From assembly GCA_016235025.1 (NCBI GenBank), contig JACRMV010000006.1, positions 236,951 through 300,950 of the forward strand: DNA of 64,000 nucleotides, written 5' to 3'. Source of the stretch: Rhodocyclales bacterium. Lineage in GTDB: Bacteria; Pseudomonadota; Gammaproteobacteria; Burkholderiales; Rhodocyclaceae. A program made the translations under genes and the position numbers. Each line of letters opens with the position of its first letter. Position 1 is the first letter of the stretch. Under the pieces are notes generated by a model. The model was not told the origin of the DNA and made no database searches. It saw only the letters and a program-made list of their open reading frames with translations. Positions 1 to 64,000 of this stretch are shown here, piece after piece.

Positions 1-579
1 GTTCAGTGCGAACAGCGCCGTATCACCATCGCCGAGTTTTCGCGGCAGGCCGCACCGCGCCTCGAAATTGCGCTCGATCATGGCCGGCAGGCACAGCTTG
101 TGCTGACCCAAGCGGCTTCGGCCGATGCCTTGGCCGCAGCGCTGGCCTGCCTGCCCCAGGTTGGCCTGCTGCCTGCCGAGGGCGGCCTCCCGGCGACGCT
201 CCCGGTGGCGGAAAGCCTGGCCCTGGCCCTGACCTGGGAGCGGGAACCCGCACTCGGCAGCAGCTGGGATCAGCGTCTGGAGTTGGCTTTTGGCCTGTGC
301 GGTTTTACTCTTGAAGAAAGCTCTGCCCTCAGTCGTCAACGGCCGCTGGATCTGCCCCGTATTATCCGTTGGCGCCTCGGCCTTGTCCGCTATCTGGTTC
401 GCCCGCCCGAGCTGCTGGTACTCGATCGCGTGTTCGCCGGCCTGGCGCCGGCAGAGGCCGGCCCGGTGCGCCACGGCATCGCCGTCTTTCACGCCCTGTA
501 CCCGTTTCGCGCCATGTTACGCATCGATCTGGCAGCGGATGATGCGCGCCACGCCATAGCCCCCATGGAGGTTGCCTGA
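1..579 (+). CDS. Degenerate ABC-transporter ATPase-like subunit of an MCE lipid transport operon (5' partial)
   Basis: The reading frame is open from the left edge, so the start lies outside the window; about 192 codons are visible. The stop is followed at once by an MCE-domain gene, where MlaF/YrbF-type ATPases normally sit. Near the end, PELLVLDRVFAGL resembles a Walker B plus D-loop, but the acidic Walker B end is followed by Arg instead of the catalytic Glu. The upstream ALSRQRPLDL looks like an eroded LSGGQ signature. The visible part therefore reads as an ABC ATPase fold that has lost catalytic residues. Any Walker A would lie outside the window. The role, energising or scaffolding lipid transport at the inner membrane, is inferred from the neighbours. 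Confidence 0.6.
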   Translation, partial: VQCEQRRITIAEFSRQAAPRLEIALDHGRQAQLVLTQAASADALAAALACLPQVGLLPAEGGLPATLPVAESLALALTWEREPALGSSWDQRLELAFGLCGFTLEESSALSRQRPLDLPRIIRWRLGLVRYLVRPPELLVLDRVFAGLAPAEAGPVRHGIAVFHALYPFRAMLRIDLAADDARHAIAPMEVA

Positions 580-1511
580 TGTCCATCCTGACCGATTACG
601 AACGCGATGCCATCGCGCTCAAGCGCAGCCTGCGACTTTTCCTGCTGGCCAGCCTGATCGTCCTCATCGCGATCATCGCCGCCATCATGGTGCGGCAAGG
701 CGCTTTCCGCCAGACCACGACTTACAGCTTCGTCGCCGACACCGCGCAGGACATCAGCCGCGGCCAGCCGGTACGCATCGCCGGCTTTCGCGTCGGCTCG
801 GTCACCGCGCTCAAGCTGCGCGACGACGGCCGGGTGGACGTGACGATCGAAATCGACGCCGACCAGATGCGTTTCGTCACTCACGATGCCCGCGTCGAGC
901 TGCACAAGGACGGGCTGGTTGGCGCCGCCGCACTGGAGATCGTCTCGGGACCGGACAAGACCCGTCTCGCCGCCGCCGAAGCACGTCTCGGCTTCTCTCG
1001 AGCCGACGGCCTTTCCGCACTGACCAACCAGGTGCGCGACGAAGTGATGCCGATCCTGCACGATGTCAAAATCCTCACCGCCATGCTGGCCGACCCGCAG
1101 CACGGCCTGCCGGCAACGCTGGCGCATCTCAATGCCTTGCTCGAGCGCAGCAAGCATCAAGTCGATGGCGTCGGCGGCGCAGCCACCCGCACCCTGGGGC
1201 AGGCCGAAAAAGATCTGGCCCATTTGAGTCGCACGCTGGAAGACATCAACACGCATCTGCCGCCACTGCTGGAGCGTTCGCAACACATCGTCGAACATGT
1301 CGAAACAATCACCGCCACGGCCGCCGCCACGTTGCCGGCCACCCTGCGTGACAGCAGCGCGGCAGCGGCCGACGTGCGTGAAATCGTCAGCGGCGCCAAG
1401 CGCACCTGGCCGATCCGAACCCTGGTCGAACCGCCCGGCCCGGCCACGCTCAAGCTGGACAGTGATCCGCAGACGGAGAGAGGCGCGCCAGCGACCGGAG
1501 CCGCGCAATGA
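579..1511 (+). CDS. MCE/MlaD-family lipid-transport substrate-binding protein
   Basis: This 310-residue protein has one N-terminal membrane anchor (about residues 19-38) and then an MCE domain from about residue 46, with the characteristic GQPVRIAGFRVGSVTAL stretch. A long helical periplasmic tail follows. MlaD-like proteins form rings that pass phospholipids or other lipids between inner and outer membrane. The start codon shares one base with the stop of the upstream ATPase-like gene (TGATG), so the two are probably translationally coupled, and the downstream lipoprotein gene overlaps by 4 bp. The tail is longer than in E. coli MlaD, closer to single-MCE proteins of Ttg2/Mce type. The substrate cannot be read from sequence. 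Confidence 0.85.
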   Translation: MSILTDYERDAIALKRSLRLFLLASLIVLIAIIAAIMVRQGAFRQTTTYSFVADTAQDISRGQPVRIAGFRVGSVTALKLRDDGRVDVTIEIDADQMRFVTHDARVELHKDGLVGAAALEIVSGPDKTRLAAAEARLGFSRADGLSALTNQVRDEVMPILHDVKILTAMLADPQHGLPATLAHLNALLERSKHQVDGVGGAATRTLGQAEKDLAHLSRTLEDINTHLPPLLERSQHIVEHVETITATAAATLPATLRDSSAAAADVREIVSGAKRTWPIRTLVEPPGPATLKLDSDPQTERGAPATGAAQ

Positions 1512-2458
1512 AAAACCGCCACCGCCTTCCCGCCGCACTCCTCCTGCTGCTGCTCGCCGCCTGTGGCAGCGCGCCTCCCGCACCGCAACCGGCACGCATC
1601 GAGGCGGCGCTGCAAATCGAGCAGGACGGCGCGCGGCGTTATGCCCGCGGCGAGTTCGTCGTTGCCGCGCCACGTTTCGGCGAAGCCGCCAGACTGTTCG
1701 CCAGCATCGACGATGCGACGGGAGCGACACGCAACACACTGCACCAGGTGCGCGCCGAACTTGCCGCCGGCCAGGCAGTGACGGCGCTGAACCGGCTGAC
1801 CACACTGCATACCGATGCTCCGGCATGGGCCATCGACATCGCGCAATTGCAGGTGCAGGCGCATCTCGCCCTGAGTCAAACCGATGCGGCCGCAACAGCG
1901 CTGGCTGCGGCGCTGGAAAAATGCGCCCCCCAATGCCCGCACACCGCCAGTTTGCAGCTTCTGGCGGCGCACCTGGCCCTCGCCAAAGCCCATCCGCAAG
2001 AAGCGCTCACTCACGCTGCAACCGCGCTACAGCATCTCCAGAATCAAGATCAAGCGGCGGAAACGGCGAATGCCTGGCGCCTCACGGCGGCCGCCCAGCT
2101 GGCCCTGAAAAATCCCGACGCGGCGCTCACCGCCGCGCAAGCCGCACTGGAAATCGACCGCCGCCTCGCCCTGCCGGAGAAGCTCGTGCGTGACTGGCTG
2201 CTGATCGGTGACAGCCGTCGCGCTGAAAAACCCGGCGCTGGTGAAACAACTGATAAGGCAACTGCACAGCAAGAAGGGGCAGGACAGAACCCTGCCCGCT
2301 TCGCTGTGGATGCGCTACAGGGCGGTCGGGCAAACAACACCCCGGACGCCGTAGCGGCTTACCAGCGCGCCCTCGACATCGCGCTCGCCGCCGGTCTCGA
2401 CACCCTCGCCGAACGCGCCCGCCAAGCGCTGATGACAGCACAGTCCGGGACACCCTGA
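1508..2458 (+). CDS. TPR-like lipoprotein of the MCE operon
   Basis: A 316-residue protein with a lipoprotein signal: a Leu-rich stretch ending LLAAC places the lipidated Cys at about residue 19. The mature part is Ala-rich and helical with repeated about 34-residue units typical of TPR folds. The gene overlaps the MCE gene by 4 bp (ATGA) and is the last gene of the operon. ABC-type MCE systems often end with an auxiliary outer-membrane lipoprotein, but those are usually of the PqiC/DUF330 type, so the precise role here is uncertain. It could be an assembly or periplasmic-bridge partner. Confidence 0.7.
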   Translation: MKNRHRLPAALLLLLLAACGSAPPAPQPARIEAALQIEQDGARRYARGEFVVAAPRFGEAARLFASIDDATGATRNTLHQVRAELAAGQAVTALNRLTTLHTDAPAWAIDIAQLQVQAHLALSQTDAAATALAAALEKCAPQCPHTASLQLLAAHLALAKAHPQEALTHAATALQHLQNQDQAAETANAWRLTAAAQLALKNPDAALTAAQAALEIDRRLALPEKLVRDWLLIGDSRRAEKPGAGETTDKATAQQEGAGQNPARFAVDALQGGRANNTPDAVAAYQRALDIALAAGLDTLAERARQALMTAQSGTP

Positions 2459-2469
2459 ACATGCGGATA

Positions 2470-2504
2470 TCGATTTCTTGACACTTCTGTCGAGAAATCG
2501 ACAG
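2470..2504 (+). promoter_or_regulatory. Overlapping alternative hairpins upstream of the prepilin gene
   Basis: TCGATTTCT (2470-2478) pairs with AGAAATCGA (2493-2501). CTGTCG (2487-2492) pairs with CGACAG (2499-2504). The two pairings share bases and cannot form together. This could be a terminator for the MCE operon, an operator, or chance. Confidence 0.3.
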
Positions 2505-2566
2505 CAAACTTCATGCTATACCAAGGATTGCATTGCATCTTATTGAAAAATAAAGAATGGTAATAT

Positions 2567-2582
2567 TGGCACATTAAGTGCT
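2567..2582 (+). promoter_or_regulatory. Candidate sigma54 (-24/-12) promoter of the prepilin gene
   Basis: The sequence TGGCACATTAAGTGCT has GG and GC exactly ten bases apart, the hallmark spacing of RpoN promoters, and TGGCAC matches the -24 consensus. It lies about 40 bp before the prepilin start. Type IV pilin genes are often RpoN-dependent. Regulator sites were not identified. Confidence 0.6.
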
Positions 2583-2621
2583 TTTAACTATTCACCCATA
2601 AAGAGCCCTCGAGGAAACAAA

Positions 2622-3293
2622 ATGCGCAACAGACAATCCGGCTTCACCCTGGTCGAAATCGCCATCGTGCTGGTCATCATCGGCCTGCTCCTGGGCGGCG
2701 TGCTGAAGGGGCAGGAACTCATCAACAGCGCGAAGGTGAAGAACATGATCAACGACTTCCGCTCGACATCCACTTTCGTCTTTGCCTATCAGGATCGCTT
2801 TCGCGCCCTGCCGGGCGATGACATAGCGGCAGTCGCCCATGTCGGCGCGACAGCAGCGGCCACTACGCCTTCGCCCGGCAATGCCCGCATCAACGGTGCA
2901 TGGAACAGCCTGACCAGAACCGACGAGAGCTATCGCTTCTGGGAACAAGTGCGCCTGGCGGGTCTGGCGACAGGCACCCCTATCGTCCCCGCTGCGCCTG
3001 CAGCAGGAGATGCCTACAATGCGCGCAATGCCGATGGCGGACGCATTGGCATCACGGGTGATGCCGTGTTAACGGGAACAACATGGGCAGCGAATTTCTT
3101 TATTTGCTCCGCTGGCATTCAAGGCCGCTTTGCCCGCCAGATCGATACCACCATTGACGATGGCGACACATCCACGGGAACCGTTCGGGTGCTTGGCACG
3201 AGCGCCGGCGGCGAGCTCGCCACAGCAGCCAATGCCTACCAGGTAACTGCCGCGGACGATTCAACCCTTTTCACCGTCTGCGTGGCCTACTAA
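2622..3293 (+). CDS. Type IV prepilin / pseudopilin-like protein
   Basis: A 223-residue protein that starts with a classical type III signal: short basic leader, Gly7, then FTLVEIAIVLVIIGLL with the conserved Glu at position +5 of the mature protein. Prepilin peptidase would cut after Gly7 and methylate Phe8. The rest is a globular domain with few Cys, longer than PilA of many species. No assembly genes lie nearby, so it is an orphan pilin or minor pilin. It has its own apparent RpoN promoter and is closed by a shared terminator. Orphan pilins can serve as alternative major pilins or as minor pilins in adhesion or DNA uptake; none of these is shown here. Confidence 0.85.
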   Translation: MRNRQSGFTLVEIAIVLVIIGLLLGGVLKGQELINSAKVKNMINDFRSTSTFVFAYQDRFRALPGDDIAAVAHVGATAAATTPSPGNARINGAWNSLTRTDESYRFWEQVRLAGLATGTPIVPAAPAAGDAYNARNADGGRIGITGDAVLTGTTWAANFFICSAGIQGRFARQIDTTIDDGDTSTGTVRVLGTSAGGELATAANAYQVTAADDSTLFTVCVAY

Positions 3294-3317
3294 ACGCAGC
3301 AGCGAGTTTGACAAGAA

Positions 3318-3336
3318 GACGGCCCTTCGGGCCGTC
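3318..3336. terminator. Bidirectional terminator between the prepilin gene and kefB
   Basis: GACGGCCC and GGGCCGTC form a perfect 8-bp stem around TTC, with T-rich sequence on both sides. It lies 25 bp after the prepilin stop and just after the stop of the converging antiporter gene, so it can serve both. Confidence 0.8.
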
Positions 3337-3337
3337 A

Positions 3338-5317
3338 TCATTTTGTCTTCCCGCGCAGCAGCACACCCTCGCCGGCTGTCACCACCGCTGCCGTGCCGAT
3401 CAGCACCACCACATCGCCTGCGATCAGTTCCAGCTCCGGCTCCAGCTTGAGTCCGCGCTGTGTGCGACGCCGGATCGCCGTCACGCCAGCGCCGACTTTT
3501 TCCAGATTCAATTCTGCCAGACGACGGCCAATCGCCCACGCACCGGGCGTCAGCGTCACCGCATGCAGGCGTGGCTGATCGATATCGGCCAGATGTGCGC
3601 CCGCATCGGTCGCGCCATGGAAGAAACCACGCAGTAACGTGTAATGCTGCTCGCGCATCTCGCGCAGGCGCTTGACCACCTTGTGCATCGGAATCCCCGC
3701 CAGCGCCAGCGCGTGCGTTGCCAGCATCACACTCGACTCCAGCGCCTCGGGAACCACTTCCGCCGCGCCGGCGGCATAGAGCTTTTCCACATCGGCCTCA
3801 TTGCGCGCACGGGAAACAATGGCGACATCGGGCCGCAGCTCGCGCACGCGGTGGATCACGCGCAAGGCCGTCGCCGTCTCGGCAAAGGTGATGACAACCA
3901 CGCTGGCACGCGCCAGGCCGGCCGCCAGCAGGGTTTCCTTCTTCGCCGCATCGCCCCAGGAGACGGTTTCCCCTGCCGCCGCGGCCGCCCGCACCCGCTC
4001 CGGATCGGTATCTACCGCCATGAAGGAAATCCCTTCGGCATCGAGAAAGCGCGCCAGATGCTGGCCGGTGCGGCCATAGCCGCAAAGAATCGCGTGTTTG
4101 TCGACCGCCAGCGAGCGCGCCGCCAGTTGCGTCACCTGCATCGAGCGCAGCATCCATTCCGAGGCGACGAAACGAAACACCAGGCGGTCGGAAAAATGCA
4201 CGAGTAGCGGCGCCAGCATCAGCGAGAGCACCAGCGCGGCCAGTACCGGCTGCAATTGCCCGGGCGTGAGCAAGCCAACATCGCCGCTGCGCGCCAGGAG
4301 GACAAAACCAAACTCGCCGCCGGCGCACAACCATAACCCGGTGCGCAGCGCCGTCCCCGGCAGGGCGCCGAACGCCCGTGAAAAACCGCTGGCGATCAGC
4401 AGCTTGGCCGCCATCAGAACCAGCAGGATGCCCGCCACCCGGGGCCATTCACCAAGAATCTGCGGCACGTTCAGACGCATCCCGATGGCGACGAAAAACA
4501 GCCCCAGCAACACATCGCGGAATGGCTTGATGTCTTCTTCCACCTGGTAGCGGTATTCGGTCTCGCCAATCAGCATGCCGGCGGTAAACGCGCCCAGCGC
4601 CAGCGACAGCCCGGCCTGCTCGGTCAGCCAGGCCAGGCCAAGGGTAATCAGCAGCACATTGAGCATGAACAGCTCGCCCGACTTTCTGCGCGCCACCAGA
4701 TAGAACCACGAGGACAGCAGCTTCTGTCCGACGAACAGCACCAGGGCCAGCAGCAGGGCCGCCTTCAGGACGGCCAGCAGCACCGCCTCGGCCATCGCGT
4801 CGACCGACTGCGTCATGGCTGGAATCAGCACCAGGAGCGGTACCACAGCAAGATCCTGGAACAGCAGCACACCGATCACCTCGCGCCCGTGCGGCGCATC
4901 GAGTTCGCCGCGCTCGGCCAGCAGCTTGGACAGAATGGCGGTTGAGGACATCGCCAGCGCACCGCCCAAAGCGATACCGGCAAACGGAGAAATATCGAAG
5001 AATTGCGCCGCCAGCATCACCACCGCCAGCGTTGCCGCCACTTGCACCAAGCCCAATCCGAAAACGATGCGCTTCATCGTAAACAGCCTTGACAGCGAGA
5101 ATTCGAGACCGATCGAAAACATCAGGAAGACGACGCCAAATTCCGCCAGATGTCGCGTCTGCGGCACATCCGGCACCCAGCCCAGCGCATGCGGCCCGAG
5201 TCCGGCGCCGACCAGCAGATAGCCCATGATCGGCGGCAGGCCGAGACCCCGGAACAGAGTCACCACGACCACCGCAGCGGCAAGCAGCAAAAGAATGAAA
5301 GGCAGCGTCTCGGTCAT
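3338..5317 (-). CDS. KefB/KefC-type cation:proton antiporter with TrkA domains
   Basis: A 659-residue monovalent cation:proton antiporter-2 family protein. The first about 390 residues carry roughly a dozen membrane segments of the Na+/H+ exchanger fold. A TrkA-N (RCK) nucleotide-binding domain follows (start AILCGYGRTGQHLARFL) and a TrkA-C domain ends the protein (NLEKVGAGVTAIRRR). Such proteins export K+ in exchange for protons, and many are gated by ligands at the RCK domain. The start MTETLPF at 5317 is chosen because the membrane region begins there; an in-frame start about 20 codons upstream would intrude on the promoter shared with kdsD. One copy of the 27-bp repeat lies in the TrkA-C coding region. 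Confidence 0.88.
   Translation of the reverse strand: MTETLPFILLLLAAAVVVVTLFRGLGLPPIMGYLLVGAGLGPHALGWVPDVPQTRHLAEFGVVFLMFSIGLEFSLSRLFTMKRIVFGLGLVQVAATLAVVMLAAQFFDISPFAGIALGGALAMSSTAILSKLLAERGELDAPHGREVIGVLLFQDLAVVPLLVLIPAMTQSVDAMAEAVLLAVLKAALLLALVLFVGQKLLSSWFYLVARRKSGELFMLNVLLITLGLAWLTEQAGLSLALGAFTAGMLIGETEYRYQVEEDIKPFRDVLLGLFFVAIGMRLNVPQILGEWPRVAGILLVLMAAKLLIASGFSRAFGALPGTALRTGLWLCAGGEFGFVLLARSGDVGLLTPGQLQPVLAALVLSLMLAPLLVHFSDRLVFRFVASEWMLRSMQVTQLAARSLAVDKHAILCGYGRTGQHLARFLDAEGISFMAVDTDPERVRAAAAAGETVSWGDAAKKETLLAAGLARASVVVITFAETATALRVIHRVRELRPDVAIVSRARNEADVEKLYAAGAAEVVPEALESSVMLATHALALAGIPMHKVVKRLREMREQHYTLLRGFFHGATDAGAHLADIDQPRLHAVTLTPGAWAIGRRLAELNLEKVGAGVTAIRRRTQRGLKLEPELELIAGDVVVLIGTAAVVTAGEGVLLRGKTK
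3475..3502 (-). repeat. 27-bp dispersed repeat, copy 1 (in kefB)
   Basis: Read on the minus strand, AAAAGTCGGCGCTGGCG followed by TGACGGCGA. It encodes KVGAGVTA in the TrkA-C domain, on the gene strand. Confidence 0.75.
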
Positions 5318-5349
5318 GGCAGGCAAAATTTCGATAAACAGTTGCCGTT

Positions 5350-5375
5350 GGAGTCGGTTGTTATAATTCGACTCC
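5350..5375. promoter_or_regulatory. Inverted repeat around a -10-like TATAAT in the kefB/kdsD divergent promoter region
   Basis: GGAGTCG (5350-5356) and CGACTCC (5369-5375) flank a spacer that contains TATAAT (5362-5367), about 30 bp before the kdsD start. An arrangement with the -10 inside an operator-like palindrome would suit a repressor. No good -35 is visible, so the promoter call is tentative. Confidence 0.4.
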
Positions 5376-5395
5376 ATCATAACCGCCGCCCGCCG

Positions 5396-6388
5396 ATGAA
5401 CCAAGCTGCCGCGCCCACTATTGTTCACGCCGACCATGCCCTTGCCATGGGACGCCAGGTGCTGGAAATCGAGGCGGCGGCGATCACGGCGATGAGCGCA
5501 CGGCTGGGCGCGGAGTTCACCGCCGCCGTAACCCTGATCCTGGAAAGCCATGGCCGCGTCATTGTCAGCGGCATTGGCAAGTCCGGCCATGTCGGCCGCA
5601 AGATCGCCGCCACCTTAGCCAGCACCGGCACCCCGGCGTATTTCGTGCACGCCGCTGAAGCCGTGCATGGCGATCTGGGCATGATTACCTGCGACGATGT
5701 GCTGATCGCGCTGTCGAACTCCGGCGAGAACGACGAACTGCTCACCATCGTGCCGCTGGTCAAGCGCCAGGGCGGCAAGCTGATCGCCATCACCGGCAAC
5801 GAAGGTTCCTCGCTGGCGCAGGAAGCGGACGTCCATCTCGATGCCCGCGTCGCCCAGGAAGCCTGCCCGCTGAACCTCGCCCCGACCGCCAGTACCACGG
5901 TTGCGCTGGCGCTGGGCGACGCGCTGGCCGTGGCACTGCTCGATGCGCGCGGTTTCGGCGTGGAAGATTTCGCCCGCTCCCATCCCGGCGGCATGCTGGG
6001 GCGCAAGCTTCTGACCCATGTCGGCGACGTGATGCAAGCCAACGTGCCCGTGGTCACTGCCGAAATGCCGATCCCCGCGGCGCTGGTGACGATGACTCGC
6101 GGCGGCATGGGCATGGTGGTGGTCACTGACGCCGCCGGAAACATCGACGGCATCTTCACCGATGGCGACCTGCGCCGCGCCATGGAGCGCCTCGGCGATT
6201 TGCGCGACATCACCGTCGCCAGCGTGATGACGCATAACCCGCGTCGCATCGAGGCGCGCCGCCTCGCCGTGGAAGCCGTCGAAATGATGGAAACCCACGC
6301 CGTCAATCAGTTGCTGGTAATCGATGACGCCGGCAAACTGTGCGGCGCGCTCAACATGCACGACCTGTTCCGCGCCAAGGTGGTGTGA
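5396..6388 (+). CDS. kdsD: D-arabinose 5-phosphate isomerase
   Basis: A 330-residue KpsF/GutQ family protein. An N-terminal SIS sugar-isomerase domain (SGIGKSGHVG at about residues 58-67; HPGGMLGRK later) is followed by two CBS domains in the last 120 residues. It converts ribulose 5-phosphate to arabinose 5-phosphate, the first step of Kdo synthesis for LPS. The start MNQAAAP is the first plausible Met after the divergent promoter region and gives normal family length. Its stop overlaps the start of kdsC (TGATG), and the order kdsD-kdsC-lptC-lptA is the classic Kdo/LPS-export operon. Confidence 0.93.
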   Translation: MNQAAAPTIVHADHALAMGRQVLEIEAAAITAMSARLGAEFTAAVTLILESHGRVIVSGIGKSGHVGRKIAATLASTGTPAYFVHAAEAVHGDLGMITCDDVLIALSNSGENDELLTIVPLVKRQGGKLIAITGNEGSSLAQEADVHLDARVAQEACPLNLAPTASTTVALALGDALAVALLDARGFGVEDFARSHPGGMLGRKLLTHVGDVMQANVPVVTAEMPIPAALVTMTRGGMGMVVVTDAAGNIDGIFTDGDLRRAMERLGDLRDITVASVMTHNPRRIEARRLAVEAVEMMETHAVNQLLVIDDAGKLCGALNMHDLFRAKVV

Positions 6389-6918
6389 TGAGTGACACGA
6401 ATTTTCTTGGCAAAGCGGCCCGGCTCTCCCTGATGGGCTTCGACGTCGATGGCGTGCTGACCGACGGCACACTGTATTTCACGGCCCAGGGCGATACGAT
6501 GAAGGCCTTTTCCAGCCTCGACGGCCACGGCCTGAAGATGCTGCAACAGGCCGGCATCGAGGTCGTCATCATCAGCGGTCGCACCTCATCCGCGCTCGAA
6601 CTGCGCGCACAGAACCTCGGCATCGACGAGCTTTACATGGGCGTCGGGGACAAGCGCAAGGTCATGACGGAAATCCTGCAGCAGCGCGGGATGGATTTTT
6701 CCGCCGCCGGCTACATGGGCGATGACGTGGTCGACCTTCCTCTCCTGCGCGCCTGCGGCTTTTCCGCCACGGTTGCCGACGGCCATGCCGAAGTTATTTC
6801 GCGGGTCGATTACGTATCGCAAAAAGTCGGCGGTCGCGGTGCGGTGCGCGAAGTCTGCGACCTGATTCTGCGTGCCCAGGGCAAATGGGACGCGTCGCTG
6901 ACGGAATATCTGGCATGA
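6388..6918 (+). CDS. kdsC: 3-deoxy-D-manno-octulosonate 8-phosphate phosphatase
   Basis: A 176-residue HAD-superfamily phosphatase of the small tetrameric KdsC type. The DxD motif is FDVDGVLTDG (Asp19 and Asp21), followed by the GRTS motif, and GDDVVDLPLL carries the Mg2+-binding Asp pair. It removes phosphate from Kdo-8-phosphate. The C-terminal GGRGAVREVCDLIL is the conserved family tail. It is coupled to kdsD by a one-base overlap and to lptC by 4 bp. Confidence 0.93.
   Translation: MSDTNFLGKAARLSLMGFDVDGVLTDGTLYFTAQGDTMKAFSSLDGHGLKMLQQAGIEVVIISGRTSSALELRAQNLGIDELYMGVGDKRKVMTEILQQRGMDFSAAGYMGDDVVDLPLLRACGFSATVADGHAEVISRVDYVSQKVGGRGAVREVCDLILRAQGKWDASLTEYLA
6822..6848 (+). repeat. Weak relative of the 27-bp repeat (in kdsC)
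   Basis: AAAAAGTCGGCGGTCGCGG matches the first half of the repeat consensus well and the second half poorly. The encoded QKVGGRGAVRE is a conserved KdsC motif, so the match may reflect protein constraint. Confidence 0.3.
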
Positions 6919-7487
6919 GAAGTCGCGCCGCGTCGCTGGCCCCGCTGGCCTTGATGCTGCTGCTGGCCGCCGTTACTTTCCTGCTTTATCGCGCAGTGCA
7001 ATCCGACACTCCCCGCGGCCCGCTGCGGCACGACCCCGATTACATCATCGAGCAGTTCACGGTGCGTCGCTTCGGTGTCGATGGCCGCCTGCAACACACG
7101 CTGACCGCAGCAAAAATGGTGCACTTTCCGGATGACGACACCAGCCTCGTCACCGCACCCCATCTGCTTTATCACCGCCAGCCTGCAACTGAAGTATTTG
7201 CCCAGCAGGCGCGGGTGAGCAAGGATGGCAAGGAGATCGACCTCGTTAACGATGTAAAAGTGATTCGTCATGGCGTTGCAGGCGCCGCCGATACGATGAT
7301 GGAAACCCGGCTGCTCAAGGTATTTCCGGATGACGAAACCGCCACCACCAGGACACCGGTCGTCATAACCAAAGGCCAGAGCGTCGTCAATGGCAGCGGG
7401 CTCGACCTCAACAACGCAACCGGCATCACGGTGCTGCACGGCCGCGTGACCGCCATCCTTCATCGCAACCCGGCAAACAAATCATGA
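6915..7487 (+). CDS. lptC: LPS export ABC transporter periplasmic protein LptC
   Basis: A 190-residue protein with one N-terminal membrane anchor (about residues 9-25) and a periplasmic OstA-like beta domain. LptC sits on the LptBFG complex and passes LPS to LptA. The start overlaps the kdsC stop (ATGA), and the gene overlaps lptA by 4 bp. LptC diverges strongly between species; position and topology carry much of the call. Confidence 0.87.
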   Translation: MRSRAASLAPLALMLLLAAVTFLLYRAVQSDTPRGPLRHDPDYIIEQFTVRRFGVDGRLQHTLTAAKMVHFPDDDTSLVTAPHLLYHRQPATEVFAQQARVSKDGKEIDLVNDVKVIRHGVAGAADTMMETRLLKVFPDDETATTRTPVVITKGQSVVNGSGLDLNNATGITVLHGRVTAILHRNPANKS

Positions 7488-8107
7488 CTCCCCTCCTTCG
7501 TCTCGCCTCCTTGTGTGCCCTTACCGGCCTCTCCCTGCTGTTTTCCCCGGCGCACGCTGAAAAGGCCGACCGCGACAAGCCCACCAATATCGAAGCTGAC
7601 AGCGTCAAGGTAGATGACAAGGAGCAGACGCAGATTTTCGAAGGCAACGTGCAACTGACCAAGGGCACGCTGCTGATTCGCGCCGATCGCATCGTGGTTA
7701 CCCAGGACGCGGATGGCTACCAGCGCGGCGTCGCCACCAGCACCGGCAACCAGTTGCCCCACTTCCGCCAGAAGCGGGAAGGTATCGATGAATACATCGA
7801 AGGTGAAGCCGAGCGTATCGAACACGACGCCAAGGCCGAAAAGACCGAGTTCTACGGACGCGCCAAGATCAAAAGCGGAATGGACGAAGTACGGGGCCAG
7901 TTCATTTCCTATGACGCCAAGACAGAAAACTATGTCGTCACCAGCGGTCCCAATGGCACCCGCGCCAAACCCGGCAGCAACGAGCGCGTACGCGCCGTGA
8001 TCCAGTCGCGTGACAAGAGCGCCACACCAGCCACGGCACGCCCCGATGGCGCCATCCTCAAGGGAGCAACATCGATCGAGCGACCGGGCCGGGACACAAA
8101 GGAATAG
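7484..8107 (+). CDS. lptA: LPS transport periplasmic protein LptA
   Basis: A 207-residue protein with a Sec signal peptide cut after about Ala25 (SPAHA), then an OstA/LptA beta-jellyroll core beginning PTNIEADSVKVDDKEQTQ with the typical IFEGNVQLTKGTLLIRAD segment. LptA forms the filament that bridges LptC and LptD. The Lys/Arg-rich C-terminal tail is longer than in E. coli. It is the last gene of the operon here: lptB and rpoN, which usually follow, are missing, and 380 bp of noncoding DNA comes next. Confidence 0.93.
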   Translation: MTPLLRLASLCALTGLSLLFSPAHAEKADRDKPTNIEADSVKVDDKEQTQIFEGNVQLTKGTLLIRADRIVVTQDADGYQRGVATSTGNQLPHFRQKREGIDEYIEGEAERIEHDAKAEKTEFYGRAKIKSGMDEVRGQFISYDAKTENYVVTSGPNGTRAKPGSNERVRAVIQSRDKSATPATARPDGAILKGATSIERPGRDTKE

Positions 8108-8303
8108 GCGCCAAGCACACGCCGCGCCTCTTCCCCGCAGCCGCAACACGCTCTACCCGAGCATTAAATTGCCGCCACATCACTGCTGCATTGCGGAAAA
8201 ATAAATTCGCATAAATTTGATGTTTTGCCGAACTTATTTATAACATCATGTTTTATTTGCGAAATAAATTCAATAAAGATTTATTGCGACGCACCAAAAA
8301 GTG
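8108..8303. other. AT-rich noncoding region between lptA and the phasin promoter
   Basis: No gene is seen. The base composition drops sharply from about 8165 on. It contains several TTGCG/TTGCC words and a near-palindrome ATTTGCGAAAT (around 8258), which could be sites for a PhaR-like repressor of polyhydroxyalkanoate granule genes; this is only a suggestion. Confidence 0.4.
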
Positions 8304-8331
8304 TTGACATTGCGAATTCACTGCCTATAAT
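8304..8331 (+). promoter_or_regulatory. Consensus sigma70 promoter of the phasin gene
   Basis: TTGACA (8304-8309), a 16-bp spacer and TATAAT (8326-8331) give perfect -35 and -10 hexamers. Transcription would start near 8338, leaving a 5' leader of about 150 nt before the start codon. Confidence 0.85.
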
Positions 8332-8488
8332 AAAAATCAATGATGCATCGCACCATTGCTCCTGAAACTTGGAACAACAGAAATCTGGTGCGTTAATCAA
8401 AGTAGCCGCAAGTACCAAGATTTACTGGCTGTTGCAGCCTCATTTTTTGATTCACCATTTTTTACTTACCTATCTTAAGGAGCTCATC

Positions 8489-9055
8489 ATGACCAACGTA
8501 CCCGCCCAAATCGTCAGCGCCAACAAAGCTGGTGTCGAAACCCTGTTGACAATCGCCAACACCGCATTCGCCAGCGCCGAGCGTCTTGCCGCCCTGAACC
8601 TGAACACTGCCCGCGCCCTGCTGGAAGACAGTGTTTCCAACGCCAAGGCTCTGCTCGCCGTCAAGGATGTGCAAGAACTGATCAACCTGCAAACCTCGCT
8701 GGCCCAGCCCGCTGTTGAGAAAGCAGTTGCCTACTCGCGCAGCGTGTATGAAATTGCCACCCAGACCCAAGGCGAACTGACCAAGGTTTATGAAAGCCAA
8801 GTATCCGAACTCAACGGCAACGTTTCCAGCGCGCTCGACAAGGCACTGAAGAATGCACCGGCCGGTTCCGATGTCGCTGTGGCTGCCGTGAAGTCGGCTA
8901 TCGCCGCCGCCAACTCGGCTTACGACAGCATGACCAAGGCTGCCAAGCAAGTCGCTGAAATTGCTGAAGCCAACGTGGCCGCCGCTGCCAATGCAACAGT
9001 CAGTGCCGTTGGCGCCAGCGCCCCGGTCGCGTCGAAGAGCAAGAAGGCCGCCTGA
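8489..9055 (+). CDS. Phasin family protein (PHA granule-associated)
   Basis: A 188-residue Ala-rich, almost wholly helical protein of the phasin_2/PhaP type, starting MTNVPAQIVSANKAGVETLL and ending with a Lys-rich SKSKKAA tail. Phasins coat polyhydroxyalkanoate granules and set their number and size. The start at 8489 is chosen over an upstream in-frame ATG because TTAAGGAG lies just before it and the family begins here. The perfect promoter, long leader and strong terminator suggest high expression. It indicates that the organism stores PHA. Confidence 0.9.
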   Translation: MTNVPAQIVSANKAGVETLLTIANTAFASAERLAALNLNTARALLEDSVSNAKALLAVKDVQELINLQTSLAQPAVEKAVAYSRSVYEIATQTQGELTKVYESQVSELNGNVSSALDKALKNAPAGSDVAVAAVKSAIAAANSAYDSMTKAAKQVAEIAEANVAAAANATVSAVGASAPVASKSKKAA

Positions 9056-9085
9056 TCTACCGCTTTACCTTGTAAGTCTCCTCCT

Positions 9086-9104
9086 CCAGTCCGCAACGGA
9101 CTGG
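9086..9104 (+). terminator. Hairpin after the phasin gene
   Basis: CCAGTCCG-CAA-CGGACTGG is a perfect 8-bp stem 30 bp after the phasin stop, directly before the main terminator. It may stabilise the mRNA 3' end. Confidence 0.5.
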
Positions 9105-9110
9105 TTTACA

Positions 9111-9138
9111 CCCGGTACCTCGGTACCGGGTTTTTTTT
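9111..9138 (+). terminator. Rho-independent terminator of the phasin gene
   Basis: CCCGGTAC and GTACCGGG pair around CTCG and are followed by eight T residues. A textbook intrinsic terminator. Confidence 0.92.
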
Positions 9139-9143
9139 GCCTG

Positions 9144-9170
9144 AAAAGTCGGCGCTGGAAGGATAGCGAA
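9144..9170 (+). repeat. 27-bp dispersed repeat, copy 2 (intergenic)
   Basis: AAAAGTCGGCGCTGG is exact; the second half is diverged (AAGGATAGCGAA). It lies just past the phasin terminator. Confidence 0.7.
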
Positions 9171-9253
9171 GAACCACGTTGCTTTTCCCGGCTTTCGGTG
9201 CAGGCTAACCTGAGCGTAGCGAAGGTTAAGCCGCGCAAGCGGCGGCCGGAGCC

Positions 9254-9280
9254 AAAAGTCGGCGCTGGCGCTACGGCGAA
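9254..9280 (+). repeat. 27-bp dispersed repeat, copy 3 (intergenic)
   Basis: AAAAGTCGGCGCTGGCG followed by CTACGGCGAA, close to the consensus. It ends 2 bp from the stop of the FKBP gene and forms a direct-repeat pair with the copy 110 bp to its left. Confidence 0.85.
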
Positions 9281-9282
9281 CA

Positions 9283-9627
9283 TCAGAACAGCGCCAGCAA
9301 CTCCACCTCGAACACCAGCGTGGCATTGGGCGGAATCACGCCGCCAGCACCACGCGCGCCGTAGCCCAGTTGCGGCGGTATGGTAAGTTTCCGGGTGCCG
9401 CCGATTTTCATGCCGGCCACACCTTCATCCCAACCGGCGATCACGCGACCGCCGCCCAGGTGAAACTCGAACGGCTCATTGCGATCCTTGCTCGAATCAA
9501 ATTTGCGGCCATCGGTCAGCCAGCCGGTGTAATGCACGCTGACGGTCTGGCCGGCGCACGCTTCCGCGCCATCGCCTTCGATAATATCCTCGATAACGAG
9601 GCCGCTGGGAGTTGTGGTCTGGCTCAT
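9283..9627 (-). CDS. FKBP-type peptidyl-prolyl cis-trans isomerase
   Basis: A 114-residue single FKBP domain without signal peptide. It shows the family landmarks [39 protein letters not shown] and [31 protein letters not shown], with the active-site Tyr, Asp, Phe and Trp in place. It catalyses prolyl isomerisation during protein folding, probably in the cytoplasm. It is monocistronic and convergent with the phasin gene. Confidence 0.93.
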
Positions 9628-9669
9628 GTGCTGGATTCCTTGGGTGATGGTAACTGTGTGATGAAGTGA

Positions 9670-11871
9670 TTATGGGCGAATAATGCCTTGCAACCGGGGT
9701 GGAGCGAAAATGGCCTCAACGGCGCTTGCCGGCAAGGGCCGAGAAAAGTAAAAGCCCTGGAATTTATGGCAACCCAGGCCAAGCAAGACGTCGAGTTGCT
9801 CCTCGCTCTCGACACCTTCGGCGAGCAAATCGAGTTCCATGCTTCCGGCCAGCCCGATCACCGTCGTGACAATGGCGACATCGTCCGGATCGGTCGTCAG
9901 ATCGCGGACGAAACCCTGATCCACTTTCAGCTTATGTACTGGAAACCGCTTCAGATAGGCGAGGCTCGAATATCCGGTGCCGAAATCATCAATCGCGACG
10001 CGCACCCCCATCGCGGCGAGTTCGTCCAGCCGGGCAGTGGTCTCGGTCACATCGTGCATCAGGCTTGACTCGGTAATTTCCAGTTCCAGCAGGCTGGCAG
10101 GCTGGCCGGTTTCGGCCAGGATACGGCGCACGCTCTCAACCAGGTCTTTCTGGCGAAACTGGCGTGGCGACAAATTGACCGAGACAGGAACCAGCGGCCA
10201 ACCCTGCTGCTGCCACTGCCGATTCTGCGCGAGCGCCGTGCGCAACACCCACTCACCCAGCGGGATGATCAGCCCGCTTTCCTCCGCCACCGGGATGAAC
10301 TCGGCGGGCGAAATCAGGCCATGCTCCGGATCGTTCCAGCGCACCAGCGCCTCCATTCCGCATACCGCACGGCGCTGCCAATCGATCAGCGGCTGATAGT
10401 GCAACAGCAACTGATCGCTATCGATAGCCTGCTGCAAACGGTGTTCCATCTCGAAGAAGCGCGAAGCCTGCTCGTTCATCTGCCGTGAAAAAAACTGGAA
10501 GTTATTCCGTCCCGTCGCCTTGGCGTGATACATCGCAGTATCGGCATTTTTCATCAACATGACAGCATCCATTCCGTCGTCTGGATAAACGGCGATACCG
10601 ATCGATGGCGTGATACGAATCACACCGCCGGCAAGACATACCGGGGGGGCCAGAACCGCGAGTATTTTTTCCGCAACCAGCACGGCATCGTCCGGCGATG
10701 CGATTTCATGCAGCACAATGACGAATTCATCGCCACCGAAGCGTGACACCGTATCGACAGCCCGCACCACATTTTTCAGGCGTTGCGCGACGGACTGCAA
10801 CAACTCATCGCCGACAGCATGTCCCAGGGTGTCATTGATACTCTTGAACCGGTCAAGGTCGATGAACATCACCGCCGCACGCTTTTTGTCGCGCTGCGCC
10901 TGCTCCAGCGCCTGGCCGAGCCGATCATGCAGCAACGCGCGGTTGGGCAGGCCGGTGAGCCCATCATGATGCGCCATCTCCCAGGCGCGTCGCTCAGCCT
11001 GCAAGCGCTCGAAAACTTCCTGCTGCAGTTGGGTCACGGCGGCCTCAAGCTCGACGGTGCGCTCGGCAACGCGCGCTTCAAGCTGCGCCTGTATACCCAG
11101 CAGGGCCTGCTCCGCAGCGTGTTGCGCACTAATATCCTTGATCGTACTGATGACGTCATCCCCGGCTCCAGGGACGCGCCGACTGGTGAGACTGGCCCAG
11201 AAAATCGTGCCGTTGCGCCGCCGCAAAGGAAGCTCGCTGACGGCTGGCTCGCCTTCGGCGAAGGCGGCTGCCGAAGCGGTAACGAATTGCTGATAATCCG
11301 CCTCGCTCCAAAACAGCATGCGTGCCGGGTTGCCGATCAGATCAGCCACATCATGGCCCGTCATCGCCGCGAGCCAAGGATTGCAACGCAAGATGACGCG
11401 TCCCCGCATAAACGCAATGCCAATCGCCACATTGTCGAAAATCAGCTGCTGGTCGGCGAGAGCACGCTGCAGTTTCTCTTCGGCCTCATGCAACTCGTCA
11501 ACATCCTCAAGGAACCAAAGCGTGCCCCGGCCCGGCTGCATCGGGTCGATCGCCCGGGCCTGCATCCGGCACCAGAACCGGCTGCCGTCCTTGCGCCTGA
11601 GTTCAACCTCGGCATGAAACACCTTTCCGGCAGCCAGAACCGGCGCGGCCTCCAGGCCGAGCGCCAGGTAAACATTCTCGTCCGGATAAATCATCACGGC
11701 CGGCTGACCGAGCAATTCCTCGGGCGCATAACCCAACATCTGCGCACATTCGTGATTGACTTCGTAAAATTCACGGTTGCGGGTAAACAAAATACCCAGC
11801 GGCGCGTTCTCCATCAAACCCGCCAGTCCAAGACGCGAGGAGAGTTGGCCAGGACTGCGGACAGGTGTCAT
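9670..11871 (-). CDS. PAS-PAS-GGDEF-EAL cyclic-di-GMP signalling protein
   Basis: A 733-residue cytoplasmic protein. PAS domains lie at about residues 20-130 and 145-255, a coiled coil follows, then GGDEF (about 300-465, active site FGGDEF intact) and EAL (about 480-725, with GMEALVRW and DDFGTGYSSLAYLKR). The intact motifs suggest it could both make and break down c-di-GMP, with PAS domains sensing a small ligand or redox state. No membrane segments are seen. Its start overlaps the stop of the upstream dehydrogenase gene by 4 bp, an unusual partner, so co-transcription may be incidental. Confidence 0.93.
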   Translation of the reverse strand: MTPVRSPGQLSSRLGLAGLMENAPLGILFTRNREFYEVNHECAQMLGYAPEELLGQPAVMIYPDENVYLALGLEAAPVLAAGKVFHAEVELRRKDGSRFWCRMQARAIDPMQPGRGTLWFLEDVDELHEAEEKLQRALADQQLIFDNVAIGIAFMRGRVILRCNPWLAAMTGHDVADLIGNPARMLFWSEADYQQFVTASAAAFAEGEPAVSELPLRRRNGTIFWASLTSRRVPGAGDDVISTIKDISAQHAAEQALLGIQAQLEARVAERTVELEAAVTQLQQEVFERLQAERRAWEMAHHDGLTGLPNRALLHDRLGQALEQAQRDKKRAAVMFIDLDRFKSINDTLGHAVGDELLQSVAQRLKNVVRAVDTVSRFGGDEFVIVLHEIASPDDAVLVAEKILAVLAPPVCLAGGVIRITPSIGIAVYPDDGMDAVMLMKNADTAMYHAKATGRNNFQFFSRQMNEQASRFFEMEHRLQQAIDSDQLLLHYQPLIDWQRRAVCGMEALVRWNDPEHGLISPAEFIPVAEESGLIIPLGEWVLRTALAQNRQWQQQGWPLVPVSVNLSPRQFRQKDLVESVRRILAETGQPASLLELEITESSLMHDVTETTARLDELAAMGVRVAIDDFGTGYSSLAYLKRFPVHKLKVDQGFVRDLTTDPDDVAIVTTVIGLAGSMELDLLAEGVESEEQLDVLLGLGCHKFQGFYFSRPLPASAVEAIFAPPRLQGIIRP

Positions 11872-12773
11872 GCCGCGTCCTTTCGCTGCACGGGTGATGC
11901 GCTACCCTCCAGCAGCTTCAGCACGGCGATGGCATCCTCCGCGCCAAGGCCATGACCTACCGCGGCATTGAACATCTGCGCTGCCGCTGCCGTTGCCGGC
12001 AACATCAACCCCAGGCAATGGGCTTCCTCCATCACCAGGCGCAAATCCTTCTGCTGCATCCAGGCCTTGAAACCGGGCTTGAAGTCGCGCTCGAGCATGC
12101 GCCGGCCATGATTTTCAAGAATTCTCGAATAAGCAAAACCACCCAGCAAGGCCTCGCGCACCCGCGCCGGATCGACGCCACTTTGCCGGGCCAGGTTCAG
12201 CGCCTCGGCCACCGCCAATGTCGTGACCCCGGCGAGAATCTGGTTGCAGGCCTTGGCCACCTGCCCGGCGCCGCAACTGCCGACCAGCGTGATCGACTGG
12301 CCCATTTTCTCGAACAACGGCCGCACTTTCTCGAAGTGCCCGGGTGTTCCACCCGCCATGATCGAGAGCGTGGCGTTGATGGCGCCCACTTCGCCACCGG
12401 AGACCGGCGCATCGATAAATCCGATGTTGTGTTCAGCCAGCCCCAGGCCGATCTGCCGCGCCGCCTGCGGCCCGATGGTGCTCATGTCGACCACGACAAG
12501 GCCCGGCGCAGCGCCGCTCGCCAGTCCGTCCGCGCCGAAACAGATACCCTCCACATCGGGAGCGGCGGCCAGCATGGTGATCACCACCTCGGCATGCCGC
12601 GCCACCTCGGCCGGCGTGGCATGGAACCGCGCCCGCCCTGTCGCCTGCGCGTCGGCAAACGGCGCCAGCGACTCCTGACGCCGCGCCCACAGGTGCAGCG
12701 TATGCCCGGCGCGTTCGAGACGCAGCGCCATGGGCCGCCCCATCAAACCAAGGCCAATGAAGCCGATATGCAC
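11868..12773 (-). CDS. NAD(P)-dependent beta-hydroxyacid dehydrogenase (2-hydroxy-3-oxopropionate reductase-like)
   Basis: A 301-residue member of the 3-hydroxyisobutyrate dehydrogenase family. The Rossmann motif is GFIGLGLMGRPMA (residues 4-16), the substrate signature DAPVSGGEVGA (about 121-131), and the catalytic Lys is at about residue 174 in GQVAKACNQIL. The closest functional type is tartronate semialdehyde reductase (GlxR/GarR), but this family includes several acid specificities and no pathway genes lie beside it. Confidence 0.85.
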   Translation of the reverse strand: MHIGFIGLGLMGRPMALRLERAGHTLHLWARRQESLAPFADAQATGRARFHATPAEVARHAEVVITMLAAAPDVEGICFGADGLASGAAPGLVVVDMSTIGPQAARQIGLGLAEHNIGFIDAPVSGGEVGAINATLSIMAGGTPGHFEKVRPLFEKMGQSITLVGSCGAGQVAKACNQILAGVTTLAVAEALNLARQSGVDPARVREALLGGFAYSRILENHGRRMLERDFKPGFKAWMQQKDLRLVMEEAHCLGLMLPATAAAAQMFNAAVGHGLGAEDAIAVLKLLEGSASPVQRKDAA

Positions 12774-12808
12774 GAAGCCCTCTCTGCTTTCTTATGTTCT
12801 TCTCTGGA

Positions 12809-13411
12809 TTATGCGGCAATTGCCCGCTGAATGATCGGTATCAGTGCTTCCGGCAGCCGGATTCCGCCTCCAAGCGCAAATTGCTGCGCCGCCCCGGACA
12901 TCTTGCGCCAAGTCTTTTGCACGATGCCGATCCACTTCGCCTCGTCATAGTCGGGCTTCGAGGCGGCAAAATCGAGCATGTAGTGCTCGATGAATACCAG
13001 CGCCGCAACATCTTCCAGCAATTGTGCATCCGGGTTGCTCCTCAGGCTGCGCTTGCTTACCGCCAGCATCACCCGCGCGACCGTTTCCTCGTCATAACCC
13101 GCCTCGCGCAACAGGGCGCCAGCGGTTTCCGCGTGAAATTTATACAGCCCGGTACGCCAGGCGTAGTAGCCCTCGCGCGTCATCGGGTAGCTGTCGCGTG
13201 GCACCGCCCAGCGCCGGATATGCTGCGCCCGCACCCCCAGCTTGACCACCTCAGGAGCCTCCGGGGCGAAACGTGCGAGCATTTCACTCATCCGCTTTGA
13301 GTACAAAAGCTCCTTCGGCTCGTCCTCTTCGCGGCGTGGATCCTCGCTATTGGCCGCATCGATCAGGGCAATGGCGCGATTGAAACGAGTACTGTCATTC
13401 ATCCTATCCAT
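12809..13411 (-). CDS. DUF4202 family protein
   Basis: A 200-residue soluble protein that fits the DUF4202 family: FNRAIALIDAANSEDP at the N terminus, AQHIRRWAVPRDSYPMTREGYYAWRTGLYKFHAETA in the middle and LEDVAALVFIEHYMLDFA later. Conserved His/Asp/Glu residues hint at a metal-dependent hydrolase-like helical fold, but no activity is established. It lies between argJ and the dehydrogenase gene on the same strand. Confidence 0.75.
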   Translation of the reverse strand: MDRMNDSTRFNRAIALIDAANSEDPRREEDEPKELLYSKRMSEMLARFAPEAPEVVKLGVRAQHIRRWAVPRDSYPMTREGYYAWRTGLYKFHAETAGALLREAGYDEETVARVMLAVSKRSLRSNPDAQLLEDVAALVFIEHYMLDFAASKPDYDEAKWIGIVQKTWRKMSGAAQQFALGGGIRLPEALIPIIQRAIAA

Positions 13412-13413
13412 CC

Positions 13414-14652
13414 TCAGCTTCGGTAATCGGCATTGATCTTGACGTAGTCATAGGAAAGGTCGCAGGTCCACACCACGGCTTCCGCCGCGCCGCGCCCGAG
13501 ATCAACGCGCACCGTGATCTCACTCGCCTGCATGATCTTGGCGCCGGCATCCTCGCGGTAGCTCAAGGCGCGGCCACCCTGTTCCGCCACCAGGATTTCC
13601 TCGCCGCCGCTACCCAGCCAGACCCGCACGCCACGATCATCGAGATCGTCGATCCCGGCATAACCGATGGCGGCAAGGATGCGGCCGAGGTTCGGGTCGG
13701 AAGCGAAGAAGGCGGTTTTCACCAGCGGCGAATGGGCAATGGCGTAGGCCACCTGGCGGCATTCCGCCGCCGTCTTGCCAGCACCGACTTTTACCGTGAT
13801 GAACTTGGTCGCGCCTTCACCATCGCGCACGATGGCCTGCGCCAGTTCCTGCGCCACCTCGATCACGGCGCGGCGCACAGCCGGCCAGTGCGGCGAATCC
13901 TCGCTCTCGACCCGCAGGCCGGAAGCGCCGGTGGCGATGACGATGAAGGAGTCGTTGGTCGAGGTATCGCCATCCACCGTGATGCAGTTGAACGAAGCAT
14001 CGGCCGCCTCATGCACCAGCTTCTGCAACAGCGCCGGAGCGATGCCGGCATCGGTGGCGACAAAGCCGAGCATGGTCGCCATGTTGGGGCGAATCATGCC
14101 GGCGCCCTTGGCCATGCCGGTGACGGTCAGCGAAAAGTCGGCGCTGGCAATACGGCGGCTGGACGCCTTGGCCACCGTGTCGGTGGTCATGATGGCGTGG
14201 GCGGCGGCATGCCAGTGGCCACCCTGCAAATCCGCCGCCGCCTGCGGCAACGCGTCGATCAGGCGCTCCACCGGCAGATGCTCAAGAATCACGCCGGTGG
14301 AAAACGGCAGCACCTGGCCGCTCTCGCAACCGAGTTGCCTCGCCACCGCCTCACATGTAGCGCGCGCCGCGCGCATCCCCTGTTCGCCGGTGCCGGCGTT
14401 GGCGATGCCGGTATTGATCACCAGCGCGCGTATCGCATGGCTTGCCGATAAATGTTCCTTGCATAGCGTGACCGGCGCCGCGCAAAACCGGTTTTGGGTA
14501 AACACGCCGGCGGCCTGGCTGCCGGGGGTGAGCTCGATCAAGGTCAGGTCGCGTCGATTCTTCTTGCGGATGCCGGCCTCGGCTGTACCGAGGCGGACAC
14601 CGGCGACAGGGAACAGCACTTCCGGGGCGGGGGTCGCGTAATTAACAGGCAT
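13414..14652 (-). CDS. argJ: Bifunctional glutamate N-acetyltransferase / amino-acid N-acetyltransferase
   Basis: A 412-residue ornithine acetyltransferase of the arginine pathway. The precursor self-cleaves before the nucleophilic Thr in NMATMLGF (Thr193), making alpha and beta chains. [20 protein letters not shown] and [19 protein letters not shown] are conserved. The start [22 protein letters not shown] gives normal length. Two copies of the 27-bp repeat lie in the gene in opposite orientations, read as RRIASADF (about 166-173) and KVGAGKTA (about 288-295); length against the family seems unchanged, so they look overlaid rather than inserted. Confidence 0.95.
13766..13792 (-). repeat. 27-bp dispersed repeat, copy 4 (in argJ)
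   Basis: On the minus strand AAAAGTCGGTGCTGGCA then AGACGGCGGC; it is read as KVGAGKTA in ArgJ. Confidence 0.7.
14133..14159 (+). repeat. 27-bp dispersed repeat, copy 5 (in argJ, opposite strand)
   Basis: AAAAGTCGGCGCTGGCA then ATACGGCGGC on the plus strand, antisense to argJ, which reads it as RRIASADF. With the other argJ copy it forms an inverted pair 340 bp apart. Confidence 0.85.
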
Positions 14653-14662
14653 GGATTTCCTT

Positions 14663-17353
14663 TCAGGTATCGAAAACGTGGTGCCAGAGTTTCTGCACGG
14701 CGGCGATATGCGGGGCGACACTTGCCGGAGCCACGCGCGCCTTGGCATCGTTCAGCCGCAGTGTATGTTGCTGGCGGCGAAATTCGCGGTAGGCGGCGGC
14801 GGCAGGCGCGGCGAGCGACGGCGGAATCAGGTCGAGATCGGCCGCCATCCCCAGCAGCGCGATGTTGCCGAGATTGCCGGTCAGCTCCGCATGCCGACAC
14901 GAAAAGCCGAGTACCAGATACTGGACGGTAAATTCGACATCGACCAGCCCGCCGGGATCATGCTTGAGATCGAAGACTTCCTTGCGCTGCGCAACAGGAG
15001 TGGCATGGGCGTCAGCCATTTTCTGGCGCATGGCGCGTATCTCGTCCCTGAGTTGCGCCAGATCACGCGGCTGCCGCAGCACCTCGCAACGGATGCGCTC
15101 GAACGCCGCGCCGACGGCGGCGTCTCCGGCCGAAAAGCGGGCCCGGGTGAGCGCCTGATGCTCCCAGGTCCAGGCCGCCTCGAACTGGTATTTGCGGAAG
15201 GACTCGATGGAACTCACCACCAGCCCGGACTCGCCGTTCGGACGCAGGCGCAGATCCGTCTCGAACAATTGTCCCGCCGAGGTCGTGGCGGAAAGCCAGG
15301 TATTGAGCCGGCGGCCAAAACGGGCATAGTTCTCGCCTGCCTCCGGCGCCGCATCGTCGTAGAGGAACACCAGATCGAGATCGGACGCATAGCCCAGCTC
15401 CTTGCCGCCCAGCTTGCCGTAGCTGATGATGGCCAGATGGGGCGTTTCCGTGTGCCGCTGCAGGAACTTGCGCCAGGCGCAGGACAGCGCAACCGCAAGC
15501 AGAACATCGGCCAGCCCGGAAAGATGATCGGCGAGCTTTTCCACCGTCAGCATCCCCGCTACATCCTGCGCCAGCAGACGAAACACCTGGGCATGGTGCT
15601 GCTCGCGCAGGACATCCATCTGACGCTCGGTGTCTGGCTCGAGCGCATCGAGCAATGCCTGCAACTGGCTGCGGAACGCCGTCCAGTCAGGCGCCGCATC
15701 CAGCAGACGCGGATCAAGCAGTTCGTCGAGCAGCAGCGGATGACGTTGCAGATAGTTTGCCGCCCAGCGCGAACTGGCGACCAGTTGCGCAACTTTCTCC
15801 AGCGTCTGCGGATTTTCCTGGAGCAGGGCGAGATACGCTCCACGGCGCGAAATCGCGTCGAGCAACTCGATGCTGCGAGCGAGCGTCAGATCGGCATCCG
15901 GCTGCCGCGCCGCCGTCTCGACCAGGCGCGGCATCAGGGCGTCAAGCCGGCGGCGAATATCCTCCGCCATCTGTCGATAGCGCACGCTGGTGCGCAGCGC
16001 GACCAGGCGTTCCGCAGCCTCCTGTGGCTGGTGGTAACCCATTGCCGCAAGCCTTGCAACGATGCGTACGCGCGCCTCGGCGCCGGTATCCGCCGCCTCG
16101 CTCCAGAGATCGTCCAGCGTATGGTCGGCCGCTTCACCATCAGCGAATACCTGCTCAAAGTGCGCGGCGACAATTCTGCGGTGGGCGTCGAGCGCAGCCA
16201 TGAACGCGGCGGCATCGACATACCCCATCGCCCGCGCCACGCGCTCCAGGTCTTCCGCCGACGCCGGCAAGGTATGCGTCTGGGCATCGTCGAGATATTG
16301 CAGCCGATGTTCGACCCGGCGCAGAAAATCATAGGCTGCGGCGAGGCCGCGCGCCGTTCCACTGCTTATCGTGCCACGCTCGGCAAGCAGGTTCAGCACC
16401 GTCAGGGTCGGCTTCGCCTGCAAGGCAATATCGCGTCCTCCGCGAATCAACTGGAATACCTGGGCCAGAAACTCGATCTCGCGAATGCCGCCCGGACCCA
16501 GCTTGACGTTGTCGGCCATGGCTTTCTTCGCCACTTCGCGGCGCACCTGCGCGTGCAGCTCGCGCATCGCGTTGATGGCTCCAAAATCGAGATACTTGCG
16601 GAACACGAAGGGGCGCCGGATTACCTCCAGCTCGTCCCAGCGCGCACCGGTCAATGGCCGCGCCTTGATCCAGGCATAGCGCTCCCACTCCCGCCCCTGG
16701 CTGATGAGGTAGTTTTCCAGCATGTCGAAGGAACATGCCAGCGGCCCCGAGTCGCCGTCGGGCCGCAGCCGCATGTCCACCCGGAACACCTGGCCGTCTT
16801 CGGTAATTTCGGCAATGGCGTTGATCAGGTTGCGGCCGAGGCGGGTGAAAAATTCAAAATTGGAAATGCTGCGCTTGCCGATGCCATCGGTATCGCCCTC
16901 CTCGGGATAGACGAAAATGAGGTCGATATCGGAAGACACATTGAGCTCACGCCCGCCGAGCTTGCCCATGCCGATGACAATCAACTCCTGTGCCCGCCCG
17001 TCGGCGCCGCGCGGCGTGCCGTAACGCGCGCTCAAGGCCGCTGCCAGCACCCTCTGCGCCGTTGACACCGCCAGCTCGGCAATCTGCGTCATGGTTTCCA
17101 CGACCTCGGCCAGCGGCGCCCGGCCGGTCAGGTCACGCGTGGCAATGCGGGCATAGGCGCGCTGCTTGATCTGGCGCAAGACGGGCTTGAGGTTATCCTC
17201 GGTCACGGGCTGTGCGTCGAGCCAGGCAGCCAGCTCATCGGCCCGTACCGGTTGCTCGAGGCGCGCCATCGCTTCTTCCGCCAGTTCCGGGCGCGCGGCG
17301 AACAAGCGCCCCAGGTAACGGGATGTTTCGAAAATATCGGGGGGAAGGGGCAT
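14663..17353 (-). CDS. glnE: Bifunctional glutamine synthetase adenylyltransferase / deadenylase
   Basis: An 896-residue protein with the duplicated GlnE nucleotidyltransferase architecture. The N-terminal half has [22 protein letters not shown] (deadenylylation site) and the C-terminal half has [22 protein letters not shown] (adenylylation site), each with the metal-binding DxD. The names of the halves follow the family convention; in this protein the motif nearest the printed N terminus belongs to one domain and the second to the other, with a PII/regulatory linker between. It controls glutamine synthetase by adenylylation in response to nitrogen. It lies 10 bp upstream of argJ and is divergent from yhdP. 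Confidence 0.93.
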
Positions 17354-17436
17354 CGGTTAGAATTTCGGGGTTCGGCCACGCTGCGGGCGCTTAATTCTAG
17401 CGTGGCCGGGATGCGCAACAAGCCCTCATTTTCCTT

Positions 17437-20400
17437 ATGCCCCAATTCTCGTTTCAAAAACTTCTCGCATCATTGCGCGACACCTTTGGTCGCCTCGGGC
17501 GCCATCGCGCGCTACGCATACTGCTTTGGGGCGCGGTACTGGGGTATTTCGCTTTCGGCCTGTTGCTGCTGGTGTTGCGTTACCTCGTGCTGCCGCAGAT
17601 CGCGAACTATCGTGGCGAGATCGAGACGGCGCTGGCGCATTCACTCAGCCGGCCGGTGGCGATTCACAGCGTCGCGGCGGGCTGGCGCGGATTGCATCCG
17701 GTGCTCGCACTGCAGGGCTTCGAGATCCGCGATACCGCCGGCCGGCCGGCGCTGGGCTTCGATCAGGTGGAGGCCGAGCTGGCGTGGAGTTCGCTGTGGC
17801 ATCTTGAACTCCAGCTGGCACGGCTGGAAATCGAGGCGCCCCGGCTCGTCCTGCGTCGCGACCCGGCCGGACGCCTGTTTGCCGCCGGACTGGAAATTAC
17901 CCCGCAGCAAAACAGTGAGCCAAGCTTTGCCGACTGGCTGTTCAAGCAACATCGCATTGTCATTCGCAATGCCAGCCTCACCTGGCAGGACGAGTTGCGT
18001 GGCGCTCCACCGCTGACACTGACCCAGCTGAATTTCCAGCTCGACAACAGCGGCAGCCGTCATCGCTTCGGCCTCAGCGCCTTGCCGCCGGCGCAACTGG
18101 CGACACGTCTGGATCTGCGCGGGGATTTGCAGGAACACGAACGCGGCCGCAACCCCAACCGCCCGCGCCTCGCCGCCTGGCAAGGCGAGCTGTATAGCGA
18201 AATCGACGGCGCCGATCTGGCCGGCTGGCGCGCCTGGCTCGACTATCCGGTAGCCCTGCCCGAGGGCAACGGCGCCCTGCGGTTATGGCTCGACTTCGCC
18301 CGGCAACAGATCACCGCCGCTACGGCCGATGTGCGCCTGGCCTCGGTGCGTCTGCAGCTGCGTCACGATTTACCCGAGTTGAACCTGCTGCGCCTGGATG
18401 GGCGCCTCCGGGTGCAGCGGCTTGAAGGCCGCGATGAAGACGGCTTCGAAGTCGAAACCAAACATCTCGCGCTGGCCACGCGTGACGGAGTAAGCCTGCC
18501 CGCCACCGATTTCAAGCTCGCCTGGCGACAAACCAGCGCTGGCGACGACCCGAAGGTGGTCCAGAGCAAGGTGGATATCCAGGCCAGCCAGCTCGATCTG
18601 GCGGCGCTCGACCGGCTGGCCGCCTATTTACCGCTGCCGCCAGAGGCCCGCGAACAACTCGCGCGCCATGCGCCGCGCGGATACCTGTACGACCTGGCGG
18701 CGCAATGGTCTGACGGCGGCGCAGACGCCGCCCATCCGCAATGGAAAGTCCAGGGCCGCTTCGATAACCTCGGCTTTGCCGCGCTCGGTCCGGTGGCGCA
18801 GGTTTCCGGCATCAGCGGCAAAATCGATGGCACCGACAAGGGCGGCCACCTGGCGTTGGATGGCAAGGCCGGGGCCATTGAGTTGCCCGGCATCTTCACC
18901 CAGCCACGGATCGAGTTCACTGCGTTGCAGGCCGGACTCGACTGGAAAACCGCCAACGACGGTCTGCATGTGAACCTGCAAAAAGCCGCGTTCCAGAACC
19001 AGGATGCGCGCGGCGAAGCCAGCGGCGTCTGGCATGCGGCGGTCGACGGGACGGGGCCGGGAGAAATCGACCTCTCCGCGCGCATCACCCAGGCCCGTGG
19101 CGATGCCGTCTGGCGCTACATGCCCCATGTCGTCGGGCAGGACACCCACGACTGGCTGCATGCCAGCATCATCAAGGGCGCCGCCAGTGAGGTGACGCTG
19201 AAACTGAAAGGCGATTTGCGCCAGTTTCCCTTCCGCGACGGGCGCGGCGGCCTGTTCGAGGTGCGCGGCCAGTTCCACGATGCCACGCTGCGCTACGCCA
19301 GCGCCTGGCCGGAGATCACCGGCATCGACGGCGAATTGCTCTTCTCCGGCCAGCGCATGCTGATCACCGGACGCAAGGGCCGCATCTTCGGCGTCGATCT
19401 GCGCGACGTGAAGGCCGAGATCGCCGATCTCGAAGCCCCGGAAGAACTGCTCACCGTCAGCGGCACGGCCAGCGGCCCGACCGCCGACTTCCTGCGCTTC
19501 ATCGAAGCCAGCCCGGTGGGCGAGCGCATCGACCATTTCACCGAAGACATGAAGGCGGCGGGCAACGGCACGCTCGCGCTCAAGCTGGCCTTGCCGTTGC
19601 GTCACCTGGCCGACTCGAAAGTCGAGGGCGACTACCGCTTCGAGGGCAACCGCCTCACCGTGGATGCCGACCTGCCGCCACTGGCGGATGTTCGTGGTCA
19701 GTTACACTTTTCCGCCGACCAGCTCGAAGCGAAGGGCATCCACGCGACGCTGCTGGCGACACCGCTCAGCGTGAACATAAAAACCGTTGACGGCAGCGTT
19801 CAGATCGATGCCGCAGGCGAAGTCGGTATCGCTGCCCTGCGCCGCCAGTTCAGTCATCCGATTCTTGACCACCTGTCCGGCAGCACGACCTGGAATGGCA
19901 CCGTGCGGGTCAGGAAAAAAGATGCCGATGTCAGAATCACCTCCAGCCTGGTCGGGATTTCTTCCAGCCTGCCGGCGCCGTTCAACAAACCTGCCAGCGA
20001 TACCCTGCCCCTGAGCTTCGAGCGCAAATCGATGGCCAACGAGCCTGCGTTTCCGGCAAAATCATCGCAAAAAGTCGGCGCTCGCGCCACGGCGAAAAAG
20101 CCTGCCTCAAAACCGCTGCCGCCGGTTCCCCGCAACATGCTCGACCTGCGCCTCGGCCGTAGCGCTCACCTGAATCTGGTGCGCCGCCAGGACACGCGTC
20201 CGGCGCAGATTACCCAGGGGCTGCTGACCCTGGGTGACATCAATCCGCCGCTGCCCGAGCGCGCCGTGCTGGTCGCCGTCAACCTGCCACGACTCGATAC
20301 CGATATCTGGCGGCGTCTGCTGGGACAAAACGGCAGCGGGCCCGTCACGCCATCATCCCTGCCGCCCCTGCCCGCCGTCCGTTTCGACCTGCACAGCCCG

Positions 20401-21480
20401 GAACTCATCCTGCTGGAAAAAAACTTCCATGACGTGCAGATCAACGGCGAACGCGCCAGTGCCGGTGCGCCGGTGCGCTTCGACCTCAAGAGCCGCGAGT
20501 TGTCTGGCAATTTCGAATGGCAAGGCGCCGGCAGCGGCAAGCTGCTGGCCCGTATCGACAAACTCTCCCTGCCGGAAACCGCCGTCACACCGGAAACCTT
20601 GCAGGCAAAAGCCAACGAGGTCGTCGATCGCCTGCCGGCGCTGGACATCAACATCGGCGAACTCTCCTTCAGGAACCGGACGCTGGGCAGCCTGCGCCTG
20701 AATGCCGAAAACCTGGAAGGCGCATGGCATACCCGCCTCGTCCTCAACAATGACGATGGCGCACTGGAAGCCAGCGCTCGCTGGCGGCCCAAGCCGGCGC
20801 CGGCGGAAACCCAGGTCGACTTCAAGCTGACGGCAAAAAATATCGAAAAAATGCTGCTCCGCATCGGTTATCCCGATGCCATCCGCCGTGGCAAGGCCAG
20901 CCTGACCGGCAATCTCGCCTGGGCCGGCCCGCCGTTCCGCATTGACTATCCGACGCTAGGCGGAAAACTCAAACTGGATGCCGGGGGCGGCCAGTTCAGC
21001 AAGCTCGAGCCGGGTGTCGGACGCCTGCTTGGCATCCTCAGCCTGCAATCCCTGCCACGCCGCATCACCCTCGACTTCCGCGACATCTTCAGCGAAGGCT
21101 TTGCCTTCGATACGATCTCCGGCCAGTTCGACGTCGCGCACGGCACGCTAAAAACCGACGAACTGAAAATTCGCGGCCCGGCGGCCAAGGTGCTGATGAG
21201 CGGCGCGGTCAATCTCGGCGCCGAGACGCAGAATCTCAAGGTGCGCATCCAGCCCGCCCTGGGCGAGAGCGTCGCGGTCGGCGCCATGCTCGCCAATCCG
21301 GCAGTCGGCGCCGCCGTCTGGGTGGCGCAAAAAATTCTCCGCGACCCGCTCGACCAGGTTTTCGCCTACGAATACCAGATCACCGGTGGCTGGGCCGACC
21401 CGAAAGTGGAAAAGCTGGGACAAAACCCTGTACCCGCGCAAGAACCCGCCCAAGACAAGAATCCGGGCGCTGAAAAATGA
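17437..21480 (+). CDS. yhdP: YhdP-family AsmA-like intermembrane lipid transport protein
   Basis: A 1347-residue protein with one N-terminal membrane segment (about residues 28-55) and a very long periplasmic beta-rich domain of the DUF3971/AsmA_2 type. It starts with the usual AHSLSRPVAIHSVAAGWRGLHPVLALQGFEI region and ends with a domain typical of YhdP (PALGESVAVGAMLANPAVGAAVWVAQKIL). YhdP works with TamB and YdbH in phospholipid transport to the outer membrane. The yhdP-nit-tldD order is common in proteobacteria, and the stop overlaps the nitrilase start. A copy of the 27-bp repeat lies in a Lys/Pro/Ala-rich linker, read as QKVGARATAKK. Confidence 0.88.
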   Translation: MPQFSFQKLLASLRDTFGRLGRHRALRILLWGAVLGYFAFGLLLLVLRYLVLPQIANYRGEIETALAHSLSRPVAIHSVAAGWRGLHPVLALQGFEIRDTAGRPALGFDQVEAELAWSSLWHLELQLARLEIEAPRLVLRRDPAGRLFAAGLEITPQQNSEPSFADWLFKQHRIVIRNASLTWQDELRGAPPLTLTQLNFQLDNSGSRHRFGLSALPPAQLATRLDLRGDLQEHERGRNPNRPRLAAWQGELYSEIDGADLAGWRAWLDYPVALPEGNGALRLWLDFARQQITAATADVRLASVRLQLRHDLPELNLLRLDGRLRVQRLEGRDEDGFEVETKHLALATRDGVSLPATDFKLAWRQTSAGDDPKVVQSKVDIQASQLDLAALDRLAAYLPLPPEAREQLARHAPRGYLYDLAAQWSDGGADAAHPQWKVQGRFDNLGFAALGPVAQVSGISGKIDGTDKGGHLALDGKAGAIELPGIFTQPRIEFTALQAGLDWKTANDGLHVNLQKAAFQNQDARGEASGVWHAAVDGTGPGEIDLSARITQARGDAVWRYMPHVVGQDTHDWLHASIIKGAASEVTLKLKGDLRQFPFRDGRGGLFEVRGQFHDATLRYASAWPEITGIDGELLFSGQRMLITGRKGRIFGVDLRDVKAEIADLEAPEELLTVSGTASGPTADFLRFIEASPVGERIDHFTEDMKAAGNGTLALKLALPLRHLADSKVEGDYRFEGNRLTVDADLPPLADVRGQLHFSADQLEAKGIHATLLATPLSVNIKTVDGSVQIDAAGEVGIAALRRQFSHPILDHLSGSTTWNGTVRVRKKDADVRITSSLVGISSSLPAPFNKPASDTLPLSFERKSMANEPAFPAKSSQKVGARATAKKPASKPLPPVPRNMLDLRLGRSAHLNLVRRQDTRPAQITQGLLTLGDINPPLPERAVLVAVNLPRLDTDIWRRLLGQNGSGPVTPSSLPPLPAVRFDLHSPELILLEKNFHDVQINGERASAGAPVRFDLKSRELSGNFEWQGAGSGKLLARIDKLSLPETAVTPETLQAKANEVVDRLPALDINIGELSFRNRTLGSLRLNAENLEGAWHTRLVLNNDDGALEASARWRPKPAPAETQVDFKLTAKNIEKMLLRIGYPDAIRRGKASLTGNLAWAGPPFRIDYPTLGGKLKLDAGGGQFSKLEPGVGRLLGILSLQSLPRRITLDFRDIFSEGFAFDTISGQFDVAHGTLKTDELKIRGPAAKVLMSGAVNLGAETQNLKVRIQPALGESVAVGAMLANPAVGAAVWVAQKILRDPLDQVFAYEYQITGGWADPKVEKLGQNPVPAQEPAQDKNPGAEK
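20070..20096 (+). repeat. 27-bp dispersed repeat, copy 6 (in yhdP)
   Basis: AAAAGTCGGCGCTCGCG then CCACGGCGAA, gene strand, in a low-complexity linker of the protein. Confidence 0.8.
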
Positions 21481-22280
21481 AACTCGCCGCCATCCAGATG
21501 ATCTCCGGACCCGAGGTCACGCCAAATCTTGAAACCGCCGCGCGCCTGATTGGCGAGGCCGCTGCCGCTGGCGCGCAGATCGTCGCCCTGCCCGAGTATT
21601 TTCCGCTGATCGGCGCCAGCGATGCCGAACGGCTGGCGGCGCGCGAAGCCGAGGGCCACGGCCCGATCCAGGCATTTCTCGCCGCAACCGCAAGGCGTCA
21701 CGGCCTGTGGCTGGTTGGCGGCTCGCTGCCGCTCGTCGCCCGCGACCCGCACAAGCTGCGCAACAGTTGCCTGGTCTTCGATCCACAGGGCAAGCAGGTC
21801 GCCCGCTACGACAAGATGCACCTGTTCGGTTTCGACAACGGCGCAGAACGCTACGACGAAGCCGCCACGATCGAAGCCGGCAGCGAAATCGTCACCTGCG
21901 AGCTCGCCGGCCTGCGCGCAGGTCTGGCGATCTGCTACGACCTGCGCTTTCCCGAGTTCTTCCGCCGCATGGCGCAGCCCGAGCCGATTGACCTGATCGT
22001 CTTGCCCGCCGCGTTCACCGAAACCACCGGCCGCGCCCATTGGGAAATCCTGCTGCGCGCCCGCGCCATCGAGAATCAGTGCTATGTTGTCGCTGCGGCG
22101 CAGGGCGGCCGCCACCCCAACGAACGCATGACCCATGGCAACAGCATGATCATCGACCCCTGGGGCGAAATTCTCGCCCGCCGCGACAAGGGCGAAGGCG
22201 TGATCATTGCGGAACTTGAACCCCGCCGCCTGCGCGAAGTCAGAACCCGTCTGCCCGCGCTGCAACACCGGATTCTGTGA
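21477..22280 (+). CDS. Carbon-nitrogen hydrolase (Nit/omega-amidase-type nitrilase family)
   Basis: A 267-residue nitrilase-superfamily protein with the catalytic triad Glu40 (ALPEYF), Lys113 (YDKMHLF) and Cys153 ([10 protein letters not shown]). The sequence is of the Nit1/YbeM class, whose members hydrolyse deaminated glutathione or omega-amides as metabolite repair. The start overlaps the yhdP stop by 4 bp (ATGA) and tldD follows after 7 bp, so it belongs to that operon. Substrate specificity is not decided by the sequence. Confidence 0.88.
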
Positions 22281-22287
22281 GGAAAAA

Positions 22288-23751
22288 ATGAGTAACCTGA
22301 ACCATTTCGAGATTGCCGAACAAACCCTGCTGGCGCCCTACAACCTCGCGCCGCACATGCTGGAGCGCGTCTTCGGCCAACTGCTTGGCCATCATATCGA
22401 CTACGCCGACCTGTATTTCCAGTACGCCCGCTCGGAAGCCTGGAGCCTGGAAGAAGGCATCGTCAAGTCGGGCAGCTTCAACATCGAGCAGGGCGTCGGC
22501 GTGCGCGCCAGCGCCGGCGAGAAAACCGCCTTCGCCTATTCCGACGACATCAGCCTCGCCGCCTTGCAGGCTGCGGCCGGCACCACCCGTGCCATCGCCG
22601 CCGCCGGCGCGCATCGGTTGCCGCCATCCCTGAGCAAGCATTCGCCGTCCCGCCAGCGCCGGGTTTCTCCCGCGCTCTACGCCGGCAACGACCCAATCGC
22701 CTCGCTCGATGCCGCCGCCAAGGTGAGCCTGCTCGAACGCCTCGAAACCATGGCGCGGGCCGCCGATCCACGCGTCAAGGAAGTCATGGCGCATATCGCC
22801 GGCACCTGGGAAGTGATCCTGGTGGCGCGCTCCGACGGCCACCTGGCGGCCGACGTGCGGCCGCTGGTGCGCGTCTCGCTCACCGTCATCATGGAACAGG
22901 ATGGCCACCGCGAGCAGGGTTCTTCCGGCGGCGGCGGGCGTTTCGACTACGGCTATTTCAGCGACGCAGTGCTACGCGACTACGCCAGCCAGGCCGTGCA
23001 CCAGGCCAGCGTGAACCTCGCGGCGAAACCCGCCCCGGCCGGCGAGATGACCGTCGTGCTCGGCTCCGGCTGGCCCGGCATCCTGCTGCACGAAGCCGTC
23101 GGCCACGGCCTCGAGGGCGATTTCAACCGCAAGGGCAGTTCCACCTTCGCCGGCCGCATCGGCCAGCGCGTGGCGGCCAGGGGCGTCACCGTGGTCGATG
23201 ACGGCACCCTCGAAAACCGGCGCGGCTCGCTGACCATCGACGACGAAGGCAACCCGACGCAGCGCACCACCTTGATTGAGGATGGCATTCTCGTCGGCTA
23301 CCTGCAGGACAGCCTCAACGCCCGCCTGATGGGCGTCGCCCCGACCGGCAACGGCCGCCGCGAATCCTTCGCCCACCTGCCGCTGCCGCGCATGACCAAC
23401 ACCATGATGCTGGCCGGCGACAAGACGCCCGAGGAAATCATCGCCTCGGTGAAGAAGGGCATCTACGCCGCCAATTTCGGCGGCGGCCAGGTCGACATCA
23501 CCAGCGGCAAGTTTGTCTTCTCCACCGCCGAAGCCTACCTGATCGAAGATGGCAAGATCACCACCCCGGTCAAGGGCGCCACGCTGATCGGCAACGGCCC
23601 CGAGGCCATGAACCGCGTCTCGATGATCGGCAACGACCTCAAGCTCGATCCCGGCGTCGGCACCTGCGGCAAGGAGGGCCAGAGCGTACCGGTCGGCGTC
23701 GGCCAGCCGACGGTGCGGATTGATGGACTGACGGTGGGCGGCACGGGGTAA
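22288..23751 (+). CDS. tldD: Metalloprotease TldD
   Basis: A 487-residue zinc metalloprotease subunit. The HExxxH motif is at about residues 268-273 in [22 protein letters not shown], and the Gly-rich family regions around it are intact. TldD acts with TldE/PmbA to degrade unfolded peptides and to mature some ribosomally made peptides; tldE is not in this window. The start MSNLNHF is preceded by GAGGAAAAA. The frame closes at VGGTG, and a repeat copy follows 12 bp later. Confidence 0.93.
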
Positions 23752-23763
23752 GCGCAGCGGGCA

Positions 23764-23790
23764 AAAAGTCGGCGCGGACGACACGGCGAG
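23764..23790 (+). repeat. 27-bp dispersed repeat, copy 7 (after tldD)
   Basis: AAAAGTCGGCGCGGACG then ACACGGCGAG, in the noncoding gap just after the tldD stop. Confidence 0.75.
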
Positions 23791-23821
23791 GAATGCGGCC
23801 GTGCGGCGCTTTCCTCATCCA

Positions 23822-24107
23822 TCACACCGTAATCTCACGCGAGGTGATCTTGTAACGGAAATGCTCCGGAGCGAGGCTGTCGAGACGGCCGGCGGCATGC
23901 TCGGCAATGCTGGGCGCGGGTGATCTCGCCGCTCTTGCCGAGACTCTTGTAACCAAATCTGGAATCGGCCACGCGGATGCCATACACATCACGCGCCGGC
24001 CGCCCTGAGGCGCGTGCCAGACCGACAAACAGCGCGTTCAGATCGGCGCACTTGCCCGTGAGATCGCCGGTTTCGAGCATGGCCTTGATGAAGTTGCGAC
24101 GATCCAT
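23822..24107 (-). pseudogene. Decayed transglutaminase-like gene
   Basis: Starting at 24107 the frame reads MDRRNFIKAM, the typical beginning of a Tat signal peptide. It runs directly into a transglutaminase core: TGKCADLNALFVGLARASG, then RPARDVYGIRVADSRFGYK and RAQHCRA, carrying the Cys and His that are catalytic in the family. The signal peptide is cut short, and after RAQHCRA the sense shifts by one base to another frame that ends FRYKITSREITV, which looks like the original C terminus. At least two internal deletions and a frameshift must have occurred, because a functional relative would be several times longer. It is not expected to make an active enzyme. Confidence 0.75.
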
Positions 24108-24143
24108 GAAAATTTCTTTGATTGAATGCTGAAATGAACCGCG

Positions 24144-24932
24144 TCAGGCGACGCCTTTTGCGGGACGTTCATCGTAGCGATAGCCCAGTTCGGCCACCCC
24201 GCGCCGCATCGCCGCCATCGCCACGGGCACAGCCTCCGGCGCGCCGCGCACGCCGAGCTCGATGTGACGGCCGACGCTTGCCGAGCCGAGAAACGGCAGG
24301 CTGAACACCTTGACGCCGGGATACTCCGCTTCGATCCGGCGCAGCAATGGGTTGAGCACACTTTCGATGCCGTCCCAGACCAGGATCGCTGCCTCGGCGC
24401 TGGGCGCACGGTGAAAACGGTCGGCATAGCAGGTATCGAGCACCCCTTCGATCATCGGCCACGCCATCTGCGGAAAGCCGGGTACGAAATGATGGTCGCC
24501 AAGCGAAAAGCCGGGAATCCGGTTGTAGGGATTCGGGATGATGCGGCTGCCGACGGGCAGGCAGCCCATGCCCAGTACTTCGTCGTTCGGCTCGCGCCCC
24601 ATCTCGGCGAAGCGGGCGCGGATTTCGCGCTCGGCATCGGCATGCAGCGCAAGCCCGACGCCGGCGGCGGCAGCCACCGCCTGCCGCGTGTGGTCGTCGG
24701 GCGTATTGCCGATACCACCGCAGGAAAACACGATGTCATTGCCCGCCAGCGTGCGGCGGAAGGTGTCGACCAGGCGCTGACGATCATCGCCCAGCAGCAG
24801 CGCCCAGTCGAGCGCCAGCCCGCGCGCGGCAAGCAGCGCGACCAGTTTCGGGAAATGCTGGTCTTCACGGCGACCCAGCAGGATTTCGTCACCGATGATG
24901 ATGAGGCCGATGCCGCCGGATGCCATGCTCAT
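24144..24932 (-). CDS. CinA-like molybdopterin-binding domain protein
   Basis: A 262-residue protein of the MoCF_biosynth/CinA N-terminal fold. GIGLIIIGDEILLGRREDQH at the start, LLGDDRQRLVDTFRRTLAGNDIVFSCGGIGNTPDDHT and GCLPVGSRIIPNPYNRIPGF are family landmarks. Relatives include nicotinamide mononucleotide deamidase/ADP-ribose pyrophosphatase CinA, but the C-terminal deamidase domain is absent, so this is a stand-alone COG1058-type protein of unclear substrate. It overlaps the end of the upstream EI24 gene by 4 bp. A second Met two codons later is an alternative start. Confidence 0.8.
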   Translation of the reverse strand: MSMASGGIGLIIIGDEILLGRREDQHFPKLVALLAARGLALDWALLLGDDRQRLVDTFRRTLAGNDIVFSCGGIGNTPDDHTRQAVAAAAGVGLALHADAEREIRARFAEMGREPNDEVLGMGCLPVGSRIIPNPYNRIPGFSLGDHHFVPGFPQMAWPMIEGVLDTCYADRFHRAPSAEAAILVWDGIESVLNPLLRRIEAEYPGVKVFSLPFLGSASVGRHIELGVRGAPEAVPVAMAAMRRGVAELGYRYDERPAKGVA

Positions 24933-25642
24933 AACTGCACCCCCTGCGCCTGACGCAGGCGGCGCAAGGCGGCCAGCCCCAGATGCACGAATACCAGCGC
25001 GGTGAACACCGGCGCCACCAGTTGCAGCAGCGGCACATGCGCCAGCAGCGCACCGCCGGCGCCAGCCATGTAGAACGTCGAGCCCTTTTCCGCCGCCAAT
25101 TGTTTCAGCTCCGCCGCCGTCGCATGCTCGGCCAGCGCGTCGACGCGAAAGGTGCGCTGGTTCAGCCAGGCTGTCCATAGCAGCGGCAATACCAGCACCA
25201 CGCCGGGAATCAACAGCAAGGGCAGCGATAGCAGGCCGCCGAGCAGGAACACGGCGCTCGCCGCCAGCGTGTTGCCGAGGCTGCGCCAGAAGGCATTTTC
25301 GCCATGCCGCACCAGATCGGGGTAATCGCGGGCGGCGACATGATCGATCAGATACGGCAGCGCAACCACCGCCACCAGCAGCAGCGCGGTGAGGTAGGTG
25401 AGCGTGGCGAAGGCCGCCAGCAGCAGGAACACCGCCGCCCAGTGGGCAATCCATTCCCAGCCGGCCCACGGCAGTTGCGGCACGATCTCGCCCATCAGCG
25501 CCAGGCCGTGCGCCCAGACGGCGAACGCCACCGTCGCCCAGAACGCGGCCGCCACCAGCGGCGGCCAGAACACATGCCAGAGGATGTCGCCACGCGTCAG
25601 GTCGCGGGCGGCCTTTTTGAAGGCGGCGAAGAGCTCAATCAT
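24929..25642 (-). CDS. EI24-domain (CysZ/DUF540-like) membrane protein
   Basis: A 237-residue integral membrane protein with about five or six hydrophobic segments (VFWPPLVAAAFWATVAFAVW, AAVFLLLAAFATLTYLTALLLVAVVALPYLI, NTLAASAVFLLGGLLSLPLLLIPGVVLVLPLLW and others). The LNQRTFRVDALAEHA segment is typical of the EI24/CysZ-like family. CysZ imports sulfate in E. coli; here no sulfate genes are adjacent, so transport of sulfate is only a possibility. The start MIELFAAF is chosen because GGGAGA precedes it. The gene overlaps the hrpA stop by 4 bp. Confidence 0.8.
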   Translation of the reverse strand: MIELFAAFKKAARDLTRGDILWHVFWPPLVAAAFWATVAFAVWAHGLALMGEIVPQLPWAGWEWIAHWAAVFLLLAAFATLTYLTALLLVAVVALPYLIDHVAARDYPDLVRHGENAFWRSLGNTLAASAVFLLGGLLSLPLLLIPGVVLVLPLLWTAWLNQRTFRVDALAEHATAAELKQLAAEKGSTFYMAGAGGALLAHVPLLQLVAPVFTALVFVHLGLAALRRLRQAQGVQL

Positions 25643-28600
25643 GACGTTCGGTTCTCCCACATTTTCTGCAAGCGTTTGAGCGAGACCGGCGAGGGCGTTT
25701 TCAGTTCCTGGGCGAACAGCGCGACACGCAATTCCTCCAGCAGCCAGCGGAATTCTTCCAGAAATTCATCTCTCATGCCTGATTTTTGCATGGCGCGCCA
25801 GTCGCGCTCCCAGGGCCGCGCCAGGGTTTGCCATTCGGCCAGCAGCCGCGCCTCGCGCACCGGATCGCTCTTCGCCTTGTCGAGGCGCAATGCGGCAGCC
25901 TTGAGGTAGCGCGGAAAATGCTGCAGACGCTCGAACGGAATCGCGATGATGAAATTCTTTTCCAGCAGCGCGGCGCGTTGTGCGGCGATGTCGGTGCAAG
26001 CGACCGGCAAGGCTTTTTGCAGCGCGGCCAGCTTTTTTTGCAAGGCCGCCGCTTCGTCAAGAATCGCCGTCACCAGCCGCAACAGCTCCTGCGCCACCAG
26101 CAGGATGCGCCCGCGTGCTTCATCGCGCCGTGTCACGAACGCCGACTTTTCGGCGGGCAGCGGCGCCAGCAGGCAGGTGCGGGCCAGCGTCGCGGCGGTC
26201 AGTTGTTCCACCAGCTGCTGTTCCGTACCCAGGCTGATGAACTGCAAGGCCGCAGCGCGCACGCCGGGTAGTTTCGCGATGCCCTTGACCTGGGCGGCGA
26301 GTTGCAGCGCGAACAGGCGCGCCAGCCCGCGACGGTGCTCCGCCTGCGCCTTTTCCTCGGTGTCGAAGGCGGAGAGCCGCACCCCGCTGCCGGCGTCGAC
26401 CAGTGCGGCGAAGCCGGTCATGCGGCGCCCGCCGGCACTGATTTCGAGCAGTTCCGGCAGCGCGCCGAACTCCCAGTCGGTGAATAGCGCCTGCGTATCG
26501 GCCGCCGCCTCGTGCTTCACCTCGGCGGCGGAAAAAACCTGTGCGACGCGATCACGATACGTTGCCCGCAGTTCGGCCAGATTGCGCGAGCAAGTCAGCG
26601 TGCCGCCATGCTCGTCCTGCAGGCGGAAGTTCATCGCCAGATGCGGCCGCAGCTCGCCGGGACGGAAGGCGTCGAGCGGCAGTTTCATGGCCAGATGCTC
26701 TTCGACGGCGCGGGTCAGCGCCCTGGCCAGCGGCTCATCGGCCGCCTGCTCCGCGGCGCAGAAATCGGCGGCGAAGGCATCCAGCGGTTGCAGGCGATGG
26801 CGGTATTTTTGCGGCAGGGTTTTCAGCAGCGCGACAACTTTTTCCCGCAGCAGTCCCGGCACCAGCCATTCGCAGCGGCTGGCCGAAACCTGGTTGAGCG
26901 CCGCCAGCGGCAAGGCCAGCGTGACGCCGTCATCGGCCGCGCCGGGGTCATGGTGATAACTCAGTTTCAACGGCTGGCCATGCACTTCAAGCCAGGGCGG
27001 AAAGGCAGCGGTGGTGATGCCGGCCGCCTCGTGGCGCATCAGTTGCTCTTTTTCGAGGAACAGGCGACGCGGCTGCCCGGCTTCGATCTCGCGCCGCCAG
27101 TGGTCGAAGGCCGCCAGAGTGACGATGCCTTCGGGAATCGCTTCGTCATAAAAGGCATGGATCAGCTCGTCATCGACCAGCACATCGGGCCGCCGCGACT
27201 TGTGTTCCAGCGTCTCGATCTCCTTCATCAGCTTGGCATTGTGCTGGAAGAAGCGCCACTTCCGCACCCAGTCCTCGCCCACTGCGCCCTCCACCAGCGC
27301 GGAGCGAATCAGGATTTCGCGCGCCAGTTTCACGTCGGCGGCCGCGGCGCCGGGCTTGCCGAAGGCGACGCGGCGTTTGGCGTGCAGCACCAGCCCGTGC
27401 AGCGTGACGCGCTCCCAGGCCGCGACCTGCCCCGCGCCTTTTTCCCAGTGCGGCTCATACACATGCCGGCGCAGCAGATGGCTGCCGACCTGCTCCAGCC
27501 ATTCCGGCTCGATCTTCGCCACGCAGCGGGCAAACAGGCGCGAAGTTTCGACCAGTTCGGCGGCGACGATCCAGCGCCCGGCCTTCTTCACCAGCGCCGA
27601 TCCGAGATGGATGAAGAACTTGATGCCGCGCGCGCCGAGATAGTTCTTGTCCTCTTCGTTGAACAATCCGACATGGCCGAGCAAGCCCGTCAGCAGCGCC
27701 TTGTGGATGGCCTCGTAGCTGGCGGGCAACTGGTTCTCCTTCCACGAATGTTCGTGGCACAGGGTCATGAGCTGTCCATGCACGTCGCGCCATTCCCGCA
27801 CCCGCAGCCACGAGAGAAAATTCTGCCGGCACCACTGGCGCTGCTTGTTCGCAGTCTCATGTTTCCAGATCGCATCCGTCGCCTGCCAGAGCTTCAGGTA
27901 CGAGAGGAATTCCGATTTCTCATCCTTCCATTTCGCATGCGCCTGATCGGCGCTGCCAGCCTGTTCCGCCGGACGCTCGCGCGGATCGTTGGCGGACAGG
28001 GCGGCGGCGATCACCAGCATTTCCTGCAGACAGCCATGCTCGCGCGCCGCCAGCAGCATGCGGCCGATCTTCGGATCGAGTGGGAGTTTGGCCAGCTCAC
28101 GGCCGAGGGACGTCAACTCCCACCGCTCGCCCTTTCCTTTTCCGCCGTCAGGCGGCTGGTCAATCGCCTCCCCTGCTTGGCGGGGGAGGTCGGGAGGGGG
28201 TGTCGTCACAGCCCCCAACTCCGTAAGGAGTTGATAGCCATCGCTGATCATGCGCGGCAGCGGCGCCTCGAGAAAAGGAAAGCCATCGACCTCGCCCAGA
28301 TGCAGCGATTTCATGCGCAGGATCACGCCGGCGAGGCTGGAACGGAGGATTTCGGGTTCGCTGTAGGGCGCGCGTTGATTGAAATCATCTTCGCTGTACA
28401 GGCGGAAGCAGACGCCCGCCTCCACCCGTCCGCAACGTCCGGCGCGCTGGCTCGCCGCCGCGCGCGAAATCGGCTCGACCTGCAATTGCTCGACCTTGTT
28501 GCGCACCGAATACCGCTTGATGCGCGCCAGCCCGGAGTCGATCACATAACGGATGCCGGGCACGGTCAGCGAAGTCTCGGCGACATTGGTCGCCAGCACC

Positions 28601-29466
28601 ACGCGGCGGCCCTGATGCGGCATGAACACCCGCGCCTGCTCCGGCGCCGACTGGCGCGCAAACAGGGTCAATATCTCCAGCCCCGGCGCGAGCTTGCCAA
28701 ATGAGTGCTTCCTCAATGCCTCCGCCGCCTCGCGAATCTCGCGCTCGCCGGGCAGGAACACCAGCACGTCGCCGGGCCCGCTGCGCTGCGCCTCGTCCAC
28801 CGCATCGACGATGGCTTCATTCAAGTCCCTGCCGTCGTTCTCGCCAAAGGGCCGGTAGCGGGTTTCGATCGGATACAGGCGACCGGAAACCTCGATTACC
28901 GGCGCGCCATCGAAATGCTTCGAAAACCGCTCGGCATCGAGCGTTGCCGAGGTGACGATGAGCTTCAGATCGCGCCGTTTTGCCAGCACCGACTTTAGAT
29001 AGCCAAGCAGAAAATCGATGTTGAGGCTGCGCTCGTGCGCCTCGTCGATCAGGAGCGTGTCGTACTGGCGCAATAACGGATCGGTCTGCGTCTCGGCCAG
29101 CAGGATGCCGTCGGTCATCAGCTTGATGTAGCTGGAGGACGTGGTCTTGTCGGTGAAACGAATCTTGAAGCCGACATGCTGGCCGAGTTCGGACTTCAAT
29201 TCCTGCGCGATGCGCGTCGCCGTGGCACGCGCGGCAATGCGGCGCGGCTGGGTATGGCCGATCAGCCCGTTCAGCCCGCGCCCAAGTTCGAGGCAGATTT
29301 TCGGCAGCTGCGTGGTCTTGCCCGAACCGGTTTCGCCGCAGATCACCACCACCTGGTTTTTTTCGATGGCGGCAGCAATTTCGGCACGGCGGACATTGAC
29401 CGGCAGGGCTTCGTCATAGACGATAGTCGGGCGGGCGGCCCGACGGGCATCCGCATCAAACCTCAT
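25639..29466 (-). CDS. hrpA: ATP-dependent RNA helicase HrpA
   Basis: A 1275-residue DEAH-box helicase. Walker A is GETGSGKTT (about residues 44-52), followed by the DEAH motif in [20 protein letters not shown] and the QRAGRCGR motif VI; the long C-terminal region is HrpA-specific (DUF3418). It acts on RNA, including stalled or colliding ribosomes in E. coli. At about residues 420-453 the family sequence is interrupted by [20 protein letters not shown] and a following Gly/Lys stretch, an in-frame insertion of a REP-like palindromic repeat. Two weaker matches to the 27-bp repeat also lie in the gene. It overlaps crcB by 4 bp. Confidence 0.93.
26124..26150 (-). repeat. 27-bp dispersed repeat, copy 8 (weaker, in hrpA)
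   Basis: AAAAGTCGGCGTTCGTG then ACACGGCGCG on the minus strand, encoding EKSAFVTRR. The surrounding protein sequence looks natural for HrpA, so the match is less certain. Confidence 0.5.
28142..28201. repeat. REP-like palindromic element inserted in the hrpA coding region
   Basis: Two hairpins in tandem: CCGCC-GTCA-GGCGG (28142-28155) and CCTCCCC (28167-28173) with GGGGAGG (28183-28189) around TGCTTGGCG, followed by GTCGGGAGGGGGT. The second resembles a palindromic repeat seen in many proteobacterial genomes. It is read through in frame by hrpA. Confidence 0.65.
28971..28997 (-). repeat. 27-bp dispersed repeat, copy 9 (weaker, in hrpA)
   Basis: AAAGTCGGTGCTGGCAA then AACGGCGCGAT on the minus strand, encoding [12 protein letters not shown], which also suits the helicase family. 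Confidence 0.5.
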
Positions 29467-29849
29467 TGCGCCAGCTTGTGAATGGTGAGGATGCCCAGCC
29501 CGGTCATGGCCAGCGAGCCGAACAGGTGCAGCGAAGCGGACCCCAGCGCCCAGGCATATTCGGCGCGCTGGAGCAAGGCCACGACTTCGGCGGAAAATGT
29601 GGAAAAGGTGGTCAGCCCGCCGAGCACGCCGGTGATGAAAAACAGGCGGAATTCCGGCGGCAGATCGGCGTTGAGATGGAACACCGTCACCGCCGCGCCG
29701 ACCAGGTAGCCGCCGAGCAGGTTGGCCGCCAGCGTACCCAGCGGCAGGGTCGGGAACAGCGGATTGAGCATGACGCCCAAACCCCAGCGCAACCATGCGC
29801 CGAGCATGGCGCCACCCCCTACGGCGAGAAGACCTATCCAGTTCATCAT
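29463..29849 (-). CDS. crcB: Fluoride ion exporter CrcB
   Basis: A 128-residue four-helix membrane protein of the CrcB/Fluc family. [15 protein letters not shown] at the start, [15 protein letters not shown] and the [20 protein letters not shown] segment with the polar track and Na+-site motif are conserved. It exports toxic fluoride from the cytoplasm as a dual-topology dimer. It is the first gene of the crcB-hrpA-EI24-cinA-like run and lies 62 bp from the divergent glnS start, too short for a fluoride riboswitch. Confidence 0.93.
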
Positions 29850-29911
29850 GCCGATTTTACGCCTGCCGGTAGAATCGCGCCTTTACTGTTCATCGCCGGA
29901 TGCCCGTCGCC

Positions 29912-31660
29912 ATGTCCGAAACCGAAAAGCCCTCGAATTTCATCCGCCATATCATCGACGCCGACCTCGCCAGTGGCAAATACGCCGCGCGCCGCTGGTC
30001 TGGCCGACCCGGCCCGGCGGCACAGCAAAAACTCGGCGCGGGCGAGACGGTGAATATCAGGACACGCTTTCCGCCGGAGCCGAACGGCTATCTCCACTTC
30101 GGCCATGCCAAGTCGATCTGCCTCAACTTCGGCCTGGCGCGGGACTACGGCGGCGTCTGCCATCTGCGCTTCGACGACACCAATCCGGAGAAGGAAGACC
30201 AGGAATATGTCGATGCCATCATCGGCGCCGTGCGCTGGCTCGGCTTCGACTGGGGCGACGACCTCTACTACGCTTCGAGCTATTTCCAGTGGATGTTCGA
30301 GTTCGCCGAGAAACTGGTCGAAGCCGGCCATGCCTACGTCGATTCGCAGAGCGCCGAGGAGATGCGTGCCAATCGCGGTACGCTGACGGAGCCCGGCAAG
30401 CCTTCGCCGTTCCGCACCCGCAGCATTGCCGAAAACCTCGACCTGTTCCGCCGCATGAAGGCCGGCGAGTTCGCCGATGGCACGCACATCCTGCGGGCGA
30501 AGATCGACATGGCCTCGCCCAACATCAACCTGCGTGACCCGGCCATCTATCGCATCCGCCATGCCACGCACCACGCCACCGGCGATGCCTGGTGCATTTA
30601 TCCGATGTACACCTTCGCGCACCCGATCGAAGATGCGCTGGAGAACATCACGCATTCCATCTGCACGCTGGAATTCGAAGATCAGCGGCCGTTCTACGAC
30701 TGGCTGCTGGCGCGGCTGGCGGAACTCGGCTGCATCAATACGCCGCCGCCGCAGCAGATCGAATTTGCCCGCCTCAACCTGTCCTACGTCGTGCTCTCGA
30801 AACGCAAGCTGATCCAGCTGGTCGAGGAAAAACATGTCGGCGGCTGGGATGATCCGCGCCTGCCGACGCTGGTCGGCGCGCGCCGGCGCGGCTATACACC
30901 GGAAGGCTTTCGCAATTTCGCCGAGATGATCGGCGTCACCAAGTCGGATTCATGGATCGACATCAGCGTGCTGGAAGAATGCCAGCGCCAGCACCTGAAC
31001 GAAGTCGCGCCGCGCCGCATCGCCGTGCTCGATCCGCTGAAGCTGCTCATCGACAACTATCCGGACGACAGCGAAGAACTCTGCGAAGCACCCAATCACC
31101 CGCAAAAGCCGGACTGGGGCAAGCGCCCGATTCCCTTCTCGAAGGAACTCTGGATCGAACGCGAAGACTTCGTCGAGACCCCGCCGAAGGGCTATTTCCG
31201 CCTCTTCCCCGGCAACAGGGTGCGGCTGCGCTATGGCTTCGTCATCGAATGCACCGGCTGCGATAAAGATGCCAACGGCAACATCATCGCGGTGCATTGC
31301 AACTACTTTCCCGATTCCAGATCCGGCACGCCAGGCGCCGACAATTACAAGGTCAAGGGCAACATCCACTGGCTTTCCGCCCGGCACGCCTTTGCCGCCG
31401 AAGTGCGGCTCTACGACCGCCTGTTCAGCGTCGCCGCGCCGGGCGCCGGAGAACGCGATTTCGTTGCCGACCTCAATCCGGAGTCACTCACCGTGATCCA
31501 CGTCCAGCTCGAACCCGCGCTCATGGAGGCCGCCGCCGAAGACCGCTTCCAGTTCGAGCGCCACGGCTACTTCGTCGTCGACCATGGCGATTCCCGGCCC
31601 GGTGCGCCGGTATTCAATCGCACGGTGACGCTGAAGGATTCATGGACAAACAGAAAATAG
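29912..31660 (+). CDS. glnS: Glutaminyl-tRNA synthetase
   Basis: A 582-residue class I synthetase. The HIGH-type motif is GYLHFGHAKS (about residues 60-69) and the KMSKS-type motif is VVLSKRKLIQ; the C-terminal anticodon-binding beta barrels are complete. Against the family, residues about 24-49 are extra: after ADLASGKY a stretch including PGPAAQQKLGAGETVNI precedes TRFPPEPNGY, and it contains a copy of the 27-bp repeat. The C-terminal end DSWTNRK differs from the usual DSWAK-type ending, which is found intact 2.6 kb downstream. The start MSETEKPSNF is chosen by homology, four codons after an alternative ATG. Confidence 0.95.
   Translation: MSETEKPSNFIRHIIDADLASGKYAARRWSGRPGPAAQQKLGAGETVNIRTRFPPEPNGYLHFGHAKSICLNFGLARDYGGVCHLRFDDTNPEKEDQEYVDAIIGAVRWLGFDWGDDLYYASSYFQWMFEFAEKLVEAGHAYVDSQSAEEMRANRGTLTEPGKPSPFRTRSIAENLDLFRRMKAGEFADGTHILRAKIDMASPNINLRDPAIYRIRHATHHATGDAWCIYPMYTFAHPIEDALENITHSICTLEFEDQRPFYDWLLARLAELGCINTPPPQQIEFARLNLSYVVLSKRKLIQLVEEKHVGGWDDPRLPTLVGARRRGYTPEGFRNFAEMIGVTKSDSWIDISVLEECQRQHLNEVAPRRIAVLDPLKLLIDNYPDDSEELCEAPNHPQKPDWGKRPIPFSKELWIEREDFVETPPKGYFRLFPGNRVRLRYGFVIECTGCDKDANGNIIAVHCNYFPDSRSGTPGADNYKVKGNIHWLSARHAFAAEVRLYDRLFSVAAPGAGERDFVADLNPESLTVIHVQLEPALMEAAAEDRFQFERHGYFVVDHGDSRPGAPVFNRTVTLKDSWTNRK
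30028..30054 (+). repeat. 27-bp dispersed repeat, copy 10 (in glnS)
   Basis: AAAACTCGGCGCGGGCG then AGACGGTGAA on the gene strand, read as KLGAGETVN inside an apparent insertion in GlnRS. Confidence 0.75.
31549..31645 (+). repeat. glnS 3'-end direct repeat, left copy
   Basis: A 97-bp segment at the end of glnS that recurs at 34131-34227 with five differences, all transitions. It brackets the two-gene cassette. Confidence 0.9.
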
Positions 31661-31883
31661 CCACAGCATAGCTTGTGCTAACTACATAACTCAGCCTATC
31701 ATATTGATATAGTAGAGAGTTTCATCAAGAAACCACCTGTTGCACTGCTTGACCCGGTTGACGATGCAGCCACGAAGAACTTGGAGATGTAAAGCCGCCA
31801 GCAGAGGGTACGCTATCCAGTCGCGATGTATATAGAGGCGTTTTGACGTGCAGTCAATAAATTAAAAATACAAGGAGAAGACA
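31661..31883. other. AT-rich noncoding leader of the cassette
   Basis: No gene is seen. The region is AT-rich and ends with AAGGAGAAGACA just before the first cassette gene, a good ribosome binding site. A promoter is likely here, but no clear -35/-10 pair is visible. Confidence 0.5.
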
Positions 31884-32936
31884 ATGAAAGTGAGGAACCT
31901 TTACATGACGGGCATATTGTTATGTCTGTCGGCAGGCGCCGTTCATGCATATGAAGTGAATACGACACTGGTCCAGAAAAAAATCGAGGCCATTGAGAAC
32001 AGCAAGAAATCAGCAATTGATCAGAGCGTCTACGGCGCATACAAGAGTCCCGCTCCGCGCACAGGGGGCCTCCGCGACTCAGGACATCAGGAAACGTTGA
32101 TGTTTGTCGAAAAAACAAATTTTCGCTTTATTGGCGACATCGGTTTCTTCGTCCCGCGCCTGACGCTTAGCCTGATCCCGAACGACCCGGAAAGCCCGGT
32201 GGTGTTCGACGATCCCACGTCGTTTTCCATCAAGCCGCACAAAGGTGAAGTAGTGCTGTCGCCACAGTCGCTGGACGCCCTGTTTAATCAGCATGTCTTC
32301 AACTTTCCCGGCGCCCCGCTCAAGGAACTGAAACTCACCACTGCGCCAGGGGTACTCACTCTTGCTGGCAAGCTGTATCGCAGCAAGTGGGTTCCCTTCG
32401 TAATGAAAGGCCCGCTCCTGCTCGAAGGTGGCCACAACCTGCTGTTCACACCAAGCTATGTGGCGGTGGACGGCGTCGATGCGACCAAAGTATTGCCTGC
32501 CGCCAATGTCAAGCTCGATGAACTCCTGAAAGTGGAGGCAGGCGGGACGAAACTGATAGGTAGCACCATTCACCTGGATACCCGTTTGCTGTTCCCCCCG
32601 CCAAAGCTTGACCTCACCATCAAGGAAGCCCGTCTGGAAGAACGTGGCCTCGTACTCACTTTCGATGACGGGTTAAATGCAGACACTCCCACAGCGCGGC
32701 AAAATTCTCAGAGCTACATGATCGTCAAAGGCGGCGACGTCAAGTTCATGCGAACCATGCCAACCAATGTCCTGCTGCAGATCACAAACGCCGAAGCGGA
32801 TAAAACTCTCGATTTCTGTCTCTATCGCTACCGCGAGCAGCTTGCGGGAGGCTCGCTCAAGTTTGCTCCCGATGGCGGCATCTTTGCCTACCTGAAGAAC
32901 TATGAAAAGCTCGGACAAAAAGGAGGAAAGAAATGA
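31884..32936 (+). CDS. Exported protein of unknown function, paralogue 1 of a tandem pair
   Basis: A 350-residue protein with a Sec signal peptide (MKVRNLYMTGILLCLSAGAVHA). The mature part is beta-rich with the pattern FIGDIGFFVPRLTLSLIP, GEVVLSPQSLDALFNQHVF, a PFVMKGPLLLEGGHNLLFTPSYVAVDG segment and a LLFPPPKLDLTIKEA segment. The alternating amphipathic strands recall LmeA/DUF2993-like lipid-binding proteins, but I do not recognise the family with certainty. The next gene encodes a paralogue and overlaps by 4 bp. The two may form a heteromer in the periplasm. Confidence 0.7.
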   Translation: MKVRNLYMTGILLCLSAGAVHAYEVNTTLVQKKIEAIENSKKSAIDQSVYGAYKSPAPRTGGLRDSGHQETLMFVEKTNFRFIGDIGFFVPRLTLSLIPNDPESPVVFDDPTSFSIKPHKGEVVLSPQSLDALFNQHVFNFPGAPLKELKLTTAPGVLTLAGKLYRSKWVPFVMKGPLLLEGGHNLLFTPSYVAVDGVDATKVLPAANVKLDELLKVEAGGTKLIGSTIHLDTRLLFPPPKLDLTIKEARLEERGLVLTFDDGLNADTPTARQNSQSYMIVKGGDVKFMRTMPTNVLLQITNAEADKTLDFCLYRYREQLAGGSLKFAPDGGIFAYLKNYEKLGQKGGKK

Positions 32937-34003
32937 ACACCATATTCCGCGCACGCAGCGTTGCCTGCTGTACCGTTATGCTGTCTGTCATAGCGTTTTC
33001 CCTGCCGACAGCGGCGCAATCACTCATCGAGGCGCAGCAAACGGAGCTTCGTCAAAAACAGCCGCTGTGGAACATTCCGCGCATCCCGGACGGGATGCAA
33101 AGCGCTCCGCTGGGCAAAGTGACAACGCGCAGCTCCGGCGCCGCGGCTGTTTCCCTTGAGGCCCGCAACGTCGATTTCGACGTGACCGGCGATATCGGCT
33201 TCCATATCGATCACCTGGCAGCCTCCCTCGAACCGGTAACCGCAGGTGATCCGGTGCAGCTCGACGATCCGCGCACCTTCGTCATCCGTATTCACAGCGG
33301 TGAAGTTACCCTCTCGCCAAAAGCACTCAACGCCCTGTTCAACCAGCACATTCTCGACTATACGCCACGGCCGCTGAATGACATGCGCATTACCACCAAC
33401 GAAGAGGGACTCGCAGCACAAGCCGACCTTCGGCTATGGAGCTGGTTTCCGGGGTTCTGGCTTGGAGCAAAACTGGTCGGTCCCATTACCTTGAATAACG
33501 AAAACGAACTGGTCTATAGCCCGCAGGATGTCCGCGTACTCGGCATTCCTTTGGGCGGACTACTCCGAACGCTCGGCATCAAGTTAAGCTGGCTCCTCAG
33601 CGTGGATCGGGAGGGAGCAAATCTCCTCGGTAACAATCTGGTTCTCAACCACCGCAAGGTCTTTCCTCCCCCGGCACTAGCCGGCAATATCGCCTCGGCC
33701 AAACTGTCGGAAGCGGGATTGCACCTGACCTTCGCCGACAATCCGGCGGCGAAATTCAGCCCACCGCCTCAAGCCGCCAAAAGCTATCTCTGGATACAGT
33801 CCGGCGATGCGAAGCTATTTGATGTCATTGTGATGAACGCCAATATCCTGATCGAGGACGAGAAGAAGGATGAGATGCTGCACTTCAACCTGTATGATTA
33901 CCGCCAACAGGTATTAGCCGGCGCCCTCTTCATGGACGAAGACGGGGCGATCATCGCCAAGATTCCCTCATATCAGCGTCTGACAGAAAATAACACTCAC
34001 TAG
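32933..34003 (+). CDS. Exported protein of unknown function, paralogue 2 of a tandem pair
   Basis: A 356-residue protein with a signal peptide ending near [10 protein letters not shown]. It shares the paralogue's plan in the same order: [58 protein letters not shown] and [26 protein letters not shown]. Identity is moderate, so the duplication is old. No catalytic motif or Cys pair is evident. Translation is probably coupled to the upstream gene (ATGA overlap). A long hairpin follows the stop. Confidence 0.7.
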
Positions 34004-34020
34004 CTGAACCACAGCGAGAC

Positions 34021-34044
34021 CCAGCCGGTACCAGTACCGGCTGG
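34021..34044 (+). terminator. Hairpin after the tandem pair
   Basis: CCAGCCGGTA and TACCGGCTGG form a perfect 10-bp stem around CCAG, 18 bp after the stop. There is no T-run, so it may act as a transcript-end stabiliser or weak terminator. Confidence 0.55.
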
Positions 34045-34130
34045 CAACGCGATTCGATGCCAAAGGCATCCCCGTTTTCAGGAAGAGAGGCGGTGAGTTT
34101 TTTTCATGTCCAGCAATGCGCGGAAGCCGT

Positions 34131-34245
34131 CCAGTTCGAGCGCCACGGCTACTTCGTCGTCGACCACAGCGATTCCCGGCCCGGCGCGCCGATATTCAAT
34201 CGCACGGTGACGCTGAAGGATTCGTGGGCCAAGGCCGGCAAGTAG
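34131..34245 (+). pseudogene. Remnant of the glnS 3' end
   Basis: The frame reads [20 protein letters not shown], then [18 protein letters not shown] and a stop. It matches the last 33 codons of glnS and has the more usual GlnRS ending DSWAK. It looks like the original terminus cut off from the gene by the cassette, or a duplicate of it. Any product would be a fragment. Confidence 0.85.
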
Positions 34246-34326
34246 CGTCGACAAACAGGGTTTGGCGAATGTCGGCAGAAAAGGCAGAATGACGTTCCGA
34301 TCACGCCTCTTCTGAAAGGATTTCCC

Positions 34327-34830
34327 ATGCGTAAATTTTTCTTTCTCGTGCCCGTCGCCTGTATCGGTGTTGCTGTCGCCGCGCAGGCCGAAACCATGAA
34401 ACCCGGCCTGTGGGAAATCACCTCGCAGATGAGCGGCGGCAACATGCCGAAAATGCCGGCCGTTTCTGCTGCGCAACGCAAGCAGATGGAGGCCATGGGC
34501 ATCAAACTGCCGGGTGCAGCCGGCGGCCCGATGACCGTCACGGCCAAACATTGCGTAACGAAACAAGAAGCTGAAAAACGGCTGCCGCCGCAAGGCGAGG
34601 ACCCCAACACCCATTGCGCGCAGAAGGACATAAAAACTTCCGGCAACACCACGACCTGGAAAATCGAATGCACCGGCAAGCGGAAGATGAGCGGCGTCGG
34701 CTCGATGACCTGGCAAGGCCCGGAGCACTACACGGGAGAATCGACGTTCAGCACGAGCGATCCACAGCGCGGGCCATCGATCATGAAGCAGGTCTACAGC
34801 GGCAAGTGGCTCGCAGCAAACTGCAAGTAG
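34327..34830 (+). CDS. DUF3617 family periplasmic protein
   Basis: A 167-residue protein with a signal peptide (MRKFFFLVPVACIGVAVAAQA) and the DUF3617 start ETMKPGLWEITSQMSGG. Conserved Cys residues lie in TAKHCVTKQEAEK, DPNTHCAQKDIK and KIECTGKRKMSG. Members are common in proteobacteria and have no established role. It lies between the glnS remnant and the integrated element. Confidence 0.82.
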   Translation: MRKFFFLVPVACIGVAVAAQAETMKPGLWEITSQMSGGNMPKMPAVSAAQRKQMEAMGIKLPGAAGGPMTVTAKHCVTKQEAEKRLPPQGEDPNTHCAQKDIKTSGNTTTWKIECTGKRKMSGVGSMTWQGPEHYTGESTFSTSDPQRGPSIMKQVYSGKWLAANCK

Positions 34831-34966
34831 TGCCGGGGCACGCCACGCAAGCCGCTGACGGCGCGTCGTGCGAAAAGCAAACCGGGGAATGGCGGGAGGG
34901 TGTCTGCCGAACTATGGTTTGCAATCCTTGCCACAACTGCGCTTTCGCTTTCATGCTTTAACGTGT
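34831..34966. other. Noncoding gap left of the integrated element
   Basis: No convincing gene. One plus-strand frame is Cys-rich (GEWREGVCRTMVCNPCHNC) but starts inside the DUF3617 gene. TGGCGGGAGGGTG (about 34889-34901) resembles the end of tRNA-Ser on this strand with one base missing, a very weak candidate for an outer attachment site. Confidence 0.3.
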
Positions 34967-34985
34967 TACCACGATAGTTACCACG
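34967..34985 (+). repeat. Left copy of the element-end direct repeat
   Basis: TACCACGATAGTTACCACG. A copy with two differences lies at 43319-43337 in the same orientation, upstream of the integrase. Each holds two TTACCACG-type boxes, as expected for integrase arm sites or end sequences. Confidence 0.7.
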
Positions 34986-35038
34986 TTTTTCCCTTCGCTA
35001 CCCATGACATGCGCCAGGGCCTCCGGCAGATCATGCGA

Positions 35039-35200
35039 TCAGTCAGGCCGTATGCCGATGCCGCCCACCGGATTCAACAGCAGCAGCATGCCGCAGGCCG
35101 GCACACGACGCGCGCAGGCGATCAGGCCCGGCGCGATGTACAGCAAAGGCAATAGCCCGATCAAATAGCCCAGCAACGCGATTGAGGTATGCATATCCAT
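35039..35200 (-). CDS. Small membrane protein resembling superinfection-immunity proteins
   Basis: A 53-residue protein. MDMHTSIALLGYLIGLLPLLYIAPGLIACARR is a hydrophobic stretch followed by VPACGMLLLLNPVGGIGI. The pattern of a membrane helix with Y-x-x-P, a basic loop and then LLN-x-x-G-x-x-x-I resembles the Imm superinfection immunity family of T4 and many prophages, though the second membrane segment is cut short. It lies after the capsid terminator. A role in blocking DNA entry by other phages is speculative. Confidence 0.45.
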   Translation of the reverse strand: MDMHTSIALLGYLIGLLPLLYIAPGLIACARRVPACGMLLLLNPVGGIGIRPD

Positions 35201-35218
35201 TATTTCATCTAGTCCATC

Positions 35219-35277
35219 AAAAAAAGCCGCCTGCACCAGAAGTGCAAGGCCGGCCGCACCTTGTAAGTGCGGCCGGC
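35219..35277 (-). terminator. Terminator of the capsid operon
   Basis: Read on the minus strand there is a perfect 11-bp stem (35267-35277 with 35249-35259), then a second hairpin built on TTGCAC/GTGCAG, then seven T residues (35225-35219). It ends the minus-strand run 130-190 bp after the capsid stop. Confidence 0.8.
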
Positions 35278-35407
35278 TGTTGTGGGTGCGTCGTGAAGCG
35301 GCGGAGAGGAGCACCGAACCCGAGACGCGCCGCCTGGAATCTCCCGTTTCCAAGCCGGGTATTTCCAGCGCGCCCATGAAATCGCAAAGCGCGCTGGAAT
35401 ACTGCGG

Positions 35408-36787
35408 CTACGGCAGGATGCCAATCACTTTGCAGAAGCTCTCAGGGTGAGCCAAAGCGACATCCATGCGCAGGTGCGCAATGAAGCCGTATTGGAGGTT
35501 GCCCATGAAGGTTTCGCGCATGACCTCGATTCGCATGTCCTGCCGTACCCCGATCAAGAGTTGACTGAAGTCGCCAACAATGATCGGACTGCAAACCGCG
35601 CCGGATGTACCTTGCACCTGCGTAATCGGGATGGAGGTTGTCACCAGTTGCGGCAGGCCTGCCAGCGCCGGAGGTGGTTGCAGCGGCTGTCCGGTGGTGT
35701 CGGCAAAGCCCTGGATCGTTCGCCAGGTACGCGGGTGCATTACCTGCGCCGTAGGCTTCGCCGCGTTATCCAGCTCCAGCTCATATAGCGCATCCAACTG
35801 CTTACCGTACGTAGTGAGCTGAGCCCCATTGGTGCCCATGCTTACGCTGTTCACGTTCGTGGTGTTGAAGATGCCCCGTGGCTCCGGCGCGGTGCCACTG
35901 CCGATCAGGGCAACCCGATCCAGCTCGCCGGCCAGCGCTCCGGCAAACGCCGCCGAGAGTGCCTGATCGATGTTGGCTGAGTCGTCGAGCAGCTCGCGCG
36001 AGACTTTGACCAGCACAGCGAGCGAGCGCGCCGTGAAGGTTACAGCCTCGAAGGTGGGGTCACTCTCAGCCACGGCTGCATTTTCCGCACGCCATCCTGC
36101 CGTTGGGTCGCTGGCGATTCGGGCGATGGTTGTCACTTGAGTTTCCAGCGGAACAGTGAGCGCGCCGGCCTGGATACACACCATCTTCGCGCGCATCTTG
36201 TCGATGATGTCGGCCATCAACCGCTTGGGTACGGTGTAGCCCCCTGCGGAATCGGTGCCCTCAGCCAATGCGTTACGGATATCACCCCGATTGGTGCCGC
36301 TGACCATCGCGGCAACGTACTCGCCGAAACTGAAGTCATCGCGGCTCCCTGAGTATGCTACCTGGTCGATAAAGCTGTCGTTCTTGTTGAGTATCTGAAT
36401 TCGCGCCCCAGTGGAAGATCGCATCTGGTTGCCCATGCCGCCAGACTCCTTCGCGACAATTTCGTTCATCGACAATTGCCGATCGAGAAGTTGCGCAATC
36501 CTTGATGTTTCCTCGGCGTATTTCAGGAACTTTTCAGCATCGTCGTTTTTTCCAGCCGTCATGGCTGCACTTGCCTTGTCCGCGAACTCGTTTGAGATCC
36601 GCCGGCAGTTGCTACGCTCGGAAAGCAGCTCGCCGCGGCTCATTTTACTAAGTTCTTTGTTGCTGATCTTGTGCCCGGCCTTGGCGATTTCGATCTGTGT
36701 CAGGCGACACGTCATTTCCCCGTCATGGTCGCTTTCATTCCAAGGGGTAGGCTCGTAGAGGTTCCTGTGATTGGTTCTTGCATTCAT
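35408..36787 (-). CDS. HK97-family phage major capsid protein
   Basis: A 459-residue protein. The N-terminal about 120 residues are charged and helical, like the delta/scaffolding domain of HK97-fold capsid proteins. The capsid domain follows, with NALAEGTDSAGGYTVPKRL, GWRAENAAVAESDPTF, LAVLVKVSRELLDDSANID and the closing RQDMRIEVMRETFMGNLQYG / HLRMDVALAHPESFCKV region. It is preceded by GGAGAAACACC. No protease, portal or terminase gene lies beside it, which is unusual: capsid genes nearly always sit in a head-gene cluster. It may let a satellite build or remodel its own shell. Confidence 0.9.
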   Translation of the reverse strand: MNARTNHRNLYEPTPWNESDHDGEMTCRLTQIEIAKAGHKISNKELSKMSRGELLSERSNCRRISNEFADKASAAMTAGKNDDAEKFLKYAEETSRIAQLLDRQLSMNEIVAKESGGMGNQMRSSTGARIQILNKNDSFIDQVAYSGSRDDFSFGEYVAAMVSGTNRGDIRNALAEGTDSAGGYTVPKRLMADIIDKMRAKMVCIQAGALTVPLETQVTTIARIASDPTAGWRAENAAVAESDPTFEAVTFTARSLAVLVKVSRELLDDSANIDQALSAAFAGALAGELDRVALIGSGTAPEPRGIFNTTNVNSVSMGTNGAQLTTYGKQLDALYELELDNAAKPTAQVMHPRTWRTIQGFADTTGQPLQPPPALAGLPQLVTTSIPITQVQGTSGAVCSPIIVGDFSQLLIGVRQDMRIEVMRETFMGNLQYGFIAHLRMDVALAHPESFCKVIGILP

Positions 36788-36961
36788 GGTGTTTCTCCAA
36801 ATTGCGGTCGGGTAAACGCCAAAAGGCGCGCCGACCAGGGTTCAAAATGATTGACTTGGCCAAGGCGCGCCCTTCGTGGAAGGTGCCGCAATTCGATCAC
36901 ATTGGTCCGAAGGCCGTAGGCCAGCGGGATGCGATAGCCGAAGATTATCATTAAAAAGATT

Positions 36962-37195
36962 TCAATGCAACGGCGGTTTCCTTGTCGTTTGGCCAAGGGT
37001 TACTTTGCTGGCCATCAGTTTCGCGAGTTGGTGCTGTAGAACAATCTGCATAGCGGCGCGCCCCAGATCGGGCAAGAGCCCTCGCTCCAAAATCACCTGT
37101 GCGGCATACGCAAGATCGCCGTGCTGCGATATATCGTTACCAGACACTGCGCTGCGTAGCGCGTCCACTAGACACTCCAGTTCCTTGCCGCTCAT
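36962..37195 (-). CDS. Small element protein of unknown function
   Basis: A 77-residue protein, MSGKELECLVDALRSAVSGN and onwards, mostly helical, without recognisable motifs. The start at 37195 is supported by AAGGAGATTGAGC directly upstream; a longer frame upstream lacks such a site. It lies between the Zn-finger-like protein and the capsid gene. A role in packaging or regulation is possible but not shown. Confidence 0.6.
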   Translation of the reverse strand: MSGKELECLVDALRSAVSGNDISQHGDLAYAAQVILERGLLPDLGRAAMQIVLQHQLAKLMASKVTLGQTTRKPPLH

Positions 37196-37229
37196 GCTCA
37201 ATCTCCTTCCCTTCGTAGTAGTTCGGTGT

Positions 37230-37499
37230 CTATACGTCTGCACTTTCATCGCGTTCGGCTGAAATCAACTCCGCCAAGCGCGCCTCCTGCCGCTCGATCT
37301 CCTTGGCTGCATTCGCGGCCCATCGCTCGGCGCCCTTAATGCGCCACAGTGATTCACTTTTTTCCAGTTGGGCAATCCGGGCATTGAGGCGGCGAATTTC
37401 CATCATCGTCGTCTTCTGGCAGGTTTCGCCGCAGTACCGGCGCGGCCGGCCTGATCCCTCCCGATCCTGGAGTTCCTTTCCACATTTCAGGCAATTCAT
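37230..37499 (-). CDS. Small zinc-finger and coiled-coil protein
   Basis: An 89-residue protein. MNCLKCGKELQDREGSGRPR followed by RYCGETCQK gives two CxxC-type pairs typical of a zinc ribbon. Then a Leu/Arg/Glu-rich helix (RRLNARIAQLEKSESLWRIK) suggests a coiled coil. GAAAGGACAAAGG is a good ribosome binding site. Such proteins in phages often bind DNA or regulate transcription; nothing more specific can be said. Confidence 0.7.
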   Translation of the reverse strand: MNCLKCGKELQDREGSGRPRRYCGETCQKTTMMEIRRLNARIAQLEKSESLWRIKGAERWAANAAKEIERQEARLAELISAERDESADV

Positions 37500-37652
37500 T
37501 CCTTTGTCCTTTCAATAAATTCACGTTTTTTGAGGGGTACCCCCCCATTACTCCCGCCCATAAAAATCTAGCTAGGCGAACGGTACCGAGGCTTGGGTCT
37601 GTAGAGATTTGATGCCCCCCCCTATCCCTACCCCTGCCACGCTCGCCCCTAT

Positions 37653-37677
37653 CGAATTACTCGAATAACCGAAAAAC
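37653..37677 (+). repeat. Iteron-like repeat, left arm of a 25-bp inverted repeat
   Basis: Begins CGAATTACTCGAAT and continues AACCGAAAAAC. The reverse complement recurs at 37708-37732 with one mismatch, about 30 bp away. Confidence 0.85.
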
Positions 37678-37707
37678 CGGACTGGGTTCGATCTGCATGA
37701 CTTTCGT

Positions 37708-37732
37708 GTTTTTCGGTTATTCGAGTATTTCG
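37708..37732 (-). repeat. Iteron-like repeat, right arm of the 25-bp inverted repeat
   Basis: Reverse complement of the arm at 37653-37677 with one mismatch. The 30-bp spacer would form the loop of a large cruciform. Confidence 0.85.
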
Positions 37733-37792
37733 ACATACCCCGCCGTCCATGGGCTATGTGTTTGAGTAGAAGAAAGAACCTTTGAAAATGCT

Positions 37793-40132
37793 TCATAGCG
37801 AATTACTCGAATCGTCGAACAGCGCCGGATTGACGTGATACAGCGGCGTCGGCCGCGCCCCGATGTTGCGCTGCATGCGAACAGGCGAGAGCGCGTTCCA
37901 TTCGGTCAGCCGCGCCGCTGCATCCTCCAGACGCTTGACGGTGCGGAACCGGCCCTCCAATGCCTTCTGCGCCTCGCTGCGCTTGAACTGCGTCAGCCGG
38001 TGCGCCTGTATCCAGCGCAGCAGGGCGCGCGCATCATCCTCGATGGCATCGGCGCCCAGGAGCCGGAACGCGCTCTCCGCGTGCGGGATCAATAGCGAGG
38101 CCAGGCGCACCGCACGGCGCATGCAATCGACGTCCACCCGGCGCGCTTCGCTCCGGCTGTGCGCCAACTCCAGCAGCGCCGCGATCCGCGCCACGGCGCC
38201 GGGCAGCTTGCCCGACCAGTCCGAGATGGATTCAAACCGTCCGCCGTCGCCCTGGTTGCGCTCCACCTTCTCGGCAAACACCAACCACAGCTCGCGGGCC
38301 TCGTCGGACAGATCGAGAACTATCGGCGCACCAGGCGGCGCCGGATCGGTGCGCGGCAGCAGCGAGAACAACAGGTTCTCCCATTCGTCGCGCAGCGCAG
38401 AAGGTATGCCGATGCGGGCGCGCACGTCCCGCGCTCCCACCATGCTTTCAGGAATCACAAACAGGAACCGCGCCAGGAGTCCGCTATCGCGGAAGCGCCG
38501 CACGCCTGCCAGCTCGGCCAATATGCCCGGCTGAATCATCAGGCCAAAGGAGAGTGCCGGACGGTCGACGTGCGCCTCGCGGCCGGCGCGATCCACGCGG
38601 AAGGGCGCCCCACTGTGGCTCTGCAGGAAGGCGTCGATATTCGCCACGCCGCCGCTGTACTGCCCCGCAAGAATCTGGAAGATGCCCGGCTCATCCGACA
38701 ACACCGTCATGCGTTCGCCATGTTCGGCTATAAGGCCCTGCAGGCGCTCAGGCGTTACGTCGCCGGTGGAGAGGCGAGGCGCGCGCAGCTCGTCGGGTGT
38801 TGCCAGTTCCTCGTCTTCGATCTGTTGCCGGATTTGTTCTCGCTCGTGCGCGTCAGCCGCCTTCGCCGCTTGCTGCGTCAATGCCTCGATGCGCTTCTTT
38901 GCCACCAGGCGCCGGCTATTGACGCGGGCGATTTCGGCGCGCAGCCGGTCTCGCTCCAACTTCTCATAGCGATGCAGCGGTGCAGCCAGGGCGCCGATGA
39001 TTGCGGTCTTGCGAGCCCCGGAAGGCAGTGCCACCAGCGTCCACAAGCTCAGTGTTTCCCGGTATTCGTCGGAGTAGGGCGCGACTTCGAAGCGGCGTTG
39101 CAGTACCGCCGCCAGCACGGACAAGGCGCACATGATGCTTGCCGCCTCGGGTGTCTGCGTACTGCGCGCAACGGCCGTCGCCATCTCCCCGATGACGCCG
39201 GGAAGCAGATCGGTCGCCGACAGGGCTGGCGTCTGGATCGCGCCGGGCAGCGACAACTCGCCGAATTGCTCGGGGATCTCCTCGCGCCATCCGTTGCCTC
39301 TCGCGATGTAGGCCAGGCTGGCCAATGTCACACGCTGCCCGCCGTCGCGTGCAAAGGATTGCCATCGCTTGCGGTGTTCGTCGGCGTCGAACTTGGCGGA
39401 CTGCTGCGCCCAGGTTGCCCACAAGTCGAAGCCCTGGTCACTCCCGCCTGTCTCATGGTGCAGAGCCATGCCGGTACGCACCCAGGCATCATGATTATCA
39501 AAGTCGCCGCAGTAGCGCAGCATCGCCCGCGTGCGCTCGATCTCATGCGCCGGCAATGTCCTACCCTTGCCGGCCTCGCGTTCGCCGCTTGGCGGGCCTC
39601 CTGCGCGACTTGTTCGTTCCAGCCAGCGCGGCGCCTCGGGAATCTCTACATCGGGCCGCCAGGGATCAAGCTCATCAAGCCAGGTGTAATTCGGCGTCGG
39701 TTCGACGCAGATGTAGCAGTGCGGGCCGTGTTTCAGATCAACATCGGCACCGGCCGTACCTGGATAGCTCGCCCCTTCGCGCGCCTTCAGCAGGTAATGC
39801 CATCCGCCTGATCGGGTGCGCTGCACCGGGCCATCGGGCAGGGCGCCATGCTTCGCCACCAGGGCATCGAAGGTTTCCGCGCCGCGCTTGTCGTCGCGCA
39901 CATCGACGTCGACGGCAACCAGCCCATCCAGCGCCATGCCGACGCCGGCATGGGGCAGGCGTTGGAACCAATCGCGAATGACCGCCTCGTCGGTTGTGGC
40001 GTCTTTGGCGCCGTGTTCGCACAATGGCGCCTTGCTGTGTGGATGGCAAGGGAGGATGCGAAATCCACGGCGGGCATAGCGAACGGCGAAGTCGATCAGC
40101 GATATGCCGCTGGAATCTGATCCTTGCGTCAT
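37793..40132 (-). CDS. Bifunctional primase-polymerase / DUF3987 replication protein
   Basis: A 779-residue protein. The N-terminal about 180 residues are a prim-pol domain (FAVRYARRGFRILPCHPHSK, DGLVAVDVDVRDD with the metal-binding Asp residues, RTRSGGWHYLLK). A PriCT-2-like domain follows at about 205-280 (FDNHDAWVRTGMALHHETG). The rest is DUF3987-like with a degenerate P-loop (ALPSGARKTAII) and SDEPGIFQILAGQYSG. Such proteins start replication of plasmids, phages and satellites. The start overlaps the stop of the upstream Cys-rich gene (ATGA). Next to it lies an iteron-like inverted repeat. Confidence 0.87.
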   Translation of the reverse strand: MTQGSDSSGISLIDFAVRYARRGFRILPCHPHSKAPLCEHGAKDATTDEAVIRDWFQRLPHAGVGMALDGLVAVDVDVRDDKRGAETFDALVAKHGALPDGPVQRTRSGGWHYLLKAREGASYPGTAGADVDLKHGPHCYICVEPTPNYTWLDELDPWRPDVEIPEAPRWLERTSRAGGPPSGEREAGKGRTLPAHEIERTRAMLRYCGDFDNHDAWVRTGMALHHETGGSDQGFDLWATWAQQSAKFDADEHRKRWQSFARDGGQRVTLASLAYIARGNGWREEIPEQFGELSLPGAIQTPALSATDLLPGVIGEMATAVARSTQTPEAASIMCALSVLAAVLQRRFEVAPYSDEYRETLSLWTLVALPSGARKTAIIGALAAPLHRYEKLERDRLRAEIARVNSRRLVAKKRIEALTQQAAKAADAHEREQIRQQIEDEELATPDELRAPRLSTGDVTPERLQGLIAEHGERMTVLSDEPGIFQILAGQYSGGVANIDAFLQSHSGAPFRVDRAGREAHVDRPALSFGLMIQPGILAELAGVRRFRDSGLLARFLFVIPESMVGARDVRARIGIPSALRDEWENLLFSLLPRTDPAPPGAPIVLDLSDEARELWLVFAEKVERNQGDGGRFESISDWSGKLPGAVARIAALLELAHSRSEARRVDVDCMRRAVRLASLLIPHAESAFRLLGADAIEDDARALLRWIQAHRLTQFKRSEAQKALEGRFRTVKRLEDAAARLTEWNALSPVRMQRNIGARPTPLYHVNPALFDDSSNSL
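37799..37812 (+). repeat. Iteron-like repeat, third half-copy
   Basis: CGAATTACTCGAAT, identical to the first 14 bases of the inverted-repeat arm, overlaps the end of the replication-protein gene. Confidence 0.7.
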
Positions 40133-40515
40133 CAGGCGTGCCCTCCTGCCGGCATCGCCATGACCATGCCGGCCTTGGCTGCCTCGCGGGCCTCAACCAA
40201 TAGCTTGTGACTTACCTTGTTGCCATTGGCCCGCATTATGGCGGTGCAATGGCCACACAACAGCCAAGCCGTGCAGTAGATCGCCCCCGACAGATCGAGG
40301 TGAGTAACGCGACCGATTCCTCGGGCCTTACGCGCGGCCGTGAACGGCTTTTCGCACTCACCGCAATGGTCTCCGCAACCAGCGCGGATCAACTCGTCAC
40401 CCAATGCTTTGCTGATTGCGCCACGTAACGGCAGAACCGATAGCATCGGGCACCCTGAGCCCTCGCGCACGGACCAAGTCTTTTGGCCATGAGGCACCCC
40501 CTGGTGGCTTTTCAT
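40132..40515 (-). CDS. Cys-rich zinc-binding protein of the element
   Basis: A protein of up to 127 residues (a start at 40446, MLSVLPLRG, would give 104). Two Cys clusters, GCGDHCGECEKPF and IYCTAWLLCGHC, suggest a zinc ribbon. The gene is translationally coupled to the downstream replication protein, so it may work in replication, for instance as a loader or regulator. The family is not recognised. Confidence 0.6.
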   Translation of the reverse strand: MKSHQGVPHGQKTWSVREGSGCPMLSVLPLRGAISKALGDELIRAGCGDHCGECEKPFTAARKARGIGRVTHLDLSGAIYCTAWLLCGHCTAIMRANGNKVSHKLLVEAREAAKAGMVMAMPAGGHA

Positions 40516-40521
40516 GGCCGC

Positions 40522-40731
40522 TTACCGAGCACGTGACGCGATAACGCGCTCATGTAGCCATTGCGTTATTTCGGATTCAATCCAACCAACAGACTGCGCG
40601 CCTAGGTGTATCGGCTTGGGGAAGGTGCCGGCAGCAGCCATGGAATATATGGTGGAACGGGAAAGGCCCGTGCGGGATTCAACTTGCTTGCGCCGTAGGA
40701 TGGTTAGCGCGCCTTGGATTTGTGCAGCCAT
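40522..40731 (-). CDS. AlpA-family transcriptional regulator
   Basis: A 69-residue helix-turn-helix protein of the AlpA/phage excisionase type: ILRRKQVESRTGLSRSTIYS, then GTFPKPIHLGAQSVGWIESEITQWL. AlpA proteins activate integrase/excision or early genes in P4-type elements and Gram-negative phage satellites. The start at 40731 is chosen because CAACAGGAGAAAG precedes it. A longer frame upstream (MFRTVPERF) lacks a ribosome binding site. Confidence 0.85.
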   Translation of the reverse strand: MAAQIQGALTILRRKQVESRTGLSRSTIYSMAAAGTFPKPIHLGAQSVGWIESEITQWLHERVIASRAR

Positions 40732-40823
40732 GTTTCGCTTTCTCCTGTTGAAGGTAAAGCGCTCCGGAACAGTCCGGAACATAGCTATCCATTATTCACA
40801 TTGAGATTTTGAAATCTTTCTAT

Positions 40824-41364
40824 TTATAAGGGCTGCTTTTTAGAAACTCTTGCGCCGCTCGTCTTTTCGATTTCCTTCCTTTTCCCGTAGTAGGCTGCCC
40901 GCGCGGACTCATACGAAACCGACCAGTCGGCGGCAACGCGCGCGATGGCGGCGGTAGCCTTCAGTCCAGAATCAGAATTAAGTGCATTGGCGATATCGCA
41001 ATAGATACCAAGTCGCTGCCACTCCGCCCGCGAGAATGGAAGCGATATCTTCGTCCAAGGCAGCTGGATTTCATCTTCCCATCGCCCCCCCCTGGATCAC
41101 CTTCCACAACTGATTTGCCAGTTCATTCAAGACTATTGCATCAACTTTTTCTTTATTGAAAACTTGCTCACAAAATCGAATGATAATGCGCAGATGAAAC
41201 TCGTCGGCTTCGACATCAGATAAGGACCCGCTACCAAGGCGTTCGATGTACTCATGAAAGTCTTCCGGACCAGCCAAAAAGTACGGCTCCCTGTCCTGAG
41301 GGTCATTTCTCTTCGATTTTGGCGGCGAGAAAATCAGGCCATCAAAATTGGTACTTTTTCTCAC
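40824..41364 (-). pseudogene. Element gene split in two frames by a G8 tract
   Basis: Frame 1 starts with GTG at 41364 (RKSTNFDGLIFSPPKSKRND) and ends after LWKVIQGGAMGR at 41071. In the next frame, without its own start codon, the sequence continues WEDEIQLPWTKISLPFSRAE and runs for 85 codons to a stop at 40824. The two join if the run of eight G (41085-41092, C on the plus strand) is one base shorter. The result is a protein of about 180 residues with no recognised domain. Possibilities are phase variation by slipped-strand repair, ribosomal frameshifting at the tract, recent inactivation, or a base-calling error. Confidence 0.65.
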
Positions 41365-41472
41365 AACACCCCCTTTCGTGCCCCCTTGATTCAGGATCGC
41401 CGCGCCAGCCGGGTAAGGGTGCCCGGTGTTCGCCCTTGGGGATCAGCCGCAGGCTAGGCGCAGCGAAATCAG

Positions 41473-41958
41473 TTACAGCAAACCTCGTTCCGCGAACGAC
41501 AGCGGCATACCCCGGCCGGCGACAATGAAATGGTCAAGCACCTTGACGTCCACCAAAGCCAGGGCGGATTTAAGCGATCCGGTCAACACTTCGTCGGCGC
41601 GGCTAGGCTCGCTCAGTCCGGACGGGTGATTATGGGCGAATATGACGGCGGCGGCATTCAAGCGCAGCGTCACCTTCACCACTTCACGCGGGAAAACGCT
41701 CGTCTGCGTCAGGGTGCCCCGGAACAGTTCTCTGTACTCGATTAGGCGATTTTGAGCATTGAGGAACAGCGCCACGAATGCCTCATGTTCCAGTTCGGCA
41801 AGATGCAGCATCAGGAGGGCACGAACTGCGCCAGGAGAACTCAGGCACGCGCCCGGCTCACGTAGGCGCGAATTCAAAACAGCCAGCGCCTTGAGAATGA
41901 TTGCATCGCCCCGGCGACGGGGGCGGGCGGGTGCAGCGGTAGAATTGCCAGTAGCCAT
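41473..41958 (-). CDS. RadC-like JAB-domain protein
   Basis: A 161-residue MPN/JAB metalloprotease-fold protein. [20 protein letters not shown] is the hallmark motif, with the two His and the Asp that bind zinc; VLDHFIVA ends the domain. It lacks the helix-hairpin-helix region of chromosomal RadC. Short RadC-like proteins are frequent on integrative elements and plasmids, often near anti-restriction genes, but the function is unknown. Confidence 0.88.
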
Positions 41959-42055
41959 GATTCACCTCGTATGTAGGTGGGTTGCGGTCAGGGGTCGCCG
42001 GGTGTTTCCGCACTCGCCGGCCCCGCTTTTTGCCTCGCGGCAAATTCGAGTTATT

Positions 42056-43288
42056 TCATGCGGCGTGCCCGTGCAGCGGGATTACTTGGGCGCCGGCCTT
42101 GATCTTGTCCAGGTAGTCAGCCCACTGCTGCATCATCTTGACGCGCTCCGCCAGATACTCGGCACGGTTGTATGCCCCCCGCACTTCGTCCCGCTCACAG
42201 TGCGCGAGCTGGCGCTCTATCACGTCAGGGCGATAGCCCTGCTCGTTCAGCATGGTTGAGGCCACGGCGCGGAATCCGTGCCCGGTCATCTTGCCTTTAT
42301 ACCCCAGGCGGTACAGCGCAAAAAGCATGGTGTTGTTGCTTATCGGCTTATCCCGATTCCTGCCAGGGAACACGAAGCGGCTGCGGCCGGCGAGCACCTG
42401 TAGCTCACTAAGGATCGCCAGGGCTTGAGCGGAGAGCGGGACGATATGCTCGGATTTCATTTTCATTCTGGCGGCAGGGATAACCCATAGCGCGGCCTCC
42501 TGGTTGAACTCCGACCACTCCGCCCCGATCAGCTCATTGGTGCGGACGAAGGTGAGCGCCAGCAGTTGCAAGGCGTGCATGGTTTGCTTGTCGCCTTGCT
42601 CGGCATAGGTGTCGATTGCTCGCAGTAAGGTCGGCACGTCTTCCGGCCTGACGGCGGCCTGGTGCTTTTTGATGTGCGGCGTCAGAGCGCCCCGCAGATC
42701 GGCGGCAACGTCCCGCTTGCAGCGCCCCGTTGCGATGCCGTAGCGGAACACTTGTCCACACGCCTGCATCAGCCGGTGCGCCAGATCATGCGCCCCGCGC
42801 TTCTCAATCTTGCGGGACATTTCCAAAAGCTCGGGCGCTTCAATCTCGCCAATCGGCCGCGCCCCGATGAACGGGAAGGTGTTAACCTCGAACCGGCGGA
42901 GAACATCGTTGGCGTGTTTCGGCACCCAGGTATGCAGTTGCTTCGCGTACCACTCCCGCGCAACGGCCTCGAACGAATTTTCAGATGCCCGTAATTGCCG
43001 CAGTTTGCCGGCCTTGCGTTCGGCGGACGGATCGATAGACTCCCCCATCAGCCTGCGGTTATCATCACGGCGCTGTCGCGCTTCCTTCAATCCGATTTCG
43101 GGATAGACGCCAAGGGATAGGGATTTTTCCTTGCCGGCCATCCAATACCGCAGCCGCCAGTATTTTCGCCCGTCCTCATAAACCCACAGGTAGAGGCCCG
43201 CACCATCGTGAAGCTTGCGTATGCTCTTTCCCCCGCTGGTGGCGTTGTCGCATTCCTTCGCCGTCAGGGTGTTCTGCTTTGCGGCCAT
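42056..43288 (-). CDS. int: P4-type tyrosine integrase
   Basis: A 410-residue site-specific recombinase. It has the N-terminal arm-binding DUF4102 domain (KLHDGAGLYLWVYEDGRKYW, YPEIGLKEARQRRD), a core-binding SAM-like domain and the catalytic domain with Arg (TFVRTNELIGAEW), HxxR (GHGFRAVAST), His (LAHCERD) and nucleophilic Tyr (RGAYNRAEY). The start at 43288 (MAAKQNTLT) follows GAGGAG. TTACCACG-type boxes lie at and upstream of the start, so the integrase may regulate itself by binding them. It is the gene closest to the tRNA-Ser 3' end. Confidence 0.93.
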   Translation of the reverse strand: MAAKQNTLTAKECDNATSGGKSIRKLHDGAGLYLWVYEDGRKYWRLRYWMAGKEKSLSLGVYPEIGLKEARQRRDDNRRLMGESIDPSAERKAGKLRQLRASENSFEAVAREWYAKQLHTWVPKHANDVLRRFEVNTFPFIGARPIGEIEAPELLEMSRKIEKRGAHDLAHRLMQACGQVFRYGIATGRCKRDVAADLRGALTPHIKKHQAAVRPEDVPTLLRAIDTYAEQGDKQTMHALQLLALTFVRTNELIGAEWSEFNQEAALWVIPAARMKMKSEHIVPLSAQALAILSELQVLAGRSRFVFPGRNRDKPISNNTMLFALYRLGYKGKMTGHGFRAVASTMLNEQGYRPDVIERQLAHCERDEVRGAYNRAEYLAERVKMMQQWADYLDKIKAGAQVIPLHGHAA

Positions 43289-43318
43289 CGTGGTAACTCC
43301 TCGACCGTGGTAACTCTG

Positions 43319-43337
43319 TACCACGATTTTTACCACG
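43319..43337 (+). repeat. Right copy of the element-end direct repeat
   Basis: TACCACGATTTTTACCACG, 17 of 19 bases equal to the copy at 34967-34985. More TTACCACG or CGTGGTAA boxes lie within 50 bp on both sides. Confidence 0.7.
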
Positions 43338-43394
43338 GTCTTACCACGGAAGCAACGGGATTAACTCGGAACGGTCAGGAACGCGCTACACATG

Positions 43395-43419
43395 AAAAAG
43401 CCCGCTGGCAGCGGGCTTT
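43395..43419 (-). terminator. Terminator of tRNA-Ser
   Basis: On the minus strand AAAGCCCGCT-GCC-AGCGGGCTTT is a perfect 10-bp stem followed by further T residues. It lies 33 bp past the tRNA 3' end. Confidence 0.88.
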
Positions 43420-43450
43420 AGGAATAATCTGGAACGGTTTGGAGGTGAAG

Positions 43451-43541
<91 letters not shown>

Positions 43542-43598
43542 GCGCGGCGCGCATTATAACCGGCGCCGGCCGATCCTGAACCGTTGCCGGAGAAAACC

Positions 43599-47615
<4,017 letters not shown>

Positions 47616-47798
47616 GGTTTTACAGGGTCTGGCAAGCGGTCGAACGGGCTGGCACGCCGCGCCCGTTCTGGTTGAGGACGTGAGTGTAAATCATGGCCGC
47701 CGCAACAATGGAATGACCGAGCCTCTTGCAAAAAGCTCAAGGTTGAACTTCCGCACGGAGTGGCCTATAAAGAGGCTTCAGATTCCAAAGTCTCAAAA

Positions 47799-48212
47799 AT
47801 GCGCGCATCCTCTCTCGCACTTCTGGGCGCAAGCCTGTTCGCACTTGCCCTGGCTGGCGGTTGCGCCGCGCCGCAACCGCTGCCATTCCGCCTGGTCGAT
47901 TCGGGTACGGAAGTGCAAAACGGGGCGTTCTTTCCCGATAGCCAGCGCCTCGAAGTGAGGGTCGACGGGGAGCTTTACAGCGGGTTCTATATCGTCGCCA
48001 CCAGCGTCGCCTATTCGCAAACGCTCTACAGCCGGCGTTTCTTTCCGCGCGACACGATAACCACCATCACGTCGAATTCGGCGCGCGCGCATCTTGTCTC
48101 CACGGAAGGACGGCAAATGAACTGCGAGATTTTGTTCGAGGTACGACGTGCGCTGGGCGAGTGCCGCACGCCGGCGGGCAAGGTCTATCAGCTGATTGCC
48201 GACGGACAGTAA
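47799..48212 (+). CDS. Small lipoprotein of unknown function
   Basis: A 137-residue protein with a lipoprotein signal ending LALAGGC (Cys about residue 22). The mature part is short and beta-rich (RLVDSGTEVQNGAFFPDSQR, LYSGFYIVATSVAYSQ) with two further Cys residues (MNCEILFEV, LGECRTP) that could form a disulfide. It is divergent from rarA and convergent with bamD. The family is not recognised. Confidence 0.65.
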   Translation: MRASSLALLGASLFALALAGGCAAPQPLPFRLVDSGTEVQNGAFFPDSQRLEVRVDGELYSGFYIVATSVAYSQTLYSRRFFPRDTITTITSNSARAHLVSTEGRQMNCEILFEVRRALGECRTPAGKVYQLIADGQ

Positions 48213-48228
48213 ACGCAGGCCCCGCGGC

Positions 48229-49035
48229 CTACCAGAGCTTCCACCACGGTTCGATGCGGTTCAGCCCGCGTTTGTAATACGCGCTGTCGGGGAAGTTCTT
48301 GCGCATCACCCGCTCGGCATCGTCGCGCAGATCGTTCATACCCAGCTTGTCATAGGCCTTGACCACGATGAACAGGGCTTCTTCGTTGGCCGGGGCGTCG
48401 GGATAGGTCTTGATGGCGTGCTGGGCGCGGTTGAGCGCGGCGACATAGGCCTCGCGCTTCATGTAGTAGCGGGCGACATGCACTTCGTGCGAAGCCAGCG
48501 CATTGACCAGGTATTTCATGCGCAAAGTGGCATCCGGCGTGTATTTGCTTTCGGGGAAGCGGGTAATCAGCGTCTTGAAGGCATCGAAGGAGTCGGCGGC
48601 GGCCTGCGGGTCGCGCTCGGTGAGATCCTGCATGCTCAGATGGCCCAGCATGCCGAGGTCTTCGTTGAAATTGACCAGGCCTTTCAGGTAATAGGCGTAA
48701 TCGACGTTGGGATGGTTCGGATGCAGGCGGATGAAGCGGTCGCAGGCGGCGATGGCGGAGGCCGTTTCGCCCTGCTTGTAGTAGGCATAGGCGACTTCGA
48801 GTTGCGCCTGCTGGGCAAAGCGGCCATAGGGAAAGCGCGACTCAAGCTTTTCAAACAGCTTGATGCCCTGTTCGTAACCGCCTTCGGCAATCGCGCTCTT
48901 GGCTTCGGTGTAGAGCTTGCTGGCGCTCCACTTGCTGGTTTCGTCGATCTGCTCGGGCAACAATCCGCAACCGCCAGCCAGGGCGAGGAAGGCGACGGGA
49001 AGAAGTGTCTTGAGGATTGCCGCTAAACTGCGCAT
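48229..49035 (-). CDS. bamD: Outer membrane protein assembly factor BamD
   Basis: A 268-residue lipoprotein: signal ending ALAGGC, then TPR repeats in the order ASKLYTEAKSAIAEGGYEQG, FPYGRFAQQAQLEVAYAYYK, HPNHPNVDYAYYLKGLVNF and RFPESKYTPDA. BamD is the essential lipoprotein partner of BamA in beta-barrel assembly. Its start codon overlaps the divergent rluD start by two bases, as often seen for this pair in betaproteobacteria. Confidence 0.94.
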   Translation of the reverse strand: MRSLAAILKTLLPVAFLALAGGCGLLPEQIDETSKWSASKLYTEAKSAIAEGGYEQGIKLFEKLESRFPYGRFAQQAQLEVAYAYYKQGETASAIAACDRFIRLHPNHPNVDYAYYLKGLVNFNEDLGMLGHLSMQDLTERDPQAAADSFDAFKTLITRFPESKYTPDATLRMKYLVNALASHEVHVARYYMKREAYVAALNRAQHAIKTYPDAPANEEALFIVVKAYDKLGMNDLRDDAERVMRKNFPDSAYYKRGLNRIEPWWKLW

Positions 49036-50038
49036 GATGAAAGATGCCTCGCAAAAAAGTCCGGCCGATTATAGCCCAAGCGACTCCGCACCCCTGTTGC
49101 CGCCGGGGGTCGACATTCCCCAGGAATTCGCCGGCCTGCGCTTTGATGCGGCGCTGGCGAAGCTGTTCCCCGAGCATTCGCGCAGCCGCTTGCAAGGCTG
49201 GCTGAAAGAGGGACTGATCCGGCTCGACGGCAGGGTGGTCGATGCCAAGCATCGCTTGCTGGGCGGCGAACAGGTCGCCTGCGACGACAAACTCGCCGTG
49301 TTGCCAGCGCCGACCTTTTCCGACGCCGGCGAGGACATCGCGCTCAAGATCGTTTATGAAGACGCCTCGCTGCTGGTGATCGACAAGCCGGCCGGGCTGG
49401 TCGTCCATCCGGGCAATGGCAATCCATCCGGTACACTGCTCAATGCCCTGCTCCACCACGCGCCGCAACTCGCCGGAGTGCCGCGCGCCGGCATCGTGCA
49501 TCGGTTGGACAAGGACACCAGCGGCCTGCTGGTGGTGGCCAAGACACTGGTGGCGCAGACCGACCTGGTGCGCCAGTTGCAAGCGCATACGGTCAGGCGG
49601 CACTATCTGGCGCTGGCACTGGGCCAGGTCGAGCGCGACGGCATGGTGGATGCGCCGCTTGGCCGCCACCCGACGCAGCGGACGAAAATGGCCGTGGTGC
49701 GCCCCGGTTCCGGCGGCAGCAAGGAGGCGCGCACGCATTACCATGTGCTGGAACGCTTCGCCCGGGCGACGCTGCTCGAATGCCGGCTGGAAACCGGACG
49801 CACGCACCAGATCCGTGTCCATCTGGCCTCCCGCAAGCATCCCCTGGCCGGCGACAAGACTTATGGCAAGACATGCAGTGGCGATGCGCGGCTCGATGTC
49901 TTCCCGCGCCAGGCGCTGCATGCCTGGCGGCTGGCGCTGACGCATCCGGAAACCCATGAGGAAATGGCCTGGGAATCGCCGCTGCCGGACGACTTTGCAC
50001 GACTGCTGGAGAGCTTGCGCCATGACCCGGCCGCTTGA
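49034..50038 (+). CDS. rluD: 23S rRNA pseudouridine(1911/1915/1917) synthase
   Basis: A protein of about 334 residues of the RluA family. An S4-like RNA-binding domain (RLQGWLKEGLIRLDGRVVDA) precedes the catalytic domain with the HRLDKDTSGLLVVAKT motif (catalytic Asp) and GRTHQIRVHLA. It modifies helix 69 of 23S rRNA. ATG at 49034 or 49037 is the likely start; both overlap the bamD start region. A copy of the 27-bp repeat is read as [10 protein letters not shown] in the linker between domains. pgeF overlaps the 3' end by 17 bp. Confidence 0.92.
   Translation: MMKDASQKSPADYSPSDSAPLLPPGVDIPQEFAGLRFDAALAKLFPEHSRSRLQGWLKEGLIRLDGRVVDAKHRLLGGEQVACDDKLAVLPAPTFSDAGEDIALKIVYEDASLLVIDKPAGLVVHPGNGNPSGTLLNALLHHAPQLAGVPRAGIVHRLDKDTSGLLVVAKTLVAQTDLVRQLQAHTVRRHYLALALGQVERDGMVDAPLGRHPTQRTKMAVVRPGSGGSKEARTHYHVLERFARATLLECRLETGRTHQIRVHLASRKHPLAGDKTYGKTCSGDARLDVFPRQALHAWRLALTHPETHEEMAWESPLPDDFARLLESLRHDPAA
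49292..49319 (-). repeat. 27-bp dispersed repeat, copy 12 (in rluD, opposite strand)
   Basis: AAAAGGTCGGCGCTGGC then AACACGGCGAG on the minus strand, with one extra G. rluD reads it as AVLPAPTF, the third frame used among copies. Confidence 0.8.
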
Positions 50039-50858
50039 CCTGATCGTTCCCGACTGGCCGGCGCCGCGCGGCGTGCGCGCGCTGGTAACGACACGGCAGG
50101 GCGGCGTCAGTGGCGGGCCGTGGACAAGCCTCAACCTGGCCTCGCATGTCGGCGATGATGCAGCGGCGGTAGCGGAAAACCGCGCTCGCCTCTGCGCCCA
50201 CCTGCCGTCCGAGCCGCCGTGGCTGACGCAGGTGCATGGTGTGCGTTGCGTGGATGCGGCGACAGCGCTACCCGGCGTCGAGGCCGATGCCAGCTTCACG
50301 CGTGCGCGCGGCGTGGTCTGTGCGGTGCTCACCGCCGATTGCCTGCCGCTGCTGCTGTGCGATGAACATGCCACGCGGGTCGCTGCCGTGCATGCCGGCT
50401 GGCGCGGGCTGGCCGATGGCGTGATCGAGGCCAGTGTCGCGGCGCTGGCCGTGCCGGGCGAAAGACTTCTCGCCTGGCTGGGGCCGGCGATCGGGCCGCA
50501 GAATTTCGAGGTCGGCGCCGAGGTGCGCGCGGCCTTCCTCGCCCACGATGCGGCGGCGGCTTCCGCCTTCAGCGAACTCGGCGCAGGCAAATGGCGGTGC
50601 GACATCTACCATCTGGCGCGGCAGCGGCTGGCTGCGCTGGGCATTCGCCGTATATTCGATGGCGGGCTTCAACGGCGCGGAGACATGTGCCGCGTCCCCC
50701 AAGGGGATTTCCTGCGGGGCAAAACCACGCTTAAGCCCGACGCCAGCGCTTTGCGCCCCTGCGGGGAGTTTTGTACCGTGCGCGATGGCGAGCGCTTTTA
50801 CTCCTTCCGCCGCGACAACATCACCGGCCGCATGGCCAGTTGCATCTGGCTGGAATGA
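50022..50858 (+). CDS. pgeF: Peptidoglycan editing factor PgeF (YfiH/DUF152 family)
   Basis: A 278-residue Cu-oxidase_4 family protein. GVRALVTTRQGGVSGGPW, QVHGVRCVDA, TADCLPLLLCDE, VAAVHAGWRGLADGVIE and GPAIGPQNFEVGAEV hold the His/Cys residues of the metal site. The family was called laccase-like; the established role in E. coli is to keep L-Ser out of the muropeptide precursor, and relatives act on purine nucleosides. It overlaps rluD by 17 bp, the usual rluD-pgeF arrangement. Confidence 0.9.
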   Translation: MTRPLDLIVPDWPAPRGVRALVTTRQGGVSGGPWTSLNLASHVGDDAAAVAENRARLCAHLPSEPPWLTQVHGVRCVDAATALPGVEADASFTRARGVVCAVLTADCLPLLLCDEHATRVAAVHAGWRGLADGVIEASVAALAVPGERLLAWLGPAIGPQNFEVGAEVRAAFLAHDAAAASAFSELGAGKWRCDIYHLARQRLAALGIRRIFDGGLQRRGDMCRVPQGDFLRGKTTLKPDASALRPCGEFCTVRDGERFYSFRRDNITGRMASCIWLE

Positions 50859-51856
50859 CTGCCACGCCCGCCACTCCATTTTCCGGCCTGACGCCTTCAT
50901 TAATGCTCGATGCGCTGGAAAGCATCGGCATGGCGCCGGACGGACGTCTGCTGGCGCTCAACAGTTACGAGAACCGCGTCTGGCAGATGGGCGTCGAGGA
51001 TGGCCCGCCGCTGGTCGTCAAGTTCTACCGGCCGGGACGCTGGAGCGATGCGCAGATTGCCGAGGAACATGCCTTCGTACTGGAAATGCAGGCGGAAGAA
51101 CTCCCGGTGGTCGCGCCGCTGGTCATCGATGGCTGCACGCTGTTTGCGCATGCCGGATTTCGTTTCGCCGTCTATCCACGCCAGGGCGGCCGCGCGCCGG
51201 AATTTTGCGAGCCACGGATTCTGGAATGGATGGGCCGGCTGATGGCACGCATTCATCAGGTTGGCGAGCGTACCCCGTTCGCCGTGCGGGAAACGCTCGA
51301 CTGCGCCAGCTTCGGCAGCGAACCACGCGACTGGCTGCTGGCGCATGACAGCGTGCCGGCCGATCTGGCCCCCATCTGGCGCGGTGTCGCCGATCAGGCA
51401 CTCGACGGTATACGCCATTGTTACGAACGCGCCGGCGCCGTGCAGCTAGTGCGCCTGCATGGCGACTGCCACGTCGGCAATGTGCTGTGGACCGAGGGTG
51501 GAGAAATGAGCGGGCCGCATTTCGTCGACTTCGACGATGCCCGCATGGGTCCGGCGATTCAGGATTTGTGGATGCTGCTCTCCGGCACGGCGGAAGACAT
51601 GGGCCGGCAGATGGGGCATGTGCTGGCCGGCTACGAAATTTTCCGCGAATTCGATGACCGCGAGCTGCATCTGATCGAGGCGCTGCGCACCCTGCGCCTG
51701 CTGCACCATTCGGCCTGGCTGGCGCGGCGCTGGGATGATCCAGCCTTTCCTGCCGCATTCCCGTGGTTCGCGAGCCACCGTTACTGGGAGGAGCGTATCC
51801 TCGAACTGCGCGAGCAGATCGCGGCGATGCAAGAGTCGGCGCTGGTGGTACGGTGA
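50855..51856 (+). CDS. srkA: SrkA/RdoA-type stress response kinase
   Basis: A 333-residue protein of the APH/RdoA kinase fold. ENRVWQMGVEDGPPLVVKFYRPGRW holds the ATP-binding Lys, VRLHGDCHVGNVLW the catalytic HxD, and FVDFDDARMGPAIQDLW the Mg2+ DFD motif. SrkA counteracts stress-linked programmed death in E. coli. It overlaps the pgeF stop by 4 bp. The final codons ESALVVR lie inside a copy of the 27-bp repeat, whose TGA is the stop codon. Confidence 0.88.
   Translation: MTATPATPFSGLTPSLMLDALESIGMAPDGRLLALNSYENRVWQMGVEDGPPLVVKFYRPGRWSDAQIAEEHAFVLEMQAEELPVVAPLVIDGCTLFAHAGFRFAVYPRQGGRAPEFCEPRILEWMGRLMARIHQVGERTPFAVRETLDCASFGSEPRDWLLAHDSVPADLAPIWRGVADQALDGIRHCYERAGAVQLVRLHGDCHVGNVLWTEGGEMSGPHFVDFDDARMGPAIQDLWMLLSGTAEDMGRQMGHVLAGYEIFREFDDRELHLIEALRTLRLLHHSAWLARRWDDPAFPAAFPWFASHRYWEERILELREQIAAMQESALVVR
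51830..51856 (+). repeat. 27-bp dispersed repeat, copy 13 (3' end of srkA)
   Basis: CAAGAGTCGGCGCTGGTGG then TACGGTGA; the last three bases are the srkA stop codon. Together with the copies after tldD and next to the FKBP stop, it shows a tendency to sit at gene ends. Confidence 0.75.
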
Positions 51857-51889
51857 ATCGGGATGGGGACGAACGTGGAGGCGAACGGA

Positions 51890-52744
51890 ATGCGTGAAGG
51901 CAGCGTGAAGTGTTTGAGCAGCGAGGGGTTCCACCGCATGGCCTATGTCGAATGGGGCGACGCCGCGAATCCGCGCGTGCTGGTCTGCGTGCACGGCCTG
52001 ACGCGTTGCGGGCGCGATTTCGATTTTCTGGCGCAGGCGCTGGAAAAAGACTACCGCGTGGTCTGTCCCGACGTGGCGGGACGCGGCCGGAGCGACCGGC
52101 TGCGCAACAAGGCGCTCTACGCCCTGCCGCAATATTGCGCCGACATGACGACGCTGATCGCCCGCCTGAATGTGGCAACGGTCGACTGGGTCGGCACTTC
52201 GATGGGCGGGTTGATCGGCATGGCGCTCGCCGCCCAGCCGGGCAACCCGATTCGCAAATTGATCCTGAACGATGTCGGGCCGGTGATTACGGCGGCATCC
52301 CTGGCGCGCATTGGCGATTATCTCGGCAAGCCGCCGCGCTTTGACGACATCGAACAGGCCGAAGCCTATGTCCGCCAGGTGTCGGCGCCCTTCGGCCCGC
52401 TGACCGATGCCCAGTGGCGGCATTTGACAGTGCATGTGGTGCGCCAGGCCGCCGACGGGAAAATCGAGTTTCTTTATGACCCGGGCATTGCCGAGGCCTA
52501 CCGCGCGGCGCAGCAAGCCGACGCAGGCAAGGATATCGTGCTGTGGCCGCTGTACGATGCCATCACCTGCCCGACGCTGCTGCTGCGCGGCGCGCACTCG
52601 GACTTGCTGACGGCGGAGGCCGCCCAGGCCATGCACCAGCGCGGGCCGCGGGCGCAGCTTGTCGAAATTCCCGGCGTCGGCCATGCGCCGATGCTGATGG
52701 ATGCGGCGCAGATCGCACCGGTACGGGAATTCCTGCTTCAGTGA
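51890..52744 (+). CDS. Alpha/beta hydrolase
   Basis: A 284-residue alpha/beta-hydrolase. LVCVHGLTRCGRDFDFLAQA forms the oxyanion region, the nucleophile elbow is WVGTSMGGLIGMALA (Ser in GTSMGG), the Asp is likely in LLLRGAHSDLL and the His in IPGVGHAPMLMD. The substrate cannot be told; esterase, lactonase and C-C hydrolase functions occur in this group. The start at 51890 is chosen because GTGGAGG precedes it. It converges with mauG, overlapping 7 bp at the ends. Confidence 0.87.
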   Translation: MREGSVKCLSSEGFHRMAYVEWGDAANPRVLVCVHGLTRCGRDFDFLAQALEKDYRVVCPDVAGRGRSDRLRNKALYALPQYCADMTTLIARLNVATVDWVGTSMGGLIGMALAAQPGNPIRKLILNDVGPVITAASLARIGDYLGKPPRFDDIEQAEAYVRQVSAPFGPLTDAQWRHLTVHVVRQAADGKIEFLYDPGIAEAYRAAQQADAGKDIVLWPLYDAITCPTLLLRGAHSDLLTAEAAQAMHQRGPRAQLVEIPGVGHAPMLMDAAQIAPVREFLLQ

Positions 52745-53928
52745 CGCCCTGAATAGACGCTGGCCGGATCGCGTCCGGACCAGCGGCCAACAACCGGCGC
52801 GGCGCGCCGGGCGTCACGGGCCAGGGCCGCGACATTGTCGCCGGTCAGTGCCTTGAGAAAGGCGACCAGCGCTGATTTCTCGGCCGCGCTCAACCCCAGC
52901 GGATGCAGCCGCGGATCTTTGTCCGGGTTGTCGATACCGCCTTGATCGTAGAACGCGACGACGTCCTCCAGGGTGGCAAACGAGCCATCGTGCATGTACG
53001 GCGCGGTAAGCGCCACGTTGCGCAGCGTGGGTGTGCGATAGGCCCAGCGGTCGGCCGGGTCGAGCGTGACTTCGTAGCGCCCGACGTCCGGCAGCGACTG
53101 CTCGAAACTGTCAAGCATTTCGTGGCCGACTTCGGTTCTCGCGCCACCGCCCAGTTCGACTTGATAACGGGTTTTCAGACCCATGCTGCGAGCGTAACCG
53201 ATGCCGGTGTTGTGGAATTTGCCGTCGGCGAACAGCGCATGCTTCGGCCCCACGGCATGGCAGGCCGTGCACCCGCCCTTGCCGCTGAACACCGCCCAGC
53301 CCGCTTTTTCTTCCGCGCTCAGGGCATTCCTGTCCTTGCCGTAGTGCCAGCGGTCGAACCGTGAATTGCCTGACACCAGCGTGCGCTGATAAACAGCCAG
53401 CGCCGCGCCAACCGTTTGCATGTCGGCTTTGCGGCCGCCAAATGCCTGCTCGAACAGGCCACGGTAATCAGGCAACTGGCGGATTCTTTCAATCACATAG
53501 CCCACGGATGGATTGGCCATTTCGTTGCTTGCCAGCAGCGGCCCCCAGGCCTGGGTTTCGAGACTGAATTCGCGTCCGTCATGAAACAGCTGGCGAACAA
53601 AAGCGACATTGAGAATCGTCGGCGAATTGCGCCGCACGGTCTGACCCTCGACGCCAATCGCCGTACCCAGTTCGTTCGAGGTGAAGCCCTGCTCGGGAAC
53701 GTGGCACATGGCGCATGAAAACGTGTTGTTGTGCGACAGCCGACGATCCATGAACAGCTTGCGGCCGAGGGCGATTTTGGCCGGCGTCGGCGGATTGTCG
53801 GCCGGATGCAGCACAGACGGCAGTCCCAGAGGGGGAGGGAACCGGGGTGCCGCCTGTGCGCCGCCGACACAGCACAAGGTGCACAACACACCAAGAATGG
53901 GTGACAGAATCGAGGCTGAAAACCTCAT
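52738..53928 (-). CDS. MauG/CcpA-family di-heme cytochrome c peroxidase
   Basis: A 396-residue periplasmic protein with a signal peptide (cut near GAQA) and two heme c sites, CAMCH (NTFSCAMCHVPEQGF) and CTACH (KGGCTACHAVGPKHA). HDGREFSLETQAWGPLLASNEM and RTPTLRNVALTAPYMHDG are family landmarks. In the methanethiol oxidase operon described for Hyphomicrobium-type bacteria, MauG is thought to mature the oxidase; the same order mtoX-SCO-mauG occurs here. The start overlaps the SCO gene stop by 4 bp. Confidence 0.9.
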   Translation of the reverse strand: MRFSASILSPILGVLCTLCCVGGAQAAPRFPPPLGLPSVLHPADNPPTPAKIALGRKLFMDRRLSHNNTFSCAMCHVPEQGFTSNELGTAIGVEGQTVRRNSPTILNVAFVRQLFHDGREFSLETQAWGPLLASNEMANPSVGYVIERIRQLPDYRGLFEQAFGGRKADMQTVGAALAVYQRTLVSGNSRFDRWHYGKDRNALSAEEKAGWAVFSGKGGCTACHAVGPKHALFADGKFHNTGIGYARSMGLKTRYQVELGGGARTEVGHEMLDSFEQSLPDVGRYEVTLDPADRWAYRTPTLRNVALTAPYMHDGSFATLEDVVAFYDQGGIDNPDKDPRLHPLGLSAAEKSALVAFLKALTGDNVAALARDARRAAPVVGRWSGRDPASVYSGRH

Positions 53929-54659
53929 CGCGACCCTGTCTGCGACGTGCTCTTCGGCTTTGTCCGCGGCTGCATGCCAGGGGCCGGGGTTTCCAGCAGC
54001 AGGGTGCGCACGTCATTGACCAGTACCTGCGGATAAAGGTAGGCCGTGGTGTATATCTCGCGCACCATGCCTGCGCCATCGATCAGGAAAACCTTGAGCA
54101 CATGGCCCAGCAGCCCGGTTGGTTTGCCTGTCAGCGGATCGCTCTGAACCATGACGTCCTGACCGAATCCGTCGAGCAGCGGCAGCAATTGTCCGAGCGA
54201 AGCGGTGGTGAGGAAATCCCAGCGCACCGTATGGCCAGCGCCGACATTTTCACCGCCGTAGGCCGCCATCCGTTCCGGCGTATCGTGTTCCGGATCGAAA
54301 GAAAGACTGACGAGACCGACCTTGCCCTTGAGTGCGGCGTCTTTTTCCAGGTCATCCCGCACCTGGTTGAAAACCAGATAGGCATAAGGGCAACCGGCCG
54401 GGTCGTTGCAGGATGAATAGACGAAGGCCAGCAGGGTGATGCGGCCCCCCGTGAATTCCTTCAGCCGCCGTTGCCGGCCCTGTGTGTCGAGCACGGGGCC
54501 ATCGGCGACAGGCTGGATGCGCTGCAACTGATACGTGCCGGGGACAGGCAGGGTAAAGCCCAAGGCGGGAACGCCTTGGGCCCGGACTACACCTGTCAGG
54601 CCCGCGAGGACCAGAAAGCTGCCGCCCAGCAGCAGGCGGCAGAGACGATCCCCTCTCAT
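53925..54659 (-). CDS. SCO1/SenC-family copper chaperone-like protein
   Basis: A protein of about 244 residues with an N-terminal signal or anchor (LLLGGSFLVLAGLTGVVRAQ) and a thioredoxin-like SCO domain. The metal-site region is VYSSCNDPAGCPYAYLVF: the two Cys are six positions apart (CX5C), not the usual CX3C. A conserved His may be in GHVLKVFLID. It probably delivers copper to, or reduces, methanethiol oxidase. A GTG start 15 bp upstream inside the mtoX end is an alternative. A copy of the 27-bp repeat is read as GENVGAGHTVRW. Confidence 0.85.
   Translation of the reverse strand: MRGDRLCRLLLGGSFLVLAGLTGVVRAQGVPALGFTLPVPGTYQLQRIQPVADGPVLDTQGRQRRLKEFTGGRITLLAFVYSSCNDPAGCPYAYLVFNQVRDDLEKDAALKGKVGLVSLSFDPEHDTPERMAAYGGENVGAGHTVRWDFLTTASLGQLLPLLDGFGQDVMVQSDPLTGKPTGLLGHVLKVFLIDGAGMVREIYTTAYLYPQVLVNDVRTLLLETPAPGMQPRTKPKSTSQTGSR
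54224..54250 (-). repeat. 27-bp dispersed repeat, copy 14 (in the SCO gene)
   Basis: AAAATGTCGGCGCTGGCC then ATACGGTGCG on the minus strand (gene strand), read as NVGAGHTV. Confidence 0.75.
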
Positions 54660-54663
54660 CGTT

Positions 54664-56022
54664 TTAGTCGGCACGTGCCACCTGGGCGACCGCCGGCTGA
54701 ACTGCGGCGATGCTTTCCAGCGGTTTCAGGGTCTTCAGGTCACGTACCTGGAACTTCATGTGATGGGCGCGGCCAAGCTTGAGCTTGTAGAAATCGAGGG
54801 AAAGCTTTTCCGTCAGTTCCTTGCCGTCCCAGTCATATACCTTCAGGAACTGTTCGTCGTCCTTGCCCTTCTTGTCCCAGTTGGCGAGCAGTGACGAGGT
54901 GAAATACACGCGCTTGCCGTCATAGCTCTGCGACACCATGTTGACCTGCGAGCCGATTTTCTTTTTGTAGACTTCCTTCGGGTGCATCGGGTCGCTCATG
55001 TCGAAATAGCGTGCCGAACCATCCATGAAGGTATCGACCCACATGCCCTTGCCATTGGCCGCGAGGGAAATATCGACCGGCAGGGGAATTTCCGCCGGAT
55101 TGCCGATGGCGCCGACGTTATGCGCCTGCCATTCACCCTTGTCGTCCTGTTTATATACCCAGATTTGCGAAGTCAGCGCTGCGGTGGTAATCGCCCAGTT
55201 GTCGCCGGGCTGCCATGACCAGCGCACTTCCAGCGGGGCGCCCGGCGTGTTGAACACCTTGAGCGGCTGCATGGTCTTCAAGTCCCACATCACCGATGTA
55301 TTGCCAAAATGCTTCATGGCCTCGGCATCCTTGATCAGTTTGCCAAGATCCATCATGTAATTGTTCCAGCCGGTGAACGACGAAGTGAGGAACACGTTCT
55401 TGCCGGGGTTCACACCGACATCGTAGCCGTAGCCATCACCCTTGCCGATCGGCAGATCGCCAACGGGCATTGCATGGGCGGAAACGAAATCGCCTTTGTT
55501 GTTATAGACCACGACTCCGGTTTCGCCCCCGTGATCTTTCTTGTTCGACAACGGGGTAATCATCATGCGCCCGGGCAGGGCATAGAAGGAATGGGGGCCG
55601 ACATACCCGGTCTTTTCCGCGAAGTTGGCGATGGTCTTGATCAGTTTCGGCTTGGCTGGGTTGCTGCCGATATCGAATACCCATATCTTGTTCGAGTCGA
55701 GGCCGCCGGCCCACAAGTGGCGCCGGTCGTCCGACAGTCCCATGTGATGAACTTCATTGCGCCCCCCCAGCGAGAGTTGGGCCACGACCTTGCCGTAGGT
55801 TTTCGATTGCGGATTGACATCGACCGTGACCAGCTTGTCGGAACCGTCGCCAATCCCCTTGACACCCAGGGTCATGACGTACACCAGATCCTCCTGACCC
55901 TTGATGAGCGGGGTGAAGGGGGAACAACTGGTTTCATCGGCCAACGCCGAGCCGGCGGGCAGTGTGAATGCGGCGGTCAGTACTGCTGCCGCGACGGTAC
56001 GGGTAAACATAAACTTGCTCAT
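54664..56022 (-). CDS. mtoX: Methanethiol oxidase (selenium-binding protein SBP56 family)
   Basis: A 452-residue beta-propeller of the SBP56 family with a Sec signal peptide (cut near SALA). The mature N terminus DETSCSPFTPLIKGQEDLVYV has the conserved Cys. RNEVHHMGLSDDRRHLWAGG, HSFYALPGRMMITPLSN and GDGYGYDVGVNPGKN are family motifs. The enzyme oxidises methanethiol to formaldehyde, sulfide and hydrogen peroxide in the periplasm and needs copper. It is followed by SCO and mauG genes, the known operon partners. TCGAGGAGATATCTG is a strong ribosome binding site. Confidence 0.92.
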   Translation of the reverse strand: MSKFMFTRTVAAAVLTAAFTLPAGSALADETSCSPFTPLIKGQEDLVYVMTLGVKGIGDGSDKLVTVDVNPQSKTYGKVVAQLSLGGRNEVHHMGLSDDRRHLWAGGLDSNKIWVFDIGSNPAKPKLIKTIANFAEKTGYVGPHSFYALPGRMMITPLSNKKDHGGETGVVVYNNKGDFVSAHAMPVGDLPIGKGDGYGYDVGVNPGKNVFLTSSFTGWNNYMMDLGKLIKDAEAMKHFGNTSVMWDLKTMQPLKVFNTPGAPLEVRWSWQPGDNWAITTAALTSQIWVYKQDDKGEWQAHNVGAIGNPAEIPLPVDISLAANGKGMWVDTFMDGSARYFDMSDPMHPKEVYKKKIGSQVNMVSQSYDGKRVYFTSSLLANWDKKGKDDEQFLKVYDWDGKELTEKLSLDFYKLKLGRAHHMKFQVRDLKTLKPLESIAAVQPAVAQVARAD

Positions 56023-56121
56023 CAGATATCTCCTCGAAGTTGGTTTTTTTCACAGACACCACGCTTCGTTATTGAAGGCGATGTCACGCCCTGACTTTAA
56101 GCATTCGGCCAGGTTGTGGCT

Positions 56122-56139
56122 ATTAGGGCTTTCCCTAAT
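56122..56139. promoter_or_regulatory. Operator-like inverted repeat in the mtoX / sensor-kinase intergenic region
   Basis: ATTAGGG-CTTT-CCCTAAT is a perfect 7-bp inverted repeat, about 100 bp from both divergent start codons. It is a natural candidate for the binding site of the FixJ/LuxR-type response regulator encoded 1.3 kb to the right. Confidence 0.55.
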
Positions 56140-56222
56140 GCAGAATGATGTACATCCTGCTCACACCTCGTACAAAATTTGGAGGAAACTTGTGTGCGGA
56201 AATCGCTAGCTAGGAGGGTGTC

Positions 56223-57458
56223 GTGATCGTTATCTGGTTTTGGGGCGTGCTCGGCTTGCTGCTGGTGCTCCTGTTCGTTGCCCTGGCGGTCGTGCGCAAG
56301 CGCGATACCCGGCATGCGGAATTCTTGGCGCTGCTTGCCAAGCTGAAAGAAAGCGAAAACCGACTGCGCGCCATCATCGAGGCAGAGCCGGAATGCGTGA
56401 AACTGCTTGATGCGGAAGGCCGGATCATCGAAATCAATCCGGCCGGCTTGGCGCTGGTCGATGCTTGCTGTCCGGAGGACGTGCTCGGCCAGTCGATTTA
56501 TGACACCGTGGCCCCGGAGCACATAGAAAACTACAAGGAGCAGGTACACCGGGTATTCTCTGGGGAGTCCGTGGCATTCGAATATCGTGTGCTTACCCTG
56601 GGCGGACGTGAGGCATGGCACCAGTCGCATGCTTGTCCCCTGCGCGACGCAAACGGGAAAATCATCGCCTACCTGAGTGTCACCCGCGATGTCACCGTGC
56701 ATAAGCAAGCCGAAGACCAGGCGCAACGGCACCAGACCGAACTGGCGCGGGTCGCTCGCATGTCCGCCATCGGCGAAATGGCGACCGGCATCGCCCACGA
56801 GCTCAATCAGCCCCTGGCGGCCATTGCCAATTTCGCCAAGGGCAGCGTCAGGCGCCTGCAGGCAGGCAACCTGACGCATGAGGAAACCCATTCGGTGCTG
56901 CATGACATTGGCACACAGGCCGAGCGTGCCGGCGAAGTGTTGCGCCATATCCGCGATTTCGCCCGCAAGCGGAACTCATTGCCGCGCCTGGTGCATATGA
57001 ACGCCCTGATCGCTTCAGCCGTACGACTGACAGAGCACGAGATTCGCCAGCACGGTGTCACGATCGCGCTGGATCTGAATGACAGCCTGCCCGCAATCAA
57101 TGCCGATCCGATCATGGTCGAACAGATGCTGTGCAACCTGATCCGCAATGCCGTGGAGGCCATGACGCAGGCCGGCAGCACGCAGCGCAGGATCGTCATC
57201 CGGACCCATCCATCGGATGCCGGTGGCATCGAGGTCGAGGTCAGCGACAGCGGCCCCGGAATGAGCGAGGAAGTCGCACAACAGGTATTCGATCAGTTTT
57301 TCTCGACCAAGCCCGAGGGCATGGGCATGGGATTGTCGATCAGCCGTTCCATCATAGAAACCTACGGCGGCCGCTTGTGGCTGGAAACGGCGCCCGGATG
57401 CGGCGCCTCCTTCCATTTTCGGATTCCTGCCGCGCAAAGCCTGAAAGCGGTGGCCTGA
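56223..57458 (+). CDS. PAS-domain sensor histidine kinase (FixL-type)
   Basis: A 411-residue kinase: one N-terminal membrane helix (residues 1-24), a PAS domain (about 45-160, RLRAIIEAEPECVKLLDAEG), a HisKA dimerisation domain with His192 in TGIAHELNQPLAAIANF, and an HATPase_c domain with the N box (LCNLIRNAVEAM), SGPGMSEEV and GMGMGLSIS. The GTG start at 56223 is supported by TAGGAGGGTGTC. It is divergent from mtoX and 1 bp overlaps its response regulator. The ligand sensed is unknown; a link to sulfur-compound oxidation is inferred from position only. Confidence 0.9.
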   Translation: MIVIWFWGVLGLLLVLLFVALAVVRKRDTRHAEFLALLAKLKESENRLRAIIEAEPECVKLLDAEGRIIEINPAGLALVDACCPEDVLGQSIYDTVAPEHIENYKEQVHRVFSGESVAFEYRVLTLGGREAWHQSHACPLRDANGKIIAYLSVTRDVTVHKQAEDQAQRHQTELARVARMSAIGEMATGIAHELNQPLAAIANFAKGSVRRLQAGNLTHEETHSVLHDIGTQAERAGEVLRHIRDFARKRNSLPRLVHMNALIASAVRLTEHEIRQHGVTIALDLNDSLPAINADPIMVEQMLCNLIRNAVEAMTQAGSTQRRIVIRTHPSDAGGIEVEVSDSGPGMSEEVAQQVFDQFFSTKPEGMGMGLSISRSIIETYGGRLWLETAPGCGASFHFRIPAAQSLKAVA

Positions 57459-58099
57459 TGATCGATAAAGCCCGCGCATCGCCTGCGGCAACAGTCTTCG
57501 TCGTGGATGATGACGAGGTAGTTGCGCGCTCGTTGCGCTGGCTGATTGAGTCCATCAGGCTGCCGGTAGTGACCTTCGCCACGGCACGCGACTTCCTGGA
57601 AACCTACCGGCCAGAGCAACCCGGCTGCCTGGTCCTCGACGTCCGAATGCTCGGCATGAGCGGCATCGAGCTCCAGGAGATACTCAAGCAGCGGCAATGG
57701 GGCATCCCGGTACTGTTCATCACCGGACACGGCGATGTGCAGATGGCAGTACGCGCAATCAAGGCCGGCGCATTCGATTTCATCGAGAAGCCATTCAACG
57801 ACCAGGACATGCTCGACCGTATCCAGCGTGCGCTCGCAAAAGACGCGGAACGGCGAAGAACCGATGCCGAGTGCATCGCACTGTTGCGCCGTGTTGAAAG
57901 TTTGACACAGCGTGAACGTGAAGTGATGCACCTGGTAGTCGATGGCTTGCCGAACAAACTGATTGCAGACCAGCTCGGGCTTAGCGCAAAGACCGTGGAA
58001 GTCCACCGCGCCCGCGTCATGGAAAAAATGGGCGCCCACTCGATTTCCGATCTCGTCAAAATGGCATTGAAGGAAGAACAACTGCGCTCCACGCAATGA
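57458..58099 (+). CDS. FixJ/LuxR-type response regulator
   Basis: A 213-residue regulator with a receiver domain (acidic pair in VFVVDDDEVV, phosphoacceptor Asp61 in LVLDVRMLGMSG, Lys in DFIEKPFND) and a C-terminal LuxR-type helix-turn-helix (LTQREREVMHLVVDGLPNKL, LGLSAKTVEVHRARVMEKM). It pairs with the upstream PAS kinase. The closest functional types are FixJ, StyR and TodT. It probably controls the divergent mtoX operon, the downstream SDR gene or both. Confidence 0.92.
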   Translation: MIDKARASPAATVFVVDDDEVVARSLRWLIESIRLPVVTFATARDFLETYRPEQPGCLVLDVRMLGMSGIELQEILKQRQWGIPVLFITGHGDVQMAVRAIKAGAFDFIEKPFNDQDMLDRIQRALAKDAERRRTDAECIALLRRVESLTQREREVMHLVVDGLPNKLIADQLGLSAKTVEVHRARVMEKMGAHSISDLVKMALKEEQLRSTQ

Positions 58100-58160
58100 G
58101 GACACCCATGCACAAGACACCATCAAAACAGGCACCAACCACCGCAGGGAAGCGATCCTC

Positions 58161-58871
58161 ATGAACCGGAAAGTCACCCTCCTCGGTGGCGTGGGACCGA
58201 ATTCAGATCTGAGCGCCGCATTGATGAAAACCTTGAGCGAGAACTACACCGTCGTCGGCCTGACGCGCTCCCGTGAAGCCATCCGTGCCATCGAAAGCCG
58301 GGTGGAGAAACGCGAGAACGTCAAACTGTTGCAGGTCGATCTGCTTGACGCTGCAGCGGTTGCCGCACTGGTCGATGAGATCGAGGCCACCACAGGCGAG
58401 ATTGCGGTTTATATCCATTTGGCGGGAATGATTACCCTGAAATCATTTCTGGAAACGACTGACATGGAAATAACAAACAACATCAATGTGAATTTCTTCA
58501 GTGCGACGGCGATTTCACGCGCTGTTCTGGAAAAGATGAGCCAGCGCAATCGAGGCACATTGATTTTTTCCGGAGCCACCGCATCCATTCGCGGCGGCGC
58601 CCATTCGGCGGCCTTTTCTGCGGGCAAGTTTGCCTTGCGGGGGTTTGCCCAGTCTCTGGCCAGGGAATTCGGGCCGCAGGGCATCCATGTCGCGCATGTG
58701 GTAATCGACGGCATGATCGAAGGCCTGCGCGCTCAAAATCAGTTTCATGCCACCTGGGAACAGTGCATCGAGGCGGCGGCCATCAGCCGGCTGTATCTCG
58801 ACCTGATCGACCAGCCAAAATCGATGTGGACGCACGAGCTGGACATCCGACCCTGGAACGAGAAGTTCTGA
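58161..58871 (+). CDS. Short-chain dehydrogenase/reductase family protein without the catalytic Tyr
   Basis: A 236-residue Rossmann-fold SDR. The nucleotide motif is loose (TLLGGVGPNSDLSAAL); VYIHLAGM stands for the NAG motif. The active-site stretch is AAFSAGKFALRGFAQSLARE, where Phe152 takes the place of the usual Tyr in YxxxK while Lys156 is kept. A set of SDR proteins with this FxxxK form exists, so it is not simple decay; whether they are oxidoreductases is unclear. It follows the response-regulator gene by 61 bp. Confidence 0.82.
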   Translation: MNRKVTLLGGVGPNSDLSAALMKTLSENYTVVGLTRSREAIRAIESRVEKRENVKLLQVDLLDAAAVAALVDEIEATTGEIAVYIHLAGMITLKSFLETTDMEITNNINVNFFSATAISRAVLEKMSQRNRGTLIFSGATASIRGGAHSAAFSAGKFALRGFAQSLAREFGPQGIHVAHVVIDGMIEGLRAQNQFHATWEQCIEAAAISRLYLDLIDQPKSMWTHELDIRPWNEKF

Positions 58872-58898
58872 TCCGATTCACGCGAGAGGGGGAAACTC

Positions 58899-59204
58899 AT
58901 GATTACCTGCATCCTGCGCTACATCATCGATCCTTACAAGCTGAAGGAATTTGAACATTACGCGCGGCTGTGGATTCCGCTGATCAGGAAATTTGGCGGC
59001 CAGCATCATGGCTGTTTCCTGCCGGCGGAAGGAGCCAACAATGTCGCGCTGATGCTGTTTTCATTCCCCAGCCTGGCGCTTTACGAGGACTACCGGACCC
59101 GCTCGTTCGAGGATCCGGAATGCCTGGCGGCCTTCAAGTATGCCGAAGAGACGCGCTGCATCGTCAGCTACGAGCGCAGCTTTTTCCGTCCGGTTTTCGA
59201 CTGA
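58899..59204 (+). CDS. NIPSNAP family protein
   Basis: A 101-residue ferredoxin-like alpha-beta barrel (NIPSNAP fold): ITCILRYIIDPYKLKEFEHY, LWIPLIRKFGGQHHGCFLPA, NVALMLFSFPSLALYEDYR and CIVSYERSFFRPVFD. Members are small dimeric proteins, sometimes in catabolic operons, with no common activity. It follows the SDR gene by 27 bp and ends a plus-strand run that starts with the sensor kinase. Confidence 0.85.
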   Translation: MITCILRYIIDPYKLKEFEHYARLWIPLIRKFGGQHHGCFLPAEGANNVALMLFSFPSLALYEDYRTRSFEDPECLAAFKYAEETRCIVSYERSFFRPVFD

Positions 59205-59244
59205 GTCTTGCCCCGGTTGCATCAGCAGGTAGGGGAGGAAGCCG

Positions 59245-59871
59245 CTACTCCCTTACGACATCAGCGCCCTGCGGCGGAGAAAAGCGAAAGATGTCGCCGC
59301 GCATTGCCGGGTTGACCTCGAAGCGAACGAACCGCAGCAGGCTGACTTGGCCGAAGGCATCGTGAATCTCCATGCTTACCGGAAGATTGGCGACGAAGCC
59401 GATCCTGACGTGCTCGAAGCTGGCATCGGCGCTCCTGGGTGTGGCTTCGATGAACTCGACACCGTTCTCCGCCGTCCCCTCCTTGAGCAGAAAATTCCGC
59501 TCGAGATCCTGCCCTGACAACAAAGCCGCCGGACTGGAACCAAACGCGCTGCCCAGTTTTTTGATCACGACCTGCTTGAGCTCGGGGTCATAGCTCCAGA
59601 AAGTAGCGCCGTCGCTCACCAGCAACTGCGGGTAAGGTTTCTCATACGACCAACGGAATTTACCCGGCCGCTGAAAAGCGAAAATGCCGGATGACTGCTG
59701 CGGCTTGCGTCCGGATTTGGCGGTCACGACTTGCGTGAATACGCCGTTGGCACGGGTCGTGGTGGCGAGAAAGGTCTTGAGTTGCTCAAGGCCCGTGGCA
59801 TCCGCCGTCGCAGAAAAACCTGCGGTAGCGCAGGCACAGATGAAACCGAGGGTGCGAAGAAAATTTTTCAT
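59245..59871 (-). CDS. lolA: Outer-membrane lipoprotein carrier protein LolA
   Basis: A 208-residue periplasmic protein with a signal peptide (cut near SATADA) and the LolA half-barrel fold: GVFTQVVTAKSGRKPQQSSG, FQRPGKFRWSYEKPYPQLLVSDG and FWSYDPELKQVVIKKL. It carries lipoproteins from LolCDE to LolB. It follows ftsK by 45 bp, as in many proteobacteria. Confidence 0.94.
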   Translation of the reverse strand: MKNFLRTLGFICACATAGFSATADATGLEQLKTFLATTTRANGVFTQVVTAKSGRKPQQSSGIFAFQRPGKFRWSYEKPYPQLLVSDGATFWSYDPELKQVVIKKLGSAFGSSPAALLSGQDLERNFLLKEGTAENGVEFIEATPRSADASFEHVRIGFVANLPVSMEIHDAFGQVSLLRFVRFEVNPAMRGDIFRFSPPQGADVVRE

Positions 59872-59916
59872 GCCGCGATTATCGCCGAAGTCCGTGCCGA
59901 TAACGGGGCTGGCGGA

Positions 59917-62229
<2,313 letters not shown>

Positions 62230-62405
62230 GGGATTGGGCCGAAATAACGGACAAGGAAAAGTATGCTCGCCCGGAAATTCAGTCAAGGGCCAAAAAGCCG
62301 GCCAAGACCCCCCTTGTTTTACGCTTGCAGCACTGGCACTGAAGCAAAACCCGGCATCTGTCCGGCTGCGCCCCTGTTAGCGGCCGAGGCACAAGAAGCG
62401 ACGGG

Positions 62406-63302
62406 TCAGGTGCCAGTCAGCCCGGTCAGGCGGCTAAGCGCCTCATGGTACTTCGCTGCGGTCTTTTCGATGATTTCGGCGGGCAACCGCGGCCCCGGCG
62501 CGGTCTTTCCCCAGTCCAGCGTTTCCAGATAGTCGCGCACGAACTGCTTGTCAAAGCTGGGCGGGCTGGTGCCCACCTTGTAGCTGTCGGCCGGCCAGAA
62601 GCGCGAGGAATCGGGTGTCAACACCTCGTCGATAAGATGCAGGCGGCCATTGCCATCGAGTCCGAATTCAAACTTGGTGTCGGCGATCAGGATACCGCGC
62701 ACGCGGGCAAAGGCTGCGCCCTCGCGATACAGGCGCAAGGTGACCTCCTTGACCTTCTGCGCCAGCTCTTTGCCCAGCAGTTTTTCAGTTGCAGCGTAGT
62801 CGATGTTTTCGTCGTGTTCACCCATCGCGGCCTTGGTTGCCGGAGTGAAGATCGGTTCCGGCAACTGCTGGGCCAGTTGCAGTCCGGGTGGCAGGGTGAT
62901 GCCGCACACGCTGCCCGTCGCCTGGTAGTCCTTCCAGCCCGAGCCAATCAGGTAACCGCGAGCCACGGCCTCGATCGGCAGTGGTTTGAGCCGTTTGACC
63001 ACCAAGGCGCGGCCGCGCACCTGCAAGCGTTCGCTTTCGGCCACCACGGTCTCCGGGTCAATTCCCGTAAGCTGGCTGGGAACCACATGCGAGAGTTTGC
63101 CGAACCAGAAATTGGATACGGCAGTGAGCACCTCGCCTTTGCCCGGAATCGGGTCCGGCAGGATGACATCGAAGGCCGAAAGACGATCCGTCGTGACAAT
63201 CAGCAATTTGTCCTCATCAACCGCATAAATGTCACGTACTTTTCCGCGCCCGAGCAAAGGCAGGCTGGTGATGGAGGACTCGAACAATACGGGTGGTGGC
63301 AT
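62406..63302 (-). CDS. purC: SAICAR synthetase
   Basis: A 298-residue phosphoribosylaminoimidazole-succinocarboxamide synthase. [20 protein letters not shown] is the N-terminal ATP motif; [39 protein letters not shown] and [11 protein letters not shown] are catalytic landmarks. It joins CAIR and aspartate in purine synthesis. It lies after psiE and fbaA on the same strand, a common betaproteobacterial order. Confidence 0.95.
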
Positions 63303-63323
63303 AAGAAAACTCTGAAAGAAAAG

Positions 63324-63770
63324 TTACTCGCGAATGAATCCCTTGCGCGGAGGGGCGTCGGCGTCTTCACGATAGGGAAACCGAATATGGCCGTAGCGGA
63401 TGATGAGCACCGCCACCGTAAGCAGGAAAATCGCCGCCGCGACCGCCAGCATGCGCCACTCGGTCATCTCCTTGAGATCGAGCACCAGATAGCGCGCCAG
63501 CGCCACCATGGCGATGTAGAGCGGGAATCGCACCGGCAACTGCCCCAGCTTGAAATACTGGCCGATCATCGCCAGCACTTCAAGGAAGAGGAACATCAGC
63601 AACAGGTCGGCCAGGTGCACCTGTTTCGCATCGACCATCACCCGGGTTTCCTGCAACATGGCAGCCGACGTGGCAATGGCAATGATCAGCAGGCCAAGCG
63701 TCTCGACGATATCGATGCCGCCGCTGAACACCTTGCGCAAGCGATCGAGGGAGTGGGACTTGAGATCCAT
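63324..63770 (-). CDS. psiE: PsiE-family phosphate-starvation-inducible membrane protein
   Basis: A 148-residue membrane protein with four hydrophobic segments (IVETLGLLIIAIATSAAML, VHLADLLLMFLFLEVLAMIG, YIAMVALARYLVLDL, MLAVAAAIFLLTVAVLIIRYG). The pattern matches the PsiE/DUF4229-like family. The molecular role is not known. Confidence 0.85.
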   Translation of the reverse strand: MDLKSHSLDRLRKVFSGGIDIVETLGLLIIAIATSAAMLQETRVMVDAKQVHLADLLLMFLFLEVLAMIGQYFKLGQLPVRFPLYIAMVALARYLVLDLKEMTEWRMLAVAAAIFLLTVAVLIIRYGHIRFPYREDADAPPRKGFIRE

Positions 63771-63816
63771 GACTATGGCCAGAGAATACGGATTATCAAT
63801 TTACCGTAAAACCGGC

Positions 63817-64000
63817 TTACTTGACGATCTGATTGAGCGCACCGCTCTTGTAGCGCTCGGCCATCTTCTCCAGCGGCACGGGCTTGATCTTCGCCGCCTG
63901 GCCGGCGCAGCCGAATGCTTCGTAACGCGCCTTGCAAATCGCCTTCATGGCCTTGCGCGCTTCGCCAAGATACTTGCGCGGATCAAACTCCTTTGAACTC
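63817..64000 (-). CDS. Fructose-bisphosphate aldolase class II, C-terminal part (5' partial)
   Basis: The last 60 codons are visible, with the start beyond the right edge: [40 protein letters not shown] and [18 protein letters not shown], then a stop. This tail is typical of Calvin-type class II aldolases (FbaA/CbbA), which use zinc to interconvert fructose 1,6-bisphosphate and triose phosphates. Its neighbours psiE and purC fit the betaproteobacterial fba-purC arrangement. Confidence 0.85.

Follow-up and report, generated by a model that had tools for sequence, protein, structure and literature searches.

A PICI-like integrative element of a Rhodocyclales bacterium with a single HK97-type major capsid gene, probably a satellite acting on helper heads

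What does a small mobile element do with one gene for a virus shell and no recognisable gene for the rest of the virion? The question is raised by a window of 64,000 nucleotides (the whole stretch of DNA that was analysed) from a Rhodocyclales bacterium, contig JACRMV010000006.1, in which positions 34967-43337 are a one-directional integrative element of ~8.4 kb with a lone HK97-type major capsid protein (MCP) gene.

Anatomy of the element

The features of the element and its border are:

34967..34985, no strand: left repeat, candidate att, TACCACGATAGTTACCACG; 17/19 identical to the right repeat, 0/100 resamples as good
35408..36787, minus: HK97-type MCP, 459 aa (PF05065, 9.2e-42; TIGR01554, 8.9e-56)
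36962..37249, minus: small ORF of 95 aa upstream of the MCP gene (ORF list; a similarly placed small ORF in several relatives)
37230..37499, minus: ORF of 89 aa with a cysteine motif; weak HNH-like PHROG match (0.019)
37500..37792, no strand: lower-GC (0.485) region 3' of the primase gene, candidate replication origin; 26-nt inverted repeat 37652-37677/37708-37733
37793..40132, minus: primase-helicase, 779 aa, Prim-Pol + PriCT_2 + DUF3987 (Pfam 9.9e-29, 4e-17, 2e-95)
40132..40515, minus: cysteine-containing ORF of 127 aa, family-less (ORF list, Pfam/PHROGs)
40522..40782, minus: AlpA-family regulator, 86 aa (PF05930, 1e-21)
41071..41364, minus: ORF of 97 aa, family-less (ORF list, Pfam/PHROGs)
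41473..41958, minus: RadC-like JAB-domain protein, 161 aa (PF04002, 6.8e-41)
42056..43336, minus: tyrosine integrase (Pfam Arm-DNA-bind_3, Phage_int_M, Phage_integrase)
43319..43337, no strand: right repeat, candidate att, TACCACGATTTTTACCACG
43452..43541, minus: tRNA-Ser(cga), next to the insertion gap and beyond both repeats

All listed genes of the element are on the minus strand of the ORF list, in agreement with the single direction claimed in the first-pass annotation (direction of transcription is read from the strand only). The integrase, RadC, AlpA, prim-pol/DUF3987 and single HK97-type capsid genes named there were all found by Pfam, and the integrase translation allows an alternative ATG start at 43288. 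The 'small zinc proteins' exist as small cysteine-containing ORFs, but the zinc label was taken from cysteines alone and has no Pfam match. The claimed absence of other virion and lysis genes held: apart from the MCP, the 10 ORFs scanned with Pfam and PHROGs (from 111 mechanical, mostly overlapping ORFs in the region) matched no family of terminase, portal, protease, tail or lysis proteins, and tblastn of 34000-44500 with HK97-type references gave no terminase, portal or protease match. The same general scan (at 0.1, not directed at Sid or Psu) found no P4-like Sid/Psu family among these ORFs. A 53-aa ORF (35039-35200), considered as a superinfection-immunity protein, had no Pfam match, and treatment of the small ORF before the MCP gene as one conserved family was unsupported for the window (E 0.68) and for the related Burkholderiales locus L042 (1.4).

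The proposed pair of 19-bp direct repeats is real and beyond chance, as none of 100 Markov resamples of the MCP-side region gave as many as 17 matches, but the copies are imperfect; no third copy with ≤4 mismatches lies within the 64 kb. The tRNA-Ser(cga), beside which the element had been placed, does border the gap, but 115 bp separate it from the right repeat, which means that the tRNA 3' end is not the att site. In the genus-mates G001 and G003 the gap between glnS (presumably the gene that ends at 34245) and tRNA-Ser is near-empty. A further gene (34327-34830), which we take to be DUF3617-like, also lies in this gap, outside the repeats, and is missing from it in G001 and G003. In a third genus-mate, G007, the same gap holds ~2.8 kb of other DNA. 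The att motif had 11 matches in the viral contig set, none with a homologue of the window integrase in the retrieved stretch.

The MCP ORF is intact. Structure modelling of the MCP, which the first-pass annotation had proposed for the N-terminal domain, gave a complete predicted HK97 fold (AlphaFold2, mean pLDDT 80.3) with a helical, delta-domain-like N-terminal domain (helices 21-36, 51-77 and 81-115) and a low-confidence linker at 115-127. The model matches HK97-fold structures in the PDB, the EcCI2 cf-PICI capsid (Z 17.4) being level with encapsulins (Z up to 17.6) and phages; structure alone thus does not separate the MCP from encapsulins, which match equally well. Encapsulins are not known to have a delta domain. 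Identity as an encapsulin was rejected, since the best families are the phage capsid families PF05065 and TIGR01554, no encapsulin family is listed and the N-terminal domain is predicted to be helical.

Relatives with the same capsid protein

A single-MCP query found no relative and alignment queries were needed. The set of 14 loci examined comprises the window, L018 and the 12 best genome-contig loci by E-value (≤3e-55; L042-L053), and leaves out L054-L061 (E 3e-43 to 9e-9; 25-39% identity), of which five (L054, L055, L057, L059 and L061) have a portal match. The search for other copies of the gene set, suggested at the outset, thus yielded 13 relatives with this MCP, including L042, where the gene order of the window is kept with a different primase front end and a weak AlpA match (0.0091). 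Eleven of the 13 are titled Proteobacteria, and the lone-MCP loci span the Alpha-, Beta- and Gammaproteobacteria, with carriers that include records named Silicibacter lacuscaerulensis ITI-1157, Altererythrobacter xiamenensis and Qipengyuania polymorpha strains. Repeats on both sides were found in seven relatives, with spans of 7.0-10.7 kb, and in six of these they measure 45-58 bp and lie at tRNA 3' ends; L042 and L046 either showed no repeat pair or have one side beyond the contig end, and L046, L050 and L052 yielded no integrase. In four relatives a long tape-measure gene is added, accompanied in two by TerS.

None of the 14 loci matched the terminase-large (TerL), portal or protease references in tblastn (flanks are truncated near the MCP in L048, L050 and L052). 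Pfam searches over the 14 genomes located eight portal and six TerL places, none inside the MCP loci. Five of the eight stretches round portals elsewhere in the relatives' genomes (L148, L150, L151, L153 and L154) look GTA-like, as we judge from their tape-measure-like ORFs (188-224 aa, absent from L154), and were therefore not counted as helpers. The host genome has no PF04860 portal and no PF03354 terminase, the two families searched, and among eight genus-mates an MCP match occurs only in G008 (27%).

The first-pass annotation held that related elements with full head and tail modules would mark this one as a decayed prophage. For the nearer loci, which as above gave no TerL, portal or protease match, the outcome favours the satellite; it goes against it for other relatives: among viral-contig relatives (E ≤4e-50, n = 18, excluding L037-L041 and L071-L106, which fall short of this threshold), TerL is present in 12, a portal in 12 and a protease in 13, with at least one of these in 14, the L030-derived protease reference being Peptidase_S78 in Pfam. 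Their head-module content is variable (L062 has MCP and portal, L070 MCP and protease), and some contigs with distant MCPs, such as L037, L058 and L067, also had no match to any head reference in a reference search that was not exhaustive.

In the MCP tree (49 rows), the window, L018 and L042 form a clade with support 95/91; L003, a frame with four stops entered as X, is badly placed, and L063-L065 are labelled lone in the tree and lie outside the set of 14. The MCP ORFs are open in 14/14 loci. The MCP is under purifying selection in pairs of relatives, dN/dS being 0.07-0.27 in three pairs and 0.64 in a fourth (L063-L064); in L044-L045 (0.068) the MCPs are 90% identical and the integrases 62%. 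A related copy in G324 has two stops.

The inverted repeat 3' of the primase gene of the window was equalled in 0/40 resamples, and comparable inverted repeats occur in L042 and L051, each likewise reached by 0/40. Across 13 regions 3' of primase genes, one or other repeat kind stood at 0/40 in eight, at 1/40 in two (L044, L045) and neither in three (L018, L048, L070), with two uncorrected tests per region. A primase query had no match in the viral contig set, and in 399 genomes of the order it found five relatives besides the own genome (E 1e-60), 0/5 with an MCP match at 1e-40.

Comparison with described satellites

The first-pass annotation knew of no described system with exactly this gene set, and had missed two precedents. 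In the cited accounts, SaPIbov5 encodes a capsid-protein homologue, Ccm, and no protease of its own is identified (PMC5052747, PMC8569155). According to these sources Ccm is a delta-domain homologue that occupies pentamers and makes T=4 heads; it is only ~19-23% identical to the helper capsid protein, yet co-assembles with it, and is described as forming no capsids alone. The window, known from genes and a model, is similar in having one HK97-fold homologue with a delta-like domain in an element without a protease. SaPIbov5 is described as Gram-positive and Stl-regulated, with a known cos site and helper (phi12) and a Ccm of 355 aa with an 87-residue delta domain, whereas the window has an MCP of 459 aa whose predicted N-terminal domain is longer, along with AlpA, prim-pol/DUF3987 and RadC, Ccm being compared by its description only. 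Ccm is not among the structure matches listed for the MCP model, which excludes nothing.

The second precedent, EcCICFT073 of E. coli, has capsid and decoration genes, with terminase, portal and protease not annotated in the published map (PMC6092414), and is reported in normal-size heads (PMC6893505), so a satellite MCP need not resize heads. Like the window it has, in one direction, int, AlpA, primase and then a capsid gene; AlpA is 46% identical (48 aa) and the integrase 23%. Its capsid protein is of the lambda gpE type (PF03864) with a decoration protein and its primase D5_N, unlike the HK97/PF05065 and Prim-Pol/PriCT_2/DUF3987 proteins of the window. With PmCI172, compared here from the papers, it is grouped among the Gram-negative PICIs, whose described traits include unidirectional transcription (PMC6092414), att sites never used by prophages, an origin 3' of the replication gene, in an AT-rich region between two iteron sets, and induction, packaging and interference that depend on a helper. 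Of the PICI traits the window shows an integrase with att-like repeats, a near-empty site (G001, G003), AlpA, one gene direction and a primase-replicase gene. The cfPICIs also encode an MCP, described together with protease, portal, connectors, TerL/TerS and HNH (PMC10690885); none of these other genes was matched in the element, save the weak HNH-like hit. PLEs of Vibrio cholerae are reported to contribute a tape-measure protein and to form chimeric tails (PMC12987554), their capsids being helper capsids remodelled by TcaP (PMC12409344); the four tape-measure relatives may resemble them in supplying virion parts, and the window has no tape measure. Within the literature searched, what is new here is the HK97/delta-domain family of satellite capsid homologues.

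The role of the lone capsid protein

We consider it probable that the element is an integrated PICI-like satellite and that its MCP is built into helper heads, bringing them to satellite size in the manner of SaPIbov5 Ccm. This reading starts from the anatomy, the intact MCP, the near-empty site in two genus-mates, the recurrence of the design and the purifying selection on the MCP in pairs of relatives; a satellite with a lone MCP, probably acting on helper heads, is what the first-pass annotation had put forward, and the comparative anatomy of the 14 loci backs it. A helper phage would induce the element via AlpA, the integrase would excise it and the prim-pol/DUF3987 protein would replicate it, with the inverted-repeat region directly 3' of the primase gene as a possible starting point. 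Once the late genes of the helper are expressed, the MCP would join helper capsid assembly. The MCP brings its own delta-like scaffolding domain, but protease, portal and terminase genes are missing from the element, so that cleavage of the MCP, the portal and the packaging of DNA would be left to the helper or host. Mixed or satellite-rich shells would then be large enough for the satellite but too small for the helper genome, by analogy with SaPIbov5 Ccm, for which small satellite-fitting heads are reported from experiment. Relatives in other bacteria suggest that such elements use their lone MCP to reshape the heads of the phages on which they depend. Against this reading stand the lack of PF04860 and PF03354 genes in the host genome, the restriction of MCP matches to one of eight genus-mates, the imperfect att repeat, the two stops in the G324 copy and the normal-size heads reported for EcCICFT073.

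A less probable alternative, at perhaps one chance in a handful, is that the satellite MCP alone builds the shell and that portal, protease, terminase and tail come from the helper, as in a reduced cfPICI. The modelled protein, with its delta-like domain and complete HK97 fold, would be equipped for this. Some compact contigs carry a related MCP together with TerL, protease and portal, so shell formers are likely members of the lineage; and local alignments of the satellite MCPs tested with MCPs of phages and prophages show only ~23-32% identity, so mixing with a helper MCP may be hard. Such a shell would have to dock onto a foreign portal, and Ccm, as described, co-assembles despite its low identity to the helper protein and makes no capsids alone.

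We think it improbable that the MCP only poisons helper assembly as a defence, the element either travelling in helper heads of normal size or not moving. Expression of Ccm alone is reported to lower helper titre 10^3-10^4 fold (PMC5052747), and the normal-size capsids of EcCICFT073 would also fit; against it stand the integrase, AlpA, primase and att-like repeats, which indicate a mobile element that needs packaging, and the long tape-measure genes in four relatives. Decay of a prophage or capsid-forming satellite, with the MCP a functionless leftover, is the most unlikely of these explanations: the imperfect att repeat, the decaying relative in G324, the fuller head modules of other relatives and the host genome free of PF04860 and PF03354 genes favour it, but the reduced set recurs in 14 loci of three proteobacterial classes, seven relatives having two-sided repeats, with every MCP frame open and low dN/dS in three pairs, though not in L063-L064.

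If the MCP does act as the preferred satellite reading holds, the capsid-homologue strategy, of which Ccm is the sole solved case in the literature searched, extends to an HK97-type family in the Alpha-, Beta- and Gammaproteobacteria. Lone MCP genes near an integrase are easily written off as prophage remnants, and some are probably working satellites. More tentatively, a widespread, mainly proteobacterial lineage may supply only the parts that set identity and size (the MCP for head size and, in some, the tape measure for tail length and TerS for DNA choice) and take portal, protease, motor, tube and baseplate from the helper, giving chimeric virions resized at head and tail. With MCP, tape measure and TerS present in different combinations, it becomes directly testable which virion parts a parasite must own.

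A similar economy is seen in the pCD630-like plasmids of Clostridioides difficile (L020, L139), which are ~8 kb and have one HK97-type MCP, with other head genes not annotated in an incomplete plasmid gene table. Unlike the window they have no annotated integrase, and their MCP is 28-29% identical to that of the window; the likeness is probably convergent.

The element and its insertion site

The DNA that the first-pass annotation had set apart as a compact, capsid-encoding satellite is a real element, with every gene on the minus strand. The features are as follows.

34327-34830: a gene outside the flanking repeats, which we take to be DUF3617-like
34967-43337, minus strand: the element, with integrase, RadC, 97-aa ORF, AlpA, 127-aa cysteine-containing ORF, Prim-Pol/PriCT_2/DUF3987 protein (779 aa), 89-aa ORF, 95-aa ORF and HK97-type major capsid protein (MCP, 459 aa)
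43452-43541: tRNA-Ser(cga)

The 19-bp flanking repeats described earlier are present but imperfect, being identical at 17/19 positions, an identity reached by 0/100 Markov resamples of the MCP-side region (mean 12.9, maximum 15); no third copy with four or fewer mismatches was found within the 64-kb window. The tRNA-Ser(cga) is near the element but lies 115 bp outside the repeat. The insertion gap was compared in six genus-mates (G001, G003, G004, G005, G006 and G007). In G001 and G003 there is no insert, and the left-hand gene, presumably glnS, stops within 100 bp of this tRNA. In G007 (L118) the two are separated by about 2.8 kb of other DNA; no left-flank match was found in the stretches compared from G004, G005 and G006 (L122). 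By reading, a similar short ORF adjoins the tRNA in G007 and G006 and the gap may therefore be an integration hotspot. The gene at 34327-34830 is within the same gap and is missing from it in G001 and G003. It had no NCBIfam match, a 56% identical copy is present in the compared genome G010, and it is possibly separate cargo, apart from the element.

Relatives of the element and their head genes

The MCP matched 201 phage and 216 plasmid records, all at <60% identity (23-31% among the 20 phage matches listed). Eight of 101 relatives' genomes match at 1e-3, the seven besides its own at 23-33% identity. At 1e-20, 7/369 class genomes match, namely its own, G462 (51%), G324 (43%, a copy containing two stops) and four at 28-33%; in the 399 genomes of the order, a two-row profile at 1e-40 matched only its own and G324. 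An alignment-based scan revealed 20 loci in genome_contigs and 58 in viral_contigs. The working set of 14 comprises the window, L018 (the G462 locus) and the 12 best genome_contigs loci (L042-L053, 39-54% identity). Eleven of the relatives have proteobacterial titles (alpha: L043-L049; beta: L042 and L053; gamma: L051 and L052), L050 is titled only 'bacterium' and L018 is of the same class as the window.

Among the relatives, L042 (Burkholderiales) keeps the window's gene order, with integrase (truncated where the contig stops), RadC, 220-aa ORF, AlpA-like protein (a weak match, 0.0091), RepB_primase/PriCT_1/DUF3987 primase, 93-aa ORF and MCP. The primase position is occupied by an AAA_25 protein in L018, L044, L046, L047, L048 and L051, and by an HTH/DnaD-like or replication-initiator-like protein in L043, L045 and L049. 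The integrase was recognised in 11/14 loci, the window and those found by tblastn (L018, L042, L044, L045, L047-L049), clustering (L043, L051) or Pfam (L053); none of these methods recognised one in L046, L050 or L052. In a repeat search covering L018, L043-L049 and L051, seven relatives spanning 7046 to 10694 bp were flanked by repeats and L046 and L048 were not.

Flanking repeats of the relatives (locus; identical positions; site)
L043; 45/45; tRNA-Cys
L044; 54/54; tRNA-Asn
L045; 46/46; tRNA-Arg
L047; 51/51; tRNA-Phe
L049; 48/48; tRNA-Thr
L051; 54/58; tRNA-Leu
L018; 15/15 (weaker); tRNA-Ser

On the 3' side of the replication gene, a 300-bp stretch contains inverted repeats in the window, L042 and L051, and direct repeats in L043, L046, L047, L049, L051 and the viral contig L064 (each reached by 0/40 resamples); L044 and L045 are borderline (1/40), and L018, L048 and L070 have neither kind. 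This layout is compatible with that of a PICI origin.

The absences first noted for the element extend to its relatives: in tblastn, references for TerL, portal, protease, connector and major tail protein, taken from HK97, from records of Ruminococcus, Streptococcus, Piscirickettsia and Corynebacterium and from L028-L036, matched 0/14 loci, a search that may miss a very divergent module, as contigs with distant MCPs (e.g. L037, L058) likewise gave no match. For comparison, in 18 viral contigs (L028-L036, L062-L070; E 4e-50 or better) TerL was matched in 12, portal in 12 and protease in 13, the L028-L036 protease matches depending on a single reference cut from L030 (Pfam: Peptidase_S78). Four of the 18 (L063, L064, L065 and L067) matched none of the three. 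The IMG/VR contigs L028-L036, L066, L068 and L069 are compact (4-11 kb), encode a kin MCP, TerL, protease and mostly portal, and look like capsid-forming satellites; in L030 protease and MCP are a single ORF, and L032 and L033 also have an integrase. The 5.5-kb viral contig L062, with MCP, portal and an integrase resembling the window's (tblastn 1e-77; domains), is intermediate in module content.

Conservation and predicted structure of the capsid protein

An MCP tree of 49 rows places the window together with L018 and L042 (95/91). Seventeen rows carry the label of lone MCP (the working-set 14 and L063-L065); they need four label changes against a mean of 14.2 when shuffled, and 0/500 shuffles gave so low a number. 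These rows do not form a single clade, as starred branches force at least two changes. The MCPs of L044 and L045 are 90% identical with dS ~1.0 and dN/dS 0.068 (integrases 62% identical), a conservation that a remnant would not show. Other pairs gave dN/dS of 0.27 (L048-L049), 0.27 (L064-L065) and 0.64 (L063-L064). L064 has two lone-MCP stretches (~2512-4193 and 8880-10518) flanking tRNA-Asn, 85% and 80% identical to L065, which suggests two satellites in tandem.

The AlphaFold2 model of the window MCP (18 sequences; mean pLDDT 80.3, pTM 0.65) begins with helices (21-36, 51-77 and 81-115), which a linker of low confidence (115-127) joins to the HK97 fold. In the PDB it matches HK97-type capsids (best Foldseek hit a GTA capsid, 2.4e-15; HK97 4.8e-14), and by Z encapsulins and a cf-PICI capsid tie. 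The modelled N-terminus resembles a delta scaffolding domain. In HK97-like phages a protease cuts this domain off; the element has no protease gene.

Precedents, additional virion genes and candidate helpers

The first-pass annotation knew of no such described system, but SaPIbov5 Ccm is a direct precedent. According to PMC5052747 and PMC8569155, Ccm is an HK97-fold homologue of the helper CP with a delta domain, is unable to form SaPI capsids alone, occupies pentamers, and converts prolate heads to T=4 heads, and no protease has been identified in SaPIbov5. Capsid homologues are also reported in EcCICFT073 and PmCI172 (PMC6092414, PMC6893505). The EcCICFT073 sequence contains integrase, AlpA, primase and decoration protein, but its MCP is of the lambda gpE type, unlike the HK97 type of the window; we therefore infer that satellites acquired capsid genes on two or more occasions, each time from another capsid family. 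For these bacteria, no satellite family with a lone MCP of the HK97/delta type was found described in the searched literature; most subscription papers lie outside it, and the primary cfPICI, VEIME and tycheposon papers may contain such elements. Also drawn on were PMC10187409, PMC10872708, PMC11389934, PMC10690885, PMC6807378, PMC4936722, PMC10803314 and PMC12409344. Two pCD630-like C. difficile plasmids of ~8 kb (L020, L139) have one HK97-type MCP and no other annotated head genes; PMC10993401 reports that a pCD-WTSI1-like plasmid is protected in particles, but states that such non-phage elements have no capsid genes.

Some relatives carry further virion genes. Long tape-measure genes are found in L018 (719 aa, PHROG 7.6e-57), L045 (873 aa, 3.7e-61), L046 (607 aa, 1.6e-69) and L049 (612 aa, 2.9e-21), and partial ones in L050 near the contig end (tblastn 7e-57) and L053 (161-aa piece). 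A TerS-like gene (phrog_83) is present in L018, L049 and L064, a resembling ORF of L052 had no PHROG match, and L047 carries tail-fibre-assembly and HNH genes. None of the tape-measure, TerS or tail-fibre-assembly additions is in the window. The tape-measure addition has a precedent in PLEs, whose own tape-measure protein goes into chimeric tails, and in the putative tape-measure genes of some cf-PICIs (both PMC12987554).

A Pfam search of the 14 whole genomes located portal (PF04860) at eight places in five genomes and TerL (PF03354) at six places in four, all on contigs differing in length from those of the loci except in the L049 genome (same contig, >0.3 Mb away). Neither was found in the window's own genome (95% complete) or G462 (99% complete), and therefore no resident HK97-type helper is evident in these two. 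L152, a prophage-like stretch in the L046 genome, has TerL, portal, protease, MCP, head-closure and gp10-like genes; its tape measure (627 aa) shares 42% identity with that of L046 across 303 aa, and in the same search the L046 MCP had no match in L152. L152 is a candidate helper. In the L049 genome, a compact stretch (L149, 4341-15148) contains TerL, HNH, S78 protease, MCP and portal (PF04860) together with a tape-measure-like ORF of 243 aa, which shares 58% identity with the L049 tape measure across 221 aa, and is a possible capsid-forming neighbour or partner.
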